Shown: piece after piece, positions 1-50,942 of the stretch
Layout: each line of letters begins with the position of its first letter
Numbering within the stretch: position 1 is the first letter of the stretch
Source of the DNA: Polaromonas sp.
GTDB taxonomy: Bacteria; Pseudomonadota; Gammaproteobacteria; Burkholderiales; Burkholderiaceae_C
Direction: 5' to 3'
Assembly (NCBI GenBank): GCA_021737975.1
Contig: JAIPCZ010000015.1
Location: 1 to 50,942 of the forward strand
Length of the DNA stretch: 50,942 nucleotides
Made by a program: the position numbers and the translations under genes
The notes under the pieces: model-generated
The model's input: the letters and a program-made list of their open reading frames with translations, nothing else
Databases searched by the model: none
What the model was told of the DNA's origin: nothing

Positions 1-300
1 AGCGCCCATGGCCTGCAAAGCGCGGCGCGGCATTTTTTGCAGCAAAGAGAGCAGCACCAACTGCGCTTGGCAGTCCAATTGCCCACGGCGCTGCAGCGCG
101 CCTGGCAGCAACAGGCGCAGCGCCTGGAGCGGGCCACGCTGCGCCTGAACCTGCTCGACCCGCACTTGGTGCTGGCGCGCGGCTATGCCATGTTGTCCGA
201 CGAGCAGGGCAACACCGTGGCCAGTTGCGATCAGACTGCGCCGGGCCAGGCACTCACCGCTACCCTTGTTGATGGCACGGTTGATTTGAGAGTGGTGTAA
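1..300 (+). CDS. xseA: Exodeoxyribonuclease VII large subunit, C-terminal fragment
   Basis: This is the last ~99 codons of a gene that starts before the window; the frame is open from base 1 to the TAA at 298-300. Exonuclease VII degrades single-stranded DNA in the cytoplasm together with the small subunit XseB. The fragment shows the end of the helical region followed by the conserved tail: LNLLDP, LARGYAMLS, and a small beta domain ending GTVDLRVV, which matches the usual XseA C terminus. The nuclease core and OB fold lie outside the window. A 56-base gap separates it from sodB, which probably has its own promoter. Confidence 0.88.
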   Translation, partial: SAHGLQSAARHFLQQREQHQLRLAVQLPTALQRAWQQQAQRLERATLRLNLLDPHLVLARGYAMLSDEQGNTVASCDQTAPGQALTATLVDGTVDLRVV

Positions 301-356
301 GCTAGCCGCTGAAAGTTTTTACAATTTCATTTTCTAAACTCAACACCGAGGACCTC

Positions 357-938
357 ATGGAACACACTTTGCCCGCCCTGCCTTTTGCGATGGATGCCCT
401 GGCACCGCATTATTCCAAGGAAACACTGGAATACCATTACGGCAAGCACCACAACGCCTATGTCGTGAACCTCAACAACCTGCAAAAAGGCACCGAGTTC
501 GAAAGCATGGACCTTGAGTCCATCGTCAAGAAGTCCAGCGGCGGCATCTACAACAACTCGGCCCAGATCTGGAACCACACCTTTTTCTGGAATTGCATGA
601 CCCCCAACGGCGGCGGTGAACCCACCGGCGCGCTGGCGGCTGCCATCAACGCCAAGTGGGGCTCGTACGCCGTTTTCAAGGAAGCCTTTGTCAAGAGCGC
701 CGTGGGCAATTTCGGCTCCGGTTGGACCTGGCTGGTGAAAAAGGCCGACGGCTCGGTCGACATCGTCAACATGGGTGCGGCCGGCACCCCCCTGACCACC
801 GCAGACAAGGCGCTGTTGACGGTCGACGTCTGGGAGCACGCCTATTACATCGATTACCGCAACCTGCGCCCCAAGTATGTTGAAACCTTCTTGAGCAGCC
901 TGGTGAACTGGCGCTTTGCCGAAGCCAACTTTGCCTGA
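357..938 (+). CDS. sodB: Iron superoxide dismutase
   Basis: Cytoplasmic superoxide dismutase, 193 residues, the normal length for the Fe/Mn family. It converts superoxide to oxygen and hydrogen peroxide. The metal ligands are visible: His in KHHNAY near the N terminus, His in WNHTFFW, and the Asp and His of [13 protein letters not shown] near the C terminus. The NCMTPNGGG and GSGWTWLV segments fit the iron rather than the manganese subgroup. There is no signal peptide. The ATG at 357 has a modest purine-rich site (CGAGG) just upstream. A strong intrinsic terminator follows at 954-980, so the gene is probably monocistronic. Confidence 0.95.
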
Positions 939-953
939 GACCCCACGCGCGTG

Positions 954-980
954 AAAAAACCACCCTCGGGTGGTTTTTTT
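954..980 (+). terminator. Rho-independent terminator of sodB
   Basis: A perfect inverted repeat, AAAAAACCACCC / GGGTGGTTTTTT, has a 2-base centre and a run of seven T at 974-980. It begins 15 bases after the sodB stop codon. The A-tract on its left side means it could also stop minus-strand transcription leaving the convergent gpx gene. Confidence 0.9.
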
Positions 981-1001
981 GTCCCGGTGTGGCCAGTCCC
1001 G

Positions 1002-1592
1002 CTACAACGCCTTCTCGATGGCTGCCACCAGACTGGGGTGGTCGGGCTCGACCTTGCTGGCAAAGCTGGCGACCACCTTGCCGTTGCGGTCGATCAGGTA
1101 CTTGTGGAAATTCCACTGGGGTGACTGACCCGTGGCTTCGGCCAGCGCGGTGTACAGGGGGCTGGCCCGCGGACCGCGAACCACGCTCTTGGAAAACATG
1201 GGAAATTTCACGCCGTACGTGTTGAAGCAGAAGTCGGCAATCTCCTTGCCGCTGCCGGGCTCCTGCTGGCCGAAGTCATTGGACGGAAAGCCCAGCACCA
1301 CCAGTCCTTTTGCGTTGTATTTGGCGTGCAGCGCCTCCAGGCCCTCATACTGACCGGTGAAGCCGCAGAAGCTCGCCGTGTTCACCACCAGCAGCACCTT
1401 GCCCGCGTACTGGCACAGCTTTTGTGGTGCTTCGTCCTGCAGGCGGTTGAAGCTGTGTTGCAGGATGGCCGGGCAACTTTTGGCAGCGCCCGCGCCGCTT
1501 TGCGCCACGGCTGGCACGGTGCCCAGCAGCAGGCTGCTGAAGGGCAGGGACAGCAGCGCCAGGCGACGCAAGCAGGCTTGGGTGAAGCACAT
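1002..1592 (-). CDS. Periplasmic glutathione peroxidase family protein
   Basis: A 196-residue thiol peroxidase of the GPx family. It reduces hydrogen peroxide or lipid hydroperoxides, in bacteria usually with thioredoxin-like donors. The peroxidatic residue is Cys76 in NTASFCGFTGQYEGLE (Cys, not selenocysteine). Gln110 (GFPSNDFGQQEPG) and Trp160-Asn161 (WNFHKYL) complete the catalytic tetrad, and Cys122 is a possible resolving cysteine. The first ~30 residues (basic start, hydrophobic core, AVAQ) look like a Sec signal peptide, so the enzyme should be periplasmic, unlike cytoplasmic BtuE-type enzymes. It lies 33 bases downstream of the TctE-like kinase gene on the same strand and may be co-transcribed. 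Confidence 0.9.
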   Translation of the reverse strand: MCFTQACLRRLALLSLPFSSLLLGTVPAVAQSGAGAAKSCPAILQHSFNRLQDEAPQKLCQYAGKVLLVVNTASFCGFTGQYEGLEALHAKYNAKGLVVLGFPSNDFGQQEPGSGKEIADFCFNTYGVKFPMFSKSVVRGPRASPLYTALAEATGQSPQWNFHKYLIDRNGKVVASFASKVEPDHPSLVAAIEKAL

Positions 1593-1625
1593 CAGTGAAT
1601 CCCTCTGAAAGAATTTTTCAACAGT

Positions 1626-3074
1626 CTACGGCTTTGCCAATGCCTCGGTTGGTAATGGTGCCAGGGGCAGGCGCACGGTGGTGTCGAGGCCATCGTTCTG
1701 CCCGGGAGGGCTTCGGTTGACCAACTCTATCTGGCCCCCCAGGGTGTGGGTGATTTCCAGGCAAATGGCCAGCCCCAGGCCGCTGCCGCTGTGCGTCTGG
1801 CCGGCCGAGAACGGCTGAAACAGCCGTTTGCGCAACTCCTCGCTGATACCCGGCCCACTGTCGCCGATCACCAGCGCCGCGTGGCTGGCATCGCGCATCA
1901 GGCGCACCTGAAGTTTGCCGTTCTCCGGGCTGTAGCGAATGGCGTTGTGCAGCAGGTTGCGCGACAACTCACGCAGCATCCAGGCCTGGGTCTGGATCGG
2001 CGCGGGCAGGGTGTCAATCTCGAAATCAAGCGCCTTATCGGCGATCAGCGGGGACAAATCGAGTGCGACCTCCCGCAAGATCTCAGCCCAGTCCACCGAT
2101 TCCGAGGCTTTCTCCTGCGCCAGCTGGGCCACCTTGGCCAGGGCCAGCATCTGGTTCGCGAGCTGGGTGGCGCGCTCAACGGTGTGACTGATCTCGGTCA
2201 GACCCTGGCGGGCATCCACGTCGCCGCGCAGGGCCGACTGCACCTGCACCTTGAGCACCGCCAGCGGTGTGCGCAATTGGTGGGCGGTGTCGCGCACGAA
2301 GCGTTTCTGGTTTTCCAGCAGGTGGTGCAGGCGGCGCATGGTGGTGTTGGTGGCCTCCATCAGCGGCAGCAGTTCCAGCGGGGCGTTGACCATCTGAAGG
2401 GGGGTCAGGTCGTCCGCCCGGCGCTCCTGCAGCAGTGCGCTCAGGCGTCGCACGGGCCGGGTGCCGCGCTGCACCACGACAAACACCACCAGCGCAATCA
2501 CGCTGACCAGCGCCAGCTGGCGTAACAAGGTGTCGAGCAGGATTTGGCGCGCCAGGGTGTGCCTCAGCTCCAGGGTTTCGGCCACCTGCACCACGGCCAT
2601 GGCGCGGGCTTGTTGCATCGCAATGGGTTGCAGCAACACCGCCACCCGCACCGCGTCACCGCGGTAGCTGTCGTCGTAAAAGTCGACCAGCGCGGCATAG
2701 GGTCCCTGGGCAGGCAACTGCCCCTGCCAGACGCGCAAATCCTCGAAGCCGTCGATCAGTTCCCCATTGGTGCTGGAGATGCGGTAAATCATGCGGCTGC
2801 GGTTGTCGGCTTCAAATACCTCCAGCGCGGCATAGGGCACCGCGGCACTGAGTTGCGCTGCATCCGCCGCGCCCCGGGCTGTGATGTGTTCACCGATCAC
2901 CTTGGCAGAGGCCAGCAGGGTGCGGTCGTAGGCGGTGTTGACCGCCGCCAGCGCCTGCCGGTACAAGACCACGGTGTCGACCACGATGAACAAGGCGACC
3001 GGCAACAGGATGCCCAGCATCAGGTAGCTGCGCAAGGACAGCCGCTGCGATAACGGGCCCCGCGCGGTCTTCAT
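1626..3074 (-). CDS. tctE: TctE-type sensor histidine kinase
   Basis: Inner-membrane sensor kinase, 482 residues. An N-terminal transmembrane segment at about 18-38 is followed by a periplasmic 2CSK_N-type domain (YDRTLLASAKVIGEHI), a second membrane segment at about 187-205 and a HAMP-like linker. HisKA carries His265 in RDTAHQLRTPLA, and the ATPase domain has N, G1 and G2 boxes (NLLHNAIRYSP, GDSGPGIS, GSGLGLAI). This architecture is typical of the TctE/BctE family that senses tricarboxylates. It overlaps the response regulator gene by 4 bases (ATGA), indicating translational coupling. The ligand is inferred from family and from the TctC-like gene 2 kb away; no TctA or TctB permease is in the window. 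Confidence 0.85.
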   Translation of the reverse strand: MKTARGPLSQRLSLRSYLMLGILLPVALFIVVDTVVLYRQALAAVNTAYDRTLLASAKVIGEHITARGAADAAQLSAAVPYAALEVFEADNRSRMIYRISSTNGELIDGFEDLRVWQGQLPAQGPYAALVDFYDDSYRGDAVRVAVLLQPIAMQQARAMAVVQVAETLELRHTLARQILLDTLLRQLALVSVIALVVFVVVQRGTRPVRRLSALLQERRADDLTPLQMVNAPLELLPLMEATNTTMRRLHHLLENQKRFVRDTAHQLRTPLAVLKVQVQSALRGDVDARQGLTEISHTVERATQLANQMLALAKVAQLAQEKASESVDWAEILREVALDLSPLIADKALDFEIDTLPAPIQTQAWMLRELSRNLLHNAIRYSPENGKLQVRLMRDASHAALVIGDSGPGISEELRKRLFQPFSAGQTHSGSGLGLAICLEITHTLGGQIELVNRSPPGQNDGLDTTVRLPLAPLPTEALAKP

Positions 3075-3751
3075 GTCGGAAGTTTCAGCAAATAGCCCAG
3101 ACCGCGCAGGGTGGTCAGTATCGCGCCGGTGCCATGCAGCTTTTTGCGCAAGCGGTAGGCCACCACCTCAATGGCCTCAAACTGCACCTCGGCCTGCCCC
3201 GGAAACACCAGTTCAAACAAGCGTTCCTTCGCGACTGCCTGCCCGGGGCGCGCCAGCAGGGCCTGCAACAGCGCGAGCTCGCGCGGTGGCAGCGCCAGCA
3301 CCTGAGCGCCGTGGTAAACGGCACCGCTCTCCTTTTCGAAGCGGAGTGCGTCCTTTTCTTCCTGGCCGGAGGCCCCATCGGCATAATTTTCGGAGTGACG
3401 GCGGTACAGTGCGCGCAGGCGGGCCTCCAACTCATCGAGGTCGAACGGTTTGGCCAAATAGTCGTCAGCACCGGCGTTAAGTCCCTGAACCCGGTCGCCT
3501 ACCATGCCACGCGCGGTCAGGATCAGCACCGGTGTGGTCATGCCCTCGTCGCGCGCTTGCGCCAGAATGTGCAGGCCGTCGCGACCGGGCAGGGTCAGGT
3601 CGAGCATGACGACGTCGGGTTTGAGCGCGCGCCAGCGCCCCAGCGCCGCGCGGCCGTCGCTGCAGACCTCGATCTCCCAGCCCAGGCGCCCCAGGCTGCG
3701 GCTGAGCGTGGTGTGAAGCGCAACGTCATCTTCGACCAGAAGCAGTCTCAT
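3071..3751 (-). CDS. tctD: TctD-type OmpR-family response regulator
   Basis: DNA-binding response regulator of 226 residues. The receiver domain has the acidic pair in VEDD (residues 6-9), phospho-acceptor Asp51 (MLDLTLPG), Thr in LTAR and Lys101 (DDYLAKPF). A winged-helix OmpR/PhoB effector domain fills about 135-224 (PPRELALLQALL, VAYRLRKKL, TLRGLGYLL). It partners the kinase gene it overlaps downstream. In TctD/BctD systems the pair activates a tricarboxylate uptake operon, so the nearby TctC-like gene is a plausible target (inference). The methyltransferase gene ends 10 bases upstream, so the three or four genes probably form one transcript. Confidence 0.87.
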   Translation of the reverse strand: MRLLLVEDDVALHTTLSRSLGRLGWEIEVCSDGRAALGRWRALKPDVVMLDLTLPGRDGLHILAQARDEGMTTPVLILTARGMVGDRVQGLNAGADDYLAKPFDLDELEARLRALYRRHSENYADGASGQEEKDALRFEKESGAVYHGAQVLALPPRELALLQALLARPGQAVAKERLFELVFPGQAEVQFEAIEVVAYRLRKKLHGTGAILTTLRGLGYLLKLPT

Positions 3752-3761
3752 CGGGCGGGCC

Positions 3762-4985
3762 TCAGGCGCTGGCTACCGGCAGGGCGGCCAGTCGCCACAA
3801 GGAGGTGACCTCTTTGGTGCGCGCCTCGTGCAGCGGGTCGCCGGCATCGCTTGCCTTGGGGTGCAGCGGCTTGGCGTCGACACGGCTCACGACACGCAAA
3901 CCGTTGCACGCGAACAGGGACAGCAGTTCGTCGCGCGTGCGCAGGCCGAGCAATTCCGCGAGGTTGGACAAAATCAGCCAACCCTCGCCTTTGGGCGCCA
4001 GGTGAGCGCGCAGCCCCTGCAGGAAACCGCGCAACATGCGCCCGTCTTCGTCGTACACGGCGCGCTCCAGTGGCGAGCCCGGTCGCAGCGGCAGCCAGGG
4101 CGGATTGCAGACAATCAAAGAGGCCAGCCCGGGTGGGAACAGGTCAGCCTGGACCACGCTCACCCGGGCGTCAAGGCCAAGCTGCGTGATGTTGGCTTGG
4201 GCGCAGGCCAGGGCCCGGCTGTCCATGTCCGTGGCGACGATGTGGTCGACACCACGGCGCGCCAGCACGGCGGCGAGTACCCCGGTGCCGGTGCCGATGT
4301 CAAAGGCGACAAGTTGATCCTGGCCCTTGGGCGGTTTCGGAATGTGGGCGGTCGCCACCAGCTGGATGTATTCGCCCCGGACCGGTGAAAAAACACCGTA
4401 ATGCGGGTGAATGCGGTTGCGAGGAGGCGCGCCCAGCGCCGGGATTTCCAGCCCGACGCGCTGCCATTCATGGGCGCTGCGAACGCCCAGAAGCTCGCGC
4501 AGCGACACCACCGACTTGCCCCCGGCCAGATCGGCCTCACCCCAGGCTTCGGTCAAGTCTGCCCGGCTGTCGGGGGCCCGGCGCAAGCTGATGCTGTAGT
4601 CGGCATTGACCTCGATCAGCAGCATGCCGAGCAGGCGGGCGCGCCGCGCCTGCGCCTGGCGATGCTGGTTCAGGGCATCAGCCAGACTCGTCGGTGGCGT
4701 CATTTTTTGGCGCTTGCGGGGTGACACCTGGTCGGCCCTGCGGGCCATGGCCTGCAGCAGGTGGCGGGCATTCTGAAAGTCGCCGCGCCAGAGCAGGGCC
4801 GTGCCCTCGCAGGCCATCTTGAAGGCGCTGTCGGCGGGGGTGGTGTCATCGACCAGCACCACGTGTTGCGCTGGCACGGAGCCGCGTTCCGAGCGCCAGC
4901 GGGCGCTGCAGGGCCGGCCGGCCTCCAACCATTGAATAGGCCTGGGAGATGGCTCGGGAACGTTGTCGGGGCGTGTCAGTGGCAT
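3762..4985 (-). CDS. Class I SAM-dependent methyltransferase
   Basis: A 407-residue protein with a Rossmann methyltransferase domain in its C-terminal half. Motif I is FDIGTGTGVLAA (about residues 228-239), the acidic motif II is VATDMDS, and NPPW lies at 294-297. The NPPW motif is typical of N-methyltransferases acting on glutamine or on nucleic-acid amino groups (HemK/RsmC/TrmN6-like), so an RNA or protein substrate is likely but cannot be named. The N-terminal ~150 residues do not resemble a domain I recognise. An upstream ATG at 5066 would add 27 residues. I prefer the ATG at 4985 because the extension is basic and non-conserved-looking; neither start has a strong ribosome binding site. 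It precedes tctD by 10 bases. Confidence 0.72.
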   Translation of the reverse strand: MPLTRPDNVPEPSPRPIQWLEAGRPCSARWRSERGSVPAQHVVLVDDTTPADSAFKMACEGTALLWRGDFQNARHLLQAMARRADQVSPRKRQKMTPPTSLADALNQHRQAQARRARLLGMLLIEVNADYSISLRRAPDSRADLTEAWGEADLAGGKSVVSLRELLGVRSAHEWQRVGLEIPALGAPPRNRIHPHYGVFSPVRGEYIQLVATAHIPKPPKGQDQLVAFDIGTGTGVLAAVLARRGVDHIVATDMDSRALACAQANITQLGLDARVSVVQADLFPPGLASLIVCNPPWLPLRPGSPLERAVYDEDGRMLRGFLQGLRAHLAPKGEGWLILSNLAELLGLRTRDELLSLFACNGLRVVSRVDAKPLHPKASDAGDPLHEARTKEVTSLWRLAALPVASA

Positions 4986-5144
4986 AAAGTGTCGGCAAAA
5001 TTGATACCCGTGTGTTTTAACAGATTGACGCGCTCTTTTGAGACTTGGTGCTTTCCCTGACGACATCGGACAGCCGCTTGACAGGCTGGTCGGTCATGAT
5101 AGAGGCATGTTCAACCCGCATTTAACCCGCCACAGGAGTCCCTG

Positions 5145-6084
5145 ATGCGTCGTGCCGACTTTCTGAAAGCGATGCTGGCGCTGTCTGCGGGCGCCAGCCT
5201 GGCCGGCCGCGCGAGGGCGGGTGGCAGCGGACGCATCATGATTCCGGCCAATCCTGGCGGGGGCTGGGACTCAACCGGGCGTGCCCTGGGCCAGGCCTTG
5301 CTGGAGGAAGCCGCCTTTGACAAGCTGATTTTCGAGAACAAGGGGGGCGCCGCCGGAACTCTCGGGCTGGCACAGTTTGTCAATGCCAGCCGCGGCGACC
5401 CGAACGCCTTGCTGGTCATGGGTGCGGTCATGCTGGGCGGAATCATCACCGGAAAACCTCCTGTTTCCCTGACCCTCGCCACCCCGATTGCCCGGCTCAC
5501 CAGCGAGTACAACGTGTTTGTGCTGCCTGCCAATTCCCCGTTCAAGTCCCTGACCGAGGTGCTGTCCCAACTCAAAAAGGATCCGGGTAGCGTCAAGTGG
5601 GGCGGCGGGTCGCGCGGGGCCACCGAGCACATAGCGGCGGCCATGATGGCGCGCGCTGTGGGGGTCAACCCTGCCCACCTCAACTATGTGGCTTTTCGCG
5701 GCGGGGGTGAGGCGGCGGCGGCCATTCTTGGCGGCTTTGTGACGCTGGGCGGCAGTGGTTATAGTGAATTTGCACCCTACATCGAGGCCGGCAAGATGCG
5801 GGCGGTTGCGGTGACGTCCAGGCAGCGTCTGCCGGGGGTTGCGGCGCCCACCCTGACCGAGTTGGGCATTCCGGTGGAGATCGACAACTGGCGCGGCGTG
5901 TATGGCGGACCCGGCATCACGCCAGCGCAGCGCGCCGCACTGACCGCCAAGGTGGTCAAGGCCACCCAGTCCAAGTCTTGGGCGCAAGCCCTCGTCAGCA
6001 ACAGTTGGACACCGGCCCTGCTCAGTGGGCTCGAGTTTGAAGAGTTCGTGAAAGCTGACCTGGTCAAGCTTCGTGCCACGCTGG

Positions 6085-6104
<20 letters not shown>
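5145..6104 (+). CDS. tctC: TctC/Bug-family tricarboxylate-binding protein
   Basis: Periplasmic binding protein of 319 residues. A signal peptide of about 25 residues (MRRADFLKAMLALSAG...ARA) is followed by the family's first ligand loop (IPANPGGGWDSTGRA) and second loop (FENKGGAAGTLG). TctC proteins capture citrate or other carboxylates for TctAB permeases; no permease gene is adjacent, so this may be a stand-alone Bug protein serving a transporter elsewhere or a sensor. AGGAG lies 8 bases before the ATG, and a perfect TTGACA (5078-5083) upstream may be a -35 element, though no good -10 follows. Its 3' end overlaps the convergent hybrid kinase gene by 20 bases. Confidence 0.86.
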
Positions 6105-9705
<3,601 letters not shown>

Positions 9706-9722
9706 GGAAGCAGTGGCCGAGT

Positions 9723-10826
9723 TCAGGTCGTGACGGGATCGTCGCGGTGCTGCACCGCGATGGCGACAAAGGCATCGAAATGATCCAGGAAGGCGTCTGC
9801 AATATCAGGGTCAAAATGCCGGCCGCGCTGCTCGGCCATGAGTTCGCGCGCCGTCTCAAAGGAAAACGCCGGCTTGTAGACCCGAACCGAGATCAGCGCG
9901 TCGAACACATCGGCGATGGCCATCAGGCGGGCCGACATGGGAATGGCATCGCCTGCCAGCTGATCGGGGTAGCCCGTGCCGTCCCACTTCTCATGGTGCC
10001 AATGGGCAATCTCTTTGGCCAGGGTCAGAAATTCGAGTGGTTTTTCGATGTCTTGTTCGGCCAGCTCGATGGCGTCACAGCCCAGTTTGGCATGGGTTTG
10101 CATGATCGCCCATTCCGCTTCCGTGAGCTTGCCGGCCTTGTTCAGAACGTGGTCGGGGATGCCCACCTTGCCGATGTCGTGCATGGGCGCGGAACGGGTC
10201 AGCAGGCTGATAAAGCGGGGCGTCAGGGTGGATTGAAAGCGGGCGTGGTCTTTCAGCAATTCGGCCAGCAGCGCCATGTAGCCCTGGGTGCGCGCCAGGT
10301 GTTTGCCGGTCTCGGGGTCCCGCGTTTCGGCCAGGTGTGCCAGGGCGCGGATGCTCACCTGCTGGGTCAGGTCGTTCTCGGCCATTCGCCGGGCCACTTC
10401 GGCCTCCAGCGCGGCATTTTGATCCTTGAGCCAGTCCCTGGCCTGCTTGGCCTGCAATTGGGTGCGCACACGGGCCAGCACAATGGCCGGCGTGATCGGT
10501 TTGGTGATGTAGTCCACCGCGCCCAGGCTCAGGCCCCGCTCTTCTTCACGCGGGCTGGAGAGCGCGGTCAGGAAGATGACTGGAATGTCGGTGCTTTGCG
10601 CGTCGGCCTGCAGTGCTTGCAACACCTGGTAGCCATTCATGCCGGGCATCATCACGTCAAGCAAAATCAGGTCGGGACGTGGCTCGCTGCCGGCAATCTG
10701 CAGGCCGCGTTCGCCGTTATTGGCGGCCAGCACCCGGTAATGCGGCTGGAGCAACTCACTCAGCACGAACAGGTTCTCTGGTGCGTCGTCAACAATCAGC
10801 AGGGTCGGGCGGGTCGGATCATCCAT
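9723..10826 (-). CDS. Response regulator with HD-GYP c-di-GMP phosphodiesterase domain
   Basis: A 367-residue cytoplasmic RpfG-like protein. The receiver domain (about 8-125) has phospho-acceptor Asp57 (DLILLDVMMPG) and Lys109 (ITKP). A helical linker leads to an HD-GYP domain with His216-Asp217 (MHDIGKVGIPD), HHEKWDGTGYPD at about 277-288 and the metal-binding segment DVFDALIS. HD-GYP domains hydrolyse cyclic di-GMP to GMP or pGpG. It is the first gene of a two-gene operon with the hybrid histidine kinase, its probable phosphodonor, and so most likely couples that kinase's signal to c-di-GMP level. All the expected HD-GYP residues are present, so it should be active. Confidence 0.9.
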   Translation of the reverse strand: MDDPTRPTLLIVDDAPENLFVLSELLQPHYRVLAANNGERGLQIAGSEPRPDLILLDVMMPGMNGYQVLQALQADAQSTDIPVIFLTALSSPREEERGLSLGAVDYITKPITPAIVLARVRTQLQAKQARDWLKDQNAALEAEVARRMAENDLTQQVSIRALAHLAETRDPETGKHLARTQGYMALLAELLKDHARFQSTLTPRFISLLTRSAPMHDIGKVGIPDHVLNKAGKLTEAEWAIMQTHAKLGCDAIELAEQDIEKPLEFLTLAKEIAHWHHEKWDGTGYPDQLAGDAIPMSARLMAIADVFDALISVRVYKPAFSFETARELMAEQRGRHFDPDIADAFLDHFDAFVAIAVQHRDDPVTT

Positions 10827-10912
10827 GCAGGGTTTGCTCAGATTGAATGTAGCGAAGTGAATTCATATTAGAACTCAAAAGCCCGGATGTCTGCGCGGTA
10901 AACCGCGGCGCA

Positions 10913-12019
10913 TTATTGCTTTGCACCGAGCGCCAGCGCTGCGTCTTTGGAGGCCGCAAGAGCCGCAGCGTCCGGCGCTACCTGGGTCGGCCAGCCCTGC
11001 AGGTGTTGCTGGGCGATCTCGCACAGCGCGGTGATCCAGGCCGGGTCGTCGTTGAGGCAGGGAATGTAATGAAATTCCTGGCCGCCGGCGTGCAGGAACG
11101 CCTCGCGCGCTTCCATGTTGATTTCTTCCAGCGTTTCCAGGCAGTCGCTGGTGAAAGCCGGGCACACCACATCGACCCGCTTGACACCGGCTCTGCCCAT
11201 CGCGATCAGTGTCGGCTCGGTGTAGGGCTCCAGCCACTTGGCACGACCCAGGCGCGACTGAAAACTCACTTTGTACTGGTCCTTTGTCAGGCCCAGATGC
11301 TCGCCCAGCAAGCGCGCCGTCTTGAAGCATTCGCAGTGGTAGGGGTCGCCCAGGTGCAGCGTTCGCTCGGGCACGCCGTGGAAGCTCATGAGCAGCACAT
11401 CGGGGCGGCCGTTGACCTGCCAATGGTGCTTGACGCGACCGGCCAGCGCGGCAATGTAGCGGGCGTCGTCGTGGTAATGGTTGATGAAGCGCAACTCCGG
11501 GATGTTGCGTGTCTTGCCAGCCCAGGCGTACACCGCATCAAACAGGCTGGCCGTGGTGGTGGCCGAGTACTGCGGGTAAGCGGGCAGGATCAGCACGCGG
11601 GTGGTGCCCGCCACCTTGAGTTGGTCGAGCTGCGAGGAAATCGAGGTGCTACCATACCGCATGGCGTAGCGCACCTGCACGTCGTGGCCGCGCTGGGCCA
11701 GCCAGCCTTGCAGCATCTTGGCCTGTTTTTCGGTCCATATCTTCAGCGGCGAACCCTCGGGCAACCAGATGCTGGCGTACTTGGCGCCGGACTTGGCGGG
11801 CCGAAAGCGCAGGATGATGCCGTGCAGGATCAGCAGCCAGAGCAAACGGGGCACTTCCACGACGCGCGGGTCACCCAGAAACTCGCTCAAAAAACGCCGC
11901 ACATCGGGGGTGCCGGGCGAGTCCGGCGTGCCCAGGTTGCAGTACAGCACGGCCGTGCGTGGCGCTTGGCCGTGGCTGAAAGGAGGTTCTTTGGCGAAAG
12001 GGGAAGTGAGTAGGGTCAT
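10913..12019 (-). CDS. hemH: Ferrochelatase
   Basis: Inserts ferrous iron into protoporphyrin IX, the last step of protoheme synthesis. The protein is 368 residues with the family start AVLYCNLGTPDSP, the catalytic His in MSFHGVPERT, and the conserved CPAFTSDCLETLEEI that carries the active-site Glu. I chose the ATG at 12019. The frame is open upstream to 12214, but that would add 65 residues of non-family sequence overlapping the 3' end of hpnE. There is a 52-base gap to hpnE upstream on the same strand, so hemH may be the last gene of the hpnCDE transcript. High heme demand would fit the nearby cytochrome genes, but that is only circumstantial. Confidence 0.95.
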   Translation of the reverse strand: MTLLTSPFAKEPPFSHGQAPRTAVLYCNLGTPDSPGTPDVRRFLSEFLGDPRVVEVPRLLWLLILHGIILRFRPAKSGAKYASIWLPEGSPLKIWTEKQAKMLQGWLAQRGHDVQVRYAMRYGSTSISSQLDQLKVAGTTRVLILPAYPQYSATTTASLFDAVYAWAGKTRNIPELRFINHYHDDARYIAALAGRVKHHWQVNGRPDVLLMSFHGVPERTLHLGDPYHCECFKTARLLGEHLGLTKDQYKVSFQSRLGRAKWLEPYTEPTLIAMGRAGVKRVDVVCPAFTSDCLETLEEINMEAREAFLHAGGQEFHYIPCLNDDPAWITALCEIAQQHLQGWPTQVAPDAAALAASKDAALALGAKQ

Positions 12020-12071
12020 GGAACTATTTTCGTTGAATCGTTTTTTAGGGTCTTGTGGGGTCTTGTCCACA

Positions 12072-13367
12072 TCACAGCAAAGCCACCGCAGCGCAGCCGC
12101 TGCGCACGGCGCCTTCCAGCGTGGCGGGGTAGGGGCCGGCCACATAGTCACCGCAGGCCAGCAGGCCCGGGGCAATCTCGGTTGGCGGACGTTGCAGGTT
12201 CGGGGCGCAGGCAAAAGTGGCGCGTTTTTCCAGCACTGTTTGCACCGGCTGCAAGCTCAGGCCAAGCTGGGCCCGCGCCTGCGCCAGCACCCGGGCTTGC
12301 AGCGTGGCGCGTTCGCCCTGGGCGGCGCTGACCACAAAAGCAAGCAGACCTTTTGGACCGCCAAGCCGGCCCCGGTCAAAGACAAACTGGGCCGGGTGTT
12401 GTGTGCTGCTGCGCAAGGCCAGCATCGCCAGCGGCAGCGTGGCATGCGGCGCCCAGGCATACACCGTGGCAATGGCCTCATGCTCCAGCGTCCGCGTGAC
12501 ATTGACCCAATGTTGCAGCTTTTCTGCCACGGGCGGGGGTGCGCCCTGGGCGCAGGCACTGATGATCTGCGCTGCATGGGGCGCCGAGGTGGCGAGGACC
12601 ACCGCGTCGAACAGCTCTTCCTGGACGCGCCATTGCCGGCCTTGCGCCTGCAGCGACTCAACCCGCTGGCCAAGTTTTATCAGGCCGCCACGCTCTTGCA
12701 CCCAATGGGCTGCCGCGTCAGGAAACAGGGCGCTCAGGTCAACCCGGGGCAGCAGCAGGCGCGAGCCGCCCGGCACGCCAAACAGGGCATCACGCATGAC
12801 CCGCAAGAACACCTGGGCGCTGGCTTGCTCGGGCGCCGTGTTGAGCGCCGACACACACAGCGGCTCGATCAGTCCGGTCTTGATTCTGGGTGGCAGGCGC
12901 TGGCAAAGTTCAGCCACGGTCAGCGTGTCTGCGCAGATGAAGCCCTTGACTTGCCAGCCCATAGCCGCGCGCAGCAGCGCCCCCTTGTCGGCCAGCGTCC
13001 AGCCCCGTGCTCTCAGGATGCCGCCCAGAGCGTCCAGCGGGGTCGGCCACGCGGCAAATTTCAGACCCTGGCCGTCGGGAAACTGCAGTGTCATGGGCAT
13101 GTCCAGCAGGGCATCTTGCGGTGAAATTCCCACCAGGCGCAGCAGTTGCAGTGTTTCGGTGTAGGCGCCGATCAAAATGTGCTGGCCGTTGTCCAATTGC
13201 GCCGGCGAGCCGTCCGGGAGCGCCTGGCTTGGGCTGGTGATCAAGACTCTGGCCCGGCCGCCGAGGGCCTGTGTCGCCTCGAATACCGTGACCTCGTGCC
13301 CGGACTCGGTGGCCTTGACGGCGGCAGCCATGCCGGCCCAGCCGGCGCCGATGATGGCAACTTTCAC
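12072..13367 (-). CDS. hpnE: Hydroxysqualene dehydroxylase
   Basis: FAD-dependent amine-oxidase/phytoene-desaturase-fold enzyme of 431 residues that reduces hydroxysqualene to squalene, the third step of the HpnCDE route. The N-terminal dinucleotide site VAIIGAGWAGMAAA is followed by VFEATQALGGRAR. The C-terminal FAD segment reads LLACGDYVAGPYPATLEGAVRSG (split here only for reading). Its start overlaps the end of hpnD by 4 bases (ATGA). The order hpnC-hpnD-hpnE on one strand is the standard squalene module. No squalene-hopene cyclase lies in the window, so the end product (hopanoid, sterol-like or C30 carotenoid) is not shown here. Confidence 0.92.
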   Translation of the reverse strand: MKVAIIGAGWAGMAAAVKATESGHEVTVFEATQALGGRARVLITSPSQALPDGSPAQLDNGQHILIGAYTETLQLLRLVGISPQDALLDMPMTLQFPDGQGLKFAAWPTPLDALGGILRARGWTLADKGALLRAAMGWQVKGFICADTLTVAELCQRLPPRIKTGLIEPLCVSALNTAPEQASAQVFLRVMRDALFGVPGGSRLLLPRVDLSALFPDAAAHWVQERGGLIKLGQRVESLQAQGRQWRVQEELFDAVVLATSAPHAAQIISACAQGAPPPVAEKLQHWVNVTRTLEHEAIATVYAWAPHATLPLAMLALRSSTQHPAQFVFDRGRLGGPKGLLAFVVSAAQGERATLQARVLAQARAQLGLSLQPVQTVLEKRATFACAPNLQRPPTEIAPGLLACGDYVAGPYPATLEGAVRSGCAAVALL

Positions 13368-14203
13368 AGCCGACCCAGCGCCTGAACTTTCCAGGCCAGC
13401 CAGAGCTTGCGCAGGGGCGTGAGGCTGATGCGCTGGTGCAGCACGGCAAAGTTGTCGCGCTCGATCTCGGCCAGCAGGGCGCGGTAAATGCTGGCCATCA
13501 TGAGACCGGGCTTCTGGGCGCGGCAGTCGACGGCAGGCAACAGGGCCAGCGCCTGGTCGTACAAACCCTCGGCACGCTGGGCCTGAAATCGCATCAGCGC
13601 CGTAAAACGGTCAGAGTAGCTGCCGTCCAGAATCTCCTGGGCGGTGACGCCGAACTGCTTCAATTCGTTGACTGGCAGGTAGATCCGCCCGCGACGCGCG
13701 TCTTCACCGACATCACGGATGATGTTGGTCATCTGCAGCGCTTGCCCCAGCGCGTGCGCGTAATCGGTGGTTTTGGGGTCGGTCTGGCCGAATATCTGCG
13801 CCGCCACCTCGCCCACCACACCAGCCACCAGGTGACAGTAACTTTGCAGGCCCGCATAGTCCAGGTAGCGGGTCTGGTTCAGGTCCATCTGGCAGCCCTC
13901 GATGACCGCTTGCAGGTGGCGCTCCTCAATCCGGTAATCTGCCGCCAGTGGCATCAGCGCCTGCAGCACCGGGTGGCTGGGCGTGCCGGCAAAGGCTTGG
14001 GCCACCTCGACGCGCCACCATTGAAGTTTGGTCGCGGCCACGCCAGGGTCGACCATGTCGTCCACCACATCGTCCACCTCGCGGCAAAAGGCATAAAAAG
14101 CGGTGATGGCGGCGCGCTTGGGCGCTGGCAAGAACAGAAAGGCGTAATAAAAACTGCTGCCAGAGGCGGCGGCTTTTTGCTGGACGTAGTCTTGGGGGGT
14201 CAT
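13364..14203 (-). CDS. hpnD: Presqualene diphosphate synthase
   Basis: Trans-isoprenyl diphosphate synthase-like enzyme of 279 residues that condenses two farnesyl diphosphates to presqualene diphosphate. Two aspartate-rich magnesium-binding motifs are visible: REVDDVVDD near the N terminus and NIIRDVGEDARRGRIYLP in the middle. SSFYYAFLFLP at the start is typical of HpnD. I chose the ATG at 14203 (MTPQDYVQQK); a longer frame reaches 14272, where it would overlap hpnC, and adds no family sequence. It lies 44 bases after hpnC and overlaps hpnE by 4 bases, consistent with a single transcript. Confidence 0.92.
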   Translation of the reverse strand: MTPQDYVQQKAAASGSSFYYAFLFLPAPKRAAITAFYAFCREVDDVVDDMVDPGVAATKLQWWRVEVAQAFAGTPSHPVLQALMPLAADYRIEERHLQAVIEGCQMDLNQTRYLDYAGLQSYCHLVAGVVGEVAAQIFGQTDPKTTDYAHALGQALQMTNIIRDVGEDARRGRIYLPVNELKQFGVTAQEILDGSYSDRFTALMRFQAQRAEGLYDQALALLPAVDCRAQKPGLMMASIYRALLAEIERDNFAVLHQRISLTPLRKLWLAWKVQALGRL

Positions 14204-14247
14204 GGGCGGTTCTGGGGTTGCGTCCGAGTTTAAACAGGTCGGGCGCA

Positions 14248-15117
14248 TCAGCGCATCCAAAGCGCCCGCCAAACCAGCACTGGCACATCCCGGGCGGTGA
14301 GTGTGGGCCTTGTGCGCCAGGTGGCAAAGTTCAGAGCCTCGATCTTGTCCAGGATGCGCAGGCCGCCTTGCACCACCAGGCGCAACTCCCAGCCGGCCCG
14401 GCCCGGGATGCGCCGCGCCAGCGGCGCGCCGGCTAGCATGAGCGCCCGGGCTTGCGCGGCGTAGGTGGTGATCAGACGTGTTGCGTTGTCACTTTGGCTG
14501 CCCGGCCGCAGGTCTGTGTCCTGCACGCCATGCGCGGTCATCGCCTGCTGCGAAGGGTACCAGCGCCCGCGCGCCACATCGGTCGACACATCCTGCCAGA
14601 AATTGATGAGCTGCAAGGCGCTGCAAATCTGGTCGCTCTGCTCCAGCGACAGCGCGTCGCTGATGCCATAAAGGTGCAGCAGCAGGCGCCCCACCGGGTT
14701 GGCCGAGCGGGTGCAGTAGTCGAGCAACTCGGCGTCATCACGGTAGCGGCGCCGCGCTGCGGTGTAACGAACGTCCTGCGAAAAGGCATCGAGCAAGTCG
14801 GCCAGCAGGGAAACGGGCAGCCTGAACGTGCGCAGCACCTCGCGCAGCGGGTCAAACACCTTCGGCCATTGGCCGCTGTGGGTCTGGTCGCCGGCAATGG
14901 CCAGCAGGTCAGCGCGGTACTGCGCCAGTGCTTCCAGCCTCTGCGCGGCGCAGGCATCACCTTCGTCGGCCAGGTCATCGGCTGTGCGGGCAAAGTGGTA
15001 AATGGCGGCAATGGCGGGGCGCAGGTGCGGCGGGCACAGCAGGGAGGCCACCGGGAAGTTTTCGTAATGCTCAACCGGCGGGCTGGAGGTGTGGGTGTTG
15101 GCGGGTGGCGTGTTCAC
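14248..15117 (-). CDS. hpnC: Squalene synthase HpnC (hydroxysqualene synthase)
   Basis: A 289-residue squalene/phytoene synthase-family protein that converts presqualene diphosphate to hydroxysqualene. It begins with the HpnC-type [13 protein letters not shown] and has the first Asp-rich motif in [12 protein letters not shown]. It also carries [23 protein letters not shown] and the second Asp motif in [17 protein letters not shown]. It is the first gene of hpnCDE(-hemH?). The start ATG at 15117 is divergent from clpB, so the 118-base space between them carries promoters for both directions. Confidence 0.92.
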
Positions 15118-15177
15118 AGGGGTGGGCGCAGAGATCGCCTATTGGGCAAGTTGGAGGGCAACTGTAGCAGGCGCAGG

Positions 15178-15205
15178 CTTGAAACCCGACGCATCGGCCC
15201 CATGT
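15178..15205 (+). promoter_or_regulatory. Sigma-32 heat-shock promoter of clpB
   Basis: CTTGAAA (15178-15184), a 13-base spacer and CCCCATGT (15198-15205) match the RpoH consensus (CTTGAAA, 11-16 bases, CCCCATnT) at every defined position. It lies 30 bases upstream of the clpB ATG, so the transcript would have a short leader. clpB is a classic RpoH target, which supports the call. Confidence 0.88.
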
Positions 15206-15235
15206 TCTGAACAATCCAATTCGAAGGGAACTCTC

Positions 15236-17824
<2,589 letters not shown>

Positions 17825-17874
17825 GGAGGAGTTGGCCGCTTAGGGCTGCATGATGACGCCGGCATGAAACCCTC

Positions 17875-17904
17875 GCCTGTCGGGCCTTCAAAGGCCTGGC
17901 AGGC
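17875..17904 (+). terminator. Probable terminator hairpin after clpB
   Basis: A 12-base-pair stem (17875-17886 with 17893-17904, two G-U pairs) has a TTCAAA loop and lies 50 bases after the clpB stop. The T run (17920-17928) is 15 bases away rather than adjacent, so termination may be weak or the hairpin may only protect the mRNA end. Confidence 0.5.
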
Positions 17905-17976
17905 GTGACTTGCCGTCCATTTTTTTTAAAACCCCCTTGGCTGTACCTTGCGGAATCTTCCCGCTAAGATTCAGGC

Positions 17977-19194
17977 ATGACCGCCACCAGCCAAACCCTA
18001 GCCCTCTCCGTTCCCCTCAAGCAAGATGCCAGCATCATTGGGCTGGTGAGCCTGGCCCATGCGTCCTCGCATTTTGGTCATCTGTTGCTGCCGCCGTTGT
18101 TCCCGGTGTTCATGGTGGAATTTGGCTTGAGTTTTTCGCAGCTTGGTGCGCTGATGAGCGTGTTCTTCGTGGTGTCTGGCATTGGCCAGGCGTCGGCCGG
18201 TTTTTTCGTGGACAAGGTGGGGGCACGACCCATGCTGTTTGCGGCACTGGCCCTGTTTGCGCTGGCGGCTTTGCTGGCCTCCACGGTGACAGGCTACGGC
18301 GGGCTGTTGATGGTGGCGGCGCTGGCCGGCCTGGCCAATGCCACTTTTCACCCGGTGGATTTCACCATTTTGAACCAGCGCGTCTCGGCGCCGCGCCTGG
18401 GCCACGCTTTCAGCGCGCATGGCCTCACGGGCAATCTGGGCTGGGCGGCGGCCCCGGTGTTTTTTGCCACCGTCACCGTGATGAGCAACTGGCGCACGGC
18501 CTATGTCCTGGCGGCGCTGCTCTACGTGGGCGTGCTGGCGCTGATGTGGTTGCAGCGGGACAAACTCAAAACCCAGGCGGTGGTGCACCACGCCGACAGC
18601 CCGGCCGAGCACAGCATGGCCTTCATGAGGTTGCCCGTGGTGTGGTGGTGTTTTGCCTTCTTTCTGCTTTCCACCATGACGCTGGCGGTGGTGCAGAGTT
18701 TTTCGGTGTCCATTCTCAAGGCCATGCACGGCATCAGTTTTGAATCAGCCACCCTGACGCTCACGGCCTACATGTTGTGTGGCGCCCTGGGCATGTTTGT
18801 CGGTGGTTTCGTGGCCGGAAAATCACGCCACAGCGACCGCGTGGTGGCGCTGTCGATGTCAGTTGGGGCCGTATTGCTGGCGCTTTGTGCCACCGGATGG
18901 TTGGGTGGCACGCTGACCATGGTGGTGCTGGCTGTCACCGGTTTTGCCGTTGGCATAGGCGGGCCGTCGCGCGACATGATGATAAAAAAAGCCACACCCA
19001 AAGGCGCCACGGGCCGGGTCTATGGCCTGGTTTATTCAGGGCTGGACACCGGCTTTGCCATTTCCCCGCTGCTTTTTGGGGTCTTCATGGACCGCGGCTG
19101 GTACGGCGCCACACTGTTGGGTGCCGCAGCTGTTTTGCTTTTGAGCGTGGTGGCGGCGCTGGGGGTGGGTCAGCGCACGCTTGTCAAATCCTGA
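17977..19194 (+). CDS. MFS transporter, Fsr-like
   Basis: Inner-membrane major facilitator transporter of 405 residues with about 12 hydrophobic segments. Early features are SLAHASSHFGHLLLPPLFP and, between helices 2 and 3, the MFS loop DKVGARPML. The histidine-rich start and the NATFHPVDFTILNQR segment resemble the fosmidomycin-resistance (Fsr)-like subgroup of efflux proteins. The substrate cannot be read from sequence. The ATG at 17977 follows a weak AGG. The stop codon is one base from the stop of the convergent rhodanese gene, leaving no room for a terminator between them. Confidence 0.82.
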   Translation: MTATSQTLALSVPLKQDASIIGLVSLAHASSHFGHLLLPPLFPVFMVEFGLSFSQLGALMSVFFVVSGIGQASAGFFVDKVGARPMLFAALALFALAALLASTVTGYGGLLMVAALAGLANATFHPVDFTILNQRVSAPRLGHAFSAHGLTGNLGWAAAPVFFATVTVMSNWRTAYVLAALLYVGVLALMWLQRDKLKTQAVVHHADSPAEHSMAFMRLPVVWWCFAFFLLSTMTLAVVQSFSVSILKAMHGISFESATLTLTAYMLCGALGMFVGGFVAGKSRHSDRVVALSMSVGAVLLALCATGWLGGTLTMVVLAVTGFAVGIGGPSRDMMIKKATPKGATGRVYGLVYSGLDTGFAISPLLFGVFMDRGWYGATLLGAAAVLLLSVVAALGVGQRTLVKS

Positions 19195-19195
19195 G

Positions 19196-20350
19196 TCAAT
19201 GGCCCTTGATGGTGTAGCTTCCGTCTTTCAGCCATTTGATCTCGGCATCCAGAAACACGGTTTTGAGTGCTGGTTTGTAGAGCTTGACCATGTCATGGGC
19301 TTCCCCACTGCGTCCTCCCGCGCCGCAAAAGAAGATGATGGGCTTGTCGGTCGGCAGTTTGTCGATGTTTTTCTCCAGGGCATTAACCGGCATGTTGATC
19401 GCGCCCTTGAAGGTGCCGGTGGCAAATTCCGACGCATCACGCACGTCGATCAAGTGCACGGTGTCAGGTGCTTCCTTGTAAATGCGCTCGAACGAGGCCA
19501 CGGTGATGGTGCCTGACTCCTTGCCGGCCTCCATGACCGGTGCCTTGGCTGCGGGCGCCGTTGCGGCGCTTGCCGTGGGGCCCGGGCCATAGGCTTTGGC
19601 CCAGGCCGGGTAACCTTCAGGCACGACCTTGACGTTGGTGTAACCGAGTTTGATGGCCTTGGCAGCCGAGTCGTTGCTCAGCTTGCAGGCCAGGCCGTCG
19701 CAATAAAAGAACAGCGCGGCGGCCTTGTCGGCAGGCAGCATCTCAGGCGCCAGTTTGTCAAACTGTGAATCGGGCAAATTGATGGCGCCCGGGATGTGGC
19801 CGACATCGTACTTGCGCGCCTTGGGTCGTGCGTCGATGAGTGTCATCGGTGCTTTTTCATCCATCAGTTTCTTGAGGTGCGCCACACTGACGGCATGCAG
19901 GTTGCCGTTCTTGATCCAGTCCGGGAAGCCTGCCGCGTAGACCCGGATGTTGGTGTAACCCAGTTTCTCTGCCTTGAAGGCGGAGTTGTGGCTCAGGATG
20001 CACTCGGGCCCATCGCAATAAAAAACCAGCAAGGAGGCTTTGTCTGGCGGAAGCATCGTGGGTGCCAGCTTGTCAAACATCGAGTCAGGAATATTGATTG
20101 CGGTCTGGATGTGACCGAGATCGTATTTGCGCGCGGCGGGACGCGAGTCAACCACCACCACGCCATCGATTTTTGGCACCACGGCCTGCTGCTTGACAAA
20201 ATCAACGTCGACCAGCTTGGTATACCAGTTGGCCTTGGGCTGCACGGCAGCGGCATCCTGTGCCAGCGCGGCGGTTGAAACCAGGGCCCCTGCGCTCATC
20301 ATCAGGGCGGCCAGAATGGCACCATAGAGCGGAATTTTTCTTAATTTCAC
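19196..20350 (-). CDS. Periplasmic protein with three rhodanese domains
   Basis: A 384-residue exported protein. A signal peptide (about 1-30, ending TAALA-QD) is followed by three tandem rhodanese domains with candidate sulfur-accepting cysteines Cys112 (FYCDGPEC), Cys217 (FYCDGLAC) and Cys342 (FFCGAGGRSG). Domains 1 and 2 are close repeats (KYDLGHIQTAINIPDS versus KYDVGHIPGAINLPDS) and look like an internal duplication; domain 3 is divergent and follows an Ala/Pro-rich linker (~255-275). Rhodaneses move sulfane sulfur or sense it. It is the last gene of the octaheme cytochrome operon, which points to a role in sulfur oxyanion or polysulfide handling in the periplasm (inference). Confidence 0.87.
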   Translation of the reverse strand: MKLRKIPLYGAILAALMMSAGALVSTAALAQDAAAVQPKANWYTKLVDVDFVKQQAVVPKIDGVVVVDSRPAARKYDLGHIQTAINIPDSMFDKLAPTMLPPDKASLLVFYCDGPECILSHNSAFKAEKLGYTNIRVYAAGFPDWIKNGNLHAVSVAHLKKLMDEKAPMTLIDARPKARKYDVGHIPGAINLPDSQFDKLAPEMLPADKAAALFFYCDGLACKLSNDSAAKAIKLGYTNVKVVPEGYPAWAKAYGPGPTASAATAPAAKAPVMEAGKESGTITVASFERIYKEAPDTVHLIDVRDASEFATGTFKGAINMPVNALEKNIDKLPTDKPIIFFCGAGGRSGEAHDMVKLYKPALKTVFLDAEIKWLKDGSYTIKGH

Positions 20351-20378
20351 GGTGAACTCCTTTTAAAAAGACTTGTGA

Positions 20379-20410
20379 GTCAGACCACTCACGTAGCGAC
20401 GTGCTCTGAC
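20379..20410 (-). repeat. Intercistronic hairpin between cytochrome c and rhodanese genes
   Basis: GTCAGA (20379-20384) pairs with TCTGAC (20405-20410), and inside them CACGT (20390-20394) pairs with ACGTG (20399-20403) around a 4-base loop. It lies in the 75-base gap inside the operon. No T run follows on the minus strand, so partial termination or mRNA processing that sets the ratio of the flanking products is more likely than full termination. Confidence 0.45.
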
Positions 20411-20425
20411 CCCAACTGATTAGGC

Positions 20426-20818
20426 TTAGCTGCAACTTGCAGGGGAATCGCCGTCTTTGGCGCCCTTGAGCAGGAAGGCCTTGATATCTTCAAAGAGTTC
20501 CTTGTCGGGGGTGTCGGCAAACTTGGCTGCCGCCTTGTTGGTCGCCTTGATGCTGGCCCGGTATTCCTTGCCGATGTATTTGCTCACGGTGTCCTTGCCC
20601 TTGGCATGTTTGTCGGTGAGCAGATAGGCCGTCCATTCGGCCTTGGTCTTGGTGCTGGGGTTGATCGACCCAACCGGTGAGGCCACGTGGCACGAGGTGC
20701 AGACGCTGCGGTAGTAAACCCGGCCACGTTTCCAGTCTGCGTCGTACGCCTGCGCAGAAAAAGAGGCACCCATCAAGGCGAGCAGGGCGGCAACGGGTAA
20801 AGATGTGCTTAATTTCAT
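20426..20818 (-). CDS. Small periplasmic monoheme cytochrome c without a methionine ligand
   Basis: A 130-residue exported cytochrome. The signal peptide is residues 1-24 (ending SAQA-YD), and one heme site Cys40-Thr-Ser-Cys43-His44 follows. The mature part contains no methionine at all. The usual His/Met axial pair is therefore impossible; the only other histidine is in TDKHAKGKD, so His/His or a Lys-ligated or five-coordinate heme must be considered. It sits between the cytochrome b gene and the triple rhodanese and probably carries electrons between the membrane cytochrome b and the octaheme protein. Confidence 0.88.
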   Translation of the reverse strand: MKLSTSLPVAALLALMGASFSAQAYDADWKRGRVYYRSVCTSCHVASPVGSINPSTKTKAEWTAYLLTDKHAKGKDTVSKYIGKEYRASIKATNKAAAKFADTPDKELFEDIKAFLLKGAKDGDSPASCS

Positions 20819-20851
20819 GATGACTCCTAGAAAAAATGATGAGGACGAGGA

Positions 20852-21460
20852 TTAATGTTTCGACGATTCGATTTCTTCCCAGCCGGTGATCATGGCTTTG
20901 ATCTGGGAAGTGAGCTTGTGCCCGGTCGTTGCCAGATACAGGTGCGAAATCAAAAACGCCAGCATCAGGAACGCACCCGCGGTGTGGGCGGTGGCGATCC
21001 ACTCCAGTTGCAGGGCGCTCAAGCCCCAGGCCGACCAATCGGCGTAAAAGAGGTAGAGCCAGCCGGTAATCCAAAGCAGCGGGCTGAGCAGTGTCAGGAT
21101 CAGCAGGTAGGTGATGCGTTGCAGCGGGTTGTGCTTCAGCACGGATGTGGGCCTGAACGGATGCGGCTCATCCTTGAAGATGCCCGAAGAGTAGTAATGC
21201 ATGATCGCCACCACCTTGTCCGTGGTCGGGATGTACTGGCGCCATTCGCCGGTCGTGACGTGCCAAAAGATGGCAAAAATCCAGAGACCTACCAGGGCCC
21301 AGGCGGCAATGGTGTGATAGCCCACCGCTTGCTCAAAACCGAACAGCTTGTAGGTGCCGTGAATCTCGAAGCCCGACACCATCAGGAAGATGATCAGGGA
21401 GGCTTGCGACCAGTGCCAGAAGCGCACAAAACCCTTGAATAAATAGACACGTTCAGTCAT
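20852..21460 (-). CDS. Membrane cytochrome b (b561/hydrogenase-type)
   Basis: A 202-residue inner-membrane protein with four main hydrophobic helices and histidines placed for two b hemes: FVRFWHWSQA near the start, VGYHTIAAW and AIFWHVTTGEW in the middle, and TAHTAGAFLMLAFLISHLY near the end. This matches the cytochrome b/b6 family of quinol-oxidising subunits. Twelve bases separate its start from the octaheme gene upstream. It would exchange electrons between the quinone pool and the periplasmic cytochromes of this operon. Confidence 0.87.
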   Translation of the reverse strand: MTERVYLFKGFVRFWHWSQASLIIFLMVSGFEIHGTYKLFGFEQAVGYHTIAAWALVGLWIFAIFWHVTTGEWRQYIPTTDKVVAIMHYYSSGIFKDEPHPFRPTSVLKHNPLQRITYLLILTLLSPLLWITGWLYLFYADWSAWGLSALQLEWIATAHTAGAFLMLAFLISHLYLATTGHKLTSQIKAMITGWEEIESSKH

Positions 21461-21471
21461 TTTGATTCTCC

Positions 21472-23079
21472 TTAAGCCTTGCGGCGTAAAACGATACGCA
21501 TCGCGCCATGACCGAGCACGGCAAGCAGCGTCAGTAGCGCCAGGCCCCAGCCCAACTTGTCAAGCAGGGGGTTGGCACCGCTGCCTGGCATGTAAATCCC
21601 AGCCAAGCCGGCCAGCCGGCCGTCCCTGGCGTGGCATTCCACACAGCCCAGTGCCTTGTCCTTGGGTGCCACCATGTGGGTGATGGGCCAGTCCATCTGG
21701 GTCTTGACGAAGCCAAACTTGCCAGAGTAGGGCACGCCTGACACCTTCACGCCGGCCTGAAGGGCCTTGTCCCACTCCAGATTCTTCCAGTAACCGGTGT
21801 CATCGTTGCCTGCGGTGTGGGGTGTCAGCAGGGTCATGTTGACGGTGTCATAGGGCTGTTTGCCGCCAAAACGCTTGACGGGCCAGATCATGGACTTGCC
21901 GTCGGTCGGGCTGCCACTCAGCTTGTTGATGTGGGTCACGTCGGCATTCACATCCAGCTTGTCGGTCTTCAGGGTGTAGTTGACCTGGCCGTTGAACCAC
22001 ACATAGGTCGGCTTGACGTTCTCGGCCATGATGAAGTCGCCCTTGCGCGACTCATAGGTGATGTGCCCCTTGGTGTCCTTGCGGGTGATCTGCTCACCTT
22101 TTTCATCGCGCTGCCCAGCGGTGGACCAGTCCCAGTTCATCTTGGTGGCAATGCCGCCGCGGGCAAACTCAGGGATGTGGCAGGTCTGGCAAGCCAGTTT
22201 GGTGGCGTGCTGGTTGAGCCGGGCTTCCTGTTTGTGCGGCACGTTGCCATGGCAGGAAACACAGGTGGCGGGGTTGCCCTGGTCGGTGGCACCGCGCAGG
22301 TGGGCACCCGCGGCATCCTTGGCGGTTGGCGCGTAACGGCTGCCGGCGACATCGTGGCTGGAGGTCTTGTGGCAGGTGCCACAGGTGAAATCCAGGCCCG
22401 AGGCATCCATGTGCACATCGAGTTCTTTTTCAGGTGCGGCCAGTGAGCTGTCCATGTCGCCGTGTTTCACACCGTCACCGCCGCCGCCGTTAAAGTGGCA
22501 GCTGCCGCAGGTGTCGCGGCTGGACTTGCCCACCTTCTGGGCGATTTTGGACAGGTCGATCGCCTTGAGAAACTTGCCGGAACCCGGAGGGAATTCCAGG
22601 TCCTTTGTGACCACATTGCCCGCCAGTCCGGACGGTTTTTTGTAGTTGCCGGTGGTGTCGTGGCAAACCACGCAGTCGACGTTTTCTTCGGATGTGAAGT
22701 CAAAGCTGGCATCTTTCCAGCCGTAACCCACGTGGCAGCTGTTGCAGGCTGCTTCGTTGGAGGCAATGGAAATGCAGAAGTTGTTAACCACGTTTTTCTT
22801 GCCGAGCAGCTGGCCGGTGTCAGGGTTTTTGTATTCCCATTTCCAGTGCTTGGTGCGGTGTATCTGGCCTGCAGCCTCGGTATGGCAACTCAGGCAGGCC
22901 TTGGTGACCTCCGGGCCGGAGGCAAACTCGCGTTGCAGTTCCTCGAACTTGGTGTGGTCGGCCGTGGTGTTGAGCTTGACCGACTTGGGTTCCTCTGCGC
23001 TGGCAACGCCCAGTGCAGCGAACCCCATCCAGCCGGCTAAACAGACCGCTAGCGCGATGCGGCTTGACTTGGACATCAT
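21472..23079 (-). CDS. Octaheme tetrathionate reductase-family cytochrome c
   Basis: An exported multiheme cytochrome of 535 residues. Signal peptide 1-28 (ending VASA-EE). Eight CxxCH sites begin at Cys62, 112, 136, 191, 233, 273, 297 and 479, and a C-terminal membrane anchor spans ~509-530 followed by LRRKA. The family (Shewanella OTR) reduces tetrathionate in vitro and also nitrite and hydroxylamine, using a Lys-ligated heme. GKKNVVNNFCISIASNEAACNSCHVGYGW is the region where I would look for that lysine (quoted in two parts: residues 93-110 and 111-121). The frame starts at a TTG at 23085, but ATG 23079 has AAAGG at good spacing. It heads a four-gene operon with an FNR-type box upstream, suggesting anaerobic respiration. 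The physiological substrate is not known. Confidence 0.88.
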   Translation of the reverse strand: MMSKSSRIALAVCLAGWMGFAALGVASAEEPKSVKLNTTADHTKFEELQREFASGPEVTKACLSCHTEAAGQIHRTKHWKWEYKNPDTGQLLGKKNVVNNFCISIASNEAACNSCHVGYGWKDASFDFTSEENVDCVVCHDTTGNYKKPSGLAGNVVTKDLEFPPGSGKFLKAIDLSKIAQKVGKSSRDTCGSCHFNGGGGDGVKHGDMDSSLAAPEKELDVHMDASGLDFTCGTCHKTSSHDVAGSRYAPTAKDAAGAHLRGATDQGNPATCVSCHGNVPHKQEARLNQHATKLACQTCHIPEFARGGIATKMNWDWSTAGQRDEKGEQITRKDTKGHITYESRKGDFIMAENVKPTYVWFNGQVNYTLKTDKLDVNADVTHINKLSGSPTDGKSMIWPVKRFGGKQPYDTVNMTLLTPHTAGNDDTGYWKNLEWDKALQAGVKVSGVPYSGKFGFVKTQMDWPITHMVAPKDKALGCVECHARDGRLAGLAGIYMPGSGANPLLDKLGWGLALLTLLAVLGHGAMRIVLRRKA

Positions 23080-23155
23080 CTGCAACCTTTCATTGGTTAG
23101 TTTTAATATTCGGAATTAGTGATATGCATTTTGATGATCTCGCCCGTCATTTGCT

Positions 23156-23169
23156 TTGATAAAAGTCAA
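23156..23169 (-). promoter_or_regulatory. FNR/ANR-type box upstream of the octaheme operon
   Basis: TTGAT-AAAA-GTCAA on the plus strand (TTGAC-TTTT-ATCAA on the minus strand) matches 9 of 10 defined bases of TTGAT-N4-ATCAA. Its centre is 83 bases from the octaheme ATG. A -10-like CAAAAT sits about 30-35 bases from the centre on the minus strand, the spacing expected for class II FNR activation. A second short palindrome, AAGGG-AAAA-CCCTT, lies just beyond at 23176-23189. The site could also affect the divergent TPP enzyme gene. Confidence 0.6.
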
Positions 23170-23316
23170 AAGATTAAGGGAAAACCCTTGTTATTGATCT
23201 CGGTCCAAAGTGAAGCTGGCATAGCTTGTGTGGCGCCGCGATAAGGCGGCAGTATTTCTAACGGTTTGATCGCAGCAGCGCTGGGGAGAGTCCATGTTTC
23301 TCGGCACAATGCGGGC

Positions 23317-25059
23317 ATGACTGACGCTTCTATCTCGCAAATCGGTGGCCACCTGCTGGTGCAGTGTCTGGTCGAGCAAGGGACCACGCACGTGTTTGGT
23401 GTGCCGGGTGAAAGTTTTCTGGCCGTGCTTGACGGCTTTCACCACTACCGTGACCAGATCCGCTTCATCATCAACCGCCAGGAAGGCGGGGCGGCCTTCA
23501 TGGCCGAAGCGCACGGAAAGTTGACAGGCCGGCCCGGCGTGTGTTTTGTGACCCGGGGTCCTGGTGCGACCAATGCCGCCATTGGTGTGCACACAGCCTT
23601 CCAGGACTCCACGCCGATGGTCTTGTTTGTCGGCGATGTGGCCAGCGACACGCGTGATCGCGAGGCTTTTCAGGAGGTGGACTACCCAAGTTTTTTTGGC
23701 CCCAGCACCAAAGGTTTTGCCAAACGGGTCGAGCGCATCGACGCTGTGGCCCGTATCCCCGAATATGTGGCACGTGCCTTTGCCACAGCCATGAACGGTC
23801 GCCCCGGCCCGGTGGTGCTGGTTTTGCCCGAGGATATGCTGGCCCAGGCCGTGCCGTTGAATCCGGTCACCGGCGCACGCCCGGTGGCCTTGCCCTATGT
23901 GACCGCCGTCGAGGGTCATGTGGGCCCGGCGCTCTTGTTGCAACTGCACGAGGCCTTGTTGCAGGCCGAGCGCCCGCTGGTCATTGCCGGGGGGCCCGGA
24001 TGGTCGCCCGAGGCGGCGCAAGCCCTGCAGCGCTTTGCAGACAATTGGTCGCTGCCAGTGGCCAACGCGTTCAGATTTCAGGACACCTTTGACAACCACC
24101 ACCCGCTCTATGCCGGCGACGTGGGTATTGGCATCAATCCCGCTCTGGCGGCGCGCATCAAGGCAAGCGACCTGATTCTGGCCCTGGGGCCGCGCCTGGG
24201 CGAGATGACCACCGGCGGCTACACGCTGATAGAAGCCCCGCTGCCCAGACAAAAACTGCTTCACATACATGCCAGTGCTGAAGAGCTCAACCGAGTGTTT
24301 CAGGCCCATCTGGCGATCCTGGCCAGCCCGGCGCAGGCTGCGTTGGCGCTGGCGGAACTGGCCGCCCCCAAGGAAGTGGGCTGGACCGATTGGGCGCGGG
24401 CCTGTCATGACGACTACCTTGCCAATCTGTTGCCGCAGCCCTTGCCTGGCCTGGTCGACATGCCCGCTGTGGTAGCCACGCTGCAGCGCCACCTGCCATC
24501 CGACACAGTGGTCACCAACGGCGCGGGCAACTTTGCCAGTTGGTTGCATCGCTTTTATCGCTACCACGGCTGGGCAAAGGGAGGCAAGACCCAGTTGGCC
24601 CCCACCAACGGCGCCATGGGTTATGGCGTGCCGGCCGGCATTGCCGCAGCCATCACGACCGGGCGGCTGGTTTTTACCATCGCCGGCGATGGCGATTTTC
24701 TAATGAACGGTCAGGAACTGGCCACTGCCGTGCAATATGGCGCCAAGACCATCATTGTGCTGCTGAACAACGGCATGTTTGGCACCATCCGTATGCACCA
24801 GGAGCGCGAATACCCGCAACACGTCTCAGGGACGGCCTTGCAAAATCCCGATTTTTGTGCGCTGGCGCAAGCCTATGGCTATGCGGGTGTGCGCATCACG
24901 CGGACCGACGAGTTTGAGCCAGCCCTGTTGGCCGCCCTGCTGCGCCCCCAGGGCAGCCTGATTGAGGTGATGTTGGATCCGCAGGTGATCAGCACGCGTG
25001 GCACGCTGGACACCATCACCCAGGCCGCGCTGGCGCGACAAACTGACCCGCTTCAGTAG
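23317..25059 (+). CDS. TPP-dependent enzyme, acetolactate synthase large-subunit-like
   Basis: A 580-residue thiamine-diphosphate enzyme of the acetolactate synthase/decarboxylase superfamily. The N-terminal domain has HVFGVPGESF and the catalytic Glu in NRQEGGAAFMAEA. A central domain follows (~195-330), and the C-terminal domain holds the TPP-Mg motif GDGDFLMNGQEL...LLNNGMFG. No small regulatory subunit gene (ilvN) follows, and the FAD-contact region is not obvious to me, so biosynthetic acetolactate synthase is not assured; a carboligase or decarboxylase is equally possible. I chose ATG 23317 because the 17 upstream codons open from 23266 look non-coding and family starts match MTDASISQIGG. 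The gene is divergent from the octaheme operon. Confidence 0.78.
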   Translation: MTDASISQIGGHLLVQCLVEQGTTHVFGVPGESFLAVLDGFHHYRDQIRFIINRQEGGAAFMAEAHGKLTGRPGVCFVTRGPGATNAAIGVHTAFQDSTPMVLFVGDVASDTRDREAFQEVDYPSFFGPSTKGFAKRVERIDAVARIPEYVARAFATAMNGRPGPVVLVLPEDMLAQAVPLNPVTGARPVALPYVTAVEGHVGPALLLQLHEALLQAERPLVIAGGPGWSPEAAQALQRFADNWSLPVANAFRFQDTFDNHHPLYAGDVGIGINPALAARIKASDLILALGPRLGEMTTGGYTLIEAPLPRQKLLHIHASAEELNRVFQAHLAILASPAQAALALAELAAPKEVGWTDWARACHDDYLANLLPQPLPGLVDMPAVVATLQRHLPSDTVVTNGAGNFASWLHRFYRYHGWAKGGKTQLAPTNGAMGYGVPAGIAAAITTGRLVFTIAGDGDFLMNGQELATAVQYGAKTIIVLLNNGMFGTIRMHQEREYPQHVSGTALQNPDFCALAQAYGYAGVRITRTDEFEPALLAALLRPQGSLIEVMLDPQVISTRGTLDTITQAALARQTDPLQ

Positions 25060-25240
25060 GATTGCGGCACGGCGGCTCAAACGCAGGAAGAACCCGTCAA
25101 ATACCTGGCCTGGTGTGTTGCGCAGTCGGTTGAAAAATCCAGCTTGAAAACGGACCCGCCAGCCTTTTGAGGGGCTGGCGGTGGTGGCGGGAACCCCGGG
25201 TCAGTTCGTCGGGCTGACACGTCTGGGGACGTTCCCATCC

Positions 25241-25263
25241 GTCTTGGTGTCTCACACCAAGAC
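25241..25263. repeat. Perfect inverted repeat, 10-base arms and 3-base loop
   Basis: GTCTTGGTGT-CTC-ACACCAAGAC. Both arms match exactly. No T run follows on either strand, so it is not a standard terminator. It could be an operator, an RNA structural element or a mobile palindromic repeat; only one copy was noticed in this window. Confidence 0.7.
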
Positions 25264-25395
25264 TCGGCCCGATTGCTCAGACCCCCCAGCTCCATGCTTC
25301 CCGGGTTTGCTTTCGCTCTCTCGTCAAGCACGCCCTCACTTTATGGCATCGCTCGCACCATGTGTTGCGAATTCTCAAAGGTCCTGCGGGGCATG

Positions 25396-25418
25396 AAAAA
25401 AGCCAGCTTGCGCTGGCT
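25396..25418 (-). terminator. Rho-independent terminator of the dipeptide transport operon
   Basis: On the minus strand AGCCAGC-GCAA-GCTGGCT is followed by TTTTTC (plus-strand A run 25396-25400). It lies 24 bases past the stop codon of the dppA-like gene. The GCAA tetraloop is the same as in the terminator at 31105-31127. Confidence 0.85.
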
Positions 25419-25441
25419 CTTTGTTGAAGTCAGGTCGGGAC

Positions 25442-27067
25442 TTATTTGGCCATGTCAACGCCGTAGAAGCTGTGGCGGCCAAACGGGCTCAGCTTGAAGC
25501 CAATGACTTCCTTGCGCACGGGCTTGATCTGCACGGCGTGCGCAATGGTGAACCAGGGCGCCTGTTCCTTGAAGATGACCTGGGCTTTTTCATAGAGCTT
25601 GGCGCGCTCGGCCGGGTTGGAAACCACCTTGGCCTTCTGCACCAGCTCTTCAAACGGCTCGTAACAGAACTTGGCCACATTGGAGCCATTGTTCTTGGCC
25701 GCGCTGCAACCCAGCAGGGTGTTCAGGAAGTTGTCCGGATCGCCGTTGTCGCCGGTCCAGCCCAGCATGCCCATCTGGTGTTCGCCATTTTGCATGCGCT
25801 TGCGGTACTCGCCCCATTCAAAGCTCTTGATCTCGGCCTTGATGCCGACTTTGGCCAGGTCAGCCTGCATCAGCTCGGCAATACGCTTGGCGTTGGGGTT
25901 GTAGGGGCGCTGCACCGGCATGGCCCACAGGTCCGTGGCAAAGCCGTCCTTCAAGCCCGCCGCTGCCAGCAATTTCTTGGCTTCTTCGGGGTTGTACAGA
26001 TCGTCCTTGATGGCCTTGTTGTAAGACCATTGTGTCGGTGGGATCGGGTTGGTCGCGGGGACGCCGGTACCCAGATAGACGGCATCAACAATGGCTTTCT
26101 TGTTGATCGCCATGTTGACGGCCTTGCGCACACGCACGTCGTCGAACGGCTTCTTGGTGGTGTTGTAGGCCAGATAACCCACATTCAAGCCAGGTTGCTC
26201 CATCACCACCACATTGGCGTCCTTGCGGATGGCGGGCAGGTCAGCCGGGTTGGGGTAGGGCATGACATGGCACTCGCCCTTTTGCAGTTTGGCCCAGCGC
26301 ACCGACGCATCGGGCGTGATCGAGAAAATCAGGTCATCGATCTTGGCCTTGCCAGCCCAGTACTGCGGGAAGGCCTTGTAACGAATGATGGCGTCTTTCT
26401 GGTACTGCACCAGCATGAAGGGGCCTGTGCCGACAGGCTCTTGGTCAATTTTTTCAGGTGTGCCCGCCTTGAGCATGGCAATGGCGTATTCCTTGGACTG
26501 GACGCCCGCATATTGCATCGCCAGATTCGACAGGAAAGGGGCTTCCGGTGCGTTGAGCACAATCTTCACGGTGTACTCGTCGACCTTGTCCACCGACTTG
26601 AGCAGCTTGGGCATGCCCATGTCGCCAAAGTAGGCGTGGTTGGAACTGGTGACCTTGTAGTAGGGGTCGTTCTCTTTCCACTGGCGCTCGAACATGAACA
26701 GGATGTCGTCGGCGTTCATGTTGCGCGTGGGGGTGAAGTTCTTGTTGGACTGCCATTTCACGCCCTTGCGCAGGTGAAAGGTGTATTCCAGGCCGTCCTT
26801 GGACACTTCCCATTTTTCAGCCAGGCCCGGCACGACCTTGGTGCCGCCACGCTCGAAATCGACCAGGTTGTCGTAAATCTGCTCGCTGGCGTCAAAGGAG
26901 GTGCCGGTGGTGTTGATGCTGGGCGCAAAATTCTCCGGGCTGCCCTCGGAGCAGTACACCAGCGTTTTGGCGCCGGCCTGGCCCATGGCCAGCAGCGCAG
27001 GCAAGGCCAGCGCGCAGAGCGCCGTGCGCTTGAGCGCAAACTTCCGGTTTGATTTGAAAACTGTCAT
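25442..27067 (-). CDS. dppA: Dipeptide ABC transporter, periplasmic binding protein
   Basis: A 541-residue SBP_bac_5 protein. A signal peptide ends at about MGQAGA-KT and leads into KTLVYCSEGSPENFAPSI, typical of DppA; later features are GTSFDASEQIYDNL, GTGPFMLVQYQKDA and GWTGDNGDPDNFLNTLLGC. DppA binds di- and tripeptides (and in some species heme) and delivers them to DppBC. It is the last gene of a dppB-C-D-F-A operon, while in Escherichia coli dppA comes first. It is separated from dppF by 55 bases and followed by a strong terminator. The peptide preference is not readable, but the nearby hydroxyproline genes make collagen-type peptides a reasonable guess. Confidence 0.92.
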   Translation of the reverse strand: MTVFKSNRKFALKRTALCALALPALLAMGQAGAKTLVYCSEGSPENFAPSINTTGTSFDASEQIYDNLVDFERGGTKVVPGLAEKWEVSKDGLEYTFHLRKGVKWQSNKNFTPTRNMNADDILFMFERQWKENDPYYKVTSSNHAYFGDMGMPKLLKSVDKVDEYTVKIVLNAPEAPFLSNLAMQYAGVQSKEYAIAMLKAGTPEKIDQEPVGTGPFMLVQYQKDAIIRYKAFPQYWAGKAKIDDLIFSITPDASVRWAKLQKGECHVMPYPNPADLPAIRKDANVVVMEQPGLNVGYLAYNTTKKPFDDVRVRKAVNMAINKKAIVDAVYLGTGVPATNPIPPTQWSYNKAIKDDLYNPEEAKKLLAAAGLKDGFATDLWAMPVQRPYNPNAKRIAELMQADLAKVGIKAEIKSFEWGEYRKRMQNGEHQMGMLGWTGDNGDPDNFLNTLLGCSAAKNNGSNVAKFCYEPFEELVQKAKVVSNPAERAKLYEKAQVIFKEQAPWFTIAHAVQIKPVRKEVIGFKLSPFGRHSFYGVDMAK

Positions 27068-27122
27068 CTTGTGGACTCCTACAGGTTAATGCTGCGCTGC
27101 AGCGGGTTGATTAAAGAAAGAC

Positions 27123-28136
27123 CTAAGCGGTCTGGATAAATTGTTCAGCCAAATGACATGCCACCTGCCTGCCTGAGAGCTCGCGCAAGGGCGGACGTTC
27201 GCTGTGGCATTGTGCTACAACGTGCGGACAGCGGGTTGAGAACACGCAACCGCTGGGCGGATTCAGCGGGGAGGGCAGTTCACCCGTGAGCACGATGCGC
27301 TTTTTCGCCGCACCGGTGCCGACAATGCCCGGTGTGGAGGCCAGCAGCGCCTGGGTGTACGGGTGCAGCGGTTGCGCAAAAATGGTTTTTTTCTCGCCCT
27401 GCTCGACCGCGTGGCCCAGGTACATCACCAGCACGTCGTGGGCGATGTGGCGCACGACGCCCAGGTCGTGCGAGATGAACAAGTAAGCCAGCCCGAGTTC
27501 CTGTTGCAGGTCAGCCAGCAGATTGAGCACCTGGGCCTGGATCGAGACGTCGAGCGCTGACACCGGTTCGTCGGCCACGATCAGTGCCGGCTTGAGCATC
27601 AGGGCGCGCGCAATCGCGATGCGCTGGCGCTGGCCGCCCGAAAACATGTGCGGGTAGCGGTCATAGTGCTCGGGGCGCAAGCCCACCAGCGCCAGCATCG
27701 CACGGGCCTGCTCGCCGCGTGATGTGGCATCCAGCCCGGTGTTGATCTCCAGCGGCGACTCAAGGATGGCGCCGATCTTTTTGCGCGGGTTGAGCGAACC
27801 AAACGGGTTCTGAAACACCAGTTGCACGGTGCGTCGCAAGGCATGGCGCTGCTGCGGGCTGGCCTTGACCACGTCGACACCGCCCAGCGACAACTCGCCG
27901 GAAGTCGGGGTCTCGATCAGCGACACCATGCGCGCCAGGGTCGATTTGCCGCAGCCGGACTCGCCCACCACCGCCAGCGTCTTGCCTGCTTGCACAGTGA
28001 ACGAGACTCCGCTGACCGCTTGCAAGTGGTCCGGCGCGTGCAGGAAGCCGCGGCTGATCTTGTAGACCTGCTTGAGGTCTCGCGCCACCACCACGGGCTC
28101 GGCATCGGGCATGTCGGTCGGGTTGAGTTGGCTCAT
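27123..28136 (-). CDS. dppF: Dipeptide ABC transporter, ATP-binding subunit DppF
   Basis: A 337-residue ATPase. Walker A is GESGCGKST, the Q-loop [14 protein letters not shown], the signature [15 protein letters not shown], Walker [13 protein letters not shown], and the switch His ISHDLG. The C-terminal oligopeptide-transporter extension holds [14 protein letters not shown], typical of an iron-sulfur or structural cysteine cluster in DppD/DppF. The frame is open to 28253, but the start is ATG 28136, which overlaps the dppD stop codon by 4 bases. It pairs with DppD to drive peptide import through DppBC. Confidence 0.93.
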
Positions 28137-29140
28137 TGGTCGGCTCCCGCCAACGGCGCCGACACGCAGGCCTCTGCCAGGGGCGCCAGGGGATAGTGGC
28201 AGCGCACCCAGCCGCTTTGCCATTCGCGCAGGGCGGGGCGCTCGGCGCGACAATGGTTGTTGGCGTACAGGCAGCGTGGCGCAAACAGGCAGCCAGTGGG
28301 CCGGTCATACAGGCCGGGCACCATGCCGGGAATGGTGGCCAGGCGGCTGGCACCGTCGCTGCGCTCGGGCATGGCGGCCAGCAGGGCCTCGGTGTAGGGG
28401 TGCTGCGGTGACTCGAAAATATCATGCGCGCTGCGCGTTTCCATGATCTGGCCGGCGTACATCACCGCCACGCGCTGCGCCATTTCGGACACCACGCCCA
28501 TGTTGTGCGTGATCAGCACCAGCGCCATGTTGAGGTCTTTTTGCAGGGTGCGCAGCAGGTCCAGAATTTGCGCCTGGATCGTGACGTCGAGCGCGGTGGT
28601 GGGCTCGTCGGCAATCAAGAGTTTGGGATTGCACGAAATGGCCATGGCAATCATGACACGCTGGTTCATGCCGCCCGACATCTGGTGCGGGAACACATTG
28701 AGGCGGCTTTCTGCCGCCGGAATGCCGACCTGCTCCAGCAGTTCGATGGAGCGCTTGCGCGCCGCCTTGACGTCCATTCCCATGTGCAGCTTGAGCGTTT
28801 CAGCCAGTTGGAAACCCACGGTGAAGCAGGGGTTGAGGCTGGTGGTCGGGTCCTGGAAGATCATGGCCACGTCTTTGCCGGTGAGCTTGGCGCGTGCGCT
28901 GCCTGAGAGCTGAAGCAGGTCATGGCCGTCAAAACGCAGCTTGTCGGCGCTGACCACACCGGGAAACGACACCAGGCCCATCAGCGCCATCATGGTGACG
29001 CTTTTGCCCGAGCCGGATTCGCCCACAATGCCCAGCACGTCGCCAGCGTCAACCGACAGCGACACCCCGTCCACCGCGTGCATCACTGCGGTCTTGGTCG
29101 GAAATTGGACCGAAAGATTTTCTATTTCAAGGAGCGCCAT
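28133..29140 (-). CDS. dppD: Dipeptide ABC transporter, ATP-binding subunit DppD
   Basis: A 335-residue ATPase with Walker [11 protein letters not shown]-loop [12 protein letters not shown], signature [15 protein letters not shown], Walker [13 protein letters not shown] and switch ITHNMG. The C-terminal extension contains [14 protein letters not shown]. The signature reads MSGGM, as is common in DppD/OppD. The gene lies 12 bases after dppC and overlaps dppF by 4 bases. Confidence 0.93.
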
Positions 29141-29152
29141 AAAACGTAGGGG

Positions 29153-30049
29153 TTAGCGTTTGAGCTTGGGGTCAAACGCGTCACGCAGACCGTCACCCAG
29201 CAGGTTGAAGGCCAGCACGGTGATCAGGATGGCCAGGCCGGGAAAGGTGACAACCCACCAGGCGCGCAGCACAAATTCGCGCGCGTCGGCCAGCATGGTG
29301 CCCCACTCAGGTGACGGCGGTTGCGCGCCCAGGCCGAGAAAGCCCAGCGCGGCGGCGTCCAGGATGGCCGATGAGATGCCCAGTGAAGCCTGCACGATGA
29401 GCGGCGCCGTGCAGTTGGGCAGCACCTCGTTGAACATCAGGCGCAGATGGCCGGCGCCGTTCATGCGTGCCGCCGTCACATAGTCGCGGCTCATTTCGGT
29501 GATAACGGCCGCGCGTGTGATGCGCACGTAATGCGGCAGCACCACCACGGCCACGGCCAGCATGGCGTTCATGAGTCCTGGGCCAAGAATGGCCACGATC
29601 ACAATCGCCAGCAGCAGGCTGGGCAGCGTCAAAATGATGTCCATGAGGCGCATTACCGCGACTTCGAAAACGCCGCGGAAATAGCCCGCCGTGAGGCCCA
29701 GCACCGTGCCGATCACCACCGACAGGGCCACCACCGCCAGGCCGATGGCCAGCGACAGGCGGGCGCCATGGATTAGGCGCGACAAAATATCGCGACCGAT
29801 GGCATCGGTGCCCAGCCAGTGCGCGCTGGAGCCGCCGGTCTGCCAGGCAGGCGGGACCAGGAACACGCTGGGATCGGTGTCGTTGGGGGCGTAGGGCGCG
29901 ATCCAGGGCGCAAAGGCGGCCATCAGAAGCACCGCCAGCACGATGACCAAGCCGGCCACGGCGCCCTTGTTGGTTGAAAAATAATCCCAGAACTCGCGCA
30001 GACGGTGCGGCGGCTCGATCAGGGCAGGGGTGTCGGCAAGCGTGGTCAT
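29153..30049 (-). CDS. dppC: Dipeptide ABC transporter permease DppC
   Basis: A 298-residue inner-membrane permease. The N-terminal OppC-type region (REFWDYFSTNKGAVAGLVIV) precedes six predicted helices. The ABC coupling motif is near RITRAAVITEMSRDYVTAARMNGAG, and LGLGAQPPSPEWGTML is characteristic of DppC. It forms the channel with DppB. The start is 10 bases beyond the dppB stop. Confidence 0.93.
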   Translation of the reverse strand: MTTLADTPALIEPPHRLREFWDYFSTNKGAVAGLVIVLAVLLMAAFAPWIAPYAPNDTDPSVFLVPPAWQTGGSSAHWLGTDAIGRDILSRLIHGARLSLAIGLAVVALSVVIGTVLGLTAGYFRGVFEVAVMRLMDIILTLPSLLLAIVIVAILGPGLMNAMLAVAVVVLPHYVRITRAAVITEMSRDYVTAARMNGAGHLRLMFNEVLPNCTAPLIVQASLGISSAILDAAALGFLGLGAQPPSPEWGTMLADAREFVLRAWWVVTFPGLAILITVLAFNLLGDGLRDAFDPKLKR

Positions 30050-30059
30050 GGTGGGATAT

Positions 30060-31064
30060 TTAATGCCGGATGCGTGGGTTGATGATGCCGTAGGTCACGT
30101 CCACCAGCAGGTTGACAATCATGACCATGCCGCCCAGCAGCAGCATGCCGCCTTGCAGCACCGGGTAGTCGCGCCGGCCAATGGCTTCGATCATCCATTT
30201 GCCCACACCGGGCCAGGAAAAAATGGTCTCGGTCAGGATCGCGCCAGTGAACAGCACGCCGACCTGCAAGCCGATCACGGTGATCACCGGGATCAGGGCA
30301 TTGCGCAGCGCATGTAATGAGACCACCCGGAAGTTTGACAAGCCCTTGGCCCGGGCCGTGCGGATGTAGTCCTCGCCCAGCACTTCGAGCATGGCCGATC
30401 GTGTCATGCGGGCAATCACGGCCAGCGGATTGGTGCCAAGGACAATGGTCGGCAGGATCAGGTGCGTGGCGGCCGACCAGAAAGCGTCCATGTCGCCGGC
30501 CAGCCAGGTGTCGATCAGCAGGAATCCGGTCACGGGTTCAATGAAATACTGCACGGCGATGCGACCCGAGACCGGGGTCAGGTCGAGTTGCACCGAGAAC
30601 AGCAGGATCAGCAGCAGCCCCCACCAGAAAATCGGCATCGAGTAGCCGGTCAGCGAGACCCCCATGACGCCATGGTCCAGGATGGTGTTTCGCTTGACGG
30701 CTGCCAGGATGCCCGCAGGAATGCCGATGATCAGCGCAAACAGAATGGCACAGACCGCCAGTTCGATGGTGGCCGGAAACAGCGCCATGAATTCGTTGAG
30801 CACGGGCTCATGAGTGATGATGGATTTGCCCAGGTCGCCCTGCAGCACGCGGCCGATGTAGATGCCGTATTGCACCAGCACCGGACGGTCCAGGCCATAG
30901 GCCTTGAGCAACTCGGCATGGCGTGCCGGGTCGATGCCGCGCTCGCCTGCCAGTGTCTCGATGGGGTCGCCCGGCACCATGCGGATCAGAAAGAACGCGA
31001 CCAGCGTCATGCCGATGAAGGTGGGAATGATCAGGCTGAAGCGGGTCAGGAAAAAACGCAGCAT
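30060..31064 (-). CDS. dppB: Dipeptide ABC transporter permease DppB
   Basis: A 334-residue inner-membrane permease beginning MLRFFLTRFSLIIPTFIGM and carrying FFLIRMVPGDPIE. The coupling helix is RMTRSAMLEVLGEDYIRTARAKG, and it ends NLLVDVTYGIINPRIRH, all typical of DppB. A longer frame reaches 31103, but the ATG at 31064 is the family start. It is the first gene of the dpp operon. The terminator of the upstream H1-like gene ends only about 40 bases before this start, so the dpp promoter must be very compact, overlap that hairpin, or depend on read-through. Confidence 0.92.
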   Translation of the reverse strand: MLRFFLTRFSLIIPTFIGMTLVAFFLIRMVPGDPIETLAGERGIDPARHAELLKAYGLDRPVLVQYGIYIGRVLQGDLGKSIITHEPVLNEFMALFPATIELAVCAILFALIIGIPAGILAAVKRNTILDHGVMGVSLTGYSMPIFWWGLLLILLFSVQLDLTPVSGRIAVQYFIEPVTGFLLIDTWLAGDMDAFWSAATHLILPTIVLGTNPLAVIARMTRSAMLEVLGEDYIRTARAKGLSNFRVVSLHALRNALIPVITVIGLQVGVLFTGAILTETIFSWPGVGKWMIEAIGRRDYPVLQGGMLLLGGMVMIVNLLVDVTYGIINPRIRH

Positions 31065-31104
31065 CGTTGAACGATTTGTGATGTTGGGCAGATGATGCCA
31101 CAAA

Positions 31105-31127
31105 CAAAAAGCCGACTTGCGTCGGCC
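31105..31127 (-). terminator. Rho-independent terminator of the H1/SWIB gene
   Basis: On the minus strand GCCGAC-GCAA-GTCGGC is followed by TTTTTG. It starts 25 bases past the stop of the H1-like gene and lies immediately before dppB. Confidence 0.85.
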
Positions 31128-31151
31128 TTTGGTGCATGAATGCTGAAATGA

Positions 31152-31625
31152 TTATTTCAAATGCTTGCCGATCAGGCCAGCCATCTCGAACATGGTGACT
31201 TGTGCTTTGCCGAAAACGGCCTTGAGCTTGGCATCAGCGTTGATGAGGCGCTTGTTGATTGCGTCCTGCAGTTTGTTGGCCTTGATGTACACCCACAATT
31301 GCTTGACCACTTCAGTGCGCGGCAGGGGCTTGCCGCCCACGATGGCAGACAGTGCGGCGCTGGGCGTCATGGCTTTCATGAAAGCGGCATTGACGGTGCG
31401 CTTGGCGGCGGGGGCTTTCTTGGCAGCGACCTTCTTGGCGGGAGCAGCCTTTTTGGCTGGTGCGGCCTTTTTGGCGGGCGCTGCTGCTTTCTTGGCAGGC
31501 GCCGCAGCCTTGGCGGCTACTTTTTTCGCGGGCGCCGCGGCTTTTGCCGGGGCTGCTTTTTTAGCGGGAGCGGCTTTGGTGACAGGAGCAGCTTTTTTAG
31601 CCGGTGCTTTCTTTGCAGTTGCCAT
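31152..31625 (-). CDS. Histone H1-like lysine/alanine-rich tail fused to a SWIB domain
   Basis: A 157-residue protein. Residues ~5-76 are near-perfect short repeats of the AAPAKK/AAAPAKK type, like the C-terminal tail of histone H1 and AlgP/Bordetella BpH1-type proteins. Residues ~83-157 form a SWIB/MDM2 domain (KPLPRTEVVKQLWVYIKANKLQD, in two parts, then VTMFEMAGLIGKHLK). The basic tail should bind DNA without sequence preference; the SWIB domain probably binds a protein, and its bacterial role is unclear. The start is ATG 31625 with AAGGA upstream; a frame reaches 31652 but lacks a site. The repeat tract is prone to length change by slippage. It is monocistronic with its own terminator. Confidence 0.88.
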   Translation of the reverse strand: MATAKKAPAKKAAPVTKAAPAKKAAPAKAAAPAKKVAAKAAAPAKKAAAPAKKAAPAKKAAPAKKVAAKKAPAAKRTVNAAFMKAMTPSAALSAIVGGKPLPRTEVVKQLWVYIKANKLQDAINKRLINADAKLKAVFGKAQVTMFEMAGLIGKHLK

Positions 31626-31705
31626 GAGAAGGTCCTTTTCGTAGTTGATCAAACACCAGCAAAAAAAAGATCGGCTGGTTGGGGTCGAATCCTACTGGAG
31701 AAACT

Positions 31706-31730
31706 CGCGTCTTCATAGGGGGAAGACGCG
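31706..31730. repeat. Inverted repeat, 9-base arms, between H1/SWIB and rraA genes
   Basis: CGCGTCTTC (31706-31714) pairs with GAAGACGCG (31722-31730) across a 7-base loop. It lies in the divergent promoter region about 90 bases before the rraA start and may be an operator or leader hairpin. A T-loop-like string, GTCGAATCC (31684-31692), lies just before it. Confidence 0.6.
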
Positions 31731-31816
31731 AATTCTTGAGGGAAAAAGTCATTTATGTTGCGTTTTTTGCCGATTTACAATTTTCAGAGCCGATTAACCC
31801 AGCCAGGACGATTCAT

Positions 31817-32341
31817 ATGACCCCCCCTTTTGCCACCTGTGATTTGTGCGATGCCAACAAGAACGAGGCCCCCGAGCAGTTTCGGGTGTTGCCGCCGGTA
31901 TTCAAGGACTTCGGTGCGCGCCGTGTTTTTTACGGTCCGGTGGTGACGGTCAAATGCTTCGAGGACAACACGCTTGTGAAGGCGGCGGTCGAAGCGGCTG
32001 GTTTTGCCGAGACGCCTGGCGGGCGAGTTGGCAAGGTGCTGGTGGTGGACGGCGCAGGCTCCTTGCGTCGCGCCTTGCTGGGCGGCAATCTGGGTGCCGC
32101 CGCCGCCAGAAATGGCTGGGCTGGGGTGGTGATCGACGGTTGTGTGCGCGACGTGGCCGAGCTGGCCGAGCTTGACGTGGGCATTCGCGCGCTTGCCAGC
32201 AACCCGATGCCAACGGAAAGAAAGAACCAGGGCCTGCAGGATCTGGCGGTGCAGATTCAGGGCGTCTGGGTCCACCCGGGCGACTGGTTGTATGCCGATG
32301 CCGACGGCATCGTGGTCAGCGCGACGGAACTCACGCGTTGA
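31817..32341 (+). CDS. rraA: RraA-family protein (RNase E regulator or HMG aldolase)
   Basis: A 174-residue protein of the RraA/HMG aldolase family. RraA proteins inhibit RNase E. Family members with the motif G-x20-R-D-x2-E/D are class II aldolases that cleave 4-hydroxy-4-methyl-2-oxoglutarate or decarboxylate oxaloacetate. This protein has GGNLGAAAARNGWAGVVIDG followed directly by CVRDVAEL, so the Arg-Asp and the later Glu of that motif are present and an aldolase activity is possible. The ATG at 31817 has AGGA 8 bases upstream; the frame is open from 31679 without family sequence. Its last 11 bases overlap the convergent GntR gene. Confidence 0.85.
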   Translation: MTPPFATCDLCDANKNEAPEQFRVLPPVFKDFGARRVFYGPVVTVKCFEDNTLVKAAVEAAGFAETPGGRVGKVLVVDGAGSLRRALLGGNLGAAAARNGWAGVVIDGCVRDVAELAELDVGIRALASNPMPTERKNQGLQDLAVQIQGVWVHPGDWLYADADGIVVSATELTR

Positions 32342-32999
32342 TGACGCGTCGGGTAAATCGTTCCAGGTAATCCATCAGCTGGCTGGCCGCGGCGGCGGCT
32401 TCCACTTCCTTGCCCGACGCAATGGCCTGGGCCAATATCATGTGAAAACGGGCACCCTCGGTGATCTCGCCCTTGGCCTGGTAACGGTACCAGAAACGCC
32501 GACACTGGACGACCAACGGCACCACCGCCTTGACGGCCGAATAATTGCAGCAGGCCGCATGGTTCACATTGTCAAGTTCCTGGTCGGCCGTCATGTAGTC
32601 GTCCAGATTGCCGCGTTCGCTGGCAATGAGCATTTTTTCGGCACAGGCCACGAGGGCCTTTCGCTGCACCTCGGTGGCGCGTCTGGCCGAACAGGTGGCG
32701 ATCAAGGTCTCCAGTCCGCGGCGCGTTTCAATCAGATCGAGGTGGTCGACCACATCGATGTTGGAGACCCGGAGACCGCGGCGTGGTTGTTGCTCGATGA
32801 GCCCGCTCGAGACCATGCGCATGAGCGCTTCGCGCACGGGTGTGCGTCCGAGTTGGGTCATTTCAGCCAATTCCGCCTCGACAATGAGTGATCCTGGCGC
32901 GATGACCAGCTTGGAAATCATGGCCTCGATCCGGTCGTAGGCCAGGTCTGCCACGCGGCGCTTGGGCACGGGTGGCTTCCGGGTTTGGCTGATGGGCAT
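32331..32999 (-). CDS. GntR-family transcriptional regulator, FCD subgroup
   Basis: A 222-residue regulator. The N-terminal winged helix-turn-helix has LAYDRIEAMI, the recognition region MTQLGRTPVREALMRMVSSG and LIEQQPRRGLRV. The C-terminal all-helical FCD ligand domain has metal-type histidines (LDNVNHAACC, GARFHMILAQAI). FCD regulators usually repress catabolic operons until an organic acid or amino acid binds. It is the last gene of the hydroxyproline cluster, 37 bases after the flavoprotein gene, so it is a candidate regulator of that cluster and of the repeated AT-rich site upstream of the DapA-family gene. I chose ATG 32999; the long upstream frame is a shadow of the flavoprotein gene. 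Confidence 0.88.
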   Translation of the reverse strand: MPISQTRKPPVPKRRVADLAYDRIEAMISKLVIAPGSLIVEAELAEMTQLGRTPVREALMRMVSSGLIEQQPRRGLRVSNIDVVDHLDLIETRRGLETLIATCSARRATEVQRKALVACAEKMLIASERGNLDDYMTADQELDNVNHAACCNYSAVKAVVPLVVQCRRFWYRYQAKGEITEGARFHMILAQAIASGKEVEAAAAASQLMDYLERFTRRVINA

Positions 33000-33036
33000 G
33001 GTGGGTGGTGTGCTGGCTGAGGTCGCAGAGTTGGGA

Positions 33037-34329
33037 TTATTGTTTATCTTTGGGCACATCTGCCAGGTCACCGAGCAGCGTCGAGAGGCGCGCCGGCGAC
33101 AATGGCGGCCGGGGTACCGGCGGTGTCCATCCGTACAAGAATTGGGCCGCGGCGCCACAGACCCGGCCCTGGCAGGCGCCCATGCCGCACCGGCTCTGCA
33201 ACTTGGCGTCCGTCCAGCCGCTGCACTGCGACAAGCTGGCGTGGCTGACATCTTCACAACGGCAGACCAGGGTGTCTGCTTGCGGCATCTGCCGCAGCGC
33301 CGGGTCAAGCGCAAAGTGGCGATTGAGTTGCCCGGCAAAGGCCTCCCAGCGCGCGCGTTCCGGCCAGATTTTTTGTGCCGCCCGGGTCTCGTTGACGGCA
33401 GCCAGCCCCGCAATCCGGCCCTGGGCCAGCGCGCGCTCGGCGCCGCCAAAACCCGTGCACTCGCCGGCGGCATAAATGCCCGCCACACTGGTGGCTTGAA
33501 ATTCATCCACCTTGAGCGCCTGGTTGCCGTTGGCCGTGCCCAGGGCGCAACCCAGCAAGTGTCCCAACTGGGTGTTGGGCACCAGCCCGAAACCGCTGGC
33601 GACGCGCTCGCAGGCGAGGGTGCTGGTGCGGCCCGCGTAACGCAACTGGACCGACTCGACCTGTTGCCGGCCGAGTGCCGCCACCAACCGGGTGCCGGTG
33701 CGGTAGCCGGGGTCGGCCAGCGTCAGCGCCTGTAATGCCTTGGACGGCCAGCGCCCCAGCTGTGCGGCAAAGGCTGCCACGCTGCCCAGACTGGCCTGCT
33801 CCGCGACCCGCAGCACCTGGGCGCCGGCCTTGCGCGCCGAGGCTGCTGCTGCCAGCAACAAAGGCCCGCTGCCGGCAATCACGATGCGTTCGCCCCGAAC
33901 CGGCAGGCCGGCCTTGATCAGCGCCTGCAGGCCACCGGCACCGCTGACACCAGGCAGCGTCCAGCCCGGGAACGGCAGCAGCAATTCACGGGCACCGGTG
34001 CACAGAATCAGGGTGTCGAAGTGCTGGGTCCAGCCACGCTCGGCGTCTTCCAGCAACAGGGCCTTGGGTCCAATGGCGGAGATGACGCGGGTGCCGCAAA
34101 GCACCTGCACGTTGGCGCAGCGCGCCACGGCTTCGCGCAGGCGCAGGGCCTGGGCCGGCAGCGTGGCGGCGGGGCCGTCGCGCCAGATCTGGCCGCCGGG
34201 GGCGATGTTGTCGTCGAGCAGCGTGACACGGGCGCCACTGGGCGCCGCGGCCTGCGCGGCGGCCAGACCGGCCGGACCGGCACCGATGATCAGCAGTTCC
34301 GTGCTGGAGGGGTCGCGTCGTGAATTCAT
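33037..34329 (-). CDS. D-hydroxyproline dehydrogenase, FAD/NAD(P)-type alpha subunit
   Basis: A 430-residue flavoprotein with two dinucleotide-binding folds (LLIIGAGPAGLAAAQAA near the start, IVIAGSGPLLLAAAASA about mid-protein) and YAAGECTGFGGAERALAQG near residue 310. A C-terminal BFD-like cysteine cluster (LVCRCEDV ... SRCGMGACQGRVCG) should hold a [2Fe-2S] centre. This is the layout of the alpha subunit of hydrogen-cyanide synthase/opine/D-hydroxyproline dehydrogenases. With the small ferredoxin subunit and the DadA-like subunit encoded immediately upstream it would oxidise cis-4-hydroxy-D-proline to 1-pyrroline-4-hydroxy-2-carboxylate. Its start codon shares one base with the ferredoxin stop (TGATG). 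Start ATG 34329; the frame runs further to 34437. Confidence 0.85.
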   Translation of the reverse strand: MNSRRDPSSTELLIIGAGPAGLAAAQAAAPSGARVTLLDDNIAPGGQIWRDGPAATLPAQALRLREAVARCANVQVLCGTRVISAIGPKALLLEDAERGWTQHFDTLILCTGARELLLPFPGWTLPGVSGAGGLQALIKAGLPVRGERIVIAGSGPLLLAAAASARKAGAQVLRVAEQASLGSVAAFAAQLGRWPSKALQALTLADPGYRTGTRLVAALGRQQVESVQLRYAGRTSTLACERVASGFGLVPNTQLGHLLGCALGTANGNQALKVDEFQATSVAGIYAAGECTGFGGAERALAQGRIAGLAAVNETRAAQKIWPERARWEAFAGQLNRHFALDPALRQMPQADTLVCRCEDVSHASLSQCSGWTDAKLQSRCGMGACQGRVCGAAAQFLYGWTPPVPRPPLSPARLSTLLGDLADVPKDKQ

Positions 34330-34595
34330 CAGTTCTGTCCCGGGCGGGTTCCGGTGTCGACCACCATGCCGTTTTGGCACAGCGTTTGGCAGGCCAGACG
34401 TCGCCGGCCGTCCACCAGCAGCCGGCATTCCTGGCAAATGCCCATGCCGCAGAGCGGGGCGCGTGCCTCGCCGGTGACCGACAGGCGCGCGCAGCCCGGG
34501 TGGCGCAGGGCCAGCGCGGCGGCCAGACTGGCGCCCGCCGGCACCCGAAGCGCCTGGCCGTCGAGGGTCAATTCAACGTGAGCGGCAGCGGTCAT
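34329..34595 (-). CDS. Small [2Fe-2S] subunit of D-hydroxyproline dehydrogenase
   Basis: An 88-residue Fer2_4-type ferredoxin. The ligand cysteines are Cys49, Cys54 and Cys57 (LCGMGICQECRLL) and Cys69. It begins VELTLDGQALRVPAG and lacks a signal peptide. Such mini-ferredoxins are the gamma/A subunits of octopine, hydrogen cyanide and D-hydroxyproline oxidising flavo-complexes. It overlaps the DadA-like gene upstream by 4 bases and the alpha-subunit gene downstream by 1 base, so the three are tightly coupled. Confidence 0.88.
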   Translation of the reverse strand: MTAAAHVELTLDGQALRVPAGASLAAALALRHPGCARLSVTGEARAPLCGMGICQECRLLVDGRRRLACQTLCQNGMVVDTGTRPGQN

Positions 34596-35692
34596 GCGGG
34601 TTCCTGAAAGCGGCCGGGACGGTAGGGTTCCGGATCAAACGGGGGCCTGCCGCCGGTCATCTGGGCGGCCAGCAGGCGCGCCGTGCCGGGCGCGGTGGTG
34701 ACCCCCAAACCTTCATGCCCGGCCGCCAGCCAAAGGCCCCCGCGCTCGGGGTGGCGGCCGATCAGCGGCAGGCTGTCGGGCGTGGCGGCGCGAAAACCGG
34801 TCCAGGTGCGTATCACGTTCATGTCTTCCATGCCGGGCAGGAAGTCCACAATGCGACGCAGCATACGCGCCAGCATGGCGGGCTCGACCGCGGGGTCGGT
34901 GGTGTCGAACTGGCGCGACGAGCCCATCATCAACTGGCCGGTGGGGCGGGGCTGGATATTGAACGCCACCGAGGGCCCGGTGCCGTGGTGCGAACTCTTG
35001 ATGTAGCCCAGTTCCACCAATTGATGGTTGATCGTGCCGGGGTAGCGGTCGGTGATGGCGATATGCCCCTTCTTGGGCCGAATCGGCAGTTCCGGACAAA
35101 ACTGGGTCGACTGGATGCCGGCCGCCAGCAGCACGGCCCCGGCGCTGCGTTGGCTGCCATCGGCCAGGCGCACCCCGGTGTGCTCGATAGCGCTGACCAC
35201 CTGGGTCTCCACGGTGATCAAGCGGGGTGCCTGGGTGAGCAACCAGCGCGCCGCGCTGGGGGCATAGACCATGCTGTCGTTGCTGACCTTGAGCGCGCCG
35301 GCCAGGCCCGGTCGCAACGCGGGTTCAGCAGCCGCCAGCGCCCGGGCATCGAGCAACTCGCAGGGCACGCCGTGCGCCTTGAGCCGTGCGAGCTTTTCCT
35401 CGGCGGCGTGCATTTCTTCGGCGTCGGCAGCGATCCAGAGCGTGCCGCAGTGGTTGAAGCCACAATCGGCGCCCATGCGTGGCGCCCACTCGCGCCACAC
35501 GGCCAGCGACGCATTGCTGAGCGTCAGTTCGGCCGGGTTGTCGTCCATCAGCACCAGGTGACCCATGCCGGCGTTGGTGGCGCCACCGAGGCGCGCGTCA
35601 AGCACCAGCACCTTGAGACCCTGCTGCGCCAGCTCATGGGCGCAGGCCGCGCCGATGATGCCGGCACCGATGATGATGACGTCAAAGCTCAT
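34592..35692 (-). CDS. DadA-like FAD oxidoreductase, D-hydroxyproline dehydrogenase beta subunit
   Basis: A 366-residue DAO-fold flavoprotein. The N-terminal FAD site is VIIIGAGIIGAACAHEL (residues 5-21) and the C-terminal one runs from TGFRAATPDSLPLIG to LWLAAGHEGLGVTTAPGTA. This is the substrate-oxidising subunit in three-part D-amino-acid/opine dehydrogenases. In this cluster the natural substrate is the D-epimer made by the Cys/Cys epimerase. KGHIAITDRYPG and GSSRQFD are also typical of glycine/sarcosine/D-amino acid oxidases. It is followed with 4-base overlap by the ferredoxin subunit gene and lies 38 bases after the trans-3-hydroxyproline dehydratase-like gene. Confidence 0.87.
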   Translation of the reverse strand: MSFDVIIIGAGIIGAACAHELAQQGLKVLVLDARLGGATNAGMGHLVLMDDNPAELTLSNASLAVWREWAPRMGADCGFNHCGTLWIAADAEEMHAAEEKLARLKAHGVPCELLDARALAAAEPALRPGLAGALKVSNDSMVYAPSAARWLLTQAPRLITVETQVVSAIEHTGVRLADGSQRSAGAVLLAAGIQSTQFCPELPIRPKKGHIAITDRYPGTINHQLVELGYIKSSHHGTGPSVAFNIQPRPTGQLMMGSSRQFDTTDPAVEPAMLARMLRRIVDFLPGMEDMNVIRTWTGFRAATPDSLPLIGRHPERGGLWLAAGHEGLGVTTAPGTARLLAAQMTGGRPPFDPEPYRPGRFQEPA

Positions 35693-35730
35693 GGCCCGGA
35701 CCGGTCAGGCAAGCTGCTGGCAAGCATGGC

Positions 35731-36762
35731 TCAGCTGGCAAACCAGGTGTCGTTGAGGCGGTAGCCTTCGGGGAACGGATCCTCGGGGTCGGCACCGTAG
35801 TAGGACAGGCCCGTGATCCAGGCGCGCCCGCTGATGTTGGGCAGCACGGCCGGCTTTCCGGCCACCTGGGCCAGCGCGTCAATGCGGCAGTCGAAGCGGG
35901 TGTCCATGATCGACAGGTGTGTGAAGGGCTCACCCACGGCCAGCTCGCCGCGCGCATGCATCAGGGCCATGCGCGCGGAGCTGCCGGTGCCGCAGGGGCT
36001 GCGGTCGAGCCGGCCCGGCGACACCACCACTGCGTTTTTGGCCGTCTTGACCCCATCCACCACGCCCAGCGGCCCGGCGAACTGGGCGATGTCGATGGTG
36101 TGAATGCCGGGGTTTTCCGGGTGCACGCTGGGGATTTGCGCGGCAGCGGCGCGTTTGATGCGCTCACCCGCCTCGGACAGGGCGCGGGCCTCGCTGCGGT
36201 CCAGCGAGAAGCCGAGTTTGGCCGCGTCCATGATCACATAAATCATGCCGCCGTAAGCCACATCCACCATCACCGTGCCCATGCCGGGCACCTCCACCGG
36301 GCGGTTCTGGTGCATGACAAACGAGGGCACATTTTGAAACGACACACGCCGGCATTTGCCGCCTTCGCACTCGGCGCGCACACGCACCAGACCGGCCGGT
36401 GTATCGACGCAGAGCTCGGTGACCGGGCTGGTCATGGGCAGCATGCCGCTCTCCAGCACCACAGTCACCGTGCACATCAGGTTGGAACCCGACATGGGCG
36501 GGTAACTGTCGGCCTCGATCACGATCATGCCGAAGTCGGCTTCCGGCGAGATCGCGGGTGTCACCAGATTCACCGCGGCGTTGACACTGCCACGCGGGTC
36601 CGAAAGCAACAAGGTGCGCAGCCAGTCCTGCTTTTGCTGCAGCAGTTGCTGCCGCTCGAACATGGAATTTGCGCGGGGGGCGATCACCCCCCCGGTGATG
36701 ACACGACCCACTTCACCTTCGGCGTGCGCGCCGATCACGGTGATGAGATTTTTCAGATTCAT
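35731..36762 (-). CDS. Proline racemase-family enzyme, likely trans-3-hydroxy-L-proline dehydratase
   Basis: A 343-residue member of the proline racemase superfamily. At the first catalytic position, where racemases have MCGH, it has Ser91 (PPMSGSNLMC); the second catalytic cysteine Cys257 is kept ([11 protein letters not shown]). Ser/Cys members differ from Cys/Cys racemases and epimerases and include dehydratases acting on trans-3-hydroxy-L-proline. The adjacent Ldh2-family reductase would reduce the dehydratase product 1-pyrroline-2-carboxylate to L-proline, which favours the dehydratase reading. An epimerase role cannot be excluded. GGAG lies 6 bases before the ATG. Residue Cys97 near Ser91 is an unusual extra cysteine in this loop. 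Confidence 0.8.
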   Translation of the reverse strand: MNLKNLITVIGAHAEGEVGRVITGGVIAPRANSMFERQQLLQQKQDWLRTLLLSDPRGSVNAAVNLVTPAISPEADFGMIVIEADSYPPMSGSNLMCTVTVVLESGMLPMTSPVTELCVDTPAGLVRVRAECEGGKCRRVSFQNVPSFVMHQNRPVEVPGMGTVMVDVAYGGMIYVIMDAAKLGFSLDRSEARALSEAGERIKRAAAAQIPSVHPENPGIHTIDIAQFAGPLGVVDGVKTAKNAVVVSPGRLDRSPCGTGSSARMALMHARGELAVGEPFTHLSIMDTRFDCRIDALAQVAGKPAVLPNISGRAWITGLSYYGADPEDPFPEGYRLNDTWFAS

Positions 36763-36801
36763 GAAGGCTCCGGTGTTGCTGGATGAGCGAAGACGCCGGC
36801 C

Positions 36802-37818
36802 TCAGGCCAGCAGCGCGAGGATGTCATCGTGCAGGGCGCGGGGGATTGACACGCCATGCGCCATGCTGCGCGCGCGCGCCTCGAAACGGCGTTGCGAGGG
36901 CAGCCGCGCGCCCTGGCCGGTGATGGCCTCGAACAGATGTTCGGCGCGCGCCTGATCGGCGCCTGGCGCGCTGGTGGAAAAGAAACTTGGGTCAAAGGCC
37001 AGAATCAGCTCGCCATGGCGCGGCGTGCCGCCAATGGCGCCATCGACCGCGATCGACTCCAGGCTGGTCAGGTCGCCCAGCAGGGGTCCGGCCAGCAACT
37101 CGATCATGGTGGCCAGGGCCGACCCCTTGTGGCCGCCAAAGGTCAGCATGGCGCCCTGCTGCAGCACCGTGGCGGCATCGGTGGTGGGTGCGCCATCGGC
37201 GTCGATGCCCCAGCCGACAGGCAAGGGGCGGCCGCTGCGGCGGTACAGCTCGATCTCGCCGCGCGCCACCGCGCTGGTGGCAAAGTCGAAGACATAGGGG
37301 TTGCCGCTTGGGCGCGGCCAGCTGAAGGCGATCGGGTTGGTGCCAAAAACGGCCAGTCGGCCTCCGGCCGGCGCGACACAGGCGTGGGCGGGTGTGATCG
37401 CCAGCGCGCAGATGTTGTGGGCCGCGAGGCTCTCCACTTCCGGCCAGAGGGCGGAGAAATGAAAGCAGTTGTTGATGACCAGCGCGGCAATGCCGGTGCG
37501 CCGCACCTTTTCCACCAGGTGCTGGCTGCCGACCTCGAAGGCCAGCGGGGAAAAGCCGAATTGGGCATCGACCGCCACGACCGCGGGCGAACGCTGGCTG
37601 ACCAAGGGTTCGGCATGGCACGCCACCTTGCCCTCGCGCAGGCTGCGGGTGCACATCAACAGGCGAAAGAGGCCGTGTGAATGGCACTCGTCACGCTCAC
37701 CCGCCACCATGACGCGGGCGATGGCCCGGGCGTGGCCAGGGGGCAGGCCGTGGTGCGCCAGGACCCGCAGCGCCAGCGCCTCGGCCTCGGCCAGGGACAA
37801 GGAGACAGTCTCCGTCAT
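36802..37818 (-). CDS. Ldh2-family 1-pyrroline-2-carboxylate/piperideine-2-carboxylate reductase
   Basis: A 338-residue malate/L-lactate dehydrogenase (Ldh2/DpkA) family enzyme, NAD(P)H dependent with the family's unusual fold. Recognisable parts are [18 protein letters not shown] near residue 45 (catalytic His region), [26 protein letters not shown] and [20 protein letters not shown]. In Pseudomonas, DpkA reduces cyclic imines to L-proline or L-pipecolate. Lying between two hydroxyproline-acting racemase-family genes, it should convert 1-pyrroline-2-carboxylate from the two dehydratases to L-proline. Its ATG overlaps the epimerase stop by 4 bases. Confidence 0.84.
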
Positions 37819-38750
37819 GGCCGGATGCCCCAGGCAAAGGGGTCTTCCGGGTCGAGCAGCAGGGTGGCTTCGCTGCTCATGTGGGCGCGGCCACGAAGGG
37901 TGGGAATGACCTGACCATCTTCCAGCGCGTAACTGGTCTCGAAGCGGCTGCCAATCACGCTGGCCTGGACCCAGGTTTCACCGGGCGCCAGCTTGCCATC
38001 GGCCGCCAGACAGGCGATCTTGGCGCTGGTCCCGGTGCCGCAGGGCGAGCGGTCGTAGGCGTTGCCCGGGCACAGCACAAAATTGCGGCTGTCGGCACCC
38101 TCGGGGTCATCCGCAAAGAGCTCGATGTGGTCCACCTCGCCCCCATCGCTGCCGGAGATGCCTTGTGCCGCGAGCGCCAGGCGCAGCGCGGCGCAGTAGG
38201 CTGTGAGCGCGGCAATGTTGTCGCTGGCCACGCGCTGGCCGTGCTGGCTCACCAGAAAAAACCAGTTGCCGCCCCAGGCGACGTCGCCATGCACCAGGCC
38301 CTGGCCCGGCACCTCGACCGCCACCTGATGCAGATGGCGCCAGGAGGGCACGTTGCAGACGCTGACCGATCCGTCCGGGTGCAGGGTGGCCGTGACGGTG
38401 CCGACCGGGGTTTCGATGCGGTGCTCGCCGGGCCCGATGCGACCCAGGTAGGCCAGCGATGCGACCAGGCCGATGGTGCCGTGGCCGCACATGCCGAGGT
38501 AACCGGTGTTGTTGAAGAAGATGACGCCCGCGATGTTGGCCGGGTCGACCGGCGGGCACAGCAGCGCGCCCACGATGACCTCGCTGCCGCGCGGCTCCAG
38601 CACGGTGGCGGCGCGCCAATCGTCATGCTGCAGCTTCAGCAGGTCGCGTCGCTGCGCCATGCTGCCGGTGCCCAGGTCGGGAAAACCGGCCAGCACCAAA
38701 CGCGTCGGCTCGCCCCCCGTGTGTGAATCAATGATTTCTATTTTTTTCAT
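37815..38750 (-). CDS. 4-hydroxyproline 2-epimerase
   Basis: A 311-residue proline racemase-family enzyme with both catalytic cysteines: Cys88 ([12 protein letters not shown]) and Cys237 ([12 protein letters not shown]). Opening [16 protein letters not shown] is typical of 4-hydroxyproline epimerases. It interconverts trans-4-hydroxy-L-proline and cis-4-hydroxy-D-proline, the entry step for the dehydrogenase encoded downstream. It is clearly distinct from the Ser/Cys paralogue 1 kb away, so the two should not be redundant. It follows the transporter ATPase gene by 22 bases and overlaps the reductase gene by 4. Confidence 0.9.
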
Positions 38751-38772
38751 TTCAGGAATTTCAAACGCGCAC

Positions 38773-39495
38773 TTAATGCGTTGATTTCAGGAACTCCATG
38801 GTCTCGGGCAATTGCGGATGGTCGATGACCTGGTCGGGTGTGCCGATTTCGTGAATCACACCATTGCGAAAAAATGCCACCCGGTCCGACACATCGCGCG
38901 CAAAGCGGATTTCGTGGGTCACCAGGATCATGGTCATGCCTTCGTCGGACAACATGCGCATGGTGTCGAGCACCTCGCCCACCAGTTGCGGATCGAGCGC
39001 CGAGGTGACCTCGTCGAACAGCATGTAGTCAGGCGACATGGCCAGCGCGCGCGCAATCGCCATGCGCTGCAACTGGCCGCCCGAGAGCTTGCCCGGAAAG
39101 ACCTTGAGCTTTTCGCCCAGGCCCACGTGGCCGAGTTGGCGCACCGCGATTTCTTCGGCTTCAGCCTTGCTTTTGCCCAGCACCTTGCGCGGCGCCAGCA
39201 TGACGTTTTCCATGACGGTCAGGTGCGGGAAGGCGTTCCACTGCTGGAACACGATGCCGATGCGCTGGCGCAGCTTGTTCAAATCGGTGCCCTTGGCGTG
39301 CACCGGGATACCGTCCACCTTGATCACCCCTTGCTGGATCGGCTCCAGGCCGTTGATGCACATCAGCAGGGTGGATTTGCCGGACCCGGAGCCGCCGATG
39401 ATGGAGATCACCTCGCCCTTCTTGACGGTCATGCTGACGCCCTTGAGGACTTCCAGCTTGCCGAAGCACTTGTGCACGTTGTCAATTTCAATCAT
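38773..39495 (-). CDS. Polar amino acid ABC transporter ATPase (GlnQ/HisP type)
   Basis: A 240-residue ATPase. Walker A is [10 protein letters not shown]-loop [13 protein letters not shown], signature [15 protein letters not shown], Walker [13 protein letters not shown] (Val where most have Pro) and switch VTHEIRFA. It energises the two permeases encoded immediately upstream, overlapping the second by 8 bases. With the binding protein at 42.6 kb it makes a complete uptake system, most likely for hydroxyproline by context. Confidence 0.92.
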
Positions 39496-40138
39496 TTTCC
39501 TGCCACCTTTTCTCGACCATGGTTCCGATGCGCGCCACGCCCCAGCTCATCACGTAATAAATGAATCCGGCAATACACAGCACGAGGATGGGTTCCTGAA
39601 TGCGCGTGACAATGGTTTGTGATGCGCGCAGCAATTCGATGATGCCGATCCACAGCACCAGCGAGGTGTCCTTGATCACGCCCAGCGTGAGATTGATCCA
39701 GCCCGGGAACGACACCCGCGCCGCCATGGGCAGCACGATGTGGCGCAGGGTCTGGAAAAACGTCAGGCCGAGCGAGCGTGCCGCCCGGATCACGGTGGCG
39801 GGCACGGCCAGCACGCCGCCGCGAATGATCTCGGTGCAGTACGACGCGCAGTAAATGCCGAGCACAACGCAGCCCACGGCAAAGGCCGTCCAGTTCAGTC
39901 CGGCGATGCTGTTGAATGAATTGAAGAGCACAAACTGAATCAGCAGCGGCACACTGCGGAAGATGTCGAGCAGCCAGGACAGCGGTGCTGTCGCGCGTGG
40001 CATCACGGCGCGCAATAGGCCGAGCACCAGGCCGGCCAGCGTGCCGATCAGCATGGCCCATAAAGTGAGCTTGAGGGTGACCCAGGCCCCCTCCAGCATG
40101 AACTGGAGGTCGGTAATGGCAAAACTTGTGTCAAACAT
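39488..40138 (-). CDS. Polar amino acid ABC transporter permease (second)
   Basis: A 216-residue HisM/HisQ-type inner-membrane permease with about five helices. Family features are LLDIFRSVPLLIQFVLF and the coupling region GGVLAVPATVIRAARSLGLT followed by FFQTLRHIVLPMA. It forms a heterodimer with the permease encoded 9 bases upstream. The SGWINLTL-like part reads FPGWINLTLGVIKDTSLV, typical of the family. Confidence 0.92.
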   Translation of the reverse strand: MFDTSFAITDLQFMLEGAWVTLKLTLWAMLIGTLAGLVLGLLRAVMPRATAPLSWLLDIFRSVPLLIQFVLFNSFNSIAGLNWTAFAVGCVVLGIYCASYCTEIIRGGVLAVPATVIRAARSLGLTFFQTLRHIVLPMAARVSFPGWINLTLGVIKDTSLVLWIGIIELLRASQTIVTRIQEPILVLCIAGFIYYVMSWGVARIGTMVEKRWQEND

Positions 40139-40147
40139 GGCGGCCCT

Positions 40148-40819
40148 TCAATACCGGAACAGACGCCAGGCCATGAGCCTCGCCGTCAGGATGATGAGTT
40201 TGGCAATGATGTAGTAAATGACCGCCGCAATGGCAAAGTACTCGAAGGTGCGGAAGGTCAGCACGTTGTATGCCTGGGTGACACCGGTCAGGTCATTGTT
40301 CAGCCCCACCACGATCCCCAGCGAAGTCATCAGCACGGCCCACACCATCTGGTTGGTCATCGGGTAAAACACGATGCGCAGGAGCTGGGGTACCACGATC
40401 AGGCGGTAGGTCTGAAAGGCGCTCATGCCCAGGGAACGGGCTGCCTTGATTTGCGTCTCTGGAACCGCCTTGAGGCCGCCGCGGAAGTTTTCGGCCAGGT
40501 AGCCCGCGTTGTTGAAGGTGATGCCCGCCACCAGCGCGAACCAGGAGCTGACGTGCAGGCCAAACGCCCCAAGGCCAAAATACAGGATATAGATTTGAAA
40601 CAGCGCCGGGGTGTTGCGCGCAATCGAAACCCAGGCATCAGAGAAACCGCGCATCAGCGGATTGCGCGCGGTCCGCATGGCCGTCAGGCCCAGCGCGATC
40701 AAGACGCCGAAAATCATCGATAGCACAGCGGTTTCCACCGTGACCCAGCTGCCGGCCAGCATGTCGGGCAGGGCCTTGAGCGCCGTGTTCCAGCGGAAGG
40801 TGTAGTCAAAGTCGAACAT
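40148..40819 (-). CDS. Polar amino acid ABC transporter permease (first)
   Basis: A 223-residue HisM/HisQ-type permease. It has WVSIARNTPALFQIYILYFG, the coupling region GGLKAVPETQIKAARSLGMS followed by AFQTYRLIVVPQLLRI, and a final hydrophobic helix. Starts 6 bases after the aconitase X stop codon, which places that enzyme gene inside the transporter operon. Confidence 0.92.
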   Translation of the reverse strand: MFDFDYTFRWNTALKALPDMLAGSWVTVETAVLSMIFGVLIALGLTAMRTARNPLMRGFSDAWVSIARNTPALFQIYILYFGLGAFGLHVSSWFALVAGITFNNAGYLAENFRGGLKAVPETQIKAARSLGMSAFQTYRLIVVPQLLRIVFYPMTNQMVWAVLMTSLGIVVGLNNDLTGVTQAYNVLTFRTFEYFAIAAVIYYIIAKLIILTARLMAWRLFRY

Positions 40820-40825
40820 GGGTAA

Positions 40826-42598
40826 TCAGCTCCTTGGACCGGCGTTTGCCGGGTCAGATGCCAGCCAGGCGGGTAACTTGCCGCTGGCCTGACCCGTGCA
40901 GGCGGCCTCGGCACAGTCGGCCAGAGAACCGAAGTGCACCTGACGCCCGGTAAGTCCTGGGGCGTAATGCGCATATTTGCCCGAGTTGGTCATGATGACC
41001 CGGGCCGCGATTGGCACCACGGGTTCCTCCAGCATGCACCAGCAGGTGTCGGTGATCACATTCACGCCAAAGGCCGTGAGCACGGCCAGGTCGCCATGGC
41101 GCTCGGCTTTGACGCTGACCGCGCGGCCGAGGGTCAGCACGATGGCGGTGTCCGGGTGGTGCTGGCGGCCCCTCAGGGGCATTGCCAGCGCATGGCACTC
41201 GGTCTCCGAGAAATGCGGGTTGCCCAGTGCCACCAGATCGACCCGCTGCTCAGCCGCGCTGTCAAGCTCGCGCCAGGCTTGCCTGAGTTCACCCAGCGTC
41301 AGGTGGTGCTCGACCTCGGGCGGCAGGCCGGCCAGCGCCGCCTGCGCGCTTGGGGCTTCTGGCGTGACATTGACAATATGAAACATGGGGGCGGCGCTGG
41401 TGGTGGCAAAGGCCGCGCCAAATGCCTTGAGATCATCCAGGCTTGGCTTGGCCGACTCCAGACCGCAGATCACCGGAATTCGCGCACCGGCCAACAGGCC
41501 GACCTGGTAACCCAGCAGCGGGTAGAAGGCGTCGTCCGGCGCCGCCGGCAACACCGGCAATTGCACCAGCAGGGTGGCGCGCCGGTTTTCGACCAGGTGG
41601 CAGCCGGCCTTGGGCGCGCGCCCGATGAGGGCAATACAAATGTCGAGAAAATCGGCGTATTTGGCGGTGTGCGCGCCAAGCACACTGTTGGCATAAACCA
41701 CCGCATTGGACTCGGCCCAGACGATTTCCTCGCCGGCCTTCGGAGCGCTGTCGAGCAAATAGGGCGCGCAGGTAAAACTGGGCTGGGAGCCCATGTCGAC
41801 ATAGGCTTGCGCCAAGGCGCTGGCAGGTTCGCCAAAGGCCGGGTCGATGCCCAGCGCGCGCCAGCGCCGCTGGTCGACCGAGATGGCGTTCAGCGTGGTC
41901 GGAATCTTGACTTTGCCGCCCCAGTCGCGCAACTGGCAGGCAAAGCGCAGGCTGGCTGATCCGGTATAGATGCAGCCGTCGATGTGCGCCTGCACCACGT
42001 CGATCAACTCGGTCGCACCCTGCAGTTGGGCCATGCGCAAAACGATTTGCAGGGCAACCTGTCGTGCCCTGCCTTCACCGCCATCCAGGATTGCCTGGTC
42101 AGCGGGGCTCAAGTGAATCCCATGGGGGCTTGCCCGTGAAGCCGCCGGGCTTTCGGGCGCCGCCACAGGCAGCGCGTCGGGCGGTCCGGGCTCGCTTGTG
42201 GCGGTCAGTTGCCCGTCGGCTTGCAGGCTGACCCACTGCGCGCCGCGCAACTGGGCAAAACCCTCGGCGCCCACGCTGACGACCGGCAGTTGATGACCAA
42301 ACACCAGCTCGGCCACGATGGCGCCCAGCGCCAGGATTTCATCGGGCTGCTCCAGCACCAGCGCGGCGGGACCATGCCCGTTGAGGATGATCTCCATCAG
42401 CACGCTGCTGCCGGTGCATGAGCCGCGGCCACTGGGAATCGCCAGCACCTGGCCTGCGATCACTTGTCCGCTCAGCGGGTGATGGCGATCGATCACCTCT
42501 CCGGTCGCCGGATGGACACCGCCCCAGAAACTCAAAGGGGTGTCGCTGTAAAGCAAGGGCCCCTGCGCAGAGCCACCCGTGAGCTGACAAGCGATCAT
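40826..42598 (-). CDS. Aconitase X, likely cis-3-hydroxy-L-proline dehydratase
   Basis: A 590-residue fused aconitase X. The small-subunit-like part comes first (~1-145: PLSFWGGVHPATGEVID, IPSGRGSCTGSSVLMEIILN in two pieces, EPDEILALGAIVAEL-like), then the large part (~165-565: GEGRARQVALQIV, AHIDGCIYTG, GSQPSFTCAPYLL, WAESNAVVYANSVLGA, VITDTCWCML, TNSGKYAHYAPGL). Cysteines in DGCIYTG, TCAPYLL and DTCWCM are candidates for binding an iron-sulfur cluster. Characterised bacterial AcnX proteins dehydrate cis-3-hydroxy-L-proline to 1-pyrroline-2-carboxylate, which fits the adjoining reductase. Start ATG 42598, 11 bases after the binding-protein gene; the frame to 42661 is an artefact. Confidence 0.85.
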   Translation of the reverse strand: MIACQLTGGSAQGPLLYSDTPLSFWGGVHPATGEVIDRHHPLSGQVIAGQVLAIPSGRGSCTGSSVLMEIILNGHGPAALVLEQPDEILALGAIVAELVFGHQLPVVSVGAEGFAQLRGAQWVSLQADGQLTATSEPGPPDALPVAAPESPAASRASPHGIHLSPADQAILDGGEGRARQVALQIVLRMAQLQGATELIDVVQAHIDGCIYTGSASLRFACQLRDWGGKVKIPTTLNAISVDQRRWRALGIDPAFGEPASALAQAYVDMGSQPSFTCAPYLLDSAPKAGEEIVWAESNAVVYANSVLGAHTAKYADFLDICIALIGRAPKAGCHLVENRRATLLVQLPVLPAAPDDAFYPLLGYQVGLLAGARIPVICGLESAKPSLDDLKAFGAAFATTSAAPMFHIVNVTPEAPSAQAALAGLPPEVEHHLTLGELRQAWRELDSAAEQRVDLVALGNPHFSETECHALAMPLRGRQHHPDTAIVLTLGRAVSVKAERHGDLAVLTAFGVNVITDTCWCMLEEPVVPIAARVIMTNSGKYAHYAPGLTGRQVHFGSLADCAEAACTGQASGKLPAWLASDPANAGPRS

Positions 42599-42609
42599 GC
42601 TTGGGCTGA

Positions 42610-43425
42610 TCAGTAGTAGACGCCCGGCACCATCAGGTCTGGCGGCGTGCCACCGACCCATTTTTGATACAACTCGGCATAACGACCGGTGCGCACCTGC
42701 TGGTTGACAAACAAGTTCAGGTAGTTGACCAGGCCGTATTCGCTGCGCTTGGCCACCAGCGAAACATAGTCGATGGTGTAGGGCGCCAGGCCGGCAACTT
42801 TAAGACCCTTGTATTTGCCCGACTTGATCGACGCAAAGGCAACGGTGGACGTCACGACGGTGGCGTCGATATGACCCTGGCTCACGGCGAGAATGGTGTC
42901 AGCCTGCGTTTGATAAGCGCGGAAAGTGCCCTTGGGGTCCTTCCATGCCTTCACGTCCTTTTCCAGGGCGAGGGCCTCGTAGGAACTGACCGTGTTGCCA
43001 ACGGGGCGGCCCTTCAGGTCTTTGTAGCTGTTGATTTTCTTGTCGTCGCGCGTCAGCACCACCATGGTGAAAGCAAAGTAGGGAATCGACATGCCCACGG
43101 TCTTGGCGCGCTCGAGAGTGTCGGAAGTGGAGCCGACAACCACATCCACCCGGTTGGAAACCAGTGCCGGAATGCGGTCGGCAAACGGTGTTTCGACCAC
43201 CTCGGGCTTGACGCCCAGCACCTTGGCCAGGTCGCTGCAATAGTCAACGTCGAAACCAATCGGGTTGTTGCTCGCGTCGCGTGAGCCCATGGGCGGGAAG
43301 TCCAGCACAACGGCGCAGCGCAGCTTGCCTGATTCGATGATGCTGTCGAGTTTGTCGGCCGACGCCTGCGTCGCGTACAAGCCGAGTGTGCAGGCGGCTG
43401 CCAGGGCTAGAGTTTTCAGTTTCAT
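42610..43425 (-). CDS. Amino acid ABC transporter periplasmic binding protein
   Basis: A 271-residue SBP_bac_3 family protein. The signal peptide (MKLKTLALAAACTLGLYATQ-ASA) ends near residue 24, and the mature part starts DKLDSIIESGKLRCAVV. The ligand-binding segments LDFPPMGSRDASNNPIGFDV, then VDVVVGSTSDTLERAKTVGMS and GRPVGNTVSSYEAL are typical of polar amino acid receptors. AAAGG lies 7 bases before ATG 43425. With its AcnX neighbour and the permeases it is the receptor of the probable hydroxyproline importer. Confidence 0.9.
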   Translation of the reverse strand: MKLKTLALAAACTLGLYATQASADKLDSIIESGKLRCAVVLDFPPMGSRDASNNPIGFDVDYCSDLAKVLGVKPEVVETPFADRIPALVSNRVDVVVGSTSDTLERAKTVGMSIPYFAFTMVVLTRDDKKINSYKDLKGRPVGNTVSSYEALALEKDVKAWKDPKGTFRAYQTQADTILAVSQGHIDATVVTSTVAFASIKSGKYKGLKVAGLAPYTIDYVSLVAKRSEYGLVNYLNLFVNQQVRTGRYAELYQKWVGGTPPDLMVPGVYY

Positions 43426-43476
43426 AGTAAACACCTTTAAGTTGTGAAACACGGAGGGGACCAGGGGCGCGCGAAG

Positions 43477-43500
43477 GCGAGATCTCAGTCGAGATCGCGC
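43477..43500 (-). repeat. Intercistronic hairpin between deaminase and binding-protein genes
   Basis: GCGAGATCTC pairs with GAGATCGCGC around AGTC with one mismatch. It stands just after the deaminase stop codon (43506). No T run follows, so it probably protects the upstream mRNA or adjusts expression of the binding protein, which is usually needed in excess. Confidence 0.45.
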
Positions 43501-43505
43501 AATGC

Positions 43506-44420
43506 TCAGGGAACAGACTGGTACTGAACAGGCCGTGTTGCCAGGGCCTTCTTGACGACAGTCTCGATAAATTCACGCTCGGCGCCGACCAGCGGCAGGC
43601 GGGGGCGGCGCATGTGCTCGGTGCTGACACCGGCCACCACATCGATGAGCTTGAGGTTTTGCACCAGCTTGGTGGAAACATCCAGGTGCAGCATGGGCGT
43701 CATCCACTGGTAGAGCTTGAGCGCCTCGGCAAACTTGCCGGCTTTCATCAGGTCATACAGCGCCACCGTCTCGCGCGGGAAAGTGCAACCCACACCGGCC
43801 AGCAGGCCGTCACAGCCCAAGGCCAGGCCCTCGTAGGCCAGGTCGTCCACGCCCAGGAACAGCTGGTAGCGGTTGCCCACGGTGTTGCGCAGGTCGGTGA
43901 TGCGGCGGATGTCGTCGCTGCTCTCCTTGATGGCGACCAGCCACTCGCAGTCGGCCAGTTCCAGCATGTGGGCCGGCTTGAGGTCGACCCGGTAGGCCAC
44001 CGGGTTGTTGTAGATCATGATGGGCTTTTGCGCGGCGTTTGCCATCGCGCGCACATTGGCCATGGCTTCACGCGCATCGGCCACATAAATGACCGAGGGC
44101 ATCACCATGAAGCCGGCCACACCCAGCGCATTTGCGCCCTCGATGTAGCGCAGCGCCTCGCGTGTGCTGGTCTCCGAGACGTTGGCGAGCACCGGGACAC
44201 GGCCCGCGCTGGCTTCCAGGGCGATCTTGGCGACCTGGAGTTTTTCTTCGAGAGTGAGTGTGCTGGCTTCGCCGAGCGAGCCGCAGGTCACGAGGCCATG
44301 GATGCCGTTGCGGATCTGGAAATCGATGTGGCGCCCGGTGCCCTCGGCGTCGATGCTTTCATCGGCGTGGAACTTGGTGGTGATGGCCGGAAAGATGCCT
44401 TGCCAGCGGGGGTTGTTCAT
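43506..44420 (-). CDS. DapA-family deaminase, likely 1-pyrroline-4-hydroxy-2-carboxylate deaminase
   Basis: A 304-residue class I aldolase-fold protein of the dihydrodipicolinate synthase/N-acetylneuraminate lyase family. The Schiff-base Lys165 is in WLVAIKESSDD, Tyr137 in MIYNNP, and the loop LVTCGSLGEASTL occupies residues 43-55. In hydroxyproline pathways the DapA-like enzyme dehydrates and deaminates 1-pyrroline-4-hydroxy-2-carboxylate to alpha-ketoglutarate semialdehyde. The strong site AAGGAGT precedes ATG 44420. It is the first gene of the hydroxyproline transcript, with a palindromic AT-rich promoter region upstream. Its first ~20 codons and upstream DNA recur in degraded form at 49134-49275. 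Confidence 0.85.
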   Translation of the reverse strand: MNNPRWQGIFPAITTKFHADESIDAEGTGRHIDFQIRNGIHGLVTCGSLGEASTLTLEEKLQVAKIALEASAGRVPVLANVSETSTREALRYIEGANALGVAGFMVMPSVIYVADAREAMANVRAMANAAQKPIMIYNNPVAYRVDLKPAHMLELADCEWLVAIKESSDDIRRITDLRNTVGNRYQLFLGVDDLAYEGLALGCDGLLAGVGCTFPRETVALYDLMKAGKFAEALKLYQWMTPMLHLDVSTKLVQNLKLIDVVAGVSTEHMRRPRLPLVGAEREFIETVVKKALATRPVQYQSVP

Positions 44421-44462
44421 GCGGGACTCCTTGAATGGGGTGAGGGGGAAACGATTGACTCA

Positions 44463-44505
44463 GGATATGTTGTAAATATATTTAACGTCGAAAAAAAACA
44501 TATCC
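44463..44505 (-). promoter_or_regulatory. Palindromic AT-rich operator/promoter of the hydroxyproline operon
   Basis: GGATATGTT (44463-44471) and its exact complement AACATATCC (44497-44505) flank 25 bases that include a perfect 12-base palindrome TAAATATATTTA (44473-44484). It lies 43 bases upstream of the deaminase start, in the proper place for a promoter. The core AAATATATT..CAACATAT (minus strand) occurs again at 49250-49270 in front of the phosphatase operon. The GntR/FCD protein encoded at the end of the cluster is the most likely binder. Confidence 0.6.
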
Positions 44506-44541
44506 GTGTTAACCACTAGCCTTGAAATATGTTTGAAAGAC

Positions 44542-44569
44542 ACGCAAAAGACATGCCAGTCTTTTGCGT
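44542..44569 (-). terminator. Probable terminator of the phosphatase/ABC operon
   Basis: A perfect 11-base-pair stem ACGCAAAAGAC / GTCTTTTGCGT with a 6-base loop lies 26 bases after the binding-protein stop at 44596. The T run on the minus strand is poor (TGTCTTTC), so termination may be incomplete and transcription could run into the hydroxyproline operon. Confidence 0.55.
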
Positions 44570-44595
44570 TCACGGCCCGGTTTGGTGCTGCGTGT

Positions 44596-45591
44596 TCAGG
44601 TTTTTGCTGCCACGGCCGCAGTCCACTCCTCGAGGAATTCCTTGCGCCGGGCTGCTGCCTCGGTCTCGTTGATGGCAAACACCTTGACCGACGCGAGGTT
44701 GGGCAGTTCGGCATACTGGCTCACGTCGATGTCGCTGCGGCTCGGACGGCGGAAGGCGTTCTCCAGCAGCGCGATCTGCACTTCCTTGGAGATGATGTGG
44801 TCAAACGCGCGCCGTGCCAAGTCACCATTGGGTGCGTTCTTGCCCAACACCAGGAACTCGGGGGTGCTGAACGTGCCATCTTCCGGATACAGCAAGCGAA
44901 TTTCCTTCTGCCCGCCCGCCACGTAGGCATAGGCGTTGGCTTCGAAGGTCAAGCCCACGGCATATTCGCCCTGCGCCACGGCGCGCAACACGGTGGCTGC
45001 GGCGCTGGTGACCACCACGTTGTTGGCCAGTTGGCGCAGCCCCTGCGCGCCCAGCATCTGCTTGACACCCCACAAAATGGTGTAGGCGGTGGAACTGTTG
45101 GCCGGGTCGGCGATGATGATCTTGCCTTTCCAGCGCGGGTCGAGCATGTCCTTCCAGACCTTGGGCTCGGCGTTGCCACCCAGGTGTTTGCGGTTGACCA
45201 TGGCCGTGACCAGATGGACGTTGGAAGCGGTCCATAAATTGTTCGGCTCGGCCAGCGCAGCCGGGATGCTGGCCGCCTCCGGCGAACGGTAGGGTTCGAA
45301 CAAATGTTTGAAGGCGCCCAGGGTGTTGGCGCTCGAACTCCAGAACAGATCAGCCTGCGGTGCCGACAGCTCGGTTTCCATCCGCTTGAGCAACACGCCG
45401 CTGCCGCCGGTGACGAAATTGAACTTCAGGTTGGGCAGCTTGGTGCGCGCCACGTCGGTGATCGATTGCACGGCCTGCTGGTTGTTGGAGGTATAGACCA
45501 CCACGTTGCCTGAAGTCTGCGCAAACAGCGGACTTGCGGCGGTGGCGCCCATGGCTGCCAGAAACTGGCGACGGTCGAAGGGGAATTGCAT
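44596..45591 (-). CDS. ABC transporter periplasmic binding protein (ferric iron/sugar-phosphate/phosphonate type)
   Basis: A 331-residue SBP of the Fbp/AfuA/PhnS class. A Tat-like signal (DRRQFLAAMGATAASPLFAQ) begins at residue 5, and the mature part opens VVVYTSNNQQAV. Recognisable parts are FVTGGSGVLLKRMETE, ADLFWSSSANTLGAF, WKDMLDPRWKGKIIIADPANSS and EGEYAVGLTFEANAY-like AQGEYAVGLTFEANAY. This class is commonly annotated as iron-binding but includes sugar-phosphate and 2-aminoethylphosphonate receptors. A phosphatase is encoded in the same operon, so a phosphorylated ligand is more likely. GGAG precedes ATG 45591; the frame to 45687 overlaps the permease and is not coding. Confidence 0.85.
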   Translation of the reverse strand: MQFPFDRRQFLAAMGATAASPLFAQTSGNVVVYTSNNQQAVQSITDVARTKLPNLKFNFVTGGSGVLLKRMETELSAPQADLFWSSSANTLGAFKHLFEPYRSPEAASIPAALAEPNNLWTASNVHLVTAMVNRKHLGGNAEPKVWKDMLDPRWKGKIIIADPANSSTAYTILWGVKQMLGAQGLRQLANNVVVTSAAATVLRAVAQGEYAVGLTFEANAYAYVAGGQKEIRLLYPEDGTFSTPEFLVLGKNAPNGDLARRAFDHIISKEVQIALLENAFRRPSRSDIDVSQYAELPNLASVKVFAINETEAAARRKEFLEEWTAAVAAKT

Positions 45592-45643
45592 GATGATCTC
45601 CGTTTGGGGTTGTGGTTGGGGAAAGTGGTGACGGGGCTCCTGC

Positions 45644-47290
45644 TCAGCGCGATGCAAAGACATCGATCTTGAACACGGTGGTGGCAATCAGGATGGGTAC
45701 CAGGATGATGGTGAGCAGCACCAGTCCGTAGGCCGAAGCCTGAGCCATGAGATTGGAGTCGATCAGGCGGAATATCTGGATCGGCAGTGTCTCCTGTCCC
45801 GCCGAATACACCACCACGGAGGCACTCAGCTCGGCCACGGTCGTGGTCCACACCAGCACGCCGGCCGCTGCGATCGACGGCACCATGAGCGGCAGCACCG
45901 CCTTGAACAGCGTCTGCAGCGGCGGCACGCCCAGGCTCACGGAAGCGTCCTCGATCGAATCGGGAATGTTGTACAGCGTCGATGACGCATTGCGAATGCC
46001 GAACGGCAGCCTGCGGATCAGGTAGGCCAGGATGATGATGCCCGCTGTTCCCGCCAGCGGCAGCCAGCTGCCCCGAAACGACATCACCAGGCCGATGCCC
46101 AGCACCGTGCCCGACAAGGCCAGCGGCAAGGCGCCCAGGTAGTCTATGGCCGGGGTGAGTGCGTTGCGTTTCTTGACGATCAGGAAGCCGACCAGGGTGC
46201 TGATCACCAGGCTCAGCAGCAGCGCCACGCCGGCGTACAGCAAGGTGTTGAGAATGGGGTCGGGCGCGCCGATCAGCACCCGCTCGAGGTTGGCCGTGGT
46301 CCACTCGCCCCAGCGCATCACCGGGCCACGCGCGCGGGTGAAGGCGCCGATCACCACCGTGACCAGCGGCAGCAGCGAGATCGCCACGATCACGCCCGCC
46401 ACTGCGGCCATCGCAACGGCGCGCACGCCGCCCACGCCCACCGGCCGGGTGCCGCGCCCCTGCACGATCTCAAACCGCCCGCGCGACAAAATCCAGCGCT
46501 GCAGGAACAAGACACAAGCGACGATGGCGATCGAGACACTGGCCAGCGTGCTTTGCATCACCGGATTGGCGCCCACCTCGGAGACAAAGCTCTGGTAAGT
46601 GAGCACCGACAGCAGGTTCACGCTGTGCCCCAGGATCATGGCCACGGCGAAGTTGCCCACCACCAGCGTGAAGACCAGAATGGAACTGGCAAGGATGGCC
46701 GGCGTCACCACGGGCAGCATCACTTTCAGCAGGGTCCGCCCCGGCGGCACACCCAGGCTCTGCGAGGCCTCCTCTAGTTGCCCGTCGAAGCCGCGGATCG
46801 CCGCCAGCGTGCCGATGTAGACATAGGTGTAGTAGATGAAAGTCATCACCGTGACCAGGCCCAGCCAGCCGTAGAAGGAGGGGATCTCGATGTCGTGGCC
46901 GCCAAGCCAGCGCGTCACGAAACCGTTGTTGCCCAGCACCATGAGCCAGGACTGCGCCGCGATCACCTCGGGAACGATGAGCGTGGTCATCGGCAGGATC
47001 GCGATCAGCGCCTTGCCGGGAAAAGAGAAGCGCGCGGTGAAGAAAGCCAGCGGCACGCCGATCAGTGTCGACGTCACCGTGACCGCCAGACCCAGCAGCA
47101 GCGTGTTGACCACGGCCGAGCGGTAGGTTGGATCGCTCACCAGAATGGCCCAGCCCGAACGCCCGTCCTGGCTGGCGGCCACACTGGACGCAATCACTCG
47201 GAACAGCGGGTAGAGCAGGAACAGGCAGAACATGGCAAGCACCAGGGCCGACAGCCAGAACCAGACCCGGTTGTGGCGCGGCCCGATCAT
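45644..47290 (-). CDS. ABC transporter permease with two fused permease halves
   Basis: A 548-residue FbpB/AfuB-type inner-membrane protein with about 12 helices. It is two permease units in one chain, each with a coupling motif: QLEEASQSLGVPPGRTLLK about residue 175 and SIEDASVSLGVPPLQTLFK about residue 455. It forms the whole channel alone and works with the ATPase whose stop codon overlaps its start by 4 bases. The substrate is set by the binding protein encoded 52 bases downstream. Confidence 0.9.
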   Translation of the reverse strand: MIGPRHNRVWFWLSALVLAMFCLFLLYPLFRVIASSVAASQDGRSGWAILVSDPTYRSAVVNTLLLGLAVTVTSTLIGVPLAFFTARFSFPGKALIAILPMTTLIVPEVIAAQSWLMVLGNNGFVTRWLGGHDIEIPSFYGWLGLVTVMTFIYYTYVYIGTLAAIRGFDGQLEEASQSLGVPPGRTLLKVMLPVVTPAILASSILVFTLVVGNFAVAMILGHSVNLLSVLTYQSFVSEVGANPVMQSTLASVSIAIVACVLFLQRWILSRGRFEIVQGRGTRPVGVGGVRAVAMAAVAGVIVAISLLPLVTVVIGAFTRARGPVMRWGEWTTANLERVLIGAPDPILNTLLYAGVALLLSLVISTLVGFLIVKKRNALTPAIDYLGALPLALSGTVLGIGLVMSFRGSWLPLAGTAGIIILAYLIRRLPFGIRNASSTLYNIPDSIEDASVSLGVPPLQTLFKAVLPLMVPSIAAAGVLVWTTTVAELSASVVVYSAGQETLPIQIFRLIDSNLMAQASAYGLVLLTIILVPILIATTVFKIDVFASR

Positions 47291-48354
47291 GCTGCCACCA
47301 CCCGTGTCTGCTGCGCGTCGAACCGCAGCAAGGCGTGTTCGCCCACCGCTGGCAGCACCTGGTGATCATCGGTTTCCACTCGCAGCACGGCACCGCCATC
47401 GAGCTCGACCGCATAAATGGTGCGCGCACCCAGGTACTGCCGGCGGCGGATGGTGCAGCGCAGCTGGTTGGACGCTGGCGCCCCGTCGGGCGACAGGAGG
47501 AGCATCTCGGGGCGCGCGATCAGCGCGGCGGTGCCCGCAGGCAGGGCCTCGGGCGCCAGGGCCTGCAGGGCCATGCCATGCAGGCGCACGTCGGCCAGGC
47601 TGTCGGCTGCGGCCGGGGCGGCCAGGCTGGCCTCGACGATGTTGGCAGCGCCCACAAAATCCGCGGCATAGGCGCTGCGGGGACGCGCGTACAGGTCTTG
47701 CGGCGTGCCCGACTGCTCCAGCCGGCCCTCGCGGATCAAGCCGATTCGGTCGGACATGGCCAGGGCCTCTTCCTGGTCGTGGGTGACCAGCACGGTGGTG
47801 ATGCCGATCTCTTTTTGCAGGTCGGAGATGGTCTCGCGCACCTGCACCCGGAGTTTGGCGTCCAGGTTGGACAGTGGCTCGTCCATCAGCAACACGGTCG
47901 GTTTGATGGCCAGCGCGCGGGCGAGCGCCACACGCTGGCGCTGCCCGCCCGACAAGGCGGCAGGCAGGCGGCTGGCGTATGCCCCCAGGCCGACACGCTC
48001 AAGGTACTCGCCCACCGTGCGCTGGATGGTGGCCGCATCGATCTTGCGCGCCCGCAGGCCATAGGCGACGTTGTCGAACACCGTCTTGTCGGGAAACAAG
48101 GCATAGTCCTGAAACACCATGCCCACGTCGCGCAGATGCGCAGGGAGATGGGTGACATCGCGCTCGCCGAAACGCAGCTTGCCCTGGCGCACCGGAATGA
48201 AGCCGGCAATCGTGCGCAGCAGCGTGGTCTTGCCGCAGCCACTGGGGCCCAGCAGCGTGTACAGGCTGCCGTCCTCGATGGTCAGGGAAAAGTCCCGGAT
48301 GACCGGGTCGGCGCCATAACCGACCGAGAGCTGGGAGATGGAAATTTGCGCCAT
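47287..48354 (-). CDS. ABC transporter ATPase (PotA/FbpC/AfuC type)
   Basis: A 355-residue ATPase. Walker A GPSGCGKTT, Q-loop VFQDYALFPDKTVFDNV, signature LSGGQRQRVALARAL, Walker B VLLMDEPLSNLD, switch VTHDQEEALAMSDRIGL. A C-terminal TOBE-type regulatory region (about 250-355, with ARPEMLLLSPDG) is typical of the CUT1/iron group. The start is ATG 48354, 13 bases after the phosphatase stop; the frame to 48426 overlaps the phosphatase gene. It overlaps the permease gene by 4 bases. Confidence 0.9.
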   Translation of the reverse strand: MAQISISQLSVGYGADPVIRDFSLTIEDGSLYTLLGPSGCGKTTLLRTIAGFIPVRQGKLRFGERDVTHLPAHLRDVGMVFQDYALFPDKTVFDNVAYGLRARKIDAATIQRTVGEYLERVGLGAYASRLPAALSGGQRQRVALARALAIKPTVLLMDEPLSNLDAKLRVQVRETISDLQKEIGITTVLVTHDQEEALAMSDRIGLIREGRLEQSGTPQDLYARPRSAYAADFVGAANIVEASLAAPAAADSLADVRLHGMALQALAPEALPAGTAALIARPEMLLLSPDGAPASNQLRCTIRRRQYLGARTIYAVELDGGAVLRVETDDHQVLPAVGEHALLRFDAQQTRVVAA

Positions 48355-48367
48355 GGTGGTCCTGCAT

Positions 48368-49159
48368 TCAGTCTGAAAAATGGTGCGCCTGGATGACGGC
48401 AAGGGCGGCCGCATGCCGGCGCGCATCCCCAGCGGCCAGCACGCGCGGCCCGCTGTTCAAGGTGATCGGCCGGCCGGCCCAATCGGTGATTGTTCCGCCA
48501 GCGCCGGTGACGATGGGCACGAAAGGCGCGTAGTCGTACACCTTCAATCCGGCATCGATGGCGACATCGGTCCGGCCCATGGCCAGCCGGCCATAAGCCA
48601 GTGCCGCCGTGCCGTAGATGCGCCAGGCGGTTTGTGCCGTGATCGCCTCCAGAGCGCGCTTCTCGTCGTTAGCGGTAAAAAAATCAGGGCTGCTCGCCGA
48701 CTGGATGGCGTCATGCAGGCCGGCGCCCAAACGTGTGTGGCAATCTTGCCCGTTGCAGGTGGTGCGCCTGTCGCTGGCGCCCACCCAGCGCGTGTGAATC
48801 GCCGGAAAATGCATGATGCCGATCACCGGGAGGCCGTGGTGCGAGAGCGAGATCAGGGTCGAGTACACCGGAATGCCGGCCACCAGTGCCATCGTGCCGT
48901 CGATCGGGTCCAGCGTCCAGACCCATTCGGCGTCGGCACGCGCGGGGCCGAATTCCTCACCCACAATGCCGTGGTCCGGATAGGCCGCCTCGATCTGCGC
49001 GCGCAGACGCACTTCGATGGCGAGGTCGAGTTCGGTGACAAAGGTCTTGTCCGCCTTCACCGTGGTTCCCAGCGGTGCCGTCGATCCGGCCTCGATCATG
49101 GCCGAGGCGATGTCGGCAAGACCGTTGGCGAAGTCAACGAACGGCGCAAGCGTCTGCAT
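48368..49159 (-). CDS. Inositol monophosphatase-family phosphatase (HisN-like)
   Basis: A 263-residue Mg-dependent phosphatase. Metal-binding motifs are GEEFG, WTLDPIDGTMALVAGIP and DAGLKVYDYAPFVPIVTGAGG, with DKTFVTELD upstream. The family includes inositol, histidinol, fructose-1,6-bis- and PAP phosphatases; the substrate cannot be told. There is no signal peptide, so it acts in the cytoplasm, perhaps on a phosphorylated solute brought in by the ABC transporter encoded next. The ATG at 49159 has no good ribosome binding site and lies inside a degraded second copy of the DapA-family gene start (49134-49211), so its 5' end was probably created by that rearrangement. Translation may depend on the relic's AAGGG site. 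Confidence 0.82.
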   Translation of the reverse strand: MQTLAPFVDFANGLADIASAMIEAGSTAPLGTTVKADKTFVTELDLAIEVRLRAQIEAAYPDHGIVGEEFGPARADAEWVWTLDPIDGTMALVAGIPVYSTLISLSHHGLPVIGIMHFPAIHTRWVGASDRRTTCNGQDCHTRLGAGLHDAIQSASSPDFFTANDEKRALEAITAQTAWRIYGTAALAYGRLAMGRTDVAIDAGLKVYDYAPFVPIVTGAGGTITDWAGRPITLNSGPRVLAAGDARRHAAALAVIQAHHFSD

Positions 49160-49211
49160 GGAACTTGGCGGTGATGGCCCTGGCGGCGGCTTGCCAGCGG
49201 GGGTGATTCAT
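49134..49211 (-). pseudogene. Relic of a second DapA-family (hydroxyproline deaminase) gene start
   Basis: From ATG 49211 the minus strand reads MNHPRWQAAARAITAKFHAD and ends at a TGA after 25 codons. The intact deaminase at 44420 begins MNNPRWQGIFPAITTKFHAD, so 14 of the first 20 residues match. At DNA level 49152-49221 matches 44361-44430 at 54 of 70 bases without gaps, and the resemblance continues into the upstream AT-rich promoter. AAGGG precedes the relic ATG. Homology stops where the phosphatase coding sequence begins, so this is a truncated duplicate whose body was lost. It may still be translated as a short leader that overlaps the phosphatase start by 26 bases. Confidence 0.75.
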
Positions 49212-49249
49212 GCGGGACCCTTTGCGGTAGGTGGGGCTTAAAAAGGATT

Positions 49250-49275
49250 GAATATGTTGCTAATATATTTGAAAT
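49250..49275 (-). promoter_or_regulatory. Second copy of the AT-rich operator core, phosphatase operon promoter region
   Basis: AATATGTTGCTAATATATTT (49251-49270) corresponds to GATATGTTGTAAATATATTT in front of the deaminase gene (44464-44483), with 17 of 20 bases equal. The spacing to the relic ATG (about 40 bases) is close to that in the intact operon. The outer palindrome arm is not conserved. This is the likely promoter or operator of the phosphatase/ABC operon. Confidence 0.55.
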
Positions 49276-49366
49276 AAAGAAACAAATGCTAAGTATTAAC
49301 CCTGAAAGCGATCAATTTCGCAAGCCGTCCCGGTGGCTAAAAATCCTTTGCCGCAGCGCGCCAGCC

Positions 49367-50368
49367 TCAGGCAAATTTCCACTTCATCCAGGCCGCCGTG
49401 TTGAAAAAGCTCGCCACCACACTGCCCGGCGCCACCAGGTCGTCGCAGGCTGAGCGCAGCTCTTCGGGCAAGTGCATGTCGGCCACCGGCAAGGCGTGCA
49501 GCAACTGGGCCAGCGTGCGCGGGCCGATGATGGGTGCGGTGACGCCCGGTTGGTCCTTGACCCAAAGGTAGGCGAGTTGGGCCGGGTCATAACCCGCTTC
49601 ACGCGCCAGGGCGACAAACTGCAGGCCGACCTCGATGCCGCGGCGCGTGACCCGCTCGGCGTAAATGCCACCGCGCAGCATGGCGCGGCTGTCCGCAGGC
49701 GGGGTGTCCGCCAGCGCATAACGGCCGGCCAGCATGCCCATGGCCATGGGTGACCAGGTGAGCAGGGCCACCCCGTGTTTCTGGCAGGCCGGCACCAGCT
49801 CGTTTTCGACCCGGCGGTCAAGCAGGTTGTAAGGCGACTGCTCGCAGGCGAAGCGGCTCAGGCCGTGCCGCTCGCTGGTGAACAAGCCTTCCACCACCTG
49901 CCAGGCCGGCGTCGTGCTGGTGCCGATGTAGCGCACCTTGCCTTGGGTCACCAGCGTGTCGAGCGCATGCAGGGTCTCGTCCAGCGGGGTGTCGGGGTCG
50001 GGCCGGTGGGTTTGGTAAAGGTCGATGTAATCGGTGTTGAGCCGGCGCAGCGAGTCCTCGCAGGCGCGCAGGATGTGGTGCCGTGTCAGGCCCCGGTCGT
50101 TGATGCCCGGCCCGGTGGGGTAGAACACCTTGGTCGCGATAAACACGTCATCACGCCGCGGGCGGGTGCCGAGCCATTTTCCGATCAGGATTTCGGCCTG
50201 CCCGGCGGCGTAGCTGTTGCTGGTATCCACCAGATTGATCCCGGCGTCCAGCGCGGCATCCAGAATAGCCAGGCTCTCGGCTTCGGGCGTCGGGTTGACC
50301 AGGTTGTCGGTGCCCAGGACGAGCGATGAAATTTTCAGGCCAGTGCGGCCAAAGGCGCGGTATTGCAT
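49367..50368 (-). CDS. Aldo/keto reductase
   Basis: A 333-residue TIM-barrel NADPH-dependent oxidoreductase. The catalytic tetrad is Asp48 and Tyr53 ([11 protein letters not shown]), Lys80 (VFIATKV) and His121 (DLYQTHRPD). NADP-contact parts [10 protein letters not shown] and [11 protein letters not shown] also fit. It belongs to the general YajO/Tas-like group; the carbonyl or alcohol substrate is unknown. I chose ATG 50368, which starts 4 bases after the SDR stop; a longer frame reaches 50401 inside the SDR gene. The 155 bases between it and the relic carry the phosphatase operon promoter region. Paired with the SDR it may act on a sugar-like or polyol substrate. Confidence 0.83.
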
Positions 50369-50372
50369 GGTG

Positions 50373-50942
50373 TTATTGGCTGCTGTAGCCCCCGTCGACA
50401 TAGACCATCGCGCCGGTCATGTAGCTGGCAGCGTCGCTGCACAAAAACAGCGCCACGCGGGCAATTTCTTCGGGCTGCGCCAGGCGCCCCATCGGCACCA
50501 CGCGCTGCCCCATCTCGTGGGCCTGCACGTCGGTAAGCGGGGTGGCGCGTCCGGCAGAGCGCAACATCGGTGTGTCGACCTCGCCCGGGCAAACACAGTT
50601 CAAACGCACACCATCGCGCGCCAGCTCCAGCGCAAAGGTGCGCGTGATCTGGTGCACCGCCCCCTTGCTGCTGGCATAGGCCAGCGCGCCGGGGCCGCCC
50701 AACTCGCCCCAGATGCTGCCGAAGTTGACAATGGCGCCACCGCCATGGCCGCGCATATGGCGCCCCGCCGCACGCGTCAGGTAAAACACGCCGCCCGCGT
50801 TGACGGCCATGGCGCGTTGCCATTCCTCGTCCGTGGTGTCCACGCCGGCCTTTCGCGCAATGATGCCGGCGGCGTTGACCACCGCGTTGAGGCGGCCCGT
50901 GCGTTGCACTGCTGCGGCCACCGCCGCATTGCAAAACTCGGC
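50373..50942 (-). CDS. Short-chain dehydrogenase/reductase, C-terminal part
   Basis: The gene runs off the right edge of the window, so the N-terminal cofactor glycine motif is not seen; the frame is open to base 50942. The visible 189 codons have the SDR features NAAGII, then the catalytic Ser in [11 protein letters not shown] and the YASSK motif (Tyr and Lys). Next come the [11 protein letters not shown] loop and the C-terminal [21 protein letters not shown]. It is an FabG-like classical SDR, substrate unknown. It lies directly upstream of the aldo/keto reductase and is probably in one transcript with it. Confidence 0.88.

Follow-up and report, generated by a model that had tools for sequence, protein, structure and literature searches.

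A putative remnant of a hydroxyproline operon head in front of a phosphatase and ABC transporter gene set in Polaromonas sp.

Known systems and the gene company of the locus

Bacterial L-hydroxyproline (lhp) clusters bring together genes for an epimerase, an aconitase-X dehydratase, a proline racemase-like protein, an ABC transporter and a regulator, and the clusters presented in PMC5144071 include putative ABC-type L-hydroxyproline transporters; the word 'phosphatase' does not occur in the main text of that paper. In Streptomyces coelicolor, the section of PMC6608401 on HypR describes a GntR/FCD repressor of hydroxyproline genes that recognizes the site CTNTGC(A/C)ATGTCAC. Among importers of phosphorylated compounds, AfuABC takes up sugar phosphates and P5PAB pyridoxal phosphate, according to the relevant parts of PMC4546632 and PMC8427247, and the former gives H205, D206 and E229 as the AfuA residues that contact the sugar. 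Gene fusions born of deletions that join fragments of distant genes are treated in a 2026 preprint (PMC12803068), one passage of which also mentions localised promoter capture.

The DNA analysed here, hereafter the window, is a stretch of 50,942 nucleotides from Polaromonas sp. (contig JAIPCZ010000015.1 of GCA_021737975.1), which belongs to a draft genome (G000) of 2.61 Mb in 66 contigs, 69.5% complete. Its hydroxyproline cluster keeps much the same gene company as the clusters outlined in PMC5144071, relative to which the phosphatase gene and the three transporter genes behind it (phosphatase-phnTUS) are an addition. The features of the locus are collected in Table 1. Three query proteins of the window carry lhp labels that I presume to be apt: lhpA for the epimerase, lhpB for the FAD oxidase at 34592 and lhpE for the oxidoreductase at 33040. 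The context of the DapA-family gene points to a 1-pyrroline-4-hydroxy-2-carboxylate deaminase, and close DapA proteins (88-90%) bear the names Polaromonas, Acidovorax, Variovorax and Rhodoferax, in keeping with the family name Comamonadaceae. Elsewhere in the window, an open reading frame rich in Gly, Arg and Phe lies on the plus strand (31161-31718) and is perhaps only the antisense of a gene for a lysine- and alanine-rich protein.

Table 1. Positions of the features of the locus within the window
Feature	Position	Strand	Remarks
GntR/FCD regulator, far end of cluster, candidate reader of the promoter element	32331..33506	(-)	true start inside the ORF
4-hydroxyproline epimerase	37815..38750	(-)	above NCBIfam cut-off
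DapA-family gene (dapA), first of the hydroxyproline cluster	43506..44420	(-)	start 44420
Promoter element, first copy, before dapA	44463..44483	(-)	10 of 12 arm bases
PhnS/AfuA-like solute-binding protein	44596..45591	(-)	inserted unit ends about at its stop codon
PhnU-like fused ABC permease, 548 aa	45644..47290	(-)	profile searches
PhnT/PotA-type ABC transporter ATPase	47287..48426	(-)	ORF as listed; later ATG near 48354 is a likely start
Inositol-monophosphatase-family phosphatase, HisN-like, 263 aa	48368..49159	(-)	profile searches; start codon from relic bases
Relic reading frame MNHPRWQAAARAITAKFHADACAVR	49134..49211	(-)	ATG 49211, 25 codons, stop 49136-49134 inside the phosphatase gene
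Relic: copy of dapA promoter region, ribosome site and first 20 codons	49152..49307	(-)	alignment, blastn
dapA promoter element, second copy AAATATATTAGCAACATATTC	49250..49270	(-)	imperfect inverted repeat, 11 of 12 arm bases of AAATAT-N9-ATATTT
Aldo-keto reductase gene next to the inserted unit	49367..50401	(-)	directly beside dapA in the related genome G052

The PhnT-, PhnU- and PhnS-like proteins all score below the NCBIfam equivalog cut-offs of the PhnSTU 2-aminoethylphosphonate transporter. Compared with solved structures, the binding protein matches AfuA best (4r72, E 2.6e-20), with P5PA (6wce) fifth (E 8.8e-17). Yet the sugar-contacting residues of AfuA reported in PMC4546632 are not kept: the 4r72 alignment, in which they were placed by spacing (an HD pair, and E 24 residues on) and not by the numbering of the 4r72 record, puts other residues at those places. 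The phosphatase scores 153 bits against PF00459 (gathering cut-off 27), which assigns it to the inositol monophosphatase family, and falls below the NCBIfam equivalog cut-off for HisN histidinol-phosphatase (TIGR02067; 227 bits against 275). Its residues E68, E69, D84, D87, G88 and D209, which I take to be catalytic, are invariant in 40 sequences, and the best matches among the contig-scan matches listed are at 60% (Rhizobiales TNE-4) and 54% (Achromobacter MYb9). A phosphatase beside an importer would suit a phosphate ester as substrate, and a phosphorylated substrate is plausible for this importer. Phosphatase relatives at four other loci (L039, L041, L043, L116) adjoin amino-acid-type ABC permease and ATPase genes and not phnTUS; this type of phosphatase therefore pairs with different importers.

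The repeated dapA start and its promoter element

A preliminary description of this DNA held that the DapA-family gene has its promoter, ribosome site and first 20 codons repeated before the phosphatase gene, and this is borne out by blastn inside the window (E 1.7e-13, 73% identity over 128 gapped columns), in which the second-best partner of the copy reaches only E 0.012. Local alignment of 49152-49307 with 44361-44527, both on the minus strand, scores 54 whereas the best of 500 block shuffles scores 18, so that the match is significant and chance similarity is ruled out as its source. An earlier count of 54 equal bases among the 70 around the ATG became 55 on recounting, and the 14 equal residues among 20 were found again by eye from the translations. 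Within its own draft genome the copy matches itself and dapA and nothing else (E <= 0.001).

The copied codons have decayed without coding constraint, because the relic breaks eight of the 36 positions conserved in 90% or more of 47 intact genes, and because its changes relative to the window dapA are spread 5/4/5 across the codon positions. In five intact genes counted at the same 36 positions the breaks number 0, 1, 0, 0 and 0. The 20 intact genes nearest to the relic codons share 43-47 of their 60 bases; the window dapA shares 46, against 47 for the gene of a locus from another genus (L218). Given the significant match to intact genes, the stump is well supported as the remnant of a hydroxyproline dapA-type gene. 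No special RNA fold was detected at the relic start (49100-49245; z 0.41, with 121 of 200 shuffles folding equally well or better).

The promoter region copied with these codons contains an AT-rich element. The pattern AAATATATTNNCAACATAT was built from the bases common to both window copies, so that their fit is by construction while its rarity is not: allowing up to three mismatches, the window has two occurrences and 100 shuffles of it have none. For a slightly looser pattern, AAATATATTNNNAACATAT, searched with up to two mismatches, the draft genome has two sites, one preceding dapA and the other preceding the phosphatase gene, and the reversed control has none. Beyond the two window copies, the exact 17-base form of the element recurs, among 46 other dapA promoters, only in G052, a genome of the same genus. 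The core AATATAT is more widespread, being present in the relic and in 45 of these 46 promoters, the 46th having ATATATT; in the 45 its nearest copy lies 39-93 bases 5' of the start. By sequence, then, the relic keeps the local form of an element that hydroxyproline dapA promoters share across two families. As a strict inverted repeat the element is only partly supported: at least 11 of 12 arm bases are found at spacing 9 in 27 of 47 intact promoters and at spacing 7 in 25, the two spacings being nearly equal because the AT-run overlaps itself. A third site in the window, at 8296-8316, has 10 of the 12 arm bases of AAATAT-N9-ATATTT and is possibly due to chance.

Since the element is retained in the relic, the phosphatase and transporter genes are likely to be under the same regulator as the dapA operon. 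HypR and the window have in common a GntR/FCD regulator tied to hydroxyproline genes, but the HypR site, as given in that part of PMC6608401, is unlike the AT-rich element.

The junction and the insertion

The phosphatase ATG was said to lie within the relic, and it does: it opens at 49159, in another frame, within the last matching codons, CAT GCA GAC (His-Ala-Asp), which provide it. The further statement that the copy is cut exactly where the phosphatase frame opens holds to within a few bases, except that the phosphatase ATG is itself relic sequence. The protein starts M-Q-T-L, a start shared with P0001, a phosphatase 93-94% identical on another contig and one of five (P0001 to P0005) at 80-94%, while M-L or M-x-L is the usual start among its nearest relatives. 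The joining of relic and phosphatase gene may have been guided by a short GACG common to both.

No Shine-Dalgarno sequence is evident in the 20 bases upstream of this ATG, so that translation is likely to begin at the relic start and to re-initiate at the phosphatase. In such translational coupling, ribosomes would bind at the relic ATG and then reach that of the phosphatase, which lies 52 bases further on, inside the relic frame. Phosphatase starts in Achromobacter are preceded by AAGGA(G/A/C) or GGGAG in nine of 11 genomes, these nine being the ones with a placeable start; in Achromobacter sp. MYb9 (L034) the ATG overlaps the stop of the preceding frame.

In G052 (DapA 96%, reductase 96%) the reductase gene directly adjoins dapA. 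The 274 bases that separate the reductase stop from the dapA ATG in that genome align with the window from the dapA ATG to about 44615, so that homology does not cease where the repeat ends, at 44527, but continues as far as the phnS stop (44596); window positions 44528-44640 alone score 71 against G052, compared with a maximum of 34 in 1000 shuffles. On the other side, similarity to G052 fades within about 30 bases behind the reductase stop. The stretch between relic and reductase, 49308-49355, shows no homology to the G052 intergenic region (score 24, maximum of 1000 shuffles 29), and its score of 14 against the region upstream of the window dapA was taken, without shuffles, as no match. Because the reductase gene adjoins dapA in G052 and homology runs to the phnS stop, the roughly 4.7 kb that begin with the relic promoter and end at the phnS stop are an inserted unit, relative to that genome, upstream of the native dapA promoter, a point absent from the preliminary description. 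No contrast in base composition that would mark foreign DNA was found in 40000-50942 (GC 0.59-0.69). In another genome, G109 (DapA 97%), three genes named from sequence as TRAP-transporter-like occupy the same place upstream of dapA (L145, 11539-14443); the slot seems to accept different transporters.

Origin of the arrangement

A model for the parent arrangement is found in Achromobacter. In strain MYb9, genes for dapA, epimerase, FAD oxidase, lhpE-type oxidoreductase, phosphatase, phnT, phnU and phnS follow one another on one strand. PhnU matches at E <= 1e-150 occur in 34 of 43 genomes of the genus, and the loci of the 11 with a match at 64-66%, MYb9 included, were compared, the matches at 51-53% being left out; the order dapA-lhpA-lhpB-lhpE-phosphatase-phnT-phnU-phnS, on one strand, is present in nine of these 11. 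A row in L200 (G891; 5856-12481), dapA-lhpA-phosphatase-phnTUS without lhpB and lhpE in its 14.5 kb, is a natural shorter form of the operon. At L205 (G877), phosphatase-phnTUS is present, but the 14.5 kb of this locus contain none of the hydroxyproline genes tested.

Contexts on plasmids are also mixed (eight of 11 plasmid records with the permease were examined). On a Paracoccus pantotrophus plasmid the four genes lie beside genes for a GntR regulator, two proline racemase family proteins, dapA and an FAD oxidase. On those of P. denitrificans, P. versutus, Shinella HZN7 and Roseateles XES5 they adjoin a DeoR-type gene, and no hydroxyproline cluster is annotated in these stretches. On the Sinorhizobium LMB1 and Pseudosulfitobacter plasmids phnTUS occurs without an annotated phosphatase next to it, and in the unannotated record of a Shinella zoogloeoides plasmid the four genes were found by tblastn. 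Given these Achromobacter and plasmid contexts together, the hydroxyproline link therefore recurs but is not universal. Two divergent phosphatase-phnTUS sets lie side by side in L161 (4152-14630) and L163 (4067-14649), on Shinella and Roseateles plasmids, and only one of the two sets is close to that of the window.

The explanation that I favour, with moderate confidence, is that a second hydroxyproline operon, led by dapA, lost its middle by deletion, which joined its head, 49134-49307, to the phosphatase-phnTUS tail. The donor operon would have run promoter-dapA-lhpA-lhpB-lhpE-phosphatase-phnT-phnU-phnS, probably as it still does in Achromobacter. Deletion would have fused codon 20 or 21 of dapA to the phosphatase gene at its start, so that the promoter, the ribosome site and 20 codons remained, followed by the transporter tail; the resulting unit would have been carried as an insertion between the native dapA promoter and the gene for the aldo-keto reductase, where the regulator of the hydroxyproline operon would act on the copied element too. 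I infer this deletion route, as well as its order relative to the insertion. The preliminary description had proposed recombination or the deletion of a second deaminase gene: the relic is well supported as the head of the phosphatase operon, and of these two routes deletion fits best, though deletion of an operon middle and not of one gene, because nine of the 11 Achromobacter loci keep dapA first and the phosphatase and transporter genes last. As in the fusions described in PMC12803068, a deletion is proposed to join fragments of distant genes. Unlike the fusions in that account, the head here gives a promoter and an out-of-frame leader to a downstream gene that is whole, and both ends would stem from one functional operon.

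Achromobacter itself serves as a model of the donor and not as the donor, since one relic residue is Q where all 10 Achromobacter genes examined have T (in 37 genus and family genes it is Q in 23, K in seven, T in six and S in one). An intact dapA-to-phosphatase operon was not found among the 398 other genomes of the window's family sample, itself a sample of a larger group, in which the best matches reach 50% for the phosphatase and 52% for PhnU; nor was a donor found in the genus of the best relic match, where three of 47 genomes have phosphatases, at 41-43%.

In the main alternative, recombination would have placed a copy of the 5' end of dapA, from this genome or a close relative, before a phosphatase-phnTUS set that was arriving, and the genome would never have had a second deaminase operon at this site. 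The copy adjoins its likely source gene in the same orientation, and phosphatase-phnTUS does occur without hydroxyproline genes, at L205 and on several plasmids. The restriction of the exact element form to G052, among the 46 other promoters, fits an origin close to the window genome and therefore suits this local copying too. However, the Achromobacter gene order and the P. pantotrophus cluster give the association without fresh copying, the relic codons are no closer to the window dapA than to L218, and 49308-49355 matches neither the G052 intergenic region nor the window dapA upstream region, as expected of imported DNA. I regard local copying as possible but distinctly the less probable origin.

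It is improbable that the unit is ancestral at its present site and was lost by G052. Flanking direct repeats could recombine, but a simple crossover between them is ruled out as the origin of G052, which retains the stretch from the repeat end to the phnS stop; such a crossover would not leave this stretch beside the reductase gene. Moreover, among 88 other genomes of the genus, three match part of the relic, where their own dapA genes begin, and a match to the whole relic is found in none, and G109 has another transporter at that place. An assembly artefact joining two loci, conceivable in a draft of 66 contigs, is very improbable, since repeats of only 73% identity are too diverged to mislead an assembler and P0001, from other sources, shares the new phosphatase start.

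The arrangement looks like a natural promoter capture, which would have set the control of the phosphatase and transporter genes, and the start codon of the phosphatase derives from another gene. More speculatively, phosphatase-phnTUS might be an unrecognised branch of hydroxyproline catabolism, which would import and dephosphorylate a phosphate ester that co-occurs with hydroxyproline and would have been joined to it in separate lineages, as the operon tail in Achromobacter, in the P. pantotrophus plasmid cluster and in the Polaromonas window; here nothing but the promoter and a leader of 25 codons would have been retained by selection, so as to keep the transporter in the regulon. The locus offers a readable natural case of the rewiring of a gene set, in which long, shortened and, if the operon middle was indeed deleted, fully collapsed forms of an operon can be compared, the collapsed form having a decaying coding stump but a preserved regulatory element. 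As a phosphatase-linked ABC importer stands with hydroxyproline genes in three lineages, its substrate becomes a testable question.
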